Translations under genes and position numbers: made by a program
NCBI GenBank assembly: GCA_037447655.1
Contig: JBBHKE010002665.1
Location: forward strand, 9,318-73,317
Length of the DNA stretch: 64,000 nt
Direction: 5' to 3'
Source of the DNA: Zygnema cylindricum
Lineage: Eukaryota; Streptophyta; Zygnematophyceae; Zygnematales; Zygnemataceae
Notes under the pieces: model-generated
What the model was told of the DNA's origin: nothing
Database searches by the model: none
The model's input: the letters and a program-made list of their open reading frames with translations, nothing else
Shown: positions 1 through 64,000 of the stretch, one piece after another
How the letters are laid out: each line of letters starts with the position of its first letter
How positions within the stretch are numbered: the first letter of the stretch is position 1

Positions 1-36
1 AAGTATCTCTAACCATGCTGCAATAACGCTTGATAT

Positions 37-130
37 ATATCGCGATAATTTATGTTGGTCCCGGTACGATATATCGAGGAATCTGCTCGATCGATATTCG
101 ATATATCGAATATCGAAATTATCGCGATAT
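37..130. repeat. 15 bp inverted repeat in AT-rich DNA
   Basis: The arm at 37-51 (ATATCGCGATAATTT) is the exact reverse complement of 116-130, with 64 bases between. The spacer holds further short palindromes built on ATCGAT and ATATCGA. The pair could form a cruciform or be a remnant of a small transposon. No coding frame overlaps it. Confidence 0.7.
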
Positions 131-184
131 GAAACTACCCGATACCCAACACTAGTATTTCGGAAAAAAAAGGAGGGGGCACTG

Positions 185-222
185 AATTAGCGTTATTTAC
201 TCTAATAACGATTGGCGGTGTA
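185..222. mobile_element. Right end of a TA-flanked MITE
   Basis: The segment ends in TAATAACGATTGGCGGTG followed by TA, the same terminal repeat seen in complete MITEs at 9809-10007, 10040-10540 and 15896-16433. No matching left end is visible, so the rest lies outside the window or is deleted. Confidence 0.5.
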
Positions 223-232
223 GTGTACCTTA

Positions 233-2449
233 TTTTAAATCTATGTTTTTTTAATGAGTTCGCAATAACGTCGTACCAATCTCTATGAACTTTAATTAAT
301 TATGGTTTGCAACTATTTAATAATTTGTTGGGACCAACTTCTAACATGGAAATGTTTAGATTACTTAATAAAGAACGTGCTTTATGAGCTTTGATTAATT
401 GGGGTTTAGACCAACTTAGTTGTTTAAATGATTCCCCCCTTCCAACTGCAAAACTATCAAAAATTCAAGATGGAAATGTTCAAAATTACTCGATAAACAC
501 CATGATGTAAATATCAATTAGCTTACCTTTTTGGAACGCTTTTCGTCTCTTATCTCAAACCAAACCACAAACGACGGAACTTAGCTAAGGAATCCCATTT
601 CATACTGCATTAACTAGAAGTACGTACATTACGAAGTTCGTGCTTTCTACCATATTTCAAAGTTATAGAGCATAATACGTTAAGCTTTTAGCTGTTCGAG
701 TTAATTCTCGCTACTTTCGCACACTACAAGGTTCTTCAAAAACCATTATTGGAGGGAACACACCAGCGGATTAGTCAATACCAATTTGCGACTCCAATAC
801 ATCCATGTAATTGACAACAGTGTTTTGTTTTGAAGTAATCAGTCACATGTTTGTTAAAATTGTGGACCCTTGTTGCAAGAAGGGACACTCAATAGTTCAT
901 ACATATCCGCATGGCTCCCTTATGACGTCATCGTACCTTTCCTACAGTTCAACTTTTTATCCAATTCAAATTTATTTTTGTAATACGGAACGATCGTACA
1001 ATATCTCTCCGTTCATGCATTTTTATCTATGATTTCTACTACGTCGAAAAATCTATTTTGTTTTTGCAAAAATCTACATTGTGTAAACAAAATTAGTGAT
1101 GGGAAAACAATTGGGTACAAAAAGGGAAAATAAACAAAAAATTGTTGAACAAATATACAAGTCAAGAGGAAATGGGCTAAGTCTCAAAGATGAAACAAGC
1201 AAGAGAGCGACGACTCAAACAAGTATCTACCAAAATAGCCTCGTTTTATTGATGACCCAAATACCAGTTTTTAGCAAATGGGTAAAAGTGTATATAAGCA
1301 CAGAATTGCAGTCAAACATTTGACATTGAACCATCAACTAATAATTAACGTTTATATACTTTGTTTGATTTATCGTAAATTTCACAAAACTTGAAACTTA
1401 AAATGTTAATATTATTATGATGGAAACAATATTGACATTTTCTACCATATTTATATAAGCATTTTGAAACATGCTTATATAAATATTTTGAAGCATGGAA
1501 ATTGGGTTTTATGGTAAACATCATTGTTTTTTTATACAATACCTTAATGCATACCCTTTAAGACTTACATCTGGTTCAATAATTAATTTCAATTTCTCAA
1601 TTAAATGAACTTCTAGTCAACAATATTGAGCTTGAGCAACTCGAACTCGAGTCAACGATGCTTTCGAAAACAAACCAACCGTGTGAAGTCAGGAACGAAT
1701 TTGCACTTTCAACCTTTAAAAAATAAATAAACAATAATAATAATAATAACTAAAGCAATCGAAACCATTACATGACTTATCTATTGTTATTCTAGCTTTA
1801 GCGTAACACTAATGTCAAACTCCCCTTGCCCCATGCACCCTCCCAAATCCTCTCAGGCACCCCCCCTCCCTAGACCTCCTGCCCCACAAAAAAAAAAACA
1901 CCCTCTATTAAATACTTACTCCTATTCTGATTTCCCAAAACCATATTGACTATTTTTTCGACTTAAAAAAAAATAAAATATATATATATATATAAAATAT
2001 AGAAAAACCAAGAATACAGAAAATCAGAAAAAAAAAAAGCTTAAATAACTCAAAATTTCATTAAACAGAAAAACCGAAAAGAAAAAAACAAATAAACCCG
2101 AAAAATAGAAAAACTGAATACTGAAAAAAATAAAAATCCCTAACACTGAAAAACCCAAAAAAAATGGATAACAGAAATTTCAAACTCCTGCAAAACTAAA
2201 AAACTGAAAAGAGAAAAACTAAAAACTGGAAATAGGGAAACACAGAAACAAGAAATAGAAACGGAAAATCCGAAAAAAGGAGAAACAAAAAAATGGAGAA
2301 ACGGAGAAACACAAAAATGGAAAAACGGAGAAACAGAAACATAAAATAAAAAGCAGAGAAAACGGAGAAAACGGAAACAGATAAAATACATTTTGTTTTT
2401 CTGATTACTATAAAACAGGAGAAAAAACATTTGACAAAAAAAAAATTAT
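233..2449. other. AT-rich intergenic stretch, no gene seen
   Basis: Only short open frames without recognisable domains occur. The stretch holds A-runs, a TATA dinucleotide run near 1980-1996 and an A/G-rich tract from about 2020 to 2430. No ATPase or receiver domain of a histidine kinase is encoded here, which matters because it lies just downstream of the minus-strand gene ending at 2450. Confidence 0.7.
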
Positions 2450-5400
2450 TTATTTATTTCCGTTATATCCCACGTTAGGAACTACCACCCATGTAAAAGT
2501 TTTTCCTTTCGGAGAAATATTGCTTTTTCTCGGCGAAATATTTTTTTTTGGCGAAATGTTTTTTTTCGGAGAGACATTTTTTCTCTGTGAAATTTTTCTT
2601 CTCGAAGAATCAAATATTTCTGGAGGATTAATTTTTTCTGGAGAAATATTATTTCTCGAAGAAACATTATTTTTCGGAGAAATATTATTTTTTTGAGGAG
2701 AAATATTCGCTCGATTTCGATTACTAAAAAACGAATCGTCTTCTTCCGAAAAATTCGAAGGAGCAAAATCTGAATACCTTTGTACCCCAATATTATATTG
2801 CGGTAAACCTTCAAAAAATTCTTTGTTTTTATATTTTTTTGATGGACTTTCTTGAGAACTTTTTTCAAAACTTTTTGGAAAACTTTTTTGATAGCTTTTT
2901 TGGGAACTTTTCCGAGGGTTTTTTTGAGAAGATTTATAAGGAATGGGAGAAATGTTTACCCCACTTTCGTACCAAGAAAGGGTTTGGGGTTCCGGAGAAT
3001 CCTTTTCATAAGAATCTAACGGAAGTCCTCGTAACGGACCGTTCCATGCATTTTTTTCTGTTCCATTTTCCGCCCTGAATTCCGTTTCCGTTCCATTATT
3101 GAATCTATTTGGAGGAATTAAGTCTCCATTTCTTACAAACTCCCTAATTTCCCTAAAATATCTCTCTCCTCCTCCTCCTCCCTCTCCTCCTCCTCCTCCC
3201 TCTCCTCCTCCTCCCTCTCCTCCTCCTCCCTCTCCTCCTCCTCCCTCTTCTCCTCCTCCCTCTCCTCCTCCCTCCCCTCCCCCCCCTCCCTCTCTCTCCC
3301 TTTCCCCCCAATTTTGAATTTCATTCTTCTCTCCCTTAGTCGGAAAACTCGTTCCGAAATCGACGGCATAGGACAATTTTTTTTCGTCTTCTTCTGCGCA
3401 AATTTCAAAATCTTGGGGAATTTCTAAAGGGGTTAAAGGGGTAGGAGGAGACAATTTTGAACCGGAACGCGGACGCTTCCCTCTTTCTAAAATCGAATTC
3501 CCAAAATTCCCAAAATTTTCAAAATTCTTAAACCTCTCAAAACTCTCAAAATTCTCCGAATTCGCATAATCTCCCTTAAATTTCTCGATTTCTCCTTTCG
3601 AAACCCCTTTAAACCCTTCGAAAAAATCGACTTTTGTGCCCAATCGACTCAATCTTTCGACAATTTTTCGTCTTTTCACTTCGAAATCGGCGCTCGGGAT
3701 TCCTATTTCCGAATAAACAAAATTTGTTAACCAATTTGCGAGTTCCCAAGCGGAGGCGAGGGCCGTATCAACGGCTTCTCTATGTTCTCCGTTCAGTTCC
3801 GTTAATTCTAACGAGTTTAACATCTCTGAAAAGACGAAAAGAACAAAAAATATAAGAAAAACGGAAAAAAAGATGTTAAAAATGATGCAAACCAGCCGTA
3901 ACAATGGATTCTCTATGTTCTTCGTTCAGTTCCGTTGATTCTAACGAGTGTAACATTCCTGAAAAAACGAAAAAACGAAATTATGCGGGAAAAAGGAAGT
4001 AAAACGGATGTAACAACGGCTTTTCTATGTTCCCGTTCAATTTTGTTGATTCTAACGAGTTCAACATTCCCGAAAATACAAAAAAAAGGAAAAAAACGGT
4101 TTAGAAGTTGGTGAGAAACATTGAAAAAAAGGCAATTCTCTGTCTTCTCCGTTCAGTTCCGCTGAGTCTAACGAGTGTAACATTCCTAAAAAAAAAGGAA
4201 AAGAAAAAGAAAAACAACGAAAAAAAAAACAAAAAAAAACCATAAAATATAAATTAAAAGGATATAAAAAAACGAAAAGAAAAGAAAAGAAAAAGAAAAC
4301 AGAAAAAAGAGGCAAAAATAATATTTAAAAGTTGAAAGCACGCCTCTCTATGATCTCCGTTCAGTTCTGTTGAGAATGAAGAGCGTAAATTCTTTAAAAA
4401 CGAGAAAAACGAGAAAAAAGGAGAAAAGACAGAAAGGAACCAAAAAAAAAGGGTAAGAAACAAAAAAAAAAAAAGGGTGATATCCAAATCTAACGAGTGT
4501 GGATTTCCTGTAGAGGAAAACATAATCAAAAACATAAAATAAATAAAAAATAAAATAAACAAACAAACAAAAAATATACCAAAAACCGAAAAACTAAAAA
4601 ACAAAAAAGAGAAACGAGAAAACGAAAAAGGTCAATTCCGTGGACTTTTCCGTTTGCGTTAAAAAAAATGTTTAACAACGAAAAAAAAAAACCTAACTTT
4701 GAAAAAAAAAAAAAAAAAACTCAATAAAGGATTTCTCTGAATTCATCTCAATTTTGAATTCATCTCAGTGAAAACAAATCCCAAAATTTAAAAAAACAAA
4801 AAAATCCAAAGAACGGGAAAGAAAAAGTCCTCTCAAAATCCCTCAAAAAAGAAAAACCCTCAAAATCCATCAAAATCACTCAAAATCCCATACAATAAAA
4901 AACAAAAAAAATTACCCAAGTAAAATAAAGAAAAAAGAAAAAGAATCTCACCTATTAACCCATTTAAAGGTTCCCTAATTTCGTCTGAAACCGTCGCTAA
5001 AAAATCATTTTTGGCTTTGTCTGCCCCTTGGACCGACTCTTGAGCCCCGGAGACTTGTTCTAAAAGGCGTGACACATGTCGCTCGAGTGTGCGCGCAAAA
5101 AACCACATTGTCAAAATACAACCTCCCACAACTCCCGTAGCAAATAAAAAACCGGCAACGGCAATACCCAAATCGGAACCGAACCTGTACGGGAAAACCA
5201 GGAAAACCCGGCAAAACCGAGAAAAACCGGAAAAACGGGAAAAATGCATTATTTTTGACCGAGATTTTATGTGGGATTAAGGGAGAAGGAGTTGGAGACT
5301 GTCCCTTTCCCTCTCCCTCGCCCTCGCCCTCGCCCTCGCCCTCTCGCTCGACCTTTCACACTCTCTCTCCCTCGCCCTCTCCCTCTTGCTCGCTCTCCCT

Positions 5401-7754
5401 ATCTCTCTAACTCTCACTCTCCCTCTTCCTCTCGCTCTCCCTCTCCCTCTCCCTGACCCTCACCCTCTCTCTCTCCCTCTCACTCGCCCTGGCCCTCACC
5501 CTCTCTCTCCCTCTCCCTCGCCCTGACCCTCACCCTCTCTCTCTCCCTCTCCCCTCCCTCGCAACAAGGCTGTTTTCATCAGAGGTGCTTTAGAGGAGAT
5601 TTTTTTGAAAATAAGAGAGAGACAGAGAAAGGGAGAACGAAAGAGGGAGAAAGAGAGGGAGTGAGGGAGAAGGAGAGAAGGAGAGGGGGAAAGGGAGACA
5701 AAGTGAGAGAGAAAAAAGGAAGAAAGAGAGAAAGATAGAAAAATAAGGGAGAGGGAGAGGGAGAGGTAGAGAGAGGGAGAGAGAAGGGGAAAGACTGAAA
5801 AGAGAGTGAGAGAGAGAGCGGTGAGAGACAGAGAGGTGGACAGAGGGAGTGCGAAGGAGAGAGAAAGAAAGAGGCAGGAAAGAGAAAGGGAGGGAACAGA
5901 GGAAGAGAAAACGAAGGAGAAAGAGGCAAAGCAAGAGAGGGAGAGAAAGAGGGTAAGAGGCAGCGAGGAAGAGAAAGGAAAGGAGGGAAAAAGGAATGAG
6001 GAGGGAAAAAGAGAGAGAAGGAAAAAGAAACATCGGGAGAAAAAAAGAGAGGGAGAAATAAGGAAAGATGCGAGGAGAGAGGAAGGAAACAAGAGTGAGA
6101 GAAAGAGAGACAGAAAGAGAAAGAAACAGGGAAGAAGAGCAAAAGAGGGAGGGAATTAGGAGGATAAGAGAAAGGGAGAGGGAGAGAAAGAACAAGTTAG
6201 AGAGGAAAGGAAGGGACGAAATGGAGAGAAAGAGAGATGGTGAGAAAATCAGACAGAGGCTGAAAGGCAAAGAAAGAGAAGGTGAGACGATGGAGGGAAG
6301 AAGGGAAAGAGAGATAGAGAAAGAGGGAGGGAAAAAGAGGAGGATGTAAGAGGGAGAGAAATAGAGAGAGACAGGCGGAGAGAGGGAAAGGGGGAGGGAG
6401 AGAGGGAAAGAAATGGCGGGAGAGAAAGTGGAACGGAAAAAGCAAAATCGGGCAGGGACAGAAAGGGAGTTGCTAGAGGAGCAAGAGAGGCAGACATTTA
6501 ACATGAGGGGAGGGGGGGGAGGGCAAGAGAGGGAGGGGGAGAGAGAGAGGGGGGGAGAGAGAGGGGGAGAGAGAGGGAGAGAAGAGAGAGAGAGGGAGAG
6601 AGGGAGGGGGGGAGAGAGGGAGGGGGGGAGAGAGGGAGGGGGGAAGAGGAGGGGGGGGAGAGAGGGAGGGGGGGAGGGGGGGAGAGAGGGAGGGGGGGGA
6701 GGGGGGGAGAGGGGGAGAAAGGGAGGGAGAGAGGGAGAGCGGGAGGGAGGGAGGGAAAGCGGAAGAGAGCGGGAGAGAGCGTAAGAGAGGGAGGGAGGGA
6801 GGGAAAGCGGAAGAGAGCGGGAGAGAGCGGGAGATAGGGAGAGGGAGAGGGAGGGGGGGGGGGGAGGGGGGGAGAGAGCGAGGGGGGGAGAGAGGGAGGG
6901 GGGGAGGGGGGGGAGGGGGGGAGATAGGGAGGGAGAGAGGGAGAGTGGGAGAGAGAGAGGGAGAGGGAGAGGGAGACTCACCTATGCGATTCTGTTTCCC
7001 ATTTCTGCGATTCTCCTATCGCTGCGATAAAAAAAGCGGAGACTCCCACGGTTCCCGCGACTACGAGACTCCAAAACTGAAGGAGAGTTTTTCTCCATAA
7101 AGGGAGAGGAGAGGGAGAGGAATCCCCAGTAAAAGAGGGAGAGAGACAAGGAGAGGCAGAGGGAAGGTGAGAGGGGGAGGGACAGGGCGAGGGAGGGGGA
7201 GAGGGAGGGACAGAGGTAGGGAAAGGAGGAGTAAGAGAAGGAGAGGGAGAGTGGGAAGAAGGAGACGTGGGTCTTCGAGAACTTTCGCTAAATCCTCTCG
7301 GAAGTCTGTCTTGTGGGATGGGAGGGAAAGAGGGGTAGGGAGAGGGAGAGAGGGGGAGAGAGAGAGACCGATCTCGATCACTCGATTTTCTTTTTAAAAT
7401 ATCCGAATTCTCTTTTGGGTTCCAATCAATTTCGATACTCGGAGGGGAAGAGGGAGAGGAAGAGGGAGCGAGAGGGGGAGAGGGTCGGAGAAGACGAGAG
7501 GGAGTGAGATTATAGGATCGTTTGGAGGTCGAGCGAGAGGGAGAGGGAGAGGGCGAGGGAGAGGGAGCGGGGGGATGGGAGGGAGAGAGGAGATGGGGGG
7601 GGGGGGGGGGGGGGGGGGAGGGGGGAGAGGGCAGGTCGGAAGGGGGAAGGAGAGTGATACTTTGGAGGGTGGAGGAGGAGGAGAGGGTAGTGGAAGCCAT
7701 GGCTTTCTCCCAGGCGGAGAAGTAGGCAGGGGAGGGAGTGATTTGGGGGGCCAT
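2450..7754 (-). CDS. Membrane histidine-kinase-like protein with Asp in place of the H-box His (3 exons)
   Basis: Model: complement(2450..3825, 4952..5184, 6982..7754). Donors read AG|GTGAG, acceptors TACAG and TTCAG, and the phases join exactly to 793 codons plus stop. Residues 1-220 are Pro/Ser-rich. Two hydrophobic helices (about 224-247 and 263-288) are separated by a short loop, so there is no room for a CHASE sensor domain. A linker leads to the dimerisation helix with FLATVSDEIREPLNG. In hybrid histidine kinases this box reads SHEIRTPLNG; here residue 325 is Asp. Residues 336-376 (EMLNSLELTELNGEHREAV onward) match the second HisKA helix. A Gly/Glu run from CCT repeats and a tail with repeated SPKK-like units follow. 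No HATPase N/G boxes or receiver are present, so autokinase activity is unlikely. It could be a pseudo-kinase scaffold, a truncated gene or a decaying copy. Start chosen as the first ATG of the open exon; an internal Met at residue 18 is an alternative. Confidence 0.75.
3160..3300 (-). repeat. Coding CCTCCT/CCCTCT repeat
   Basis: A pyrimidine-rich microsatellite on the plus strand is read on the minus strand as a Gly/Glu run of about 45 residues inside exon 3 of the histidine-kinase-like gene. The frame stays open through it, but length polymorphism is likely. Confidence 0.7.
3899..4512 (-). repeat. Tandem array of broken exon-3 starts inside intron 2
   Basis: Five degenerate copies of the first 60-75 bases of exon 3 lie in the intron upstream of it. 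Their ATG positions fall near 3955, 4065 and 4181, with decayed copies near 4386 and 4501; the true exon has it at 3821. Spacing is mostly 110-134 bases. The first three copies keep a CAG or similar acceptor and read GMLHSLESTELNEEHRE or close variants. In those copies the first codon after splicing would be Gly, closer to the family consensus (I-G-M-L) than the Glu of the full exon. None keeps the rest of exon 3. They may be decayed tandem duplicates or alternative first parts of the exon. Confidence 0.7.
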
Positions 7755-8105
7755 GGAGAGGGATTAGAGGGAGTGGGAAGGAGAGGGAGGGAGAGAGGGA
7801 GATGTGAAGGTGGAGAGAGAGGGAGGGAGGTGGTGGGGAGGCACGGAGAGAGAGGGAGTTAGTGGGGAGGGAGGGAGGGAGTGGGGAGTAAAGGAGAGAG
7901 GGAGAGATTGGGGAGGGAAGGAGAGAGAGGGAGGGAATGGAGAGTAAAGGAGAGAGGAGGGATTGGGGAGAAAGTTAGAGAGGTGGGAGAGGGGTGGGAT
8001 GAAGGAGAGAGGAGGGAGAGGGAGGGAGAAAGGAGAGAGGAGAGGGAGAGAAAGAGTGATAAAGAGACGGAAAGGGGGGGAAAGAGGGAGAGAGAGAAGA
8101 AGTGA
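5282..8105. repeat. Long polypyrimidine-to-polypurine tract
   Basis: The plus strand is CCCTCT-rich from about 5282 to 5568, then GGGAGA/GAGAGA-rich from about 5610 to 8105. The switch makes complementary arms that could pair. Intron 1 of the histidine-kinase-like gene lies at 5185-6981, and exon 1 (6982-7754) is written in the same biased code as Ser/Pro. A unique island at about 5565-5610 separates the two halves. A run of 24 G occurs at 7595-7618. Open frames in the tract (Ser/Leu/Pro-rich or Arg/Glu-rich) are compositional. Confidence 0.85.
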
Positions 8106-9180
8106 TAATGAGAGTCCTTTGAACGATGCGAAAAATAAATAAAAAGAGAATGGGAATGGGAGAAATTGGATAAGAATGGGAATTAAGGAAAATTAATACA
8201 AATTGGAAAAGGGAAAAAAAATATAAATTAATCTGAGAAATAATTTGAGAGAAAAGAATTTAAGTTAGAAAGGAGTGAGGGGAAGAGAGAGAGAGGAAGA
8301 AGGAGAGGGAAGAGGAAGAAAAAAGAGTTGAAGAGGAGAAGAAAGGGGAAGGAGGGAAAATTTGGAGAAAAAAAAAGAACAAAATGGTAAAATAAAAAAA
8401 AAAAACATCGTAGAAAAAAAAAGAGAGAGAGAGAGAACGAGGAAATGGGAAAATAGAGGAGATTTATTTTCTCCGTTTTCATACTCTTTCCCGTTTTTTT
8501 CCAGTTTCTTTTTCCCTCATATTTAATATTTTACAGTACTGTTTAATTTCACCTTTCCGCTCCTAATTTACTTCTTCCCACATTTTCATATATATTTTTT
8601 ATTTTTATTTATATTTATATTTATATTTTGTCCCTTTTCTTCGAGGCTTCGTTTCAGCTCTCATAACTTTGCGAACCGAGCCAACGCTTCCAAATCACGG
8701 AACCAAATTTCAAACCGTGACTCACACGTGCGACGCGGCGCTATCATTCGCTGACATAAATTTTGACCTGTTTCGCACGCGTACGACCCAGACTTCGCAT
8801 TCCGTCGCAGGAGATCCTCAACGACCTGATTGTAGCGGCTGTGGCACTATTTTGTCGTTTTCGGTCGTGTCGATTCTCGACGCCGGCACGTTTTGTCGAT
8901 TAGCGCATTTTTTCTGGTCTTGTACGGAACGCTGGTCGGTGACACTCGTCATTATCAAACAATACTCCGACTGTACGGAATCAAATTTAGCCATTCGTTC
9001 GTTTTTTAAAGATCGTTTGGGTCAAATAGCGTGCACACCCAGGACCCGAGAGAGGCCGTTAAAGCCTATTTTTTGTCGTTTTGTCCTTCCGTATGTAGTA
9101 TAATAGTTAACCGTACTTAATCCGATGGAGGGATTGGAAACTTCCACTCTAAATGAAAGCCGACAAAATTGACAGTACAG
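8106..9180. other. Upstream region, no supported gene
   Basis: AT- and GA-rich sequence to about 8640, then more balanced sequence. A 144-codon open frame at 8669-9103 shows no domain I recognise and no supporting neighbour, so it is not called. This is the likely 5' flank of the minus-strand gene ending its first exon at 7754. Confidence 0.5.
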
Positions 9181-9182
9181 TA

Positions 9183-9600
9183 CACCACCAATCGCTATTA
9201 GCGTGTATAACGCTAATTGGGTTCCCTAATATTCCGACCCAAAATCTCAAATAGAATCAATAATTCTATTTTTTTCTTCACGCCTTTTAGGGTTCTCTTC
9301 CAATTAGCGTTAAAAACGAAAGTACATTGCGATTTAAAAAGTAAGGTGTACGATCAGTGTCGGACCGTACATAATTGTACTTTTTTAAGTGAAAAAGTAC
9401 ATAAAAATAATTTAGCATAGGCGCGCGCGCATGTGAATGCGCACTGGAAGAAAGTGACAATTTTAACTGACATAAAATAGTCTAGAATGTCGGTTAATTT
9501 ACGCGACGGCGTACGATTTCAAAGATTTTGTACCTATAATAGTGTAAGCATGTTTAGGGTTTTTTTATTATTTTTTGAAAAACCCAAATTAGCATTAGTA
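9183..9600. mobile_element. Truncated member of the TA-flanked MITE family
   Basis: Begins CACCACCAATCGCTATTAG after a TA. It shares interior blocks with the element at 15896-16433: AATTAGCGTT, AACGAAAGTACATT, a GTCGGACCGTACAT-like stretch and GTACGATTT. The right terminal repeat is missing, so the end is approximate. Confidence 0.55.
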
Positions 9601-9808
9601 AAAAATATAATTCGTATATTACACGGGTACTTTTGCGTACGGAGTAGCAATACATAGCATTAAAAAATAAAATTGTTTTCGCACCTTAAAACCTACGAAA
9701 CGAACAAGAGATTGTTGAAAGCTTTGTGGACAAACGACAAAGCAAGCTTTGTCGCAAAACGACAAATCAAGCTTTGAAGCAAAAACCCGGCTAAAATACC
9801 GTGGAGTA

Positions 9809-10007
9809 CACCGCGAATCGTTATTAGCGTTATGAACTCTATATCGGCACCTCAAAATTCTGACATTAATACCTTAAATAGAATAAACTACACTATTTAA
9901 GGACGTGGACCATAATCTGCCACGTCTCCTGGCACTAAATTAGAATGGATGACGCTAATTTTTTATTTACACTAATAATTTCTCAACGCTAATAACGATT
10001 CGCGGTG
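9809..10007. mobile_element. Complete 199 bp TA-flanked MITE
   Basis: Both ends carry the terminal inverted repeat CACCGCGAATCGTTATTAG, perfect over more than 20 bp, and TA flanks each side (9807-9808, 10008-10009). The interior lacks the middle blocks of the 500 bp relatives, so it looks like an internal-deletion derivative. A TA duplication fits the Tc1/mariner superfamily; no transposase is present. Confidence 0.75.
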
Positions 10008-10039
10008 TACTATACTGTACTCTACAGTACAGTACAGTA

Positions 10040-10540
10040 CACCGCGAATCGTAATTAGAGTAAATTACTCTAATTCGGTCGCTCGAAATTTCGACTCTAT
10101 CACATCAAATAGAGTAAATGATTCTAATTTTTTCATTATACTATTTAAGGTAAGGTTTAATTAGCGATTTTAATTATAATATTGGTTCGTTTTAAATAGT
10201 GTGGAGTACGGATGACCTCCGACCGTGCAAAATTGTACTTTATTAAGTAAAAAAGTACAAATAACGATTTAATACAGGCCGTTATCATGTAACTGCGTTT
10301 TAACAAATCGCGTAGTGCAAACGTCATAGTGACGATAAACTGTACGTTTTGTCAGATTCTGTACCAATACCTTATTTACAGTAGAGGATATTAACTTGCC
10401 AAATTAGAGTACACCGCATAAATTAGAGTAAATTCCTTTCTGAAACAGTTCTACCACATAAATTAGAGTAAATTACTCTAATTATTTTTTTCTCTTTTTT
10501 TACTCTAATTTTTTCATTACTCTAATTACGATGCGCGGTG
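10040..10540. mobile_element. TA-flanked MITE, about 500 bp, with a nested or chimeric end
   Basis: Starts CACCGCGAATCGTAATTAGA after TA (10038-10039) and ends GATGCGCGGTG before TA (10541-10542). A second left-type end (TACACCGCATAAATTAGAG) occurs at 10410-10428. The last 129 bp (10412-10540) could therefore be a separate short MITE inserted into, or replacing the end of, the longer one. Confidence 0.65.
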
Positions 10541-10542
10541 TA

Positions 10543-10987
10543 CTGTACTGTCTAGGTGGAGGGTCCACCGAATTAACATATTTGTCAAATTAATAGTAAC
10601 CTAATGAGGCTGGCTGGGTCTTTGAAGAGGTTTTGTTTGCACGCAAATCGACAAACGCTTAAGTGGCTTGTGTCGTATTTTTTTACTGATCGATAATAAT
10701 ACGATAGCACTCGTAGTTTACTTTTACGATACCGGCGGGTGTACCGTATAGAGATGCAATTACCAGAAAAGTACACGCTAGCTGGCGCTAGCTGATGAAC
10801 ATACACACCATTACCAGCTTTACGGGTTACTCAACTGTTTTGTACGACAAAATATATTTTTGTCTTCCCACTGTACAAAAGCGGACAAAATAGCAGCTGC
10901 CTGTTTTCTTGTCAGCCACGCGTCGGCACTGACATCGTCATTCGGAATCTCGTCAGCGGCTGTACAGCTGTACTTTTTGCAATGCCA
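10543..10987. other. Intergenic, nothing recognised
   Basis: Mixed-composition sequence between two small transposons. Short frames of 60-70 codons show no known domain. Confidence 0.5.
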
Positions 10988-10995
10988 TAACAACA

Positions 10996-11564
10996 CATAG
11001 TTCAAAAGTAGGCGTTTTTATGGTAGGCCTTTGGTAGGCGCACAAAACTTGGCACAAAACTCGCGTAGAGTAGGCATACTGTATGTGTGTGCGTTGTGCA
11101 CACCCTATACGAGCGAACGAATCTGACGTATGATGATAGTACAGCGCACGCCGCCGAACGGAATTTTTTAGCGAACTGACACGGGCTAGGATGACATTCC
11201 GCGGGAAAAATAACCCGGAAAAAAAAAAAAAAAACGCGGACGTAAGTCCTATCGTAAGTTGTGTTATGGGCTTTTCATGTGATATTCTTAGATCGCTACT
11301 CTGATCAACGACCGTCAGATCGTCCAAATCTGACGGTTTAAATAAAAAGTTACTCAAAACTCACAGAAAAAAACTTTTTTGTCCGATTTTTTTTTCAGAT
11401 TTAGACATGACGTTTAATTCTCTATCGATCCATGTGCAACTCAACCCTGTTACTATTTTATTTCATTTTGCGGCTAATACAATATGGGTCTTAAGGGTAT
11501 ATTGTATTTTTTACGTACAATAGGCATATTGTATGGGTGTACTTGCACCTACTTTTGAACTATG
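10996..11564. mobile_element. hAT-like non-autonomous element, 569 bp
   Basis: The left end CATAGTTCAAAAGTAGGCG is inverted at the right end (CACCTACTTTTGAACTATG, 11546-11564) with one difference. The flanks are a perfect 8 bp duplication, TAACAACA, at 10988-10995 and 11565-11572. Eight-base duplications are the hallmark of hAT elements. No transposase frame is present. Confidence 0.75.
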
Positions 11565-11572
11565 TAACAACA

Positions 11573-12130
11573 TCTCCTGTGGTTCGAACTTTTTTACAAC
11601 TCATCTTTATTGTACTTACTACTTAGCATCATAGTTGTTCAAATCGCGCTATTTTTTCATTATTTCCGATTTCTACGTTTTATTCGTGACTTTTGAAAAA
11701 CGCAAAAAAAACGCGATGTACTTTCTGTCCGGTAAACTAAACGGGCAATTTCCGGAAAATGTACATTAATTTACAGTAACTGAACGGTTTTTTACGGGAG
11801 ATGTACGGAATTTGACGTAAAGGTACGTTGCACGTATTAGTACTTTTCGTCCGGTAAAGCACGAAACGAAATTTCGTTGTCAATGTAAGAATGTTGATTC
11901 ATATATAGTGTGGCTCGATTTCGTCGCGCGTGACGCCGCGCATTTTTTTCATTTAATTTCAATTGATACTTTTACGCTGATTCGTTATATTATAGTGTAC
12001 AAATTTTATTTCGTTTCGTGCGTTTAAATATTTCCGTACAAGACTTGTAGTACTTCACTTTAAAGAGGTTTCGTTCAGTTTGCGTCTAGTTCAATGTAAC
12101 ACATACACGACTAAATTTCAATTTTGCGGC
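11573..12130. other. Intergenic, nothing recognised
   Basis: AT-rich sequence. A block near 11640-11700 (CCGATTTCTACGT, TATTCGTG) recurs near 13380-13430, hinting at another old interspersed repeat whose ends I could not find. Confidence 0.4.
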
Positions 12131-12133
12131 TAA

Positions 12134-12905
12134 GGGTGAGTCTCCATGTACTTGAAACTTAGAGAAAAAACTTTGTTTTTAGCGCAGATCCGGCGGACCC
12201 GGATTTCGGGTGTCCCTGTGTGTAACAACGACATAGTTACTTAAGCGTGTGACGATTGTATACGCTGACAATGCCCGTGACGGTTGTCAACGTCTACAAT
12301 CTGTGATGACGCACACTATTTTTTGTAGCAGGTTGTGACGTCACATGAGTTTTCGTGACATTGTAGACGTCCCGCCATCCAGCCTGTGCCGTTTCACGGT
12401 TGAGGAAGATGCACTTTGCCTTTGCGTCTCTTGTCCGCGCGACGTGAAATGGCATCAGATCTTGAGACCCCTGGCGAAATAAAATTCGTACCAGGCGCAA
12501 ACGAACAAAACCAAACAAATTATGTACTTTGCTTTGTCGTACCTAAACGCAAACGGACAAAACATAGCGGATCGTGCACTTTTCGTCGTCGCTTGAATTA
12601 TTTTGAAATTTCCTAGAAATTCCTTACACGTGCGACTACGTGTTTTTATTTGCTTTTCGAAAAGTCTTTGTTTTAAAACACATCTTCCCTGTGTTTTAAA
12701 GAAAAGTTTGAAGATGACGTTTTTTGGCGTGGCCGTGGGTCGAAGAACACAAAACGACAATATGTAGTACATCTTAAATTCGATGATGACTCAAAATGTA
12801 CTTCTCATTTTTTTTTTGTACGGTTGAAACTTACGCGGTACGACTCGAAGTTTTACAGGAAAACGACAGAAAAGAACCCTTACTTAGGCACATGGATACG
12901 CACCC
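12134..12905. mobile_element. PIF/Harbinger-like non-autonomous element, 772 bp
   Basis: Left end GGGTGAGTCTCCATGTAC and right end GCACATGGATACGCACCC are imperfect inverted repeats. Target duplications are TAA at 12131-12133 and 12906-12908. GGG-starting ends with a TWA duplication fit PIF/Harbinger (Tourist-like) elements. It shares end and interior motifs such as ACGTCTACAA with the element at 14447-15393. No transposase is encoded. Confidence 0.7.
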
Positions 12906-12908
12906 TAA

Positions 12909-13600
12909 GTTAATGTCCAACGTGCTTTCACCGTGGAGCTCACGTAATGACAAAAAGTGACTGTCTGCAACCATATTTTTACATGTGGTTGCCGCAGTTT
13001 TGTTACCGTAAACGTTCGCCGGCCGTGTGAATTGCTAATTTGTTTATGACGATCGACATTCGCAAGCGCGGCAAAAGTTTAAGTGGTTGAAACAATATTC
13101 TGTAAGTCAAAGCTGTCCAACCGATTGACCGTCAAATTTAGAGTCAACGGTACTTTACTTGTACAAATGTGTACTTCGAACGTACCATTTTTGACAAAAT
13201 GACGTAAGTGACTGTGCGCAACCAAAACAGTCACTGCCATGATCAATTCCCTTATTAAATTCACTAAAGAAATTACCGCTCATTTAACAGGAAAAGTAAA
13301 AACTGCGGTACATGTTCAATTCAATTTTTTTGGTACATGTGCAAAATTGTAAGGAAAGAAATTCACTAACGATTTTTACTATTTTTTCAAATCGACCTCT
13401 CCGATTTCTACGTATTATTCGTGCGTAAAATGCGTTTTGAACAACTATACTTAGTATTCTACATCGTACAATATTTTTTTCGTTCGTACGTTTTCAACTA
13501 AGGCCATGAGTTGAACGAGTGTGGCTGTTTGTAAATCCGTCCATAGTTTTCAGGGAACGGAACTGAAGGGTTACTATACGTACGGTCACATGACGCATGC
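12909..13600. other. Intergenic, nothing recognised
   Basis: No coding region or transposon end could be supported. The tandem array described next may begin as degenerate copies near 13500. Confidence 0.4.
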
Positions 13601-13619
13601 AAATATTCTATAGTCGATT

Positions 13620-15840
13620 TAAGTGATCCCGTTAAAACCGGATAGGATTTAGCGAGGGTGCACGAAGCATCGACAGCTTGATTAGAAGTTGATCCTGGCC
13701 GCCCAATACGGATTCGTGGCTCAAACTTTATCCTCGACCAAAAATCGAATATCCATAGCGTCCGATAAGTATTCCACGTGTCAAAATTTATCCTCGATTG
13801 CAATCGAATCTCAGGACCATCCGATGTAGATTCTGTGAGTCACTGAAATGGTTTGTGATGCGGAATTGGTTACGGACACATGGAAAGATGCTGGTGGTCT
13901 TTTTGAGTCAACTCTAGGATTCCGTGAAAGCCGGGAGATTATTTGGTGCCGCAAAATGATCGGCGATTCAATTATAATGAATATCGTATGCGTCCGATGT
14001 GGATTTTCTGCAAGTGCGACAAATCTTGCGGTGAGAAAATCGAGCGTTCCCTCCAAACCGGACATGATTTGGGGAGGACGAGCGAAAAGATCTGCAGCTC
14101 AAGATCTTTGCCGTCCGATGGTAATTTTGCACGTGCATCAAATCCGATATTTAAGTAAACAATTTTAACTCCTCGAGGGTTACGTGAAAACCGGACATGC
14201 TTTATTAGTGAGGGCGATAAAAAAGATCAGCAACCAAAATCAGAATCGAAGATCCTAGCCGTCGGATGTCTATTGTGTACATGCGACGAATTTGATATTA
14301 CGTCAACAAACAACCGAGGGTCCGCCAAAGCCGGACATGATTTGGGGAGGGCGGGCAGAAATCGGAATCGAAGATCCTCGCCGTCCGATGTGATTTTCGT
14401 ACGTGCGAGAAATCCGATAATCCTCGTTACCAAGTAAACAACCTTAGGGTACGTCCCCATGTGTTAAAGTACATACTTTTCTCTGTCTTTTTGCCCTAAA
14501 ATTCAGGGAACTTTGAAAAAAACTTTAGCCGTACGATAAATTCATTTTTACCAAAGTAAAGTGAACGTCAATTCATACTTTGGATGTACGACCTGTTTGT
14601 CGTTATGTGAACGCATTTTGGCGTTTTCCCCTTTCGACCCCCGGGCAAGAGAATCCAGCCCAAAAAAAAACTTCATCCAAAATCACCTCGAGGGGGTGAT
14701 TTTAGTTCAAGTACCGCCCAAACAGCGAATGAAAAATGAACCAAGCACGCGCCACACGATTTGTAAAATTTTTGGACGAGGGAGAGTCCTCGCTATTTTT
14801 CTCCGTACCCGTCACGCGCTATGTACGGAAAAAAAATTGCAGGGGTCTCGGACTTCCACTTGCATTCATGGGTCCTTTGCATAATTTTTCGCCGTCGTCG
14901 CCTCTCCTCTATCCCTCTCACACTATCGCTTGTATCTCACACTTTTTAGAATGAGACACGACAATATTGGTATAAAATGAAAGATCTTTAAAAAATGTAT
15001 TTTTTAATTTTTTTTAGGTTTTTATTTAATGGCAAATCGAGTGAGAAAAGTAGAAAAAGCAAAATCGGAAAACCATGGCGGAAAGTTCTTGAATCCGTGA
15101 CGTCAACGTTGTTACAAGTGAGCGTGACGTCACAATGTCACCAAACCCTAAACATTTGCAATTTTACAAAAATCTAGACGTCTACAACTGTCGCTGTTTT
15201 TGTTGCCGTCACTAATAGTCGGAAGTTTCGTAGTCGCCTTCAATCGTCACAAGTTGTACCTACGTCTACAACCGTCACATATCAAAGTTTCGATTTCATT
15301 TTAGCACATTGTACGCTCTTCAAAGTAGTACGGCGAGTCTTCAGTACAGTTCATAATACTTTATCAAAGTACCGACTACATGGGGACGTACCCTTAGAGT
15401 GTGAAGACCGGACATGAGTTGGTGAGGGAGAGCATAATGGTCAGCAACTAAAATCGGAATCGAAGATCTTAGCCGTCCGATTTGAATTCTGCATTCGCAA
15501 CAAACTTGATCTTTACGTTAACAAACAAACAACCGAGACTCCGTGAAAACCGGAAACGATTGGTGGCGGCGAGCAAAAAGGTCAGCAGCTCAATCGGAAT
15601 ATAATTTTTTAGCCGTCCGATGTGAGATATGCACCCGCAACAAATCGGATATTTACGTTATCGAATAAACGACCGAGATCTCCGTGGAAACCGGACATGA
15701 TTGGATCGAGGGTGCGCAATAAGATCAAGAACTCAAATGAAAGTTGAAGATCTCGACCGTCCGATGGGAATTCCGCAAGTGCTAAAAATGTCAATGCACA
15801 ACCAGCAATCAGGACTGAGCCGCTAGACGACAAATGTCAC
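13620..15840. repeat. Tandem repeat array, unit 131-142 bp
   Basis: Units carry AAACCGGACATGATTTGG, then GCCGTCCGATGT, then AACAACCGAGG. The CCGGACATGA-like anchor falls near 13634, 13925, 14056, 14187, 14328, 15405, 15547 and 15688. After removing the inserted element at 14447-15393 the spacing stays at 131-142 bases, with one degenerate unit near 13780. Units differ by many substitutions, so the array is old. Confidence 0.75.
14447..15393. mobile_element. PIF/Harbinger-like non-autonomous element, 947 bp
   Basis: Ends GGGTACGTCCCCATGT and ACATGGGGACGTACCC are perfect inverted repeats. The target duplication TTA lies at 14444-14446 and 15394-15396. It sits inside the 131-142 bp tandem array, so it is younger than that array. 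Open frames within it (for example 14561-14884) do not resemble a transposase. Confidence 0.8.
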
Positions 15841-15895
15841 CATACGGAACACATTAAATAAAATATCGTTACGAAAAAAATAGAAAAATCAGCTA

Positions 15896-16433
15896 CACCG
15901 CGCATCGTTATTAGTGTCACGGTCACTAATTTGGGTTCTTAAAATTTTGATTTTTTTCCAAAAATAGTATACGTGATTTTAATTTTTCCTTGACGTTAAT
16001 TGAGGTTCCGTACAAATTAGCGTACAGAACGAAAGTACATTAATATGTAAATAGTGTGGTGTACTGTCGATGTCAGACCGTACATAAATGTACCTTTTTA
16101 GTTGAAAATTTTACAAAAAATGACTTAAATCGGACGCGTTCGCATAGGAACTTGCGCTAAAAAACGGGATTGGTCTGACATGTAAATAAGTCTGACATGT
16201 ACGGATATTTAAATTTCATTACGGTGTACGATTTTTTATATTTTGTACGGATACATATAATAATGTATATAATCGTACAGAAAATTTTCCATTTTTGCTG
16301 TTCCAAATTAGCGTTAACACTGAAATTAGAATAAACCTTTTTTTTTTAAATTTTCAAATTCTTAATTAGCGTCAATGACGGTATATTTACTTACACACTA
16401 TTTAAACTTTGACACTAATAACGATGCGCGGTG
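15896..16433. mobile_element. Complete 538 bp TA-flanked MITE
   Basis: Terminal inverted repeats begin CACCGCGCATCGTTATTAG and match over about 23 bp. TA duplications lie at 15894-15895 and 16434-16435. It is the full-length type of the family that also includes 9183-9600 and 10040-10540. No coding capacity. Confidence 0.8.
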
Positions 16434-16435
16434 TA

Positions 16436-18030
16436 GCCTTCATTGACAAGTTTTAACGTAAAGAATTGGTACAGGTTTTTGAATGGTGCGAGAAATGCGC
16501 AAAACATACTCAATTACTTTCTAATCATAAATTTGTTATCTTAAACATAATTGATTCGATTGATTGTGATATTCAAAAGATTTATTTGTTAGATAGCGTG
16601 TTTTTCTATGCAAGTTCAATGATGTGACGTTATTGAGTTGTTCGTATATTTGTTGATAGCGCTTTCTAGTGTAGATTTGTTTTGTTTTGTGACTAGCAAG
16701 TTTCGTTGCCATAAAAGACCAACAAATTGTGGTGTGGTATAACACGACCAAAAAAACAAGCGAATATATTACGACTTTCTATTTCATGAAATGTGACTAA
16801 GCTTAATTACACTTCCACATAATAAATATGTATCATCAATGTGTTTTTGAATTTTCCATGTATCTTCATCTCTTATGTACATCGGTGTATACATACCAGT
16901 CAATTAAAGTTAATGCTATGAACATACAACAAGAAACCACTGCAAAAAGATGGAATAAACAACCCTCCTTTCTCTTTTCATTCTCTGAGAACAGATAGTT
17001 TGTTTGATTGAGAAGATAAAAAAAAAGATTACGGTTTAATTTTACAAGTTAAGAGTAAATTGCAGTCAACGCTAAATTTGGCATACTCATCCTTTTCCAT
17101 ATACACCCATATTTTTAACATAACTAACTTTTCTAGCTTACAAACGAAAACAAAATCAAAAAAAAAAAAAAAATTATGCATTTTTTAGCTCGCCTAATTT
17201 GTCATTAATCTAGTTTTAACATGTGTTACATACTAGTTAAACCCTAAAATGAAACACTAACATAGAAAAAGTAAAAGTTCCTAATTGTCAAAAAGTAGTC
17301 TCCCTTCCATTCTATTAACAGGTTATTTACAGAAGTTCCTTTCCTTGGTTGACTTCTTTTTCACTCTTTTATTGACAAAGTAACCTGTATTTTTTCACAG
17401 AGCTTTTTCATATTTTGATACCTTTTTTTTCTCTCTTTTTTCTCCTTTTGCTGTAAAGAGCATTTACAAAATAAACAGGGGAAAAACCTTATTACCACAA
17501 AATGGGTATAAATGGGTAAGATGAGTATGTAACCTAGCGTGGAAAACCTCCTGAAACGAGCCGTTTCCTAAAGTTCTTCGTTTCCAAAAACTTTCTACAT
17601 TTCGCAACTTTTTTCTTTTCGTAACTATTCTTTTCCCAACTTTCCTCAATTCATAGAGTTCTACGAAATTTCACAGAAAAGTTTTTTTTCTACCTGCCCT
17701 AAATTTCTGCGCCATCTGAAACTATTCGACATCTCGTAACAAAAGAAAGAAAGAAATTTAAAAGTACAAAAATTTCCTCCTGAAAGTTTGTTTCTTTTGC
17801 GAAGAAAAACAAGAAAACAAGAAAAACTGAACACGAACTCTGTTAGAGTTTCGAAAAAAACAATGGATTCCTTTTCCTTCCTTTTTTTTTTCTGAGAAAA
17901 AAAAAATACCATTGCAAAAAAGATTTTGGGCTTCTTGCTTCCTTGTGATGTCTACGAGAAAGTCGAGCCGACCGATTACCGAAAAGTATTACCACCGAAA
18001 ATAGAAAAGAATAGTTAATTTGTTAATTTT
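16436..18030. other. AT-rich intergenic stretch, no gene seen
   Basis: Homopolymer runs and short frames only. The last few hundred bases are the 3' flank of the minus-strand kinase gene that stops at 18031. Confidence 0.6.
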
Positions 18031-19020
18031 CTACTTCTTTTCCAATTTTTTAGAAACAGAGGCTTTTTTTGATGGCAAACGGGTCCGGCTAAATCCACAG
18101 TGTTTCACAATCCACGGATGTTCTGTAAAAAAACAAGAAAAAGAAAATTTTAAGTAAAATTCGAGGGTAAAAACGAAATAAACCACGAATGTAGCGTCAA
18201 TTATGGAACATATCCAAACTAACCCAAAAAACTGAATAACTAATACAAAACATAAAATAAACAAAAATCCGACTGCATAAAGAGGACAACAACAAAATGG
18301 CACCCATTTAAGAAAATCAAAAAGAATAAGAAAACAAAAGCATCAAAACAACCATAAAAAACAATAACAACAAAAACACCAAAAGGAGAAAGAAAAAAAG
18401 AAACAAAAACAAAATCAATGTCCAAAAAAACACCATAAATAAAACAAAAACAAAACAATAACCGAAATGCAAACAAAAACCACAGCAAAAACCACAAAAC
18501 AAACCAAAACCAAAATCAAACTCAAACATTTACCAAAACAAGACAAATGAAAAAAAACAGTCCCTCACCTTTCATTTGGGCGAGTGTAATCCTTTTCGTC
18601 ACGTCACGAGTCAACATTCTCGAGACGAGATCTTTCGCAGCCAAAGAAACGGATTCCCAACCGGGATCTGTAAACTCCAACGGAGCAAATCGTACAGCTT
18701 TCAAAATTCCATCCGTATCCTCTGCCCAAAAAGGGGGTTCACCGCACAAAAGGACAAAAAGGATAACTCCCAAACTCCAAATATCGGCCTCGGGACCATA
18801 GGATCCTTCAAGAACTTCAGGAGCGACATAGTATCTGAGGAAAGAAGGGAAGAGTGAGAGAGAGAAAAAGGTCAGATTTGTTTGAAAGGGAGGGGGAGAG
18901 GGAGAACTCAGATCTGGTGGAAAAGAGGGAAAGAGAGTGAAGGTCAGATCTGGTAGAGAGAGTGAGAAACGAAGAGGGAGAGAAGAATATGAGAGGGAGA
19001 GGGAGAGAGAAAGAGTCCGG

Positions 19021-19078
<58 letters not shown>

Positions 19079-19576
19079 GTGAGAGAGAGCGAAAATGGGA
19101 GAGAGACAAGCAAAACAATTACATAATCTAAAAACAAAAATATTACAACAAAAACAAAAAACAAAATCAAAACCAAACACACACACAGAACCAAACAACA
19201 AAAACAGACCCAAATATCTTTGAAAACCCCAAAACCCCAAATATACTTACGGTGTTCCGACGCATCGACTCATCTTCCTCCCTCCTCCTCCCTTTCCCTC
19301 TCCCTCTCCCTCCCCTCCACCTCCGCTGATGATCGCACAGTGCCCAAAATCCGCCAATTTCACTGCGGCCTCACTCCCTCTCCCTCTACCCCCCACCAAA
19401 AGTACATTTTCCGGTTTTAAATCCCTATGTACCACCCCCCTCGAGTGGCACCTCCTCAGAGCCGACCCCAGAATACGACAAACTTGGGCGGACGATTTCT
19501 CCGAATACTTTCCCATTTCCGAAATTCGGGAAAAAAGATCGCCGCCGGTCGCGAGTTCGGTGATCAGGTGTACAGA
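18031..19576 (-). CDS. Ser/Thr kinase, CDPK/PEPRK-like, C-terminal three exons (5' partial)
   Basis: Model: complement(18031..18122, 18569..18834, 19251..19576), 227 codons plus TAG. Phases join exactly: CC|A gives Pro in GTPYYVAPE and G|AA gives Glu in MKEHPWIV. Visible motifs in order: VHLITELATGGDLFSRI (end of the N-lobe and hinge), HRDLKPENVLL (catalytic loop), LADFGHC (metal-binding DFG), GTPYYVAPE (P+1 loop), DIWSLGVILF (helix F), MLTRDVTKRIT and EHPWIV (end of the C-lobe). A basic tail of about 25 residues follows with no EF-hands, so it is not a complete calcium-dependent kinase. The WESVS...MLTRD segment is closest, from memory, to plant PEPRK proteins. The Gly-rich loop and ATP-binding Lys should lie upstream, but the intron runs into a 10-N gap and then into retrotransposon sequence. 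The gene is therefore truncated here or misassembled. Confidence 0.8.
19023..19078. repeat. GA dinucleotide microsatellite in a kinase intron
   Basis: About 28 uninterrupted GA units on the plus strand, within the intron between 18835 and 19250. On the minus-strand transcript it reads CT-rich. Confidence 0.85.
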
Positions 19577-19769
19577 CTGCAGAAAACGACAAAAAGGGAA
19601 GGGAGGGGGGGGAAGGGTGAGGATGGTGTGGATTGGGGTGGGAAGTGGGGAATGGGGGAGGGAGGGAGAAAGAGAAAAAAATAGAGAGAGGCATAGAGGG
19701 ACAAAGAGAAAGAGGTGGAGAGATAGAGAGGAGAGAGATAGAGAGGGGAGAGAGAGAGGGGAGAGAGAG

Positions 19770-19779
19770 NNNNNNNNNN
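19770..19779. other. Assembly gap of 10 N
   Basis: Ten ambiguous bases at the end of a GA-rich run. The left side is a kinase intron and the right side is repeat sequence, so real DNA of unknown length, including the kinase 5' exons, may be missing here. Confidence 0.95.
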
Positions 19780-19999
19780 CACTAACACTGGGATGACGGT
19801 AGAACCAAACGTAGGCAGAAAACACCTTCAGCATCAGGATAACCCATCAACCGTGATAGAAAGTACAAACCCGCTAAACCCTAACCACAAACAACCCTTG
19901 CCTCTTCCCAGAACGACCAAGGCCCAATGCCTTTGCCTCCTCAGTTCCTCCGGAATAGACAAAGCCACAAACGCCCTCTCTAAAGCAGAGGAGAACAAC

Positions 20000-21111
20000 A
20001 GTTGCAATGCAAAAAGGGACTACAAAAGAGAGAACAAAGATACTTTCACTTAGAATAATAAAAAGATAAAATATAGATATGCTGTCTCAGAATTAACAAT
20101 ATCACCTTGCCCTTGAAAAATAGAGAATTAAGGTAGAATGTGGAATGATAGCAAGCAAGCTCAACCTACCCCCAAAACGTAACGTTGACAACAAGAGGAG
20201 ACGAAATCTCTCCCGCAAACACCGAAACAGATAAGGCCTCCTTGACTCCTCCGTTTCCGTAACCCGGAACCAGCAAGACCCTTCTCCGTTCCCAACAAAC
20301 ACCAATCCCAAATCGCCCAAACATGAAAGATAGTGCCAACTACCCAATAGGACTACGACTTCCACAAAAGACGGATGCAAACCAAGATGGCAGTAGGGTC
20401 ACAATCACATACAAAACAAAAGTTCTCCACAAGAAAGTTTGCTAGAATTTCGAGGGTTTTTCTCCAGAGACAGTACTGACATAAGAACCTGTCTCCTTCG
20501 GCCCCAAGTGCCTTATACAAAGCAAAGTTTGTCCTACTGACAGTCCCAAAGTCAAAGCAATCCCCAGATCCTATCAGCGGCAAGGAACTGTTATCGTAAG
20601 GACATAAGACAAAACAGATTGTAATACACTCAAGGCAAAAAATTATGCGACTAGCTCCGGCTAGATTGGAAGCCAAATGTTATTCTATAATACACTTCTG
20701 AGCACAAAGTTCTGAATCGACGTGAAACACCTAACTTTGACTTAAGGTAATAAATGCTCTACCTGTCGGTGGACCAGAAGGAACCTCGTATAGACAGCCA
20801 ACAACAAAATCTACAAGATTATCCCAAAAGTTACGCAGCGTTCCACAATGTAGCCCCCAAAGTGACAGGTGGAGACTGGTCGCATATAACAAAAATGGTA
20901 ATCTTAAAACGTAATAACTCCGTCTTCAGGCCTCCGTTAGGCGCAAAATAAATTGCGTTCCGCTCAGTTTGGAAAATATAAGAATTTTGTTTGGTTGGGT
21001 ACACTCTTTCCTCCGTACTTTGATGACCGTACAGGGGAGATAGGGCCCAAAAATCCATGGTAATCTAAGGAAGTGTCGGTAAAGCCAACGAGCTTGAAAG
21101 TTGTCGAACAT
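20000..21111 (-). mobile_element. 3' LTR of the minus-strand methyltransferase-bearing gypsy element
   Basis: It is colinear with 44320-45424, the putative 5' LTR of the same element, over about 1.1 kb. Shared blocks include GGCAAGGTGATATTGTTAA, CTAGCCGGAGCTAGTCGCAT and TGAGCGGAACGCA. In element orientation it starts near 21111 with TG and runs to about 20000, where similarity fades. Substitutions and indels are frequent, so the element is old. The exact end is uncertain. Confidence 0.6.
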
Positions 21112-21374
21112 GCTTGAGAGACATGAGAGGAGGGCCCTTTGCCTTAAGTAATCGGCATCAAAGTCCTGCAAACAACCCCTTAAAATGCGATTGCTTCCCA
21201 TTAGAATGCCCATCCCCACTGGTGCCCGCCTTTCTCCCATGAACATTGATGCAAAAAATGGGATGAGTGCATGAGAGGGTGAAAAGATATCTCCTACCCC
21301 TCTTTTCCCCACCGGGCCGGGGAAAGGGATGGAATTATGGGTAACGGAGTCCTTTTTTCTGATTTCCCCCCTTC
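21112..21374 (-). other. 3' untranslated region of the minus-strand gypsy element
   Basis: Between the integrase/PHD segment and the LTR. A polypurine tract AAGAAGGGGGGAAATC lies at the upper end, matched by AAGAGGGGGAGAAAT at 63504-63518 in the plus copy. The block TTGCAGGACT...GATGCC is also shared, so this segment belongs to the element. Confidence 0.55.
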
Positions 21375-22790
21375 TTAGTCAACCGTGACTAAGACATTTG
21401 AATAATTACCCGCCCAATTCGCAGTTCTCGCATAACCAGAGTGTAGAGGGCTTTGGACGAGGGTCCCAAGAGGAGGGGAGGCAGGATGGATGCCATCACT
21501 GGTCACATCTATCACATACAAGGACAAGATTATGAGAGGAGGACAAGAGGCAGCCAGAGGAACATGATGGGGAATCGGCAAAATAGGTGAGGTGGAAAGT
21601 AGGCTCGTCTTCCAATCCCCGGATGTGACAGGGAGAACATTGATCTGATTTTCCTTAATTTTCCGACCGTCTTTTCCTTCCAGTGTCATAGCACCCGTAT
21701 TAGAAACCTCCACCACTTTCAAGATCACCCTTCCCGTCGAAATGTCAAGAATGTTTTTTTTTTTTTTTATCCGATACACGAAATCCCCGGGCAAAAATCG
21801 CCGTTGCCGCCCTACAAAATTCCCGCTCCGGCATTGCGAATACCAAAGTTGATCTCGAAGCTGAGCTGCTTGTACAATCCCCATGGCTAGAGGCATTTCT
21901 TGATGAAATACCTTGGCCATGTCGGCAATCAGTTTCTCAACCGTCCCCTTCCTATCCATCTCCGGAAGGACCACTTCTTCGGCGAAGGCGGCGCCGGGTA
22001 TGATTGGATGTCATCCGAACAAAATGAAATAAAGACTGTAGGAGTGGAGGGAGGCTTGTCGGGTGAATGTGTACCCTATGACAATCTAAGGCACCATTCT
22101 ATCCCACTCTCTTAAATCATCTTCCACAACATATTTGCGCAGTAACCGCTTCACTCTCTGTACGCTCCTCTCGGCCAAACCTTCGGATTGTGGGTGGTCT
22201 TGGCTAGTAAGTTGGTGGTCGATGAGGCTCAATTCCAACAAGTTGGTGAATTCTCCCGCAAATTCGGAGCCCTGGTTGGTCAAAACTTCGGTTGGGGCCC
22301 CAAATTCGGACAACACTCTTTGCAAGAATGGGTTCGCAATCACCTTGGACTCCTTCTGGGTAAGACCACCAATTTGATCCACTTGGAAAAATGCTGTATC
22401 ACTACCAATACAAAGCGGTTCCCTCATCAGCTAGTGGGGAGAGGACCGTGCAGATCAAAAGAGCACTGGTAAAACATTCTCGGATTGGAGGGGAATGATG
22501 CTGGGCGCTTCTCTTTTTGTCGAAAGCTGCTTTGACTCGGTCAAAGGAAGGACATGTATGCACAATCGGGTTGACTTGGGTCCGCAACCTGTGCCATGAG
22601 TACGATCCTGTGAATAGGGAAGTGGTATGTTTTTGCCCAGAATGGCCACATTGTTGGTGGAGGCGAAAAATAAGAGTCTCCCAATCGGCTAAAGGAGGAA
22701 CCACTTTCCTTGTACGGTCTGCCCATTTCTTGATTAAAATGCCTCTCTCCCATTCGTACGGCCCCATTCAAGCTTGAACCCGGTATAACT
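21375..22790 (-). pseudogene. Gypsy integrase with C-terminal PHD-like finger (broken)
   Basis: Frames at 22402-22767, 22086-22427 and 21375-21974 together cover an integrase. The N-terminal His/Cys region includes HQQCGHSGQKHTTS and HTCPSFDRVK. The core includes FGAPTEVLTNQGSEF, where the second catalytic Asp has become Asn, and SEGLAERSVQRVK, which keeps the Glu. A GPY/F-like module reads RRFLPGDFVYRI, then VILKVVEV, then LEGKDGRKIKENQINV. In a shifted frame at about 21412-21565 a zinc finger reads CSSGC, VCDRCDQ, stop, WHPSCLP, WLCENCE, the Cys4-His-Cys3 spacing of PHD fingers. Frameshifts and stops make it inactive. No chromodomain is present. Confidence 0.75.
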
Positions 22791-22799
22791 ACACTTTAG

Positions 22800-23400
22800 A
22801 CAAATGGGAAAGGGGAGAACTATGCCCGAACTATGTGAGCCCTGGATCCCATTTGCGATGCATCGAAAACAAGTGGAGCTCATAGAATATGCTTGACTTG
22901 ATTCTAGTTATGGGCGCACTGTTTTCTTTTGTCAGCTCTCAGGTGAACATTTTCCAAAACGTACCCCACTGGTGTGTCTTGGGACTGCTACAACCAAAAA
23001 GTTAATTTGATCATCTGGAAGAAGGTTTGACTTCTGCTGTCTTCATGTTCCTCGCCTTTCCCTGTTAGAGAGTATCCTTGACATGGCCATCGTGCTGTTA
23101 CCAGATCTACTCGCTCCAGCCTAGCTAGATGAGGTTTCAAGATATTGTCTATAATTGGTGGAAGGATTCGGTGAGATCTGGAGATGGCGGATACTGGAAG
23201 TTGCTGGGGATACAATTGGTGGAGCTGTTGTAGTCGGTGTTCACTGACGACCTTAGCCTCAGGTAAGATTTCCACGGCCACATAAGACTCAACTTTATAT
23301 CTCGCTTTTAATACAGCCTCTAGTTCCGAGCTAATTCCAAAAATCAAGGATAAAAATTGAAGACCCGAATCCGGAATTGATAATGACACCACTTGTCGAT
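22800..23400 (-). pseudogene. Cytosine-5 DNA methyltransferase domain inside the minus-strand gypsy element (truncated)
   Basis: Motif I-like FLSLIFGISSELEAVLK is followed by VESYVAVEILPEAKVVSEHR. Motif IV is VDLVTARWPCQGYSL, with the catalytic Cys of PCQ at 23081-23083. Motif VI is LENVH and a motif VIII-like stretch reads APLVFDASQMGSRAHIVRA. In this family the PCQ Cys attacks C6 of cytosine and the ENV Glu assists. Two stops lie between motifs IV and VIII. Homology then ends and the integrase begins about 30 bases later, so motifs IX-X, RT and RNase H are deleted relative to the plus-strand copy. Confidence 0.8.
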
Positions 23401-24476
23401 GGAATATTGGATGTTTTAGTGGCCCCTCTAAAGATTCTGCCTAGAAAGATTCTGCGCGAGGCTTTTTCTCCCTGGCAATCACAGCTGCAAAGGACAAGTC
23501 CACTTCCCGCCGAAGTGTTCTTATCTGTCTTAATCTGGTTTGGTATCCCTTTTCTCACCGATTGGAAATAGGGAATTGCTATATTACGTCTGGGATATTG
23601 GTGGCGCTGGCGAGCAGTTCTGTGGGAGTGTGGGTTGCATAGACAGGAAAACATCCGGCTACGAAGCATTGTTTTTCCTCCGATTTTATAGATCTACGAG
23701 GACCACCACCTTGACCCCTTCCTGATCCTCAAGATCCCATATGGTAAACTGTTCCTTCCACATATTCAACCTTGTCCAGGTGGCTACTCCCAGAGAATTT
23801 CAAACTGCTTACCTTCCACCACCAAGAAGGGACGCTGAATTCAAACCTTTTGACCCGCGTCATCGGAGAACTCGATTATCATAGCTTTGATTATTCCATG
23901 GACATGCAGGCTCCCACTGCTAACAGTGCTTAGGTAGATGTTACTGGGTCAGATTTTTGGTCGGAGTTCTTCAAGCATTTGTTGCAGAGCCGATGTGGTA
24001 ATTAGATTTGGGAGTGCTTCGGTATCGACAACCGCATCTTGATATCCGCTGTATCCGTGGAGTTTGAAATTTCTCGTCCGATTGAGTATGAGCGCCACAG
24101 ATGACGTTTTATAATCCGTATTAGTTATAGGTGTCTTTGGGTCTGCTAAACAAAAGATGTATCTGGCCTGATTGGCCCGATCTCTGTTCTCCCCCCCTGA
24201 GTGAATCTCCTCTCCGAGGGCTTGGATGAGATTTTCTTCCATCAAGTTATGGGAAGATGCTAGTATTTTCATGTGAGTGAGGGCGTAGGGCATTAGATGC
24301 CTTACAAACATCATTGCTGGTTTGAAGGAAGATGGTTGAGTTTTTGACGACGTAATGGGGGAATCAGCTAGTTCCTTCAATTTTTCTTGCTCCCCACCTC
24401 TCGTTTCCTCACTTTCTTGGTTGGATTCCTGTTCCGGTGGCGTTTCGGGTGTGGTATCTTCCTGACGTTTCGCCAA
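23401..24476 (-). pseudogene. Gypsy aspartic protease and flanking linker (broken)
   Basis: The frame at 23949-24476 (175 codons) has a charged linker, then VRHLMPYALTHMKILASSHN, and ends with DAVVDTEALPNLITTSAL. The last part aligns with retropepsin (I/V)D(S/T)GAxxNxI, except that the Gly after Asp-Thr is Glu. The plus copy at 50585-51634 has the same DTE. The C-terminal half of the protease (FEILLGMATWT-like in the plus copy) lies in broken frames down to about 23700, before the methyltransferase. Confidence 0.6.
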
Positions 24477-26470
24477 ATATTTTTCGCACCACTCTTAGAT
24501 GTTTTGTTTTTCTTCCTCGTTTGCTTGTTTCTCCATCTCCGAGGTGTTAGTCGTTTTGTATTTCTCGAATCCAGGAGGCAATTTGTTTGCGGCCGGAGGT
24601 GGCGGGTTTGTGGGTTTGATTCCGAGACCTATTTTGTCGTTCAGAATGCCGCTTGTGGGGGTGAAGTTCAAAGGTCCAGTAGTGTTCTTGTTGTGGTCTC
24701 CTTGAGCTAGTCTTTGCTTGTCTCTTCTCTGCGCCGAGGACGAGTTACGAAGCTGCCTGTGACTATCTCCCACACCGACATTCCAGGCTCCAAAAAGGAA
24801 GGTTTGTGCGTGATGTGCTTTAGGAGGTTCCATGTCCCACCCCATAAAATCGTCACCGTTTTCGCGCGCCCCAGTTTCTTGTTCGAGCTCCGCCAGCTTG
24901 TGTAACAATTCTTGTTTTTTCCGGTGGAGTTTTTGAGCGGCCGTCAAAGGAGGAGTTTGAGAGGGGGATCATAATCGCAGGGCTGCCAATTATGCGGCCA
25001 TGGCGGCCATCTGCTGGCTCTGCTGTTGGATGATAAACTCTGGGTTGAGTCTTGCTTTACTTGTTGGCTGTCGTTCTAGTTCTTTCGTGGTATGGCGTCC
25101 CTAAGGGTAAAGAAGCTGCAGAGGGAGAGGATTCATGGCAGTTTCACCTCCGTGGGTAAACAGTGCATATTTGATCATCTCCTTTGGGACCCCCTTCTTT
25201 CGGAAACACTTTCCCTCTTTGGACCCAGGAAGCTGCAAGCCTCACACTTGGAGCCCTTAGTGGAATATTTGCCCCTCAATTCGTTGGAGATTTGCACATC
25301 ATCGAATTTTGGAAGTTTGATCTGTCGCATTTGGGCTTGTGAAATTTTTGCAGTTCGGATCGAGGGGTAGGACGGTATTTGTCTTTGTTAACCAGAGTTT
25401 TGTCTTCCGATCCTCCTCCTTGTTTCCTTTCTTGCTGCCTCTTGGTCCTTTCAGCTCTCTCCTTTTCCCATTCCTTTTGCTTGAGAGCTAATTCTGGTTT
25501 GAGCTTCCGGGGGCATCGCTTCCATCCAAGACTTGTTTGTTGACAGTTCAAAAAGTTGTACAAGAAGACCCGGTCATCTACCCCCATAGCGAGTTAAGAT
25601 CCGCCATCCACCAACTGTTTCCCCTTTTGCTTCCGCAAAGCTAAGAGTTCCGCTGACTCCTCATGGTCATGAGGTATCTTTTCGGCGAATCCTGGAAAGT
25701 TACCCCTGGTCTTGCCGAATACTGCCTTCTCTTGGGCCTCTCTATGAACAAAGTGGTCGTAAAGCTTCATTGCGGCCAACAAGATTTCTTTAGCGGATGG
25801 ATTGACATCCTGACTGGCCTGTCTGGCAATCCAGTTATCGAAGGGCGAGTACCCCGTGGGTCCAAATGAGTTTCGAAGCGCGATAAAGTATTTGGTTGCA
25901 ATAGCGGGGAGTTCAATGGTTGATAGTTTTGTCTATTGATAAAGGCTTAACAATTTGTTGAAAAGAGTTTGGGGAGTTTCATTTTTTTGGCAACGGAACT
26001 CTGTAAATTCCTTGATAGCTGATTCATTCCTTTCGGTGTAAAAGAGCCTCTAGGTGTTCAAAATAGTGGTACAGGGTGTAGGATCTGCAACCATCCGAGT
26101 GGATGCCCTGGCGGCGTGGATTGCCTGAAGCTGATTGACATAGGCGCGACCTTGTTTCTGCAATTTCATGTCATCTGTGAAGGTGGCTTTGACAAGAGTA
26201 GCAGCAGCGGCCGCCAAGTATGCTTCTGCTTGCAAGACCGCCTCATCAAGGATAGGGTCTGAAATTTTGATGTTGGGAGCAATCAAGAGAGGTTGTCGCT
26301 CTTTGTAATCCGCTAAAGCGCATCCCGCGTTATAATTTACCATCATAGGAAAGAGGGTAGTTTCGAAGTCATCTGGAATTGCTCCCCCCGTATATTTGTT
26401 TATCTCGGATTGTGTGAAAGATTTCCACAACAATTCGAAATCTGAGAAAGCCATCTCCGATTGTCCTTGT
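24477..26470 (-). pseudogene. Gypsy gag: capsid and nucleocapsid region (broken)
   Basis: The frame at 26050-26454 begins MAFSDFELLWKS and includes DFETTLFPMMVNYNAG and LADYKERQPLL. It is colinear with the plus-copy frame at 48594-48899 and forms the capsid-like core. Frames at 25594-25782 and 25276-25587 follow, the latter with a decayed zinc knuckle (NFLNCQQTS...RCPRK) and a basic KQKEWEKERAERTKRQQER stretch. Frame 24495-24947 is a charged linker. In order these lead to the protease. Confidence 0.65.
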
Positions 26471-26915
26471 AAAAATCCTTACTTCACCCATTTTCTCCTC
26501 CTCCGCGAGGTTGGTAAACTGGGGCGAAGAAGGCAGGGTGGGACTGACAAATTAAACTGGTGAAAGAACCCTTAGATCCGCGTCTTTGGGATCCGGACCG
26601 CCTTCTCCTCCGCTAAGATGGGCGTTTGAAACTTTTGTTATCATTACCCCCTTCTGACGATGGTCTGGGTGATAAAAGAGGAGTTAGATTCATGGCTCCT
26701 CTAAATCCAGAAGCATATTGTTCCTCTCTCAAAATTGTCTCCAATGATAGGATATGGAGACGAGGTTTGTCCGAAGCTTGTGGAATTGACGGTGGCGGAG
26801 ATGGTGACGAAGACTTGGGGCCCTGTAGAAAAAAGGGTCTATCTCCTATTTCGCCTCCTAGAATTTTTTGAAGGTAGAATTCCTGGGCTGGAAGAAGGAG
26901 AACGTTGATGAGGCA
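26471..26915 (-). pseudogene. Gypsy gag, middle segment (broken)
   Basis: Homologous to 48290-48600 of the plus copy, for example the minus-strand stretch TGAGAGAGGAACAATATGC against TTAGGGAAGAACAATACTC. Frames are interrupted. It is cut at 26920 by the insertion that follows. Confidence 0.5.
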
Positions 26916-26920
26916 AGGAG

Positions 26921-27658
26921 TGTTGTTTTTAGAAAGCTTTAGTCCTCTTTATGCCTCAGCTGTGAGAGAGAGCTGTTCAGGACTTAAGCTATTTTTGGTT
27001 GAGTTCGGTTCAGTACTTACCGAAATTAGTGTGACAGTGAAGTTGGGAGTTCACGGTTCATTCACACTTGGGACACGTGTCGTCACTTGGGAGAATGCGT
27101 GAGTATGTCCTCCGTGGACGTACGGAAATTCGGCAAGACCACTGGACTTCGTAAAGTCAATTCTACGGTGCCAAATACTCTAATCGGACCGCTGATAGCC
27201 GCCGCCAACAAATAGTGACGAGGAGTGACTAGATCATTATCACTTTACGTTGTCTTAACTTCGGTGTAAATATTTGTGATAGAATGTTAGATGTACGGCT
27301 GGAATGCCTCCGTGCAGCTTAGTGTAGTTTCAGTGTATAAAAGTAGGACTTAGTGAATTTGATTTTTAGGAACAAATGATATGAAAACTGTACACTCAGT
27401 TTTATGTAATTTCATTTCTACATATCTCACAGATTTGTGAGCGGAATTGATTGAAATTTTGTGTGTGTGTTCTTTTTTATGTTAGCTACATTGTGGCAAA
27501 TTTTCAGGACGTTTAGAGAGAAATTCTGAAAGGTATAGTCTGTCAAAGTATCTGTTCAGCCATCGGTATTTGTGGAAGCTTCCTCTCTTGATTTGTTCTA
27601 CGATGACTACTGCTGCATCTTCTTCATCTTCAGTGCCAGTAATTGTGTCAGAACAACA
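26921..27658 (+). mobile_element. Solo LTR, family D, 738 bp
   Basis: Starts TGTTGTTTTTAG and ends CAGAACAACA, i.e. TG...CA with a 7 bp terminal inversion. A perfect 5 bp duplication AGGAG lies at 26916-26920 and 27659-27663. A TATAAAAG box at 27336-27343 suggests plus orientation. It interrupts gypsy gag. A minus-strand frame at 27482-27667 (EDEEDAAVVIVEQIKRGSF...) lies within it, is unidentified, and may be chance or a captured fragment. Confidence 0.75.
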
Positions 27659-27667
27659 AGGAGTAGG

Positions 27668-28554
27668 TGAAATTCTGTGGTCTCCATTTACCCACAAAAT
27701 GAGCAGCCTATGTAAAGCCTCTAGGATAATATTTGCCCCTTCCACTTTCACACTGAATAAGTGCCACCTAGGCACACAAATATACTGACCACCCACACCC
27801 ATGTGAGGACAAGACTCCCTTAAGTCAAACGCAAAAAGAATCATTGAATTTGCTCTCGTGAGCAGTAAATTGTTGCTGGTCAAAGATGAACTTTATACTT
27901 ACAAGCTCTCTTAGAAAGAGGTACCAAAATATCACAAAGTTTTGGTCTACCTACTCACGGCTACCTACTACTAAACCCTAGTTCAATTGGAACGCTATAT
28001 AGTACAAGAAGGTACAATAGGAGATGTACTTATTGTACGGCCATAGTACGATATGGTCTTTAATGTGACACTTGTCAAATCAGGAGCCATGGTTCCTCTC
28101 CCATCTTCTCCGCTATCAATTAATATGGTGCCACGTGGCACCGCATGACGTTATCTCCAAATGATGCCAAAATCTCACTTCGCGTGGCAGCTACAATGTC
28201 GGCCGTTCGATCAAAACATAATTTACACGGTTCAGATTTGCTTATATGCATGAATTGCTCCTTTTTGTTTGTCAGCTTTTAATTAGCTCTCGCGTTAAGA
28301 TTTATATATCTTTGAAACCCGTCACGTGTAACGTTTCGATAACGCCCTAGTGGATAAGGCTAATGTCTACATACTAGTTCACAAACCCAGGTTCAAATCT
28401 AGATTTAGGCAACATTTTAGTAAAATATCCTCTACTTCAAAATCTGCCACTTTCTAAATTTGGCGGCAGCCATGGCTTGCCTTTGATCCTCACTCTCTTT
28501 CTTTAAAGTAAAACTAAAATAGAGAAGTGAACTATTAATTACCTCTTTTCAACA
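27668..28554 (-). mobile_element. Solo LTR of copia family B, 887 bp
   Basis: Matches the LTRs of B1 and B2 along its length, from TGAAATTCTGTGG to CCTCTTTTCAACA on the plus strand. It has a perfect 5 bp duplication GTAGG at 27663-27667 and 28555-28559. No internal copia sequence adjoins it, so it is a solo LTR left by LTR-LTR recombination. The same junction in gag is seen again at 36023. Confidence 0.85.
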
Positions 28555-28559
28555 GTAGG

Positions 28560-29540
28560 TGGGTACGTCCTACTTGTACGGTATAACTAGCAGATCCAAG
28601 GACCCACAGACGGCAGCTGCTGGAGAAACGGGTGGAGAAGAACTGTTCCTGGGCTCTGTGGTGGGACCCGCGGAGTAAGAGGAGCGAGGAGGAGGAAAAG
28701 GTGGAAAATCTGAGGGAATTTCGAAAGATGGAGAAGGGGGGGTTGACGCCCTCAAGGAATGTGAATCCTCTCGTCTGGTCGTAACTCCACCCAAGCCTCC
28801 ATGCCGGAAGCAACCTCCACTGATACAAAGGTAGGCTCTCCCCGGGGCAGTGAATCAGACTGAGGGGGTTAATCTGCACCCAAACCTTTTATGTTAGGTA
28901 ATATGGTATCCTCCCCTTCCCGCTGAAGGGAAGATTCCATTCTAGATCCCGGTGAAGTCCTTGGAGACTGAGTTGCATGCAGAGTTGGTTGACCCCGGGG
29001 TGGTCTTCCCGTAGAGGGACCTGGCCTTTGAGGAGGAGCTACATATCCCCTAAGAACTCCTCATGCCCTCCGTTGAGCCTCTCAAATGAGAAGGAGTTCC
29101 CGTTCAAGTGCCTCCTTCCTTTCACTTTCAAGAGCCTCCGAGTCTATGGTGAGGGGTCCGGTCCCCGCCGTAGCCTCACTCTGCGATCGCAAAATGTCAA
29201 CAAGTTTTTGGGTGTTGCTCACTACCCCGGTACTCGTAGAGATAGAGAGGTTAGAGAGATTGAGGTTGAGGGAAAGAACGACTTCTCTATAGGTCGGGGA
29301 GCGAACCTGCCCTTGTGGTCCTGATAATCAAACAGATGCACTCTCTTTGGCTCTAGTAACTTGTGATGACTTATCCCTCATTCGACTCGGGTCCGAGATG
29401 TTGCCTTGCCTTTGAACGGTCTACTGGTTGCACTGTCAAGAGATGGGGTGGGTTGTTGGCGTGAAATTGAGGGCATCCCTTGTTGCTCTCGGACTGAGGT
29501 AGAAGAGTCGCTCTCAGATAAACTACTCAGTATCTTAACG
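28560..29540 (-). pseudogene. Gypsy gag N-terminal segment, duplicate 1 (broken)
   Basis: Colinear with 36024-36690 plus 43230-43550 of duplicate 2, and with 47000-48120 of the plus-strand element. Frames 28535-28879 and 28570-28794 carry the Ser/Pro-rich part. At 29540 gag is joined abruptly to the interior of an LTR-B fragment, the breakpoint of a tandem duplication. Confidence 0.6.
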
Positions 29541-29573
29541 AGATAACGTCCTAGTGGATAAGGCTAACGTCTA
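29541..29573 (-). mobile_element. LTR-B fragment, lower part, split by copia B1
   Basis: ATAACGTCCTAGTGGATAAG and following bases match 28332-28364 of the solo LTR-B. The fragment resumes at 35833 on the far side of B1. Its lower end is a duplication breakpoint, not a natural LTR end. Confidence 0.65.
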
Positions 29574-30475
29574 TGCAATTCTGTGGTCTCCATTGACCTA
29601 GAGAATGAGCAGCCTATGTAAAGCATCTAGGATAATATTTGTCCCTTCTATTTCCCGCTGAATAAATGCCGCCTTGGCACACAAATATTCTAACCACTCT
29701 TACTTTTGTGAGGAGAAGACTCCCTTGAGTCAAACGCAAAAAAAATCACTGAATTTGCTCCCCTGAGCAGTAAGTTATGGCTGGTCAAAGATGACCTTTA
29801 TAGTTACAAGCTCTCTTAGAGAGAGGTACCTAAATTTCACTAAGTCCTGGTTTGCCTACCTTGGACTGCCTACTACTAAACCCTAGTCCAATAGAAACAC
29901 TATATAGTACAAGAAGGTACACTAGGCGATGTACTTATTGTACGGCCATTCTAAAACATGGCTTTCAAAGTGACGCTTGACAAAACGGGAACCATGGTTC
30001 ATCCTCCCATCTTCTCCGGTATCCAATAGTATGGTGCCACGTGGCGTCACGTGACGCTATCCCCAAAGGGCGCCGAAAATTTATTGCGAGTGGCGGCTGC
30101 AATTGTGGCAGTCCGATCATTTGAATGTATGCGACTTCGATTCGTTTCCATGCATGAATTGATTAATGCGTGTTTTCGTTAGTCAGTTGCAAATTAGTCT
30201 ATTTAACAAACAGATGAATCTGTGTGAAACGTAATACGTATATCGTTTCGCTAGTGCCTTAATGGATTAGGCATAGGTCTAAATAGTAGTCTGTAGACCC
30301 TGGTTCAAGTTCGGCCAAAGGCAGTATTTTGCTACAAATAGTAAAATTCTTTCTATTTCATTCTACCTCCTTCTAAATGACGCTTCAACCATGGCGTGCC
30401 TTTGGTTCTCTCTTTCTCTCTCTTTACATTCTTACTAAAATTTAGAAGTGAACTATTAATTTCCTCTTTTCAACA
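29574..30475 (-). repeat. 3' LTR of copia B1
   Basis: 902 bp. In element orientation it begins TGTTGAAAAGAGG after a purine tract (TTAACGGGAG) and ends CAGAATTGCA. A tRNA-like segment lies near 30250-30320 on the plus strand. Confidence 0.8.
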
Positions 30476-30499
30476 CTCCCGTTAATTCTTAGTCACTTT

Positions 30500-33400
30500 T
30501 AAATTTTTATCCACAGTTTTCTCTGCAATAAATCAACTTACGGGAAGGTATTGGTTTTGTCATCATGTCTGCAATCGTTTCTTTTTTAGTTTTATGAACC
30601 AGTTTAATGATTTTATTTTCATTCTTCTCTTTGACAATGCTTAGTCTAATATCCATATGCTTAGCTTGAAGTGATGTTTTGGATTAGCTGCAATATAGAT
30701 AGCAACTTGATTATCACAAAAAACATTTTGAGTTCTTGTCTTCATGAACCCAAGTTATTCAAGAAGAGATTTCACCCACATTAAATCTTTGGTGGTAGCA
30801 CAAGAAGCCATGTATTCAGCCTTCATAGTGGAATGAGCAACTACTTTCTGTTGCTTGCTACTCCAACAGCATGCACCAGATCTAATTTGCAACACATATC
30901 CAGTCGTACACTGCCTTAAAGGCACATCTCCATTACTGGCCTCACTATAGGTTGTGATGTCAGTGTGCTCCCCTCCCAAATGCAGCCACAATTCCCTAGT
31001 CCCCACCAGATACCTCATCACCGTTTTGGTAGCCTCCCAGTCTCTCTTTCTTAGTTCATTTAGACTCTTGTTGAGGACTCATACGGCTGTAGCTATATTC
31101 GGCCGGGTACTATTCATAAAATATATTAAATTGCCTACAATCTGCCGATAAGGGATATTTTCCATAAATCTTCTTTCTATCTCATCTATCTCATCATTAA
31201 TGATCAATATTCCTCCCTCTTCACACCCCCCACACACTTTTTTCAAATCCATAGGAGTAGTACATCCGTTTGCTTTCTCCATTTGAAATTTTTCTAGCAT
31301 ATTACTAATTGCTTCTTTCTGAGTTAGTCTTATAATCCTATTCCCTCTATCTCTCTCCATTTGAATTCCCAAAATGTACTTTGCTTCGCCGAGATCTTTC
31401 ATGTCAAAGCGGGTTCTAAGATCTTGTTTTAGTTTGTTAATTTTATCTAAGGACTTGCTTAAGACCAACAAATCATCCACATAAATAGCAATAAATATCA
31501 CTCTATCCTCATCCTCAAATATTTATATGGAGTGATCTGAACTAATTCTGATATACCCCAAACTGGTCAAAAATTCGTCGAGCTTTATATTCCATAGTCG
31601 CGGGGCTTGCTTCAGCCCATAGAGTGATTTTATCAGTTTGCAAACTCTGTTTTCTTCCCCACTTTCCACGAATCCTTCCGGTTGCCTCATGTAAATTTCT
31701 TCTTCCAACTCTGCGTGCAAAAAGACCGTTTTAATATCCATCTGGTGGATTTCCATATCCTCTACTGTGGCTATACTTGAAAGGATTCTAACAGAAGGAA
31801 ATCTCACTACAGGTGCAAAGGTTTCTTCGTAGTCTATTCCCTCTTTCTGAGTATAACGTTTTGCAACTTACCTAGCTTTGTACCTCCAATGGTATTATCT
31901 GGGTTTAATTTAAGTTTCAAAACCCACTTACATCTGATCGGTTTTTCGGTCTGGTGGACAATCTACCAACTCCCATGTATTGGCTTCCAAGATAGAGGCC
32001 ATTTCTTCATTTATAGCTGTGATCCACCAGCTACTTTCTGGAGTGTTTATGGCCTCTAAGTATATGTGAGGTTCATCTAGGTGAGACATCTTTGTGAGTT
32101 GGTTATTTAATTGTCTTTCTTGAAGTCGTTTATTACTTCTTCTCCCCCCTTCAAAATCGGACACCGGTATAGAAGGCATCCTTGAGTTTCGTTTAGGGAG
32201 ATTTTCAGCTCCCCTATCTTCCAATTCCGGTGTCTCATCAAGTTCCTCATTGGTTTCCACTTCGTATTGTGGCGTTGCCTCGGATGTTGTCCTTTCCTCC
32301 TTTTCTTTTAGTAGATATGCAGATTTTTCTTTTTCTCACTCTTCCTTCTCTTCATTTTCAAAGTCAAATTTAGTAAACTGACCCGTTTCAACTCTGATTT
32401 TGACTTCCTTATTATATTTGAATGGATCAATGGACTTCTCTTCATTCATCACCACTATGTGTTTTACCAAAATTATATCTTTCTTTTTCAAGTCATACAC
32501 TCGGTATCCTTTTGTGCTCTCATCATATTCTACAAGATATCCTAGGTTCCCTCTCCCCTCTAACTTCCATTTAGTCTTATAAGAATCCAAACTGTAGACT
32601 TGACTTTTGAACACTCTCAAACTAGACAAATTAGGCTTTCTTCCTGTCCACCTCTCATACGGAGTTTCCTCCTTATTTGCTGAAGTTAAGACTTTATTTT
32701 TGATGAAATTAGCATAGTTCATAGTCTCCGCTCAAAACTTCAACCCTATCCTCTAATCAGTTAACATACTTCTGGACATATCTCCTATAGTTCTATTCAC
32801 TCTTTCTGCTACTCCATTTTGTTCCATATTATAGAGAACAATTTTCTAATGATGAATTCATTTTTCTTTAAGATATTCTTCGAATTCCCTTGAGGTGTAT
32901 TATTTTCCATTATCACTTCTGATCTCTTTTATTGAGGTTTTCTATAGATTTTCACTCCATACTTTATTCTTTTTGAAACATTTGAATACCTCTGACTTAT
33001 GTCTGAGAAAGTATACCTTATATCTGAGAAAGTATACCTTAGTGTATCTAGACCAATCATTTGTGATAGTTAACATCCACCTCTTCCCCCATGTGAAGCA
33101 TATCTAGCAGGTCCCCAAACATCAATGTGAATTAGATCCAATACTTTCTCTCTCTTAAATGTGGCTGCCTTTGGAAATGGAAGTCTATGAATCTTCCCTT
33201 GGGTACATCCATTGCAATCATCAAAGGTCTCATCATCTTCAAAAGTAATACCCTTCACTATTCCTTTTTTCTTCATTTTCTTTAATCTATCTAGATGCAC
33301 ATGCCCCAACCTTTTATGGCAAAGCATCATCTCACTTGCACGCGAGTAGAGAACACTCTTTTCATTGCAAAGAACAATTTTGAACATTCCTTGATTGCCT

Positions 33401-34950
33401 TTCTCAACTATGAAATAAACCTCATTATCAAAGCTTGCTGTGAAGATTCCTTTCCTAGTTCTTGTTTCATACTCATTTTCATCTAAGAAAACTGTTGAGA
33501 CCAAGTTTTTACTAAACTGTAGAATGTAAAGAACGTCTGAAAGTGTTACAATTGAGGCCTTTCCTTCAACTAGAACCTTCAAGTCAACAGTTCCAACAAG
33601 ACTTGTGGTTTCTACTCTACCATCTTCGTACTTTATCTCAACTCTTGGAATCTTTCTCAGTTTAGTGAACCACCTTTTATCTTTGCACATATGCATTGAG
33701 GCCCCTGAGTCTATGATCCACCAATCTTTAAGTGGTTCCCTCTTACCTTTGAAAGCACAATTTTGTCTCCGTGGAATGTCAACATGCTTTTTAGTGTTTT
33801 TCGGATTAAGAACAAGCTCCTCAAGCTCCTCAAGCTCCTCTTCCTCTTCGGTTTCTTCGTTCTCTTGCTCATCATGAACTAGAGTTAGGATAGCCTTTTT
33901 CTTTCCTTCATTTCTTGAGGTCTCTTGCCCATCTTTTTGTCGAAGATCTGCATGTTTGCCACAATCTGCCATATAGTTTCCCGGTTTCTTTCAGAATTGA
34001 CATAATCCTCCTCGAGAAGTTCCTCTCCCTTGTCTATCAAATCAGCCACCTGCTTGTCCTCTTCCTCTAAAGTTTTGATAGGGATCTTTCTCTCTCTCGT
34101 CATCACGCTTCCGCAAATCAGCTCCTGCAGACAATGTTTGAACACTTGGACTCCCTCTCCTAAGCTCTATGGTGAATTCTTTCACTAAGATCACTCCCAC
34201 TGTGTCATCCCAATTCCAATTGCTATCTCCTATGTCCTGCAATCGGTTAATGATATTCTCATACTCTTCAAGTAGTTTCATCATTAATGTGCTCATTCTT
34301 TGTCTCTCAGACCATGAGTTACCTGCACTCTCTAACTCTCCAAATAATGCTCCTAAATCATTGCAATAATTATTTATACTTCCTCCTTTATAAGAATAAG
34401 CTGCAATCTTATATTCTGCCAACTGTTGTTGCTGCAATGATCCACTCTCAAATTTGTTAACTAGTGATATCCAAATATGAGATGAATATTTGACATGTAT
34501 AAGGGAAATGGCAATGACATTTGCTACACTTTTAAGATTTAAGAGCTTAGCAACCTTGTCTTTGTTGTTCCACTTTTCATACTCTGATCTTTCGATCTAA
34601 ACCCTTGTCGCTGTTGCTGGTGGTGCTGTTGCTGATATCGCCTTTGACAATGGTGTCACTTGAGATGTAACTCCTATTTCTCATTTCATGACAATCTCCT
34701 CTCCTTCCTCGTCTTCATCCTCAGTGACGGTGGCAGCTGTTCTACCTACTATAGAGGCGGAGGTCCCAAAAAAACGCGTACCTCCAAACCTAGGTGGAGG
34801 TGGGCATCGAACTTGTCTAGACACTATGCCCCATAGGTGTTTCTCAAACAGTTCTCCCTCTATCATCATTTCCCAATAAAGAAAGGCTGATCCAGCAAAT
34901 ATGGGCACCCTAGAGGGTGGGCCCATAACTTGCAATTCTGTGGTCTCCAT
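30500..34950 (-). pseudogene. Copia B1 gag-pol (broken)
   Basis: Fragments in order: gag from an ATG inside the LTR (34950, METTELQVMGPPSRVPIF), gag at 34042-34437, protease IIDSGASMHMCKDKRWF and the integrase zinc region CHKRLGHVHLDRL (33070-33972), integrase tail (32336-32722), linker (31928-32260), RT fingers (31523-31807), RT palm AIYVDDLLVLSKS (31079-31501), and RNase H SKQQKVVAHSTMKAEYMA (30755-31021). Numerous stops and frameshifts separate them. Several copia motifs survive, but no intact enzyme does. Confidence 0.85.
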
Positions 34951-35832
34951 TGACCCAGAGAATGAGCAGCCTATGTAAAGCCTCTAGGATAATATTTATC
35001 CCTTCTACTTTCCCGCTGAATAAGCGCCGCCCAGGCACAAAAATATTCTGACCACTCTCATCCTTGTGAAGGGAAGACTCCCTTGAGTTAAACGCAAAAA
35101 GAATCACTGAATTAGCTCCCCTGAGCAGTAAGTTATGGCTGGTCAAAGATGACCTTTATGGTTACAAGCTCTCTTAGAGAGAGGTACCTTAATTTCACTC
35201 AGTTCTGGTTTGCCTACCTACAACTGCCTACTACTAAACCGTAGTCGAATAGAAACATTATATAGTACAAAAAGGTACACTAGACGATGTACTTATTGTA
35301 CGGCCATTGTAAAACATGGCTTTCAAAGTTAAGCTTGTCAAAACAGGGGCCATGATTCATCCTCCCATCTCCTCCGGTATCCAATAGTATGGTGCCATGT
35401 GGCGTACCGTGACGCTATCCCCAAACGGCGCCAAAAATTTATTGCGGGTGGCGGCTGCAATTGTGGCCGTCCGATCATTTGTATTTATGGGGCTTCGATT
35501 CGTTTCCATAAATGAATTGATTAATGCGTGTTTTCGATAGTGTGTTGCAAATTAGTCTTTTCACAAATACATAAATTTGCGTGAAACGTAATACGTATAT
35601 CGTTTCGGTAGTGCCTTAATGGATAAGGCTTAGTTCTAAATAGTAGTGTGTAGATCGTGGTTCAAATTCGGCCAAAGGGAGTATTTTGCTAGAAATAGTA
35701 AAATGCCTTCTATTTAATTCTACCTCTTTCTAAATGAAGCAGCACCCATGGCGTGCCTTTGGTTCTCTCTTTCTCTCTCTTTACATTCTAACTAAAACAT
35801 AGAAGTGAACTATGAATTACCTCATTTAAACA
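34931..35832 (-). repeat. 5' LTR of copia B1
   Basis: 902 bp, same length as its partner. It ends CAGAATTGCA and is followed directly by AGTTATGGGCCCACC, the half-tRNA primer site with one mismatch. The gag ATG at 34948-34950 lies inside the LTR. Confidence 0.8.
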
Positions 35833-36023
35833 CTCTACATGCTAGTTGACAGACCCAGGTTCAAATCTAGATTTATGTAACATTTTAGTAAAATATCCTC
35901 TACTTCAAAATCTGCCACTTTCTAAATTTTACGGCAGCCATGGCGTGCTTTTGATCCTCACTCTCTTTCTATAAAGTAAAACTAAAATAGAGAAGTGAAC
36001 TATTTAATTACCTCTTTTCAACA
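35833..36023 (-). mobile_element. LTR-B fragment, upper part, split by copia B1
   Basis: Continues the LTR-B fragment of 29541-29573 to its natural end CTCTTTTCAACA, followed by GTAAG. The solo LTR-B at 28554 is followed by GTAGG, so both junctions lie at the same gag position. This shows a duplication after insertion. Confidence 0.7.
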
Positions 36024-36700
36024 GTAAGCGGGTACTTTGTACTTGTACGGAATAAATGGCGGATCCGGGGACCCACGGACGGCGATTGCTGGAGAAACGA
36101 GTGGAGAAGGAATGTTTTTGGGCTTCGTGATGGGACCCGCGGAGTGAGAGGAATGAGGAGGAGGCGAAGGTGGAAAATCTGAGCGTATTCCGAAGATGGA
36201 GAATGGGGGGTTGACGCCCTTAAGGGAATGTGAATAGTCTTGTCTGGTTGTAACTCCACCAAAGCCTCCATGGTGGAAGCAACCTCCACTGATACAAAGG
36301 TAGGCTCTACCCGGGGCAGTGAAACGGACTGAGGGGGTTAATATGCACCCAAACCTTTCATGTTAGGCCCTCTGGTTTCCTCCCCTTCTTGGTGAAGGGG
36401 AGATTCCAGTCTAGATCCTGGTGATGTCCTTGGAGACTGAGTTGCATGAGGAGTTGCTTGACCCCAAGGTGGTCTTCTCGTAGAGGGACTTGGCCTATGA
36501 GGAGGAGCTACCTGTCCCCTAAGAATTCCTCATGCCCTCAGTTGAGCCTCTCGAATAAGAAGGAGTTCCCATTCAAGTGCCTCCTTCATTTCACTTTCAA
36601 GAGCATCCCAATCTATGGTGACGGGTTCGGTCCGCGCCGTAGCCTCACTCTGCGATCCCAAAATGTCAACTAGTTTTTGGGTGCTGCCCACTATCCTTGA
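36024..36700 (-). pseudogene. Gypsy gag segment, duplicate 2, part 1 (broken)
   Basis: Colinear with 28560-29190. It contains frame 36008-36289 (VELQPDKTIHIPLRASTPHSP), like IHIPLSPSTPLSPT in the plus copy at 47880-48194. It is cut at 36700 by copia A. Confidence 0.6.
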
Positions 36701-37750
36701 TGAAACTCTGAGACCTCCATAAGTCATCAGAGTGGACAGCTTCCAAGAAGCCTCTAGGATAATCTTGACCCCTTTGTGTTTTAGCAAAAATAACTGCCGC
36801 CCTGGCAAACAAAAACCCTGACTACCTTCAGCCCTTTGAAGGCAAGACTCCCTTGAGTTGATAGCAAAAAGAATTTCTGAATTTGCTCCCCTGAGCAGTA
36901 AGTTATGGAGGGTCAAAGTTGACCTTTTGTACAGAAGCTCTCTGGGAGAGAGGGTCCTATCTTCTAATTTTTCTAAGTCCTATCTCTCTCACAGACTCTA
37001 TCTACTGATGTACGGAACCAATCAGATTTCAGTTCCGTACGTAAAAGTACAACTGCCGGTGTACTTTATGTACGGATATTGTACGATATGGCCTAAATGT
37101 CCACACGTGGAGTATCCGGATTCGCTCCTTAAATCCTCGAAGATGCCGCGCTCCAATGTTACATCGCCACGTGTCATCCGATGTGGCGCTGCCCACAAAC
37201 CGCCGAATTCTCCTTCCGCGATCTCGGCGCAATTTCCGGCCGTCCGATTTAAACTCGTTTTTGATCGTAGCCGTAATAAATACATGCGCGGTATTTGTTT
37301 CGCTTCCGAAATCAATGCGCGGTATTGATTTCATATCCGTACCGCAATTCGTACTTTTACAATTCCATATCTATGTGTCCCGTAAATAGTTATAGTTAAA
37401 TGAATTATCCTACGTGTATCTGTATAAATAATTATCATACTATATACTACGCATTAGTACCTCTAGACTTAACGGCTAAGGCTACCGGCTATCTCCTAGC
37501 TGTCGGCCGGCAGGTACCAGGATCAAATCCTGCAGCCGGCATATACCTTTTAGTAATTAATCCGTAGACTAATATAAATTTCCCGTAAACCTGAGGATAG
37601 CTTAGGTAGCCATGGCTCTAGCTTCCTCTCCAATTTCTCAGTGACTACGACAAGTTTGAGAGTTGGAGAGAGAAGTTAGAGGTAGACTGCCTCGGCTTCT
37701 TTGTTTCTATTTAGACCTAGAAAATACTTAAAAAACCATTAATTTCTACA
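36701..37750 (-). repeat. 3' LTR of copia A
   Basis: 1050 bp. In element orientation it begins TGTAGAAATTAATGG, just after a purine tract AAATAAGGGGAG (37751-37762), and ends CAGAGTTTCA. It holds GTACG-rich blocks, a GCCGTCCGAT motif and a tRNA-like segment near 37465-37546. Confidence 0.9.
37465..37546 (+). other. tRNA-like segment in LTR A
   Basis: An A-box-like TTAACGGCTAAGGCTACC is followed 40 bases later by a T-arm-like hairpin CAGGATCAAATCCTG, containing the B-box-like GGATCAAATCC. The strand is antisense to the copia genes. The other LTR A has the same segment at 42867-42948. The full cloverleaf, especially an acceptor stem, is not convincing, so it is not called a tRNA gene. Confidence 0.45.
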
Positions 37751-37763
37751 CTCCCCTTATTTT

Positions 37764-40700
37764 CTAGTCAATCTTTAATTTCAGACCACACTTCTCCCTA
37801 CAGAAAATTAGCTTAGGGGAAGGCACAGGTTTGGTCATCATATCTGCTACCATCTCACTATCTGGCCTGTACTCTAAACTGATTATTTTGTTTTCTACTT
37901 TTTCTCTAACAAAGCTGAGTCTGATGTCCATGTGTTTGGCTTTAAAATGATGTTTAGGATTGGCAGAAATAGCGATTGCTGCCTGATTATCACAAAATAT
38001 TTTCTGCACACCACTCTTAAGGTGACCAAGCTCACCAAGCAAAGACTTGACCCACATCAATTCTTTTACAGCAGAGCAAGAGGCCATATACTCAGCCTCC
38101 ATGGTAGACTGAGCAATAACCTTTTGCTGTTTGCTACTCCAACAGCAAGCCCCATCACCCACATATAATACATATCCAGAAGTGCATCTCCTCATCGGAG
38201 CATCACCATAACTGGCATCACTCCAAGTGGTGATGTCAGTATTCTCCCCACCCAAATGCAACCATAGATCTCTAGTTCCTATCACGTATCTAAGGACTCT
38301 CTTAGCTGCCTCCCAATCCTTCTTATTGGGAGCATTTAAACTTCTACTCAGCACTCCTACAGCTGCAGCTAAATCCGGCCGGGTACAATTCATAAAATAG
38401 ATTAGACTTCCCACTACTTGCCTGTAAGGAATAGTCTGCATGAACTTCTGTTCATCAGGAGATAATACCTCGTCTAAGACTATGACTCCTTCTTCCTCAC
38501 TCCCCTCACTTCCCTTCTTTAACTCCATTGGAGTTGTACAACTATTAGCTTTATCCATTTGAAATTTTTCAAGCATGTTCCCTATTGCTTCCTTTTGAGT
38601 CAATCTTATAATTTTCCTTTTCCTGTCTCTCTCTACTTGAATTCCCAAAATATATCTTGCTTCTCCCATATCCTTCATTTCAAATCTCCCCTTAAGATCG
38701 GTTTTCAGTTTGTTAATTTTTTCCATTGATTTACTTAAAACAAGCAAATCATCAACATAAATTGCAATAAATATAAGACCTTCCTCATCTTCGAAAACAT
38801 AGATTGAGTGATCTGAGCTGATCCGAATATATCCCAGACCGGTAAGAAACTCATCAAGCTTCTTATTCCATTGTCGAGGTGCCTGTTTCAAACCATAAAG
38901 AGATTTAATCATCCGGCATACCTTACTCTCCTCTCCTTCCTCCACAAAACCTTCGGGTTGTCGCATGAAGATCTCCTCTTCCAATTCTCCATGCAAAAAG
39001 GCTGTCTTGATGTCCATCTGATGCACTTCCATGTCTTCCGCCGCTGCTAAACTGAGAAGTATGCGGACGGAGGGAAATCTGACCACCGGGGCAAAGGTTT
39101 CCTAGTAGTCAATTCCTTCCTTTTGTGTAAATCCCTTTGCCACTAATCTAGCCTTGTAGCGCTCGATTGTGTTATCTGGGTTCAGTTTTAGTTTGAAAAC
39201 CCACTTACAACCGATTGGTTTTCGGTTAGGTGGACAGTCCACCAGCTCCCAAGTATCGGCTGCCAGGATTGAAGCCATCTCCTCATTGATGGCTGTCTTC
39301 CATCGGTTTCTTTCTGGACAAGTCATCGCCTCTCCATAAGTTTGAGGTTCATCTTGATGAGATAGTTTAGTTACCTTGTTAATAACCTGTTTTTCTTGCA
39401 GTCTTTTGCTACTTCTCCTCCCCCCCTCAAAATCTGAGGCCGGAATAGATGGTTCTCGTGGATTCTTTCGAACAAACTCGACTTCTCCCCTATCCCTTGA
39501 TTCCGAATCAATTTCCACCACGTCTTCCGCTTCGAGTAGAGTTGTCACTGGAGTTTCCACAGCCGGGTCCTTTTCTGTCTGATTTGTACCTGCAAGAATG
39601 TCATCTTCTCTAAAACCTGGGTAGTTAGGAAGCTCAAAGTCATCGGAATTTTCTGACTCAAATCTGATTTTTACTGACTTCGTATATTTGAAGGGATCCA
39701 CAGACTTTCCTTCATCCATAACTACTAGATGCTTTACTAAGATTATATCTTCCCTTTTTAGATCATAAACTCTATATCCTTTAACATCTTCATCATATCC
39801 TAATAAGTATCCCGGTTTTCCTTTAGGATCTAGCTTCCAATTGGACCGATCAGTATCTAGACTGAACACTTGACTGCCGAAAACCTTTAAGTGAGATATG
39901 TCTGGTTTCCGGCCTGTCCATCTCTCATAAGGTGTTTGATCTTTTATAGCTGAAGTACGAACTCTATTCTTGAGGTAATTAGCACAGTTCATTGCTTCTG
40001 CCCAAAACCTTTTTCCTATCTTTTTATCTGACAACATACTTCTAGCACTATCACTTAGTGTTCTATTTAACCTTTCAGCTACCCCATTCTGTTCCGGATT
40101 TTCTGGAACTGTCTTTTGGTGTTGAACCCCATCTTCCCTCAGAAAATCCTCAAACTGGTTAGAAGTATACTCTCCACCATTGTCACTCCTTACTCTCTTG
40201 ATTGGAGTTTCATGGAGTTTTTCGCTCCATGCTTTATATTGTCTGAAGCAATCCTCAGCTTCGGACTTGTTTTTCAAAAAATATACCCGGGAATACCGAG
40301 ACCAATCATCAGTTATAGTCATCATAAATCTCTTCCCCCCCGGTGAGGGCACTCTAGCCGGTCCCCAAATATCTGTGTGTACTAGATCTAGAATTTTTTC
40401 TCCCTTATAGGTGGCTGATTTAGGAAAGGGTAATCTGTGTGCTTTACCTTGAGCACATCCACTACAATCACTTATATCATCACTCTCACTGAACTGAATC
40501 CCTTCCACCACTCCCATCTTTTTCATCTCTCTTAACTTATCTAGATTCACATGCCCAAGCCTCTTATGCCACATCATAATATCATGAACACCAGCGTAAT
40601 AAAGTTTTTTCTTTTCATTACTTAAGATCAGCCTAAACATCCCATGGCTACCTTTCTCAGCAATGAAATAGACATCATCCTCAAAACTAGCAGTAAAGAC

Positions 40701-42122
40701 TCCTTCCCTAGTGCTAGTAAAAAAACCCTTATCATCCAATACTGATGTGGAGATAAGATTTTTGTTCAGCTCCGGAATAAACAATACATCAGAGAATGTT
40801 AATATGGATGCCTTTCCTTCTACTAACACTTTCAGATCTACCGATCCTACAAGAGTAGTGGTGACTATCCTCCCATCCCCGTACTCTATCTCTACGGTGG
40901 GAATCTTTCTTATCTTAGTGAACAGGTGCCTATCCTTACACATGTGCATGGAGGCACCTGAATCTATGATCCAGCCTGCTTCACCTTTCAATCCACCGTA
41001 AGCACATTTCTGCCTTCGTGGAATTTCGACCTCATTTTTCGCCTCCAACTCCTCATCCAAAAAGAGCTCATCGTCCTCGTCCTCGGATTCCGCCTCAAGT
41101 ACCTGTGTGACAAGGGCCTTTTTCTTTCCTCTCGGGGTACCACCAGTCTGCCCCTCCTTTAACCAAAGCTCGGTTAGCTTAGTGCACTCTGCCATATAGT
41201 GCCCCGGTTTCTTACAAAAATGACATAAACCTTTGGGAGCCCTTGGTTCGAATTCGTCGGCCTATTTTTTCTGCTCCCTACCCCCATAGTTTCCGACCGG
41301 TTTTCGGGAATCCCTGTTCCTCCAATCAGTGGCTGTTGCCAAGGCTTGGCCACTCTTTCCTCCCCTTCGGATCTCGATTGTATTCTCTTGAACTAGAATC
41401 ATCCCTACCACTGAGTTCCATATCCACCTTGAGTCAGGCAAGTCCTGCACACGGTAAACTATGTTCACGAACTCATCAGGTAACTTCATCAGTAAACAGT
41501 TAACCTTTTCTTTTTCACTAAAATCTTTTCCCGCACTGTGTAGCTCCATGAAGAGAGTAGCAAGCTCATTGCAAAAATCCAACATATTTCCTCCTTTATA
41601 TACATACTCCTTAACTTTCTGATCAGCCAACTGTTGTTGCTGAATCGTACCACTTCGGTACATCTCTATGAGAGCCATCCAAAGATCGGATGCCCTTTCT
41701 ACCTGCAAATGAGGACATGCAAGTCCTTGAGTGAGATGGCGTAGGATGAAGTGCTTTGCCGCCATATTGTTAAAGTCCCAGGTTTCAGTATCATTCTCCT
41801 CGTTCCTCGGAATAGGTGACATGAACGTCGAACCAGTTGCTATTGGTGTGGTCGTCTCCTTCTCCTTTCCTTTGTCCACCACCTCTCCTTCTTTTGTTTC
41901 CTCCGTTGAAGGTGGATCCTCTTTCCTGGTGAATCTGGTTCCTCCCAACCCTGGAGGAATTCCAAGACTTGATGGACGCCCCAACCGTCCACTCACTATC
42001 CCCCAAAATCTTTTTTCGCATAGAGCTCCTATCATCATACTTTCCCAGTATATGAAGCCAGTTCCATTAAAGATTGGTACCCTAGAGGGTGGGCCCATAA
42101 CCTGAAACTCTGAGACCTCCAT
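37764..42122 (-). pseudogene. Copia A gag-pol polyprotein with two in-frame TAG codons
   Basis: One frame of 1453 codons is interrupted by TAG at 41262-41264 and 39102-39104. Gag (residues 1-286) starts at an ATG inside the LTR. The zinc knuckle CHFCKKPGHYMAEC is near 298-311. The protease IIDSGASMHMC has its catalytic Asp near 387. Integrase has HKRLGHVNLDKL and Cys pair SGCAQGK, then HTDIWGPA, VRSDNGGEY and ENPEQNGVAERLNRT as the DDE triad. RT has [13 protein letters not shown] and AIYVDDLLVLSKS (YVDD near 1120). RNase H has WSDASYGDAPMRRC and STMEAEYMASC. All catalytic residues of each enzyme that I can check are present. The second TAG replaces the first Glu of the usual DYEETFAPV, so it looks like a point mutation. 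The first lies between gag and the zinc knuckle. Gag and the pol parts were otherwise coding until recently. Confidence 0.9.
42088..42102 (-). promoter_or_regulatory. Primer binding site of copia A: half initiator tRNA-Met
   Basis: Directly after the 5' LTR the element strand reads GGTTATGGGCCCACC. Its reverse complement, GGTGGGCCCATAACC, equals the anticodon-arm segment of plant initiator tRNA-Met as I know it. Drosophila copia is primed by a tRNA-Met half-molecule at a very similar site. The site is also translated: it encodes Val-Met-Gly-Pro of gag. Confidence 0.8.
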
Positions 42123-43152
42123 AAGTCCTCAGAGTGGACAGCTTCCAAGAAGCCTCTAGGATAATCTTGACCCCTTTGTGTTTTAGCAAAAATAACTGCC
42201 GCCCTGGCAAACAAAAACCCTGACTACCTTCACCCCTGTGAAGGGAAGACTCCCCTGAGTTGATAGCAAAAAGAATTTCTGAATTTGCTCCCATGAGCAG
42301 TAAGTTATGGAGGGTCAAAGTTGACCTTTTGTACAGAAGCTCTCTGGGAGAGAGGGTCCTATCTTCTAATTTTTCTAAGTCCTATCTCTCTCACAGACTC
42401 TATCTACTGATGTACGGAACCAATCAGATTTCAGTTCCGTACGTAAAAGTACAACTGCCGGTGTACTTTATGTACGGATATTGTACGATATGGCCTAAAT
42501 GTCCACACGTGGAGTATCCGGATTCGCTCCTTAAATCCTCGGAGATGCCGCGCTCCAATGTTACATCGCCACGTGTCATCCGATGTGGCGCTGCCCACAA
42601 ACCGCCGAATTCTCCTTCCGCGATCTCGGTGCAATTTCCGGCCGTCCGATTTAAACTCGTTTTTGATCGTAGCCGTAATAAATACATGCGCGGTATTTGT
42701 TTCGCTTCCGAAATCAATGCGCGGTATTGATTTCATATCCGTACCGCAATTCGTACTTTTACAATTCCATATCTATGTGTCCCGTAAATAGTTATAGTTA
42801 AATGAATTATCCTACGTGTATCTGTATAAATAATTATCGTACTATATACTACGCATTAGTACCTCTAGACTTAACGGCTAAGGCTACCGGCTATCTCCTA
42901 GCTGTCGGCCGGCAGGTACCAGGATCAAATCCTGCCGCCGGCATATACCTTTTAGTAATTAATCCGTAGACTAATATAAATTTCCCGTAAACCTGAGGAT
43001 AGCTTAGGTAGCCATGGCTCTAGCTTCCTCTCCAATTTCTCAGTGACTGCGACAAGTTTGAGAGTTGGAGAGAGAAGTTAGAGGTAGACTGCCTCGGCTT
43101 CTTTGTTTCTATTTAGACCTAGAAAATACTTAAAAAACCATTAATTTCTACA
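42103..43152 (-). repeat. 5' LTR of copia A
   Basis: 1050 bp, almost identical to 36701-37750. Its last 20 bases contain the gag start codon (42120-42122), so the transcript leader and the coding start overlap the LTR. Confidence 0.9.
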
Positions 43153-44046
43153 CTTGAGAGATCCGAAATCCATAAACCTGGTACCTCAGGGTCGGTGGGT
43201 CTTGAACGCCACAACCTTTCGAAGGTTAAACAACCGGTGATGGTGGAGATAGGGAGGTCGGAGATATTGAGGCTGACGGAAAGAAAGACTCCTCTTTAGG
43301 TGCGGGAGCGAACGTGCCCTTGTGGTCCCGATGATCAAATTGATGCACTCTCTTTGGCTCTGGTAACCCGTGTTGATTAATCCCTCCTCTGACTCGGGTC
43401 CGAGATGTTGCTCGCCCTTGGACGGTCTGCTGGTTGTAGTGTCTAGAGACGGGGTTGGCTGCTGGCGTGAAATTGATGGCATCCCTTGTTGCTCTCGGAC
43501 TGAGGTTGAAGAGTCGCTCTCAGATGAACTACATAGTATCTCAACAACACTTCCCACTGGGCGTACAATCTTGGCTCTATCGATTTTGGCTACCCGCTGG
43601 ACGAACTCCTTCTTAACCTTGAACTCATGGAGATTGTGAAGGGCTAAGATTTCTTTCCGACCTGGCCGGGTAAGGTTTGCCAATTTCTCTGGATCCATGA
43701 ACATTTCAGCTGTTGAGGCCTTAGATGTGGTATAGCGACCAATTTCGAAGAGGTGACTAGGGACCGCCTCCTTGTGGGCTAACCTCTTTCTACGTGATTT
43801 AAGAGATAATAGAGGTCTCTCCGCCTTCTCCGCGGCCCTTGCTCTGGCAGCTTCGAACAAAGTTGGGAAATTATCGGGGGAAAAGACGGGTGGAGGTGGA
43901 GGAGAGGATCTCTCCTCTGGCTGTTTCAGAGAAGTCTCAGTTGTGATAGCCGGATGCACCATTCCTTTAAGAAACTTCTCAATGTGCGACGGTGAGCCAA
44001 ACGGGGCTGGTTCCTCGGGCAATTGTGACTTTTCTTCTTGGGCCAC
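43153..44046 (-). pseudogene. Gypsy gag N-terminal part (minus-strand element)
   Basis: The frame at 43186-44046 (286 codons) begins MAQEEKSQLPEEPAPFGS. It includes FSPDNFPTLFEAARARAAEK, RPGRKEILALHNLHEFKVKK and AKIVRPVGSVVEILCSSSES. The plus copy has LTPENYPSLAEAARVYVEER and RVRVVRPVGGVVKILSSYLE at the same places. This is the 5' end of gag. It is separated from the next segment (36700 downward) by copia A. The function is inferred from position in the element; the domain itself is not one I recognise. Confidence 0.7.
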
Positions 44047-44319
44047 TGCTTCTTACCTCTCCTACTCTTTTGATTTGACGCCCGAAAGATCCTTATCCTG
44101 AACTTCTCCTCCTCCCATAGCTGACTAGGAAAAGAAGAGCTAAATCGTGTTATAAAAGTACTTCGCCTTGAGCCCCTATCCTCTTTAATCTAAAGAGATA
44201 GGTGGCTGTTTCAGTATTGTGACAGATTGATGAAAGTCTAACAAAGATTCTCTCAAAATCCACCATTTTAGTACAAAAGATTTTGGTAATCCACCCCGGA
44301 AGAAAACTGACTGAAGCCC
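44047..44319 (-). other. 5' leader of the minus-strand gypsy element
   Basis: Lies between the putative 5' LTR and the gag ATG. No primer binding site could be identified with confidence, and the LTR/leader border is uncertain because similarity to the 3' LTR fades near 44318. Confidence 0.4.
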
Positions 44320-45424
44320 CAAAAAGGACTACCAAAGAGAGAACCAAGACACTTTCTCTCAAAATAATGAAAAGACAAAATATAGATTTGGTGTTTCAGA
44401 ATTAACAATATCACCTTGCCTTAGAAAAATAGAGAATAAAGGTAGAATGTGGATTGATAGCAAGCGAGCTCAACCTACCCCCAAAACGTAACGCTGACAA
44501 CAAGAGGAGACGAAATCTCTCCTGAAGACACAAGAACATGTAAGGCCTCCTTTACTCCTCGGTTTTCGCAAACGTGAATCGGCAAGACCCTTCTCCGTTT
44601 CCAACAAACACCAGTCCCAAATCGCCCAAACAGGAAAGACAGTGCCAACCACCAAACCGGACTACGATTTCCACAAAAGACGGATGCAAAACCAAGATGC
44701 AAAAAGGGTCACAATCACATATAAAACAAAAGTCCCCCACAAGAAAGTGTGCTGGAATTTCTAGAGTTTTTCTCAGGAGACAGTAGTGAAACAACAACCT
44801 GTCTCTTTCGGCCCGAAGTGCCTTATACAAGCAAAGTTTGTCCTACTGATAGTACCAAAGTCAAAGCAATACCAGGAGCCAATCAGCGGCAAGGAATTGG
44901 TATCGTACGGACATAAGACAAACCAGGTTGTACTACACTCAGGGCAAAAAGTTATGCGACTAGCTCCGGCTAGATTTGAAGCCAAATGTCATTATATGTT
45001 ACACTTTTAAGAACAAAGTTCTGAAGGTACGTGAAACTCCTAACTTTGAATTAAGATAATACATGCTAAACCTGTCTAGTGGACCAAAACTAACCTCCTA
45101 CAGATATCCAACAGCAAAATCTACAAGATTATCCTAAAAGTTACGCAATGTTCCACAATGTAGCCCCCAAAGTGACAAGTGGAGACTGGTTCCATGTAAC
45201 AGAAATGGTAATCTTAAAACGTAATAACTCTGTCTTCCGACCTCTGTTAGGCGCGAAATAAAGTGCGTTCCGCTCACTTTGGAAAATAGAAGGATTTTGT
45301 GTGGCTGGGAACACTCTTTCCTCACTACTCCGATGACCGTACAGGGGAGAAAGGGACCGGAAATCCATGGTAATATAAAGAAGTGCCGGTAAAGCCAACG
45401 AGCTTGACAAGTTTCTACCAGCAT
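44320..45424 (-). mobile_element. 5' LTR of the minus-strand methyltransferase-bearing gypsy element
   Basis: Colinear with 20011-21111 over about 1.1 kb, with scattered substitutions and indels. In element orientation it begins near 45424 with TG, followed by CAAGCTCGTTGGCTTTACCG. The plus-strand copy's LTR begins immediately on the other side of this point. Confidence 0.65.
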
Positions 45425-46190
45425 CTTTGGGGGGGTACATTGTAGATAGCCACGTAATTTTTGGGGTTTGCATCTAGATTAAGCTGTTAGACGTCAGTTG
45501 GAATTTAGTTTAGGCACTGTTGACCTTTGGTCCATTAACTACATTAGGTCAAAGTATGGCAAGTTAGTGTCCTTTTCAAGACTTTGTCTTGTAATAGTGG
45601 ACCAAATAATTACTTCCGACCGCGGATCTAGCCGCAGTCTGGAGCAGAACCTTTTGCCACGAGTTTAGTATACATTATTTTGTCTTGTGTCGGTTCCCTT
45701 ACACTTGCATGCCGCTCAATAATTTATAGCGTAGCTTTGACTTTTGGACTTGCAATTTTACAAACTTTGATGTTTAAGGCGCTTGGGGTCGAACAAGACA
45801 AGTTGCTTTTCTGTACTCTCACCTGTGAAAACTCTTAGAAATTCCAACAAACCTTCTTTTGGAGAATCTTTGATTTGTTTGACTCTATTGCCATCTTGGT
45901 TTTGGATATGTCTTTTGTGGGAATCACAATCCCGGTGGGTAGTTGGCACTATTTTATTTTTCGGTGATTTTTGGACTTTTTGCTGTTTGAAACCGAGAAG
46001 AGTTTAGCCGGTGCCGAGACGTGGACACCGGAGGTTGAAGGAGCACCATATCTATTTACAATGCTATTGGGAGAGGGATCGCCTTTCTCTCGTTGTCATC
46101 GTTTATTGTTGGGGTATGTTAAGCTTTCTTCGCTATATTTCACATTCTCTTTCTTTTATTCTCTTTTCTAGGACAAGGTGATATTGTTAA
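45425..46190 (+). mobile_element. 5' LTR of the plus-strand gypsy element, 5'-truncated
   Basis: It aligns with the minus-strand LTR read in reverse, starting mid-LTR at GGGGGTACATTGT (compare GGGGGCTACATTGT) and ending near AGGACAAGGTGATATTGTTAA. The first 250 bases or so of the LTR are absent. The head-to-head junction therefore looks like a rearrangement rather than two neighbouring insertions. Confidence 0.55.
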
Positions 46191-46540
46191 ATCTAGAATG
46201 CTAATCCTGTTACCTAAATAGTTCTACGTGGTAGTGCATTTGTGTCTTCATGTGGAGTTCTCTTTGCTTTGGAGTGAACCTCTCGGAGTAGACTAAAACC
46301 CCTTGGATCAAGATAGTGGGTTTACAGAGAACATGTGCGATCGACTTCTCGTAAAGGAAACACAATACTGAAATGCCACCTGTCCACTCGAATTGGAGGG
46401 GATAAGAGCTTTGACTTTGTACGCTCTCTTTTTGGAAGTGAGCTCTAGTTACATTCATTAAATTTTTGCTCATTACCTGTGACATCATGGGGGAATGAGA
46501 GACTCCGGATAATGGATCCGATAAGTAGGGTCAAGAGGAG
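46191..46540 (+). other. Leader of the plus-strand gypsy element
   Basis: Between the LTR-like region and the first gag frame at 46541. No clear primer binding site or other gene seen. Confidence 0.4.
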
Positions 46541-49154
46541 ATGCCCGTACAAGAGGAGAAGTCTCAGGGGACCAAGGAGTATGAACCCATGGAGTTTGTC
46601 TTAGATTCTCTTACCAAGGAACCGGCTGTTGCTTCTTCCCCTCCTCTTCCTCCAAGGTTAACTCCCGAAAATTATCCTTCCTTGGCGGAGGCTGCTAGGG
46701 TTTATGTCGAGGAAAGGAAAGAAGCCCGAGCTCAGGCCCAAGAAAGGAACCGAGTGTCTCGCGGTGCTCGGCCAAAGCGGTAGGCGCAGAGGGAGCCCCA
46801 TTTGGGTCTTCTTGTGGATGTCGGGCTTCACACCAAATCCAAGATTCCCTGAGCTGAGATCCAAATAGACAGCGCGATTTTGAAGAATCCTCGTCGTCCA
46901 GATCGTAAGGAGTTCCTTGCACTTCATGACCTCCATGAGCTGAAGGTGAAGAAGGAGGTTGTGTAGAGAGTGGCTTGGACTAATCGAGTTAGGGTGGTTA
47001 GACCCGTGGGAGGGGTGGTGAAGATTTTGAGCAGTTATTTGGAGAGCAGCTCTTCACAGTCGGTGCCGGACCGGTCACAAAGAGTTCCCTATTCTCGCCC
47101 TCCTCCCTCTTACTCTCAGGAAACCACAGCCAGTAAACCGTCCCAAGGGCGGACCTCCTCGAGGCCTCGTAGAGGAGAAGGGGTTAGCAAGAGGGAAGCT
47201 CGAGATACCTTGAAGGGAAAGAGGTTTGACCACAGGGACAGCAAGGGGAGATTCACACCTCTTCCCAAGGAGGAGAAGTCCCCAACTCTTGTGTCCGCCT
47301 CCACAGAGAGATCTTTTCCTACAACAACTTATGTCCGCCCTACCGAAGGGCTATGGCTATCCAAACCAACTAATCCAGAGGTTCCGGGTACGGGCCCAGA
47401 GGATTTGTTCGAGGGAGGGTGGCGGACCAGACGTGATGATCCCGAAATTCTAGGGATGGAGATAGCGGATCTTACCAAAAATTGTTGAAAAGGCCAAGGA
47501 AATAGTGGAAGTTCTTAAATCTCAAGGCAAGGCTACAGCGGGGGCTGGACCCTTCACGGTGGATCGGGAAGCCTTAGAGGTAGAAAGGCGGAAGCTATGG
47601 GAACAGGAGTTGGATCTTATTCGGGAAGCTAGGCGTATATCTAGTGGGATTCTCTGCGGGCAGATTGCTCCTACATTAAGTACCGAGCCGCATCCTGACG
47701 CCCTAGCTTAGGGGAATTCTCCTCTTCGCGAAGCACCCGTCCAAGGTTCCTTCCTCTTATACCAGCCAAAGCCTCCTCTTCAAGGGAAGGGAAGAAACAT
47801 TGACCTAACATGAAGATTTGGGTGGAGATTTACCTCTGATCTGTTTCTCTTCCACTGAAGAACTATCTTTGTATCAGAAGTGGAGGTTGCTTTCCGTGGT
47901 GGCTTTGGTGGAGTTCACGACAGCGAGAGGATTCACATTCCTTTGAGCCCGTCAACACCACTTTCACCAACTCCCGGAAGATCTTCTCCTCCTCTATCAT
48001 CTCACATTCCCGGTCTTATAACCGAGTTGGGGGAGGTTCTCGCCCCCTCTCCCTCTTCATCCTTTTCTCTCGCTGCGGCTGTTCGAAGGTCACTAGATCC
48101 GTCTGTCTTACCCTACAAACACCACGTTTACTCACCACCTCAACAGTGTTCCCCATTCTCCAGCTCAAGAACTCCCCCTCTCGAGTCCTCCTAAAGGCGA
48201 TGAAGGAGACAGACACCATTCAGGAGATAGACATCTTCTCCTCAAAACCCCCAGTCGTCCTCTTCTCCACCACCACAGATTCCCCAAGGACCTTCTTTGA
48301 ACGAACCTCGCCTCCTTATCCCATTGGTGGAGCAAGTTCTTAGGGAAGAACAATACTCTTCTGGATATAGAGGAGTAGTGGGGAACATCATTCCTCGAAC
48401 TATATATTCAAGTGTAGATACTTCCTCTTTGGGAGGGGGATCCTCACCTTTAAGGGTAGCACCTCCTACCAGAGGAGGAGACAGTTTCGTACCTGAGGAA
48501 AAGGACGCCAAAGTAATCTCGCTTGTGCAGTTTGTCAGTCCTACGGTGCCTTTATCTTCCTATTTCTCCAATCCTGCTTAAGAAGAAAAAGAGATGGGGG
48601 ACATCTGGATCTTTAAGGGAGATAGCTCGGGGATGGCATTCTCCGATTTCGAATTGTTGTGGAAATCATTAACCCAATGTGATATCAATAAATACAAGGG
48701 AAGAGTCATTTTGGAGGACTTTGAAACAACCCTCTTCACCATGATGGTCAAGTACCTTTCTGGAAAGGTGTTGGCGGATTACAAAGAGCGTCAACCTCTT
48801 TTGATGGCCCCTAGCATCAAAATCTCGGATCAATTGCTTTTTGGCGTAGCTGCCGAGGAGGCTAACTTGACGCCTGTCCCTTGTGATGGCTACATCTAGA
48901 GACATGTAACCATGAAACTCTGAGAAACAAGGTCCACAATTGATCTTACGAGGGGCTACCGTACTATGGCCCGGATTTGTCGTTTATTCGCGTAGACCTT
49001 TGATAATTGGACGGCGGAAAAGGAGAGCGAAATTAACCCTCCTAGGACATTTCGTTGGTGGCAATAAAATTGTAAAATCACTTTGTCCATAGTGAGACGC
49101 GAGTGGTACAAAGTAGAAATTTTCTTGAGTTGCCGGGGAGACTTCATTGATTGA
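46541..49154 (+). pseudogene. Gypsy gag, plus-strand element (broken)
   Basis: Frames at 46541-46783, 46970-47488, 47505-47711, 47880-48194, 48297-48581 and 48594-48899 are colinear with the minus-strand gag pieces. Landmarks: VQEEKSQ at the start, LTPENYPSLAEAARVYVEER, VRVVRPVGGVVKILSSYLES, IHIPLSPSTP, and the capsid-like MAFSDFELLWKSLTQ...LADYKERQPLLMAP. The gag is unusually long (over 2.3 kb) and rich in Ser/Pro and Lys/Arg. Stops and frameshifts break it. Confidence 0.7.
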
Positions 49155-49625
49155 GGAGGAATAAGCTGACTTGAAGCTTGAAGCTTATGTTAGATTTCCT
49201 GAAATGGATTCACATGTCCACACTTCAAAATTGAGCCGGCGGGGTTGAACACAGGACCTTTCGCCCACCGCGAACTACCATCGCCACCATTTCGATGTTG
49301 GCCCGGCGGCATCTTATTTATTAGTGCTCGGTATGGATATTTCCATATCTACCCGTGGGACCCGCTTCCGTGGCCAATCCCCCCCCTCCGCGGAAGCCCG
49401 TCAAACCATCCGATCCCGCTCGTACCATGTTAGATTTCAGAAATCCGGATTCTGCATGTCCCACACTAAAATTAGTACCGGATTGAACACGGGACCTTTT
49501 CCCTCTCATAACGCATGCATTGATGTGAAATTTGGCCCGGTCGTCACCCATTTATTACGGCTACCGAGTATGGATATTTCCAGCCCTACCCCGTACGACG
49601 CCACGTGCAATCCAACAGCTTAAGG
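49155..49625 (-). repeat. Tandem pair of tRNA-like (SINE-like) repeats inside gag
   Basis: Two related units of roughly 200-240 bp. On the minus strand each has GGAAATATCCATAC, then a GACGACCGGGCC-like block, a tRNA-like stretch with B box (GGTCCCGTGTTCAATCC and GGTCCTGTGTTCAACCC) and the tail GAAATCTAACAT. The units lie at about 49190-49340 and 49426-49620. No unit of this kind is seen in the minus-strand gypsy copy at this position, so it is an insertion. Assignment to SINEs is tentative. Confidence 0.5.
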
Positions 49626-50584
49626 GGAAGCAAGTAGCAAAGAGCGGGTCAAAACTAGCAATGGGAGCAGATGAGCGAGTGTTCTTTTACAATTGTATGA
49701 ATTGTCACTAACCAGGCCATAGGCGGAAGCACTGCAGCCGAAAATTGAAACCGGAGCTAGCACTAAAGCAGAAGGAATGGGAAAAAGAACGTGCAGAGAG
49801 GACCCGAAAGTAGCAAGAACGGCTCAAATGAGAGGGGGGGTGGGAGAAAACACCGGTAACCAAGGATACTTACCGCCCAAAGCCCCGGAGCGAAACCTCT
49901 AAGATATCCCAATCTTAGTTGCGACAAATCAAACTTCCAAAGTTTGATGAGGCTCAAATCTCCAACGAGATCCTGATTAAATATACCACCAAGGGCGTTA
50001 AGTATGAAGCTTATGGTTTTCTTGGCCACAAGGAATGGCAATGTTTCCGGAAGAACGAAGTTCCTAAGGAAATGATGAAATTTGCTTTGTTTACTGGAGA
50101 GGGGGAAATGGCTATTAACCCCCTCCCACTTTAACTTCTTTACCCTTGGGGGCACCAAGTTCCGTCCCCGCCGGAGAGACGTTAGCGGGCATCGGTTGCT
50201 CCGACAAGGCTTTTGCCGGAAATCATCATACAGCAATAGAGTCAGCAAACTAGCCGCAATGGCTGTAGAGTTAGCTGCCTCCGCTTGAAGTCTTATTCTC
50301 AAGATGCTCTCTTAGTGCAAAGCATAATGACTCCAAAAGCAAAAACATGAGTTGATACAGTCAGCGTAACTTGAGCTTCAAGCACAGTGAATGCCAACGA
50401 TGACGACTTATTGGGTTAGGATTTGGAACCCCCAAATGCCCACCATGCCCAAACTTTCCTGTCCGGAGCTTGGAATGTTAGGGTGGGAGAGAGTCGCTGC
50501 CAACTCCGCAATTTCACCTCGATGCAAAGACAAGACAGGCAGAAAATGGGTTAGAGGGATCACAACCGAAAAACTACAGGGCGT
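49626..50584 (+). pseudogene. Gypsy gag nucleocapsid region, plus-strand element (broken)
   Basis: At about 49680-49745 a zinc knuckle reads CMNCH, stop, PGHRRKHC (C-x2-C-x4-H-x4-C), followed by the basic stretch KLKPELALKQKEWEKERAER that is also found in the minus copy at 25400-25560. A frame at 49919-50134 follows. Stops prevent translation as one protein. Confidence 0.6.
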
Positions 50585-51634
50585 TTGTCATTTACTCTCA
50601 AGGCAGTAATACTGTACATCAACATTGGCCAAGGAATCAAATCCAATCACCCACCATCTCTTCCTTCCAAACCTAAATTGCCTTCCGGTTTTGAAAATTA
50701 CCAGAATGAGAAACAACAGCAAGAGAAGGAGTCACTGGAAGAAGAAAAGAAAGATAATCACGACTGGTTTGAAAAATATATGGCAAAATGCTCGGAGAAT
50801 GACACTCCCCAAACACTTCTAGTCGCAGAATCCGGCTCCGAGAGTGAGAAAGAAGAACAAAATCAAGATCCGCAGCAACCGAACTCATCCCCATCTTCAC
50901 CGAAAGCAACCATTCTTTCCTCTAAACCGGTTGATATGCTAGTCCGGCACCTCATGCCATTTGCCCTCACAGACGTGAAGACTCTAGCATCCTCCCACAA
51001 CCTGTCTGAAGAAATCCTCATTGAGGCATTGGGAGAAGAAATCCACTCTAGAAAAGGGAGGGTTGACAGGGTATCCTCGCCAATGGCAGGCTTTTTGTCC
51101 ACAAACCCGGAAACACTTTTAGTGGATAGGGACTACAATGCCTTATGGGCTTTTATACTGAACCGAATAGGAAACTTCAAGCTCAGCGCGTACAGGGGAT
51201 ACCATGACGCTGTGGTCGACACCGAAGAGCTCCCTAATCTCATCACCACCTCTGCTTTTAAAAAAATGCCCGAGGAAATCCGGCCTGAAATCTGCCCAAG
51301 CAATATCTACTTAAGCACTGTAAGCAGCGGCAATCAACTAGTCCATGGAATAATCAAGGCCATGGAAATCAAGTTTTCTGATGACACACGCCAACGGGTG
51401 AAAATTGAGCTTCTCTTCTGTGTGGTGGATGGGACCCAATTCGAAATTCTGTTGGGAATGGCCACTTGGACCCGGCTCAATATGAGTTTGAGCATATGGA
51501 AGGAACAATGTACCGTTCGAGACCCCGGAAATCCGGAACGAACCACAGTGGTGGTTCCTTTAGATTTAAGGAACCGAATAAGACAAATGTCCCAGTGTTT
51601 GGTTGCTACCCAGTGTACACTACATCATCTTTGA
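50585..51634 (+). pseudogene. Gypsy aspartic protease region, plus-strand element
   Basis: A 349-codon frame. The first half is an acidic, low-complexity linker. Residues about 115-190 match the minus copy (VRHLMPFALTDVKTLASSHN). Near residue 215, DAVVDTEELPNLITTSAF aligns with the retropepsin active-site stretch, but has Glu where Gly is usual. The C-terminal part (LLFCVVDGTQFEILLGMATW) resembles the second half of retropepsins, where ILLG precedes the last strand. The frame lacks a normal start, because it is part of a polyprotein. Confidence 0.65.
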
Positions 51635-51726
51635 CGGAACTATTTGGTAGTTCTACCGATCTCGCCAGAGAAATCTAAGAAATCCCAATTTCCAAGCGGT
51701 GGGAAAAAGAATATAAGAATAGATTA

Positions 51727-52740
51727 TTGCAGGTAGCAAAACTCTGGCGGGGAGTGGATAAGGCGATTTCAGCCTTATCATTAAAAGAAGTCGTTTCTAC
51801 ACCATTTTCTAATGCTTCCAAACACAAGTTTGATAACGAGGAGTTCAATCGACAAGTGGTGTCATTGGCAGTCTCCGATTCCGGACTGCGTATTTTATCT
51901 TTATTTTCAGGAGTTAGTTCCGATTTGGAAGCGGTTTTGAAAACATGATACTAGGTGGAGTCATACGCAACCATGGAAATATTACCCGAGCCTTCAGCTG
52001 TCAGCAAACACCGCCTCCACCAATTTCATCACCTATATCCTCAACAGCTACTGGTGACCTCCTTTTCCAAAGCTCACAGGAGCCTTCCCCAAATGTAGAA
52101 AACATCATGGCGACCGATCTAACCAATTTTGGAAAAGTGGATTTGGTGTCGGCAGGCTGGCCTTGTCAAGGATACTCCCTCGCGGGACAAAGGAAAGGGC
52201 ATCAAGAGCGCAGAAGTGGAACATTTTACCGGATGATTAAATTAATCAAGTGGCTTCAACAGCTACAAGACACACCGATGCGGTTCTTTTTGGAAAATGT
52301 CCACCCAGGTGATGATAGAAGAAAACAAGTTGCAGACAGCTGGAATCATGTAACCCGGATTTTAGGAGCTCCCTTGGTTTTTGACGCCCCACAGATTGGA
52401 TCCCATGCACACAGAGTAAGGGCATATTGGAAAAATATGATCGCGCTTCTAGTACTCCAACGACTGCTGGACACACAAATTCCCGACCCCCTGAATTCGG
52501 TGAAGCAAATACTTAGGGAAGGCAAAATGGCCACCTTGTGACGCGACCAAACTACTCTCCTTTCTTTTGGTGTAATAAACCGGGATTACTACGAAAAATA
52601 CTCCTGATTTTGGCTTCTTTCCCTAACAGACACGCTTATCAGAAAGTAGTAGCGGGAATGATTTTTGACAGTAAGGCGGGGATTTGGGCAGCACCAACAA
52701 TTGCAAAACGAGAAGAAGCAATGGGATTTCATAAAGGCAC
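51727..52740 (+). pseudogene. Cytosine-5 DNA methyltransferase in the plus-strand gypsy element, main part
   Basis: Motif I is LRILSLFSGVSSDLEAVLK (about 51886-51942), the AdoMet-binding strand and loop. TGA (51946-51948) and TAG (51952-51954) follow, then VESYATMEILPEPSAVSKHR, then a frameshift. Motif IV is VDLVSAGWPCQGYSLAG, with PCQ at 52161-52169. Motif VI is FFLENVHPG, with ENV at 52293-52301. A motif VIII-like stretch is DAPQIGSHAHRVRAYWKN. A motif IX-like stretch is APTIAKREEAMGFHKGT, ending where copia B2 is inserted. The HxHRxRxxWxN form and SGTFYRMIKLIK resemble DNMT3/DRM enzymes more than DNMT1 or bacterial Dcm, by eye. It is flanked by gypsy protease and RT, so it is part of the element. 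Domain order and the catalytic Cys, Glu and Arg are kept, but three lesions and one insertion inactivate it. Confidence 0.85.
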
Positions 52741-53629
52741 TGAAATTCTGTGGTCTCGATTGACCCACTGAATGAGCAGCCTATGTAAAGCCTCTAGGAT
52801 AATATTTGCCCCTTCTACTTTACCGCTGAATAAGCGCTTCCCATGCACCCAAATATTCTGAATACTCTCACCCCTCTGAGGACAAGACTACCCATAGTCA
52901 AACGCAAAAAGAATCACTGAATTTGCTCCCTTGAGCTGTAAGTTATGGCTGGTCAAAGATGACCTTTATAGTTACAAGCTCTCTTAGAGAGAGAGGTACC
53001 TAAATATTACTAAGTCTTGGTCTGCCTACTCACGACTACCTACTACTAAACACTAGTCCAATAGGAACACTATATAGTACAAGAAGGTACAATGGGCGAT
53101 GTACTTATTGTACAACCATTATACGACAAGGTTTACAAGGTGACACCTGTCTAATCGGAAGCCATGGTTCCTCCTCCCATCTTCTCCGGTATCAAATAAT
53201 GTGGTGCCACTTGGCACCGCGTGACGCTATATTCGTATGCTGCCAAAAGCTCACTTCGCGTGGCGGCTATAATGCCGGTCGTCCAATCAAAACATATTTT
53301 ACATGGTTCAGATTCGCGTACATGCAGGAATTGCTCCTTTTGGTTAGTCTGCTGTTAATAAATTGTTGCGTTAATGTATATGTATTTATGAAACCCTTCA
53401 CGTATGTCGTTTCGTAACGCCTTAATGGTTAAGGCGTTAGACTATAGAGAATCTAGAGGTCGCAGGTTCAAATCTAGACTTAGGCATCATTTTAGCAAAA
53501 TACCCTTTACTTCAAAAACTGCCACTTTCTAAATATTGCGGCAGCCATGGCGCGCCTTTCATCCTCACTCTCTTTCTTTAAAGAAAAACTAAAATAGGGA
53601 AGTGAACTATTAATTACCTCTTTTCAACA
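52741..53629 (-). repeat. 3' LTR of copia B2
   Basis: 889 bp. It includes at 53414-53486 a tRNA-like stretch with the palindrome CGCCTTAATGGTTAAGGCG and the B-box-like GGTTCAAATCT. Confidence 0.85.
53414..53486 (+). other. tRNA-like segment in LTR B
   Basis: TAATGGTTAAGGCGTTAG resembles a tRNA A box and D arm, and GCAGGTTCAAATCT a B box, 30-40 bases apart. The same segment is at about 58735-58805, 30250-30320, 35605-35675 and 28330-28400 in other LTR B copies. It lies antisense to the copia genes. The T stem is weak, so this is a tRNA-like promoter module at most. Confidence 0.45.
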
Positions 53630-53639
53630 CTCCCCTTAA

Positions 53640-56600
53640 TTCCTAGTCACTTTTCAATTTTAATCCACAGTTTTCTCTGCAATAAATCAACTTAGGGGAA
53701 GGCACTGATTTTGTCATCATGTTTGCAATCATTTCTCTATCAGTTTTATGAACCAATTTAATAATTTTATTTTCTACCTTCTCTTTGACAAAGCTTGGTC
53801 TAATATCCATATGCTTAGCTTTGAAGTGATGTTTCGGATTAGCTGCAATAGAGATAGCAGCTTGATTATCACAAAAAACATTTTGAGTTCCAAACTTCAT
53901 GAACCCATGTTCTTTAAGAAGAGATTTCACCCACATTAATTCTTTGGTGGTAGCACAGGAAGCCATGTATTCAGCCTCCATAATGGATTGAGCAACTAAT
54001 TTTTGTTGCTTGCTACTCCAACAACATGCACCAGATCTAATTTGCAACACATATCTAGTCTTACACCTCCTTAAGGCACATCTCCATAACTGGCATCACT
54101 CCAAGTGGTGATGTGAGTGTGCTCCCCTCCCAAATGCAACCATAATTCCCTTGTCCCCACCAAATACCTCATCACCCTTTTTAGTAGCCTACCAGTCTCT
54201 CTTTCTTGGTTCATTTAGATTTCTACTAAGGACACCTACAGCTGCAGCTATATGCGGACGGGTACAGTTTATAAAATAAATTAAGCTCCATATAATCTGT
54301 CGATAAGGGATATTTTCCATAAATCTTCTTTCTATCTCATCCATCTCATCATTAATGATCAATATTCCTCCCTCTTCACACCCCCCACACACTTTTTTCA
54401 AATCCATAGGAGTAGTACATCCGTTTGCTTTCTCCATTTGAAATTTTTCTAGCATATTACTAATATTTTCTTTTTGAGTTAGTCTTATAATCCTATTCCC
54501 TCTATCTCTCTACATTTGAATTCCCATAATGTACTTTGCTTCGCTGAGATCTTTCATGTCAAAGCGGGTTCTAAGATCTTGTTTTAGTTTGTTAATTTTA
54601 TCTAAGGACTTGCTTAAGACCAACAAATCATCCACATAAATAGCAATAAATATCACTCCATCCTCATCCTCAAATATTTATATGGAGTGATCTGAACTAA
54701 TTCTGATATACCCCAAACTGGTCAGAAATTTGTCAAGCTTTATATTCCACTGTCGCGGGGCTTGCTTAAGCCCATAGAGTGATTTTATCAGTTTGCAAAC
54801 TTTATTTTCTTCCCCACCTTCCACGAAACCTTCCGGTTGCCTCCTGTAAATTTCTTCTTCTAACTCTTCGTGCAAAAAGGCCGTTTTAATATTCATCTGG
54901 TGGATTTCCATATCCTCCGCTGCGGCTATACTTAAAAGGATTCTAACCGAAGGAAATTTCACTAGAGGTGCAAAGGTTTCTTCGTAGTCTATCCCCTCTT
55001 TTTGAGTATATCCTTTTGCAACTAACCTAGCTTTGTTCCTCTCAATGGTATTTTCCGGATTTACTGTAAGTTTAAAAACCCACTTACATCCAATCGATTA
55101 TCGGTTCGGTGGACAATCTACCAACTCCCATGTATAGGCTTCCATAATAGAGGCCATTTCTTCATTTATAGCTGTGATCCACCGGCTACTTTTTGGAGTG
55201 TTTATGGCCTCTAAGTATATGTGAGGTTCATCTGGGTGAGACATCTTTGTGAGTTGGTTTTTTACTTGTCTTTCTTGAAGTCGTTTATTACTTCTTCTCC
55301 CCCCTTCAAAATCGGACGCCGGTATAGAAGGAATCCTTGAGTTTCGTTTAGGGAGATTTTCAGCTCCCCTATCTTCCAATTCCGGTGTCTCATCAAGTTC
55401 CTCATCGATTTCCACTTTGTATTGTGGCGTTGCCTCGGATGTTGTCCTTTCCTCCTTCTCCTTTGGTAGATCTGCAGATTTTTCTTTTTCTCCCTCTTCT
55501 TTCTCTTCATTTTCAAAATCAAAGGTAGAAAACTGATCCGTTTCAAATCTTATTTTGACTTCCTTATTATATTTGAATGGATCAATGGACCTCTCTTCAT
55601 TTATCTTTACTATGTGTTTCACTTAAATTATATCTTTCTTTTTCAAGTCATACACTCAGTATCTTTTTGTGCTCTCATCATATCCTACAAGATATCCTAG
55701 GTTCCCTCTTCCCTCTAACTTCCATTTAGTCTTATCGGAATCCAAACTGTAGACTTGAACTTTGAACACTCTCAAACTAGACAAATTAGGTTTTCTTCCT
55801 GTCCACCTCTCATACGGAGTTTCCTCCTTATTTGCTGAAGTTAGGACTTTATTTTTGATGAAATGAGCATAGTTCAAAGACTCCGCTCAAAACTACAACC
55901 CTATCCTCTAATCAGTTAACATACTTCTGGACATATCTCCTAAAGTTTTATTCACTCTTTCTGCTACTCCATTTTGTTCAAGATTATAGGGAACAGTTTT
56001 CTCATGATGAATTCATTTTTCCTTAAGATATTCTTCGAATTCCCTTGAGGTGTATTTTTTCCCATTATCACTTCTTATCTCTCTTATTGAGGTTTTAGAA
56101 GTTTTTCACTCCATACTTTATACTCTTTGAAACAGCTTAATAACTCGGACTTATGTCTGAGAAAGTATACCTTCGGTATCTAGACCAATCATCTGTGATG
56201 GTTAACATCCATCTCTTCCCCCCATGTTAAGCATACCTAGCAGGTCCCCAAAAATCAGTGTGAACTAGATCTAATATTTTCTCTCTCCTAAATGTGGTTG
56301 CCTTTGGAAATGGAAGTCTATGAATCTTCCATTGGGCACATCCACTATAATCATCAATGGTCTCATCATCCTCAAAAGTAATACCCTTCACTATTCCTTT
56401 TTTCTTCATTTTCTTTAATCTATCTAGATGCACATGCCCCAACCTTTTATGGCAAAGCATCATCTCACTTGCACGCGAGTAGAGAACACTCTTTTCATTG
56501 CAAAGAACAATTTTGAACATTCCTTGATTGCCTTTCTCAACTATGAAATAAACCTCATTATCAAAGCTTGCTGTGAAGATTCCTTTCCTAGTTCTTGTTT

Positions 56601-58057
56601 CATACTCATTTTCATCTAAGAAAACTGTTGAGACCAAGTTTTTACTAAACTGTAGAATGTAAAGAACGTCTGAAAGTGTTACAATTGAGGCCTTTCCTTC
56701 AACTAGAACCTTCAAGTCAACAGTTCCAACAAGACTTGTGGTTTCTACTCTACCATCTTCGTACTTTATCTCAACTCTTGGAATCTTTCTCAGTTTAGTG
56801 AACCACCTTTTATCTTTGCACATATGCATTGAGGCCCCTGAGTCTATGATCCACCAATCTTTAAGTGGTTCCCTCTTACCTTTGAAAGCACAATTTTGTC
56901 TCCGTGGAATGTCAACATGCTTTTTAGTGTTTTTCGGATTAAGAACAAGCTCCTCAAGCTCCTCATCTAGTTCAGTTTTTCCTTCCACTTCCTCATCATG
57001 AACTTGAGTCACGAAAGCCTTTTTCTTTCCTACATCAATTGAGGTTCCCTGACCATCTTTCAGTCGAAGATCTGCAAGTTTGGCACAATCTGCCATATAG
57101 TGTCCCGGTTTCTTGCAAAAGTGACATAATCCTCCTCGAGAAGTTCCTCTCCCCTGTCTATCAAATCTGCCACCTCCTTGTCCTCTTCCACCAAATTTTT
57201 GATAGGGATCTTTCTCTCTCTCCTCATCACGCTTCCGCCAATCAGCGCGTGCAGACAATGCTTGAACACTTGGACTCCCTCTCTTAAGCTCTATGGTGAT
57301 TTCTTTCCCTAAAATCATTCCCAATGTGTCATCCCAATTCCAATTGCTATCTCCCATGTCCTGCAATTGGTTAATGATATTCTCATACTCTTCAAGTATT
57401 TTCATCATTAATGTGTTCACTCTTTGTCTCTCGGACCATGAGTTACCTGCACTCTCTAACTCTCCAAATAATGCTCCTAAATCATTGCAATAATTATTCA
57501 TACTTCCTCCTTTATACGTATAAGCTGCAATCTTATTTTCGGCCAACTGTTGTTGCTGCAATGATCCTCTCTTATATTTATAAACTAGTGATATCCAAAT
57601 CTGAGATGGAGATTTGACATGCATAAGAGAAATGGCAATGCCCTTTGCTACACTTTTAAGAATTAAGATCTTAGCAACCTTGTCTTTGTGGTTCCACTTT
57701 TCATACTCTAAACTTTCTGTCTAAACCCTTGTCGCCGTTTTTGGTGGTGCTGCTGCCGATATCGCCTTTGGCAATGGTGTCACTTGAGTTGGAACTCCTC
57801 CCTTTTCTCATTCCATGACAATGTCCTCTCTTTCCTCATCTTCATCCTCGGTGATGGTGGCAACAGTTCTACCAACTGTAGAGGCGGAGGTGCCATAAAA
57901 ATGTGTCCCTCCAATCCCAAGTGGAGGTGGGAATCGAATTTGTCTAGACACTATGCCCTATAGATGCTTCTAAAATTTTTCTCCCTACATCATTCTTTCC
58001 CAATAAATAAAGTCTGATCCATCAAATATGGGCACCCTAAAGGGTGGGCCGATAACC
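53640..58057 (-). pseudogene. Copia B2 gag-pol (broken)
   Basis: The largest frame, 56227-57624 (465 codons), covers gag, a zinc knuckle CHFCKKPGHYMADC, the protease IIDSGASMHMCKDKRWF and the integrase zinc region CHKRLGHVHLDRL. Further fragments are integrase tail 55656-55877, linker 55098-55622, RT 54678-54962 and 54189-54455, and RNase H 53643-54050 (SKQQKLVAQSIMEAEYMASC). The start codon inside the LTR is mutated (ACG at the position of ATG). The element cannot make its own proteins. Confidence 0.85.
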
Positions 58058-58946
58058 TGAAATTCTGTGGTCTCCGTTGACCCACAGAATGAGCAGCCTA
58101 TGTAAAGCCTCTAAGATTATATTTGCCGCTTCTACTTTCCAACTGAATAAACACCGCCCAGGCACACAAATATTCTGACCACTCTCACCCCTGTGAGGAA
58201 AAGACTCTTTTGAGTCAAACGCAAAAAGAATCACTGAATTTGACCCCACTGAGCATTAAGTTATGGCAGGTCAAAGATGACCTTTATAGTTACAAGCTCT
58301 CTTAGAGAGAGAGGTACCTAAATATTACTAAGTCTTGGTCTGCTTACTCATGACTACCTACTACTAAACCCTAGTCCAATATGAACACTATTTAGTACTA
58401 GAAGGTACAATAGGCGATGTACTTATTGTACAACCATTGTAAGACAAGGTCTCCAAGGTGACACCTGTCGAATCGGAAGCCATAGTTCCTCCTCCCATCT
58501 TCTCCGTTATCAAATAATGTGGCGCCACGTGGCACCGCGTGACGCTATCTCCGTATGCCGCCAAATGCTCACTTCGCGTGGCGGCTAAAATGTCGGCCGT
58601 CCCATCATAACATATTTTATACGGTTCAGATTCGCGTACATGCAGGAATGGCTCCTTTTGGTTAGTCTGCTGTTAATTAGCAGTTGCGTTAATGTATATA
58701 TATTTATGAAACCCGTCACGTGTATCGTTTTGTAACGCCTTAATGGTTAAGGCGTTAGGCTATAGAGAATCTAGAGGCTGCAGGTTCAAACCTAGACTTA
58801 GGCATCATTTTAGCAAAATACCCTTTACTTAAAAAATGCCACTTTCTAAACATGGCGGCAGCCATGGCGCGCCTTTGATCCTCACTCTCTTTCTTTAAAG
58901 CAAAACTAAAATAGTGAAGTGAACTATTAATTACCACTCTTGAACA
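58058..58946 (-). repeat. 5' LTR of copia B2
   Basis: 889 bp, ending CAGAATTTCA in element orientation. It is followed by GGTTATCGGCCCACC, the half-tRNA primer site with one mismatch. Confidence 0.85.
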
Positions 58947-58951
58947 GGCAC

Positions 58952-59060
58952 CACGGCAGCACGAAGTAATTCAGACCTTTAAAGGTGCATCTTAATTGGG
59001 CACAGTATGGATCTTAATTTAATCACATGGGTACTCAAGCATGCACTCGCCTTATCCAGT
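58952..59060 (+). pseudogene. Methyltransferase C-terminus (motif X-like) after copia B2
   Basis: Continues the frame broken at 52740: GTTAARSNSDL, a TAA stop, then RCILIGHSMDLNLITWVLKH. This fits the end of DNMT3-type domains, where an RLLGRSW...VI-H-F stretch closes the AdoMet site. Joining it to 51727-52740 gives a methyltransferase of near-normal domain length. Confidence 0.65.
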
Positions 59061-59610
59061 CTCAAGTCCCAGAAATCCTGGGCTATTTTCCTTCAAGCTC
59101 CTTAATTTTTAGCGATGCAGGCAACTTTGCAGCTTGAGGGGGGGAGAGAAAACAGAAGAAAAATTCACATTTCACTACCGCAAGTTTTCCCAGTGGGGGG
59201 GGGCGGCGGCTCAGATGGCGACAGCTTAGCGAAAGTTGTCAGCAGTAGCGTCCTAGCCGGAGGAGTAGAGGCAGATGCATTTGTAGGATTGGAATTCGAC
59301 ATTAGCCTCTGGGGTAAACCGCTAAAAGCTTGGGCTCCTTAGAGCTTGGGAAAATGGATTGGACACTAAGGGAGCAGTTTCATACTTAACAAAAGGCTCG
59401 GCTCTCCGAGCTATAAGCCGAAAATAAACAAGTGTTCTCATGGTCAGAAACAGGTGTCAATATTTACAAAAGAACACCTTTCCAAATCGATTTGATCAAC
59501 GAGACGGCTACTATTTGGCAGAAGCACTATCCTCTCAATTTCAAGGAAAAATAATTCATCACGGCTAAATTACAGACTTTGGTGGAAGCTAGATTGGTTC
59601 AAGAAAGTAC
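59061..59610 (+). pseudogene. Gypsy RT, N-terminal fingers region
   Basis: The frame at 59115-59342 is linker of unknown role. At about 59480-59610 broken frames read FQIDLINETATIWQKHYPLN and then LQTLVEARLVQEST, the stretch that precedes RT catalytic blocks in gypsy elements. It is interrupted at 59615 by a solo LTR and resumes at 60690. Confidence 0.6.
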
Positions 59611-59615
59611 AGGAC

Positions 59616-60323
59616 TGCAATTCTGTGTCCTCCATTGGATCACAGTATATAAGAAGCCTCTAGATAGTATTTAACTAACCCACTTTAAGCCACAACCACT
59701 GCTGTCTAGGAAGGCAAAATGTCAATTTGACTGCACCCCTGTGGAGCGTGGACTCCCTTGAGTCCGTAGAAAAAAAAATTAATGAAATTGGCCAACCAAC
59801 CGATAAGTTATGAGGCAGTAAAAAATGCCAATTTGTACAAACTCTTTAAGGGAGGGTTGACTGCCTATCAAAATTTTCTAAGTCCTGATTCCCTCAAATA
59901 ACTTCTACCTACTAAAGTATGGACCAATCAAATTACTGTACTGTACCAAAAAGTACTACAGCCGGTGTACCTTTTGTACGCCCTATGCACGACAAAGCTA
60001 TTAAGCGGACGCATGTCTACTTTTCACTCGTTCGTACATTCCTTGGAATTCCCATGACCGAATGTCATCTCTCCAGGTGGCTCTAGGTCATTCTACGTCA
60101 CAAAACACCAAAGTGACCACTCCGGAATTTCGGCGATGATGTGCGCCGTTGAATTTGCAGCGATACGCAATCTTAGCCGTTATAAATACTTGCGCGATAT
60201 TTGTTTCGCTGTCTAACAAAATGCGTGGTATCCGTTTTTGAAATTGAATCATACTTCGTACTTTCATAAAACTTTATCTATGTGTGTCGTATACAATTTT
60301 AGTTAAATGGATTTGTTCCTCCC

Positions 60324-60382
<59 letters not shown>

Positions 60383-60684
60383 ATCACATACTATAGCATT
60401 TAGCATTGGTCCTAGTCTTATAGGATAAAGCTGACCGCTATCGGCCAACTTGACGAACCGAAGGTACCGGGATCAAATCCTGGGTCCGTCAGGTATATTT
60501 TTAGTAACCTACTAATAATAACTGCTTGTTGAACTAAGGCAGTCATGGATCAACCACCCTCTCTATCCTTCAGTGACTACAACAAGTATGGGGGCTAGAG
60601 AGAGGAGGTGGAGGCAGGTTGCCCGTCCTTTTCACTTACATATTTAAACCTAGAAAATACTCTAGAAATCTACTAATTTAAGCA
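59616..60684 (-). mobile_element. Solo LTR, family C, 1069 bp
   Basis: Begins TGCAATTCTGTG and ends TTTAAGCA on the plus strand, with a perfect 5 bp duplication AGGAC at 59611-59615 and 60685-60689. It is distantly like LTR A and LTR B, hence the minus orientation. A tRNA-like stretch with GGGATCAAATCCTGGG lies near 60417-60490. It interrupts gypsy RT. Confidence 0.85.
60325..60380. repeat. AT dinucleotide microsatellite in LTR C
   Basis: About 27 AT units within the solo LTR. Length is probably variable and hard to sequence. Confidence 0.85.
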
Positions 60685-60689
60685 AGGAC

Positions 60690-61210
60690 TTCATGGGTCC
60701 GCTTCCTCGACAGTTCTCCCTCCCAAGAAGGATTCTTCCCGGAAGGTTGTAGATTTTTGGATGTGTGGAGATTATCGCATGCTGAATACGACCACCATCT
60801 TTGATCGATATCCGATGCCGACCCCGAAAGAGATATTTGACTCCTTTGCTAGCGCCACTATCTACTCCACTCTGGACATGAAGAATGGTTTTTGCCAGAT
60901 TAGCGTGGAACTGAAGCACAGGGAGAAAACCGCATTTTCGGCCGGTTTTAGACTTTATGATTGATTTATATGCCATTCTGGCTTAAGAATGCAACGGCCA
61001 AATTCCAACGGGCAATGGACCAAGCGCTCTGAGGAATTGATTGTGCGCGGTGCTATATTGATGATGCTATTATATTCTCAAAGACTTTTGAGGAACACCT
61101 GGAGCATGTCCAGATCGTTCTCCGGGCACTCAAAGTAGCCAGCTTGAAATGTCACCTAGGCAAAGGTATTTTTGGGGTACAGAAGATCATCTACCTTGAA
61201 CATGAGGTGA
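60690..61210 (+). pseudogene. Gypsy reverse transcriptase, palm region (broken)
   Basis: Reads RKVVDFWMCGDYRMLNTTT, DRYPMPTPKEIFD, YSTLDMKNGFCQISV and EKTAFSAGF in frame 60761-60964 and its upstream extension. After a stop and frameshifts come CYIDDAIIFSKTFEEHLEHV, with the YIDD catalytic box near 61052, and SLKCHLGKGIFGVQKIIYLEHEV. Catalytic Asp residues are kept, but the frame is not. Confidence 0.8.
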
Positions 61211-61379
61211 CTCTGGGACTGTGGGTCACCACATGGTCAAAGTGGCAGCCTTTGACGTTCTCCCCCCACCGCAGGACATCTCGGCCATTCGCACCTTCTG
61301 GGTCTGGCCAAATACATCGCCGGTTTATTCCCGAGTTCAGTAGTCACACTCAGCCCCTTAACTAGCTATTGCGAAAGGA

Positions 61380-62030
61380 CCAAGAGTGGCAGTGGGCCGA
61401 AGAACAACAGATATCCTTCCAGTTCTTGAAGGATGCTCTGAAGCAACACTCGTGCTCCGGATGCCTAATCACCAAAGGACTTTCCTCCTTTATACCGATT
61501 AGAGCAGGTTTGGATTAGGAGCAATTTTGCCTCAAATGGATGATGCTAGAGATGAATATGTAGTGGCCAACGCCAACCAGAGCAACAACACAGCAGAGGG
61601 GAATTTTATCAGTTACCACGGAGAGTTACTTGTAGCAGTTTAGGCCATTCAGCATTTCCGACCTTATTTGTACCGAGTCCATTTCACCTTGGTTACCGAT
61701 CACCAACCCCTAAAATGGATCATGAAAAATAGTAAGTTAACCAACAAACTTGCCAGATGGGTTCTTACCCTACAGGAATATGATTTCGACATTTTTCATT
61801 GGGCAAGGGAAATCAATGGGAATGTTGACGGACTTAGCCGGAACCTTGATCCCTCCACAATAGATTCTACCGGAGCTCGGCATGATGAGGACCCTGAGAT
61901 GAGTCTGGGGTTCATTCGAGCATCCTGTGCTTTCATCTGGCTTCCCCAATCTGGGGGTGAACTATCAACTTTTTCGACCAACGTGGAGGGGCAGGCGCCA
62001 ATAGGGGCCGGATGGAAAGACATCTAGAAC
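61380..62030 (+). pseudogene. Gypsy RNase H (broken)
   Basis: Includes LYTD, stop, SRFGLGAILPQMDD, then YHGELLVAV, then frame 61668-62027 with VHFTLVTDHQPLKWIM, ARWVLTLQEYDFDIFHWARE and NVDGLSR. These match gypsy RNase H in order. The Asp of the first strand and the DHQPL stretch are present; stops break the first half. Confidence 0.75.
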
Positions 62031-62079
62031 GATCCCGATGCTCTCCAATCTATCTAGCGAAGGTCGCCTCTTCCCCAAA

Positions 62080-63290
62080 TAACTGGAATTGAATTATCCC
62101 GATAACAGACCAAGGTGGCTGCTATGATTGGGACGAAGATGTTCTTCTTTGGAAATGGTCAGACGGCACAAAGAAAGTGGTTCCTCCCCCTCTGACCGAG
62201 AAACTTTTATTTCCAATCTCCATCGGCAATGTGGACACTTTAGGCAAAAGCGGACCACCTCCCTAGTTACAGGCTCTTAATGGTGGCATGGGTTGTCGAC
62301 CCTAGTCAACTGAATTGTGCAAACTTGCTCCTCATGCGATCGAGTCAAGGCGGTTTTTAACAAAAAGGGCCGGACTGAGCTTCATTCGCTTCCTATCAAG
62401 TGGATGATTTATCGATGGTCGTTGGATATTTTGGGACCTCTTCTGACCAGCAAGCGTGGGAACTGCTTTGTGCTGGTCATGATAGAACATTTTCGAAGTG
62501 GATCGAGTTGGTGGTTTTACCTAGGAAGGAGTCCAAGGAAATTGCAAATCCCTTTTTGCAGATGGTTTTAGCCAAATTCGGGGCGCCTGCCGAAGTTCTA
62601 ACCGACCAAGGCTTCGAATTTGCCAGAGAATTTTCCAACCTCTTGGAAAAATGCGTGGTCGACCATCGGCTTACCAGGCGTGACCACCCTTAAGTCGACG
62701 GTTTGGCCAAAAGGTCCGTGTAGACAGTGAAACGGTCACTACGAAAACATGCAGTTGAAGAAGATTTGGGGGAGTGGGACAGAAAAGTGCCTTGGATCAC
62801 TATGGGTTACACATTCAGCAGGCAGGCTTCTCTCCACTCCTATATCCTTTTTTTCATTCTCTTTGGACGGCATCCCTTCTTGCCCGGGACTGCATCGGCC
62901 CAATTGGTGGTCCTCCGGAGATGGATGCCAAGGGGACTGTTGAAAAATTGATCGCCAATAGAGCCAAGATATTCCACCGAGAGACACCTCTCGCCATGGG
63001 AAATTTGCAAGCGGCTCAACACCGAGATCAGTTATGGTATTCTCAACGCCGGAACATGAATTATGTTCCCTGGCAGCGACGATTTATACTGGGGGACTTT
63101 GCCTATCGGATGCAACAAAAGAAGGACACGCTGGATATTTCTGCCGCGAGAGTAATTTTGAAAGTGGTTGAAGTCTCCAACAAAGGGGTTTTTACATTGG
63201 AGGGAAAGGATGGTCGACGAATTAAAGAGAATCAGATCAATGTTGCCCCTTGCAATCTCCGGGGATTGGAAGACGAACCCACTTTCCACT
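62080..63290 (+). pseudogene. Gypsy integrase with GPY/F-like module, plus-strand element (broken)
   Basis: N-terminal HRQCGHFRQKRTTS and QTCSSCDRVKAVF form the His/Cys zinc region. The core has WSLDILGPL, FGAPAEVLTDQGFEF and VDGLAKRSV, where the third catalytic residue Glu has become Lys (the minus copy keeps Glu). Frame 62774-63445 carries the C-terminal module RRFILGDFAYRM, ARVILKVVEVS, LEGKDGRRIKENQINVAP. The module is of the type that binds DNA and dimerises. No chromodomain follows. Confidence 0.75.
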
Positions 63291-63294
63291 TAAC

Positions 63295-63472
63295 TTACTT
63301 TGCCAATCCTCCTTCTTGTTCATCAGTTTGCACTCAGTCCTCCTATCAACACGACATATTTGTCTGCAATCAGTGTGGTCAGTGTTGGCATTCAGCATGT
63401 CTCCCCTCCTCTTGGGAGACACACCCTCTACCCTCCAGCACCTAGTTTTGTGGGAACTGCGAATGGAAGGGG
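63295..63472 (+). pseudogene. PHD-like zinc finger at the integrase C-terminus
   Basis: In the integrase frame: CSSVC, 11 residues, CNQC, GQCW, HSAC, about 14 residues with one in-frame TAG, then CGNCEWKG and a stop. The Cys4-His-Cys3 pattern and the W-H-x-x-C-L core are those of PHD fingers, which bind histone H3 tails. The minus copy at 21412-21565 keeps the pattern with different substitutions (CDRCDQ, stop, WHPSCL, WLCENC), so it is an element domain and not chance. Confidence 0.7.
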
Positions 63473-63503
63473 TAATTGTTTTTATATCTTAGTCATTGCT
63501 AAC

Positions 63504-64000
63504 TAAGAGGGGGAGAAATTGGGATATCAGCCTGATAACCGAGACCCAAATCCCTTTCACCGACCAAGGGGGGGGGAAAGGAAGGGGGAGAGGATAACTT
63601 TCGCCTTTCCTGCGCTCAAGCCTATTCCCTTTCCAAGCATCTCCCATATTTCGCATGCATATCTATGGGAGGGGTGTGGGTAGCAGTAGGCATGATCATC
63701 ATTCTGGGAAGCATTCACATTTGAGGGTTATTTGCAGGACTCCGATGCCAAAAACTTTGGGCTGTGGGCCTTTCCTTCGCGTTGATCAGGCACGCTCAAC
63801 GGCTCTCAAGCTATGTGCTTTTTAGGCATACCTTTATATCACCAAGGATTTCCAAGCCCTTTTAACCCTGTACAGTCTTCAGAGTACAGAGGGGGGAGTC
63901 ACCAAGCCAAACGAGATCCTTCTATTTCCTAAATTGAGCGGAACGGACTTTATTTGGCAACTAACGGATACCATGCAACAAAGTTCTACCGGCTCAAAGA
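63504..64000 (+). mobile_element. Polypurine tract, 3' UTR and start of the 3' LTR, plus-strand gypsy element
   Basis: AAGAGGGGGAGAAAT at 63504-63518 is the probable polypurine tract. The next 300 bases align with the 3' UTR of the minus copy (TTGCAGGACTCCGATGCC). LTR-like sequence begins near 63815 and includes TTGAGCGGAACGGA, like TGAGCGGAACGCA in the other LTR. It is cut by the window end. Confidence 0.55.

Follow-up and report, generated by a model that had tools for sequence, protein, structure and literature searches.

A DNMT3-type cytosine-5 methyltransferase domain in a Ty3/Gypsy retrotransposon lineage of Zygnema cylindricum

RESULTS AND DISCUSSION

Two decayed Gypsy copies

The 64-kb stretch of Zygnema cylindricum DNA analysed here (the window) contains two inactivated old copies of a Ty3/Gypsy LTR retrotransposon lineage, one on the plus strand (element C) and one on the minus strand (element A). 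From gag onwards, the domains of this lineage are protease, DNMT3-type cytosine-5 methyltransferase, reverse transcriptase (RT), RNase H, integrase and PHD finger, in that order, the middle part having been lost in A. Both copies are broken and lie within a nest of other elements. Kinase genes, plant-like by eye, were seen near the elements (Pfam Pkinase above cut-off, HisKA below), and a scan of the window found no Rfam family at the gathering threshold and no tRNA. The features are given below; P0001 to P0004 (database proteins) and L003 (a contig) are the outside relatives described further on, and the relatives-only profile was built from these five.

Element C
45427-46270, +, LTR-like region preceding C, with approximate ends, a homologue of the A 3' LTR region and of fragment B
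49691-50089, +, gag region with a CCHC knuckle (pattern at 49694) and one in-frame stop inside (tblastn, P0003 148-257, 24% identity, E=5e-6)
51122-51517, +, aspartic protease region, active site DTE, not DTG/DSG (tblastn, P0003 597-728, E=3e-15; dN/dS against A 0.10)
51850-52089, +, methyltransferase, pre-motif I to pre-motif IV, two in-frame stops (alignment with A and relatives)
52092-52541, +, methyltransferase motifs IV (PCQ), VI (ENV) and VIII (HRVR) and downstream part, inside ORF 51918-52541 (PF00145, E=8e-13; relatives-only profile, 1.5e-49)
52538-52740, +, methyltransferase motif IX region (KREEAMGF), in a different frame (tblastn, P0001, P0002, P0003 and L003; relatives-only profile, 1.1e-15)
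52741-58946, -, Copia insertion that splits the methyltransferase and does not belong to the gene (LTR pair, flanks, Copia ORFs)
58983-59102, +, methyltransferase motif X (LIGHSMDLNLITW), severed by the Copia insertion (relatives-only profile, E=0.0065)
59324-59620, +, stretch directly before RT (tblastn, P0001 452-550, E=1e-18)
59621-60682, -, solo LTR of Copia type within C, with inferred ends and strand (blastn, 59751-60353 and 60412-60679 against the LTR 36846-37745; gap in the tblastn matches)
60683-61443, +, RT (PF00078, 3.7e-5 and 1.4e-4, both below cut-off; tblastn, P0002, 53-61% identity)
61473-62054, +, RNase H (PF17917, E=1e-13; tblastn)
62123-62915, +, integrase, zinc-binding and core domains (PF00665, E=1.5e-8; tblastn, P0002, 58-71%)
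63305-63472, +, PHD finger at the integrase end, one in-frame stop (PF00628, E=0.0015, below cut-off; same place in L003 and P0004)

Element A
23740-24130, -, aspartic protease region, likewise DTE (tblastn, P0003, E=4.6e-11)
22823-23398, -, methyltransferase, motifs I-VIII, single frame with three stops (relatives-only profile, 2.4e-36)
21624-22477, -, integrase (tblastn, P0002, 58-67%; PF00665 below cut-off)
21409-21576, -, PHD finger, one in-frame stop, 28/56 residues identical to C
20012-20830, -, 3' LTR region, ends approximate (blastn, three-way alignment)

The assignment to Ty3/Gypsy rests on the order RT, RNase H, integrase in C, with related domains (PF17917 and PF00665 above the cut-off, PF00078 below), and on a protease between gag and pol, that of P0003 matching both C (3e-15) and A (4.6e-11). 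Inserts excepted, the stretch 51877-63460 of C is colinear with both P0002 and L003 (tblastn). The protease active site reads DTE in C and A, DTG in P0003 and DSG in L003; the C and A sublineages could therefore already have been impaired. An LTR-like region precedes C and another closes A at its 3' end, whereas the window stops short of the 3' LTR of C. The region upstream of C matched two inverted stretches by blastn (45427-46194 against 45171-44398, and 45626-46194 against 20666-20089), and a three-way alignment was made.

The methyltransferase domain

ORF 51918-52541 (plus strand) matched the Pfam DNA_methylase family PF00145 with E=8.2e-13 (48.9 bits; cut-off 22), and X-marked read-throughs of C and A scored 48.8 and 29.4 bits. 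With the relatives-only profile, E was 1.5e-49 for C and 2.4e-36 for A; in the reversed-window control this profile gave a single match, with E=0.7. Where their methyltransferase stretches overlap, C and A share 58% protein identity. The relatives could be aligned with C at motifs I, IV (PCQ), VI (ENV), VIII (HRVR) and IX (KREEAMGF), and motif X (LIGHSMDL), whose counterpart in the relatives is LGQAMDxN, was found with the relatives-only profile (E=0.0065) in a 40-aa piece assigned to 58983-59102 by frame and length. C thus bears, in order, all six motifs that the earlier note had read in it, across broken frames and the Copia insertion, and A bears motifs I-VIII only. All six alignment rows keep PCQ and ENV unchanged and, within motif VIII, the H and the second R. 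A chance match was rejected because of the PF00145 and profile E-values, the reversed-window control, and the codon-position bias and selection reported below.

The enzyme had been assigned to 51727-59060. The methyltransferase is indeed there, although not as one coding stretch: the recognisable domain starts near 51850, is interrupted by two in-frame stops and two frame changes, and is then cut at motif IX by the minus-strand Copia element (52741-58946), motif X lying on the far side. The LTRs of that insert (52740-53629 and 58057-58946) are 90.7% identical (blastn), and GGCAC flanks it on both sides (52736-52740 and 58947-58951). The minus-strand copy does have the same domain at the same place, as claimed, but nothing of it beyond motif VIII; A lacks the remainder of the domain as well as RT and RNase H, and its methyltransferase runs into the integrase. 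Two of the motifs of A are worn (I, FSG to IFG; VIII, HRVR to HIVR).

C and A group together in the tree (support 99/99) rather than apart, and both copies that keep the region have the domain (2/2; fragment B does not cover it). Independent insertion in C and A was rejected, given the shared place in the element and the grouping in the tree. Together with the purifying selection and the outside relatives, these results support the claim of a Gypsy family with its own cytosine-5 methyltransferase.

Selection on the methyltransferase

When C was compared with A over 186 methyltransferase codons, dN/dS was 0.14, an approximate value because dS is near saturation (1.77), and the substitutions fell 56/31/99 by codon position. 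The wrong frames gave 0.90 and 2.67. Elsewhere in the elements the ratio was 0.10 for the protease, 0.30 and 0.31 for the integrase, and 0.94, 0.67 and 1.00 for the LTR. Bootstrapped pN/pS was 0.24-0.38 for the methyltransferase versus 0.59-1.31 for the LTR (three frames). In this comparison of two copies only, purifying selection maintained the methyltransferase during the divergence of the two sublineages; both window copies are now dead. Together with the further members described next, this shows the methyltransferase to be a lasting part of the element, not the accident of a single insertion.

Relatives in public sequence data

Four database proteins (P0001-P0004, 31-41% identical) and contig L003 join a methyltransferase to Gypsy domains, each of the four proteins combining PF00145 with RVT_1 and/or rve (Pfam). 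The proteins came from a third search (4/2430 candidates at E<=10). Neither a search with the 207-aa ORF (0/405 candidates at E<=0.001) nor one with the two-copy alignment (0/3448) returned any; both were limited to proteins of comparable length, and the relatives are long polyproteins. In a scan of bacterial and archaeal genome contigs, 1/74 pattern matches was confirmed, namely L003, itself a retroelement; the scans of viral contigs confirmed one locus each, a Dcm-like phage gene located on a single contig (L001, L002), which served as outgroup. The title of L003 assigns this contig to the MAG of an uncultured cyanobacterium, from a sample that we take to be desert soil crust, and we infer that it is eukaryotic carry-over.

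Although its 5' end is cut off, L003 stays open all the way from gag to its PHD finger, apart from one in-frame TAG. ORF1 encodes gag, protease (matches below cut-off) and PF00145 (6.8e-12), and ORF2 encodes RT, RNase H, integrase and PHD finger. The TAG, followed by CAATCA, is a leaky-type stop placed right after the methyltransferase, and is the sole TAGCARYYA on that strand, exactly at the ORF1/ORF2 junction. No TAGCARYYA was found between the methyltransferase and RT of C, and in P0001 to P0003 the methyltransferase continues into RT in one open frame; the leaky stop is therefore known from L003 alone. The methyltransferase follows the protease in C, A, P0003 and L003, and lies between RNase H and integrase in P0004.

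A PHD finger after the integrase

A PHD finger follows the integrase in C, A, L003 (4e-10) and P0004 (9.5e-8). P0002 has a C4HC3-like terminal pattern by eye, but no Pfam PHD at E<=0.1, and P0001 and P0003 end before the integrase. In P0004 the PHD finger is followed by 334 residues that looked methyltransferase-like by eye; they matched nothing in Pfam at E<=10. Chromoviruses, the chromodomain Gypsy elements, also carry a chromatin-reading module at the integrase end; compared with them, the PHD finger replaces the chromodomain and a DNA methyltransferase is added. Among the openly licensed papers listed, none was seen to describe a Gypsy element that carries DNMT3 together with PHD. The PHD finger after the integrase, the domain arrangement of P0004 and the leaky-type stop of L003 are new here.

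Proposed role

The best explanation, to which we would give a probability of about three in four, is a Gypsy lineage with a selected DNMT3-type methyltransferase and a PHD finger; the functions proposed for them below grow less certain from step to step. Since its catalytic motifs are invariant, the enzyme very probably binds SAM and DNA and methylates cytosine. Being made in the same polyprotein, it would probably ride in the element's own particle or pre-integration complex. In L003, where it is encoded upstream of the leaky-type stop, it would be made at the level of Gag, in excess over RT and integrase. The enzyme may act, about as plausibly as not, on the double-stranded cDNA newly made by the element or on DNA of the insertion site; the new copy would then arrive methylated and be tolerated as quiet rather than bare foreign DNA, with less harm to the host. 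With similar plausibility, the PHD finger of the integrase could read the histone H3 tail and pick the chromatin for insertion. The element's enzyme may silence or protect new copies, as the earlier note suggests.

The CpG observed/expected ratio was 0.68 in C and 0.70 in A, not below that of three neighbouring Copia elements (0.52, 0.54 and 0.67), and thus bears no trace of extra self-methylation. This would also suit an enzyme directed against host defence, disturbing or diverting host silencing or blocking host factors instead of marking its own DNA; moreover, selection shows that the element benefits, not how, and the PHD finger points to host chromatin. Such a counter-defence is nevertheless rather unlikely, as a methyltransferase in a packaged polyprotein would act most simply on packaged nucleic acid.

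DNMT3 affinity and the source of the domain

When a 6-row profile was run against the PDB, 29 of the 57 sequences matched at E<=0.1 were DNMT3A/B/C (best 1e-16); HhaI (2e-9), DRM2 (1.7e-6) and DNMT2 (5.6e-6) followed, and none of the 57 was named DNMT1 or CMT. Among solved structures, the element enzyme is thus nearest to DNMT3 as judged by similarity rather than by a rooted tree, which agrees with the DNMT3-like assignment made earlier by eye. Motif IV is PCQ in all seven element rows and PCN in DNMT3A and DNMT3C, which places the element enzyme outside a narrow, animal DNMT3 definition.

The trees, unrooted, of 13 rows without plant DNMT3 and with DNMT1 and DRM2 as long branches, did not unite the element enzymes: in the best of them DNMT3/DRM fell beside P0003 (79/38) and Dcm/DNMT1 beside P0004 (88.6/52). 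One clade of element enzymes appeared in 8% of 200 bootstrap trees and was not rejected (p-AU 0.40); nor was a clade of C, A and P0001-P0003 (p-AU 0.24), which the trees likewise do not show.

A bacterial or phage Dcm-type enzyme, instead of a eukaryotic DNMT3, as the source of the domain would account for the PCQ that motif IV shares with HhaI and DNMT1, for HhaI being the second-best kind of solved relative, and for the position of the element enzymes between the DNMT3/DRM and Dcm/DNMT1 groups in these small unrooted trees. It is improbable, however, given the 64 bits of DNMT3A against the 40 of HhaI, a motif VIII (AHRVRAYWxN) like the AHRARYFWGN of DNMT3 and unlike the QxRxR of HhaI and DNMT1, and the bacterial and archaeal scan, which confirmed only the retroelement L003.

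RNA is present in retroelement particles, and DNMT2, which has the same fold, methylates tRNA; genomic RNA or primer tRNA could accordingly be imagined as the substrate in place of DNA. This is very unlikely, the DNMT2 match (5.6e-6) being far weaker than that of DNMT3A (1e-16). Equally unlikely is a fold retained for nucleic-acid binding only, after loss of catalysis: motifs I and VIII of A are worn and C has stops, but PCQ, ENV and the key residues of motif VIII are kept in all six rows, relatives included. The chance landing of a host methyltransferase gene or pseudogene in one element, or a coincidence of motifs, has next to nothing in its favour beyond two broken copies in a nest of other elements, and is refuted by the shared place of the domain, the dN/dS of 0.14, its presence in four outside proteins and L003, and E-values of 1.5e-49 and 2.4e-36.

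Comparison with known systems

The precedent cited in the earlier note exists: KnitGypsy-Dnmt3 in Klebsormidium, and SymbioDIRS-Dnmt3 and SymbioLINE-Dnmt in Symbiodinium, are described as retrotransposons carrying cytosine methyltransferases (de Mendoza et al. 2018, PMC5890265). The sequence searches returned no entry labelled Klebsormidium. KnitGypsy-Dnmt3 of K. nitens is a Gypsy element of the LTR kind whose Pol contains an intronless DNMT3-related domain, non-rearranged and under purifying selection (Ka/Ks < 0.2); by description, not by sequence, it resembles the lineage reported here (dN/dS 0.14). DIRS-like repeats are described for it (PMC5890265); in C and A one LTR-like region each was seen, the window not reaching the 3' LTR of C. 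The main text of that paper, figures aside, does not contain the word PHD (PMC5890265), while C and A carry a PHD finger. In yeast, two SymbioDIRS-Dnmt3 copies methylate CG de novo, and KnitGypsy-Dnmt3 gave no methylation in a test its authors call inconclusive (PMC5890265). The Symbiodinium elements are of the DIRS (tyrosine recombinase) and LINE types (PMC5890265), whereas C and A are LTR Gypsy elements with a DDE integrase. Plant DNMT3 also has a non-rearranged DNMT3-type domain and is a candidate source for capture in the green lineage, but it is a host gene with a C-terminal DUF3444 (Yaari et al. 2019, PMC6453930).

Implications

It is possible, though doubtful as a whole, that one old Gypsy lineage spans several eukaryotes, having acquired the methyltransferase once and later moved it within pol, with a leaky stop setting the dose at Gag level in one member or more, and with an integrase-borne PHD finger choosing the site of the pre-methylated copy. 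If this were true, a single Gypsy lineage would carry a chromatin writer and reader together. The paradox of a parasite bearing the kind of enzyme that its host uses against parasites has been reported so far, in the literature consulted, from two algal lineages, and one alga with such Gypsy elements was already known. C, A and their relatives are further, informative members of this rare kind, and bring selection on the enzyme, four cases of a PHD finger, a second domain arrangement and, in L003, an element open from gag to PHD finger. These members make it testable whether a retrotransposon benefits from methylation of its new copies by its own enzyme, and whether it selects the chromatin where they settle.

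A methyltransferase domain in two inactivated Gypsy copies

The 64-kb window is eukaryotic DNA dense in nested LTR retrotransposons. Its Gypsy elements, which include two inactivated copies with a cytosine-5 DNA methyltransferase region (C and A), were delimited by self-comparison; the Copia insertions listed are those interrupting C.

LTR-like region from ~45427, coding remains from ~48.5 kb to near the window end, plus strand: Gypsy element C
26551 down to 20012, minus strand: Gypsy element A
45413 to 44321, minus strand: Gypsy fragment B
52741-58946: complete Copia element interrupting C (LTRs 90.7% identical; GGCAC on either flank)
~59621-60682: solo Copia LTR, second interruption of C

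At 44321-45427 fragment B and the LTR-like start of C abut head to head, with a G-rich tract immediately to the left of that start. A young-looking Copia element lies at 36701-43154 (minus strand; 99% LTR identity, two long open ORFs, 719 and 445 aa). Minus-strand host genes lie at 18525-19846 and 4863-5276. They include a two-piece protein kinase (PF00069 above cut-off) and a HisKA match that is weak and falls below cut-off; the kinase-bearing genes look plant-like by eye only, and long purine/pyrimidine-rich tracts run at ~5.4-8.2 kb.

The ORF at 51918-52541 matched PF00145 (E=8.2e-13), as did X-marked read-throughs of C (48.8 bits) and A (29.4 bits; cut-off 22); the two methyltransferases share 58% of their residues. 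A profile made from five outside relatives, excluding both window copies, matched C at 1.5e-49 and A at 2.4e-36. It also picked up two separate pieces of C, one with motif IX (1.1e-15) and one, beyond the Copia element, with motif X (0.0065). The reversed window, used as a control, gave a single match (E 0.7). The earlier note had read motifs I, IV, VI and VIII and IX-like and X-like motifs of a Ty3/gypsy family's own methyltransferase in 51727..59060; these matches bear out the whole list, IX and X included, although stops, frame changes and the Copia insertion interrupt the stretch. In A the methyltransferase stops after motif VIII, and the remaining domain, RT and RNase H are absent.

Relatives with open frames

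Protein searches restricted to proteins of similar length found no relatives. When long proteins were admitted, four of 2430 candidates (P0001-P0004, from jgi and ena contigs) matched at E<=10, and PF00145 occurred together with Gypsy domains in all four.

Relatives of the methyltransferase (E-value, identity, domain order)
P0001: 8.8e-58, 41%; methyltransferase-RT
P0002: 1.3e-55, 39%; methyltransferase-RT-RNase H-integrase
P0003: 9.2e-51, 38%; gag-protease-methyltransferase-RT (protease below the Pfam cut-off)
P0004: 4.3e-23, 31%; RNase H-methyltransferase-integrase-PHD, a differing order
L003 ORF1, 3-3491 (open at the contig start, 5' end missing): gag, protease, methyltransferase
L003 ORF2, 3492-6635 (after an in-frame TAG): RT, RNase H, integrase, PHD

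L003 (CADCWO010000201.1), obtained from a scan of genome contigs, is labelled as part of an uncultured cyanobacterium MAG; a Gypsy-type element filed there is probably eukaryotic carry-over in the bin. Inserts apart, C is colinear with P0002 and L003 over 51877 to 63460. In P0004, in contrast to the other members, the methyltransferase (residues 345-690) lies between RNase H and integrase, and in the 1233-1579 region the ~330 residues beyond its PHD finger matched no Pfam family.

An in-frame TAG followed by CAATCA (L003:3489-3497) separates gag-protease-methyltransferase from RT-integrase. TAGCARYYA is a leaky stop context known from some plant viruses and the SIRE1 element; its one occurrence on this strand of L003 (8197 bases) falls exactly at the ORF1/ORF2 junction. 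It is a candidate readthrough signal, which would put the methyltransferase at the level of Gag.

Selection on the domain

Over 191 codons, the methyltransferases of C and A differ at 56 first, 31 second and 99 third positions. Their dN/dS was 0.14 (186 stop-free codons), against 0.90 and 2.67 in the wrong frames; that of the protease was 0.10, and those of two integrase parts 0.30 and 0.31. The LTR, treated as if it were coding, gave 0.94, 0.67 and 1.00. Bootstrap ranges of pN/pS were 0.24-0.38 (methyltransferase), 0.15-0.32 (protease), 0.29-0.63 (integrase parts) and 0.59-1.31 (LTR, over its three frames). Since the synonymous distance of 1.77 is near saturation, C and A are old sublineages, and in this comparison of two copies the methyltransferase was kept during their divergence; the result has no bearing on what the domain does. 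The protease active site reads DTE in place of DTG/DSG in both C (51122-51517, plus strand) and A (24130-23740, minus strand), despite the strong purifying selection on its frame.

Type and origin of the methyltransferase

Against solved structures, a six-row profile matched DNMT3A (1e-16) ahead of HhaI (2e-9), DRM2 (1.7e-6) and DNMT2 (5.6e-6). At E<=0.1, 29 of the 57 solved sequences matched were DNMT3 and none was named DNMT1 or CMT. Motif VIII of the element enzymes has the DNMT3 form, whereas motif IV reads PCQ and not the PCN of DNMT3A/DNMT3C. C and A were joined in both 13-row trees (100/100 and 99/99). The seven element enzymes (those of C, A, P0001-P0004 and L003) did not form one clade in the best trees; that grouping was recovered by 8% of the 200 bootstrap trees, and the test of it gave no rejection (p-AU 0.40). 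A eukaryotic DNMT3 origin and a single capture are likely from these sequences but unproven, because the outgroups sit on long branches and plant DNMT3 is missing from the trees.

A PHD finger after the integrase

A C4HC3 pattern follows the integrase in both window copies (28/56 residues identical).

63305-63472: PHD finger of C, one stop
21576-21409: PHD finger of A, one stop

The Pfam PHD match was weak in C (E=0.0015, below cut-off) and clear in L003 (4.3e-10) and P0004 (9.5e-8); the same search found no PHD in P0002. The solved PHD fingers nearest to that of L003 (60 of 94 matches listed) include those of CHD4, PHF12, KMT2D, UHRF1, KDM5 and PHF21A, several of which read the unmodified H3 tail. 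The element's finger may likewise read H3.

Known systems and proposed working

De Mendoza et al. 2018 (PMC5890265) describe a Klebsormidium nitens Gypsy element with DNMT3-related domains in Pol, under purifying selection, and methyltransferases in Symbiodinium DIRS and LINE elements. In yeast, two DIRS enzymes methylated CG; the Gypsy enzyme gave no methylation, a result called inconclusive there (PMC5890265). Such elements are mentioned again, as LTR Copia and DIRS, in a 2025 paper (PMC12344493). By anatomy, set against the published description, the C/A family resembles the Klebsormidium element, KnitGypsy-Dnmt3. The openly licensed literature searched yielded no description of the PHD finger, the P0004 domain order or the L003 leaky stop.

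C and A had CpG observed/expected ratios of 0.68 and 0.70, against 0.52, 0.54 and 0.67 in three Copia neighbours, which counts against a strong effect of self-methylation. The test is weak, because all measured transposons are CpG-poor (retrotransposon parts 0.52-0.72) beside a 9.5-kb stretch taken as unique (8500-18000; 1.53), and host methylation may mask any effect. The latter contrast suggests that the host methylates its transposons.

The methyltransferase may accompany the element's own replication complex, where it could methylate the element's new double-stranded cDNA or the landing site, while the PHD finger might steer the integrase toward suitable chromatin. Methylation by the element itself would then give quiet, tolerated copies.
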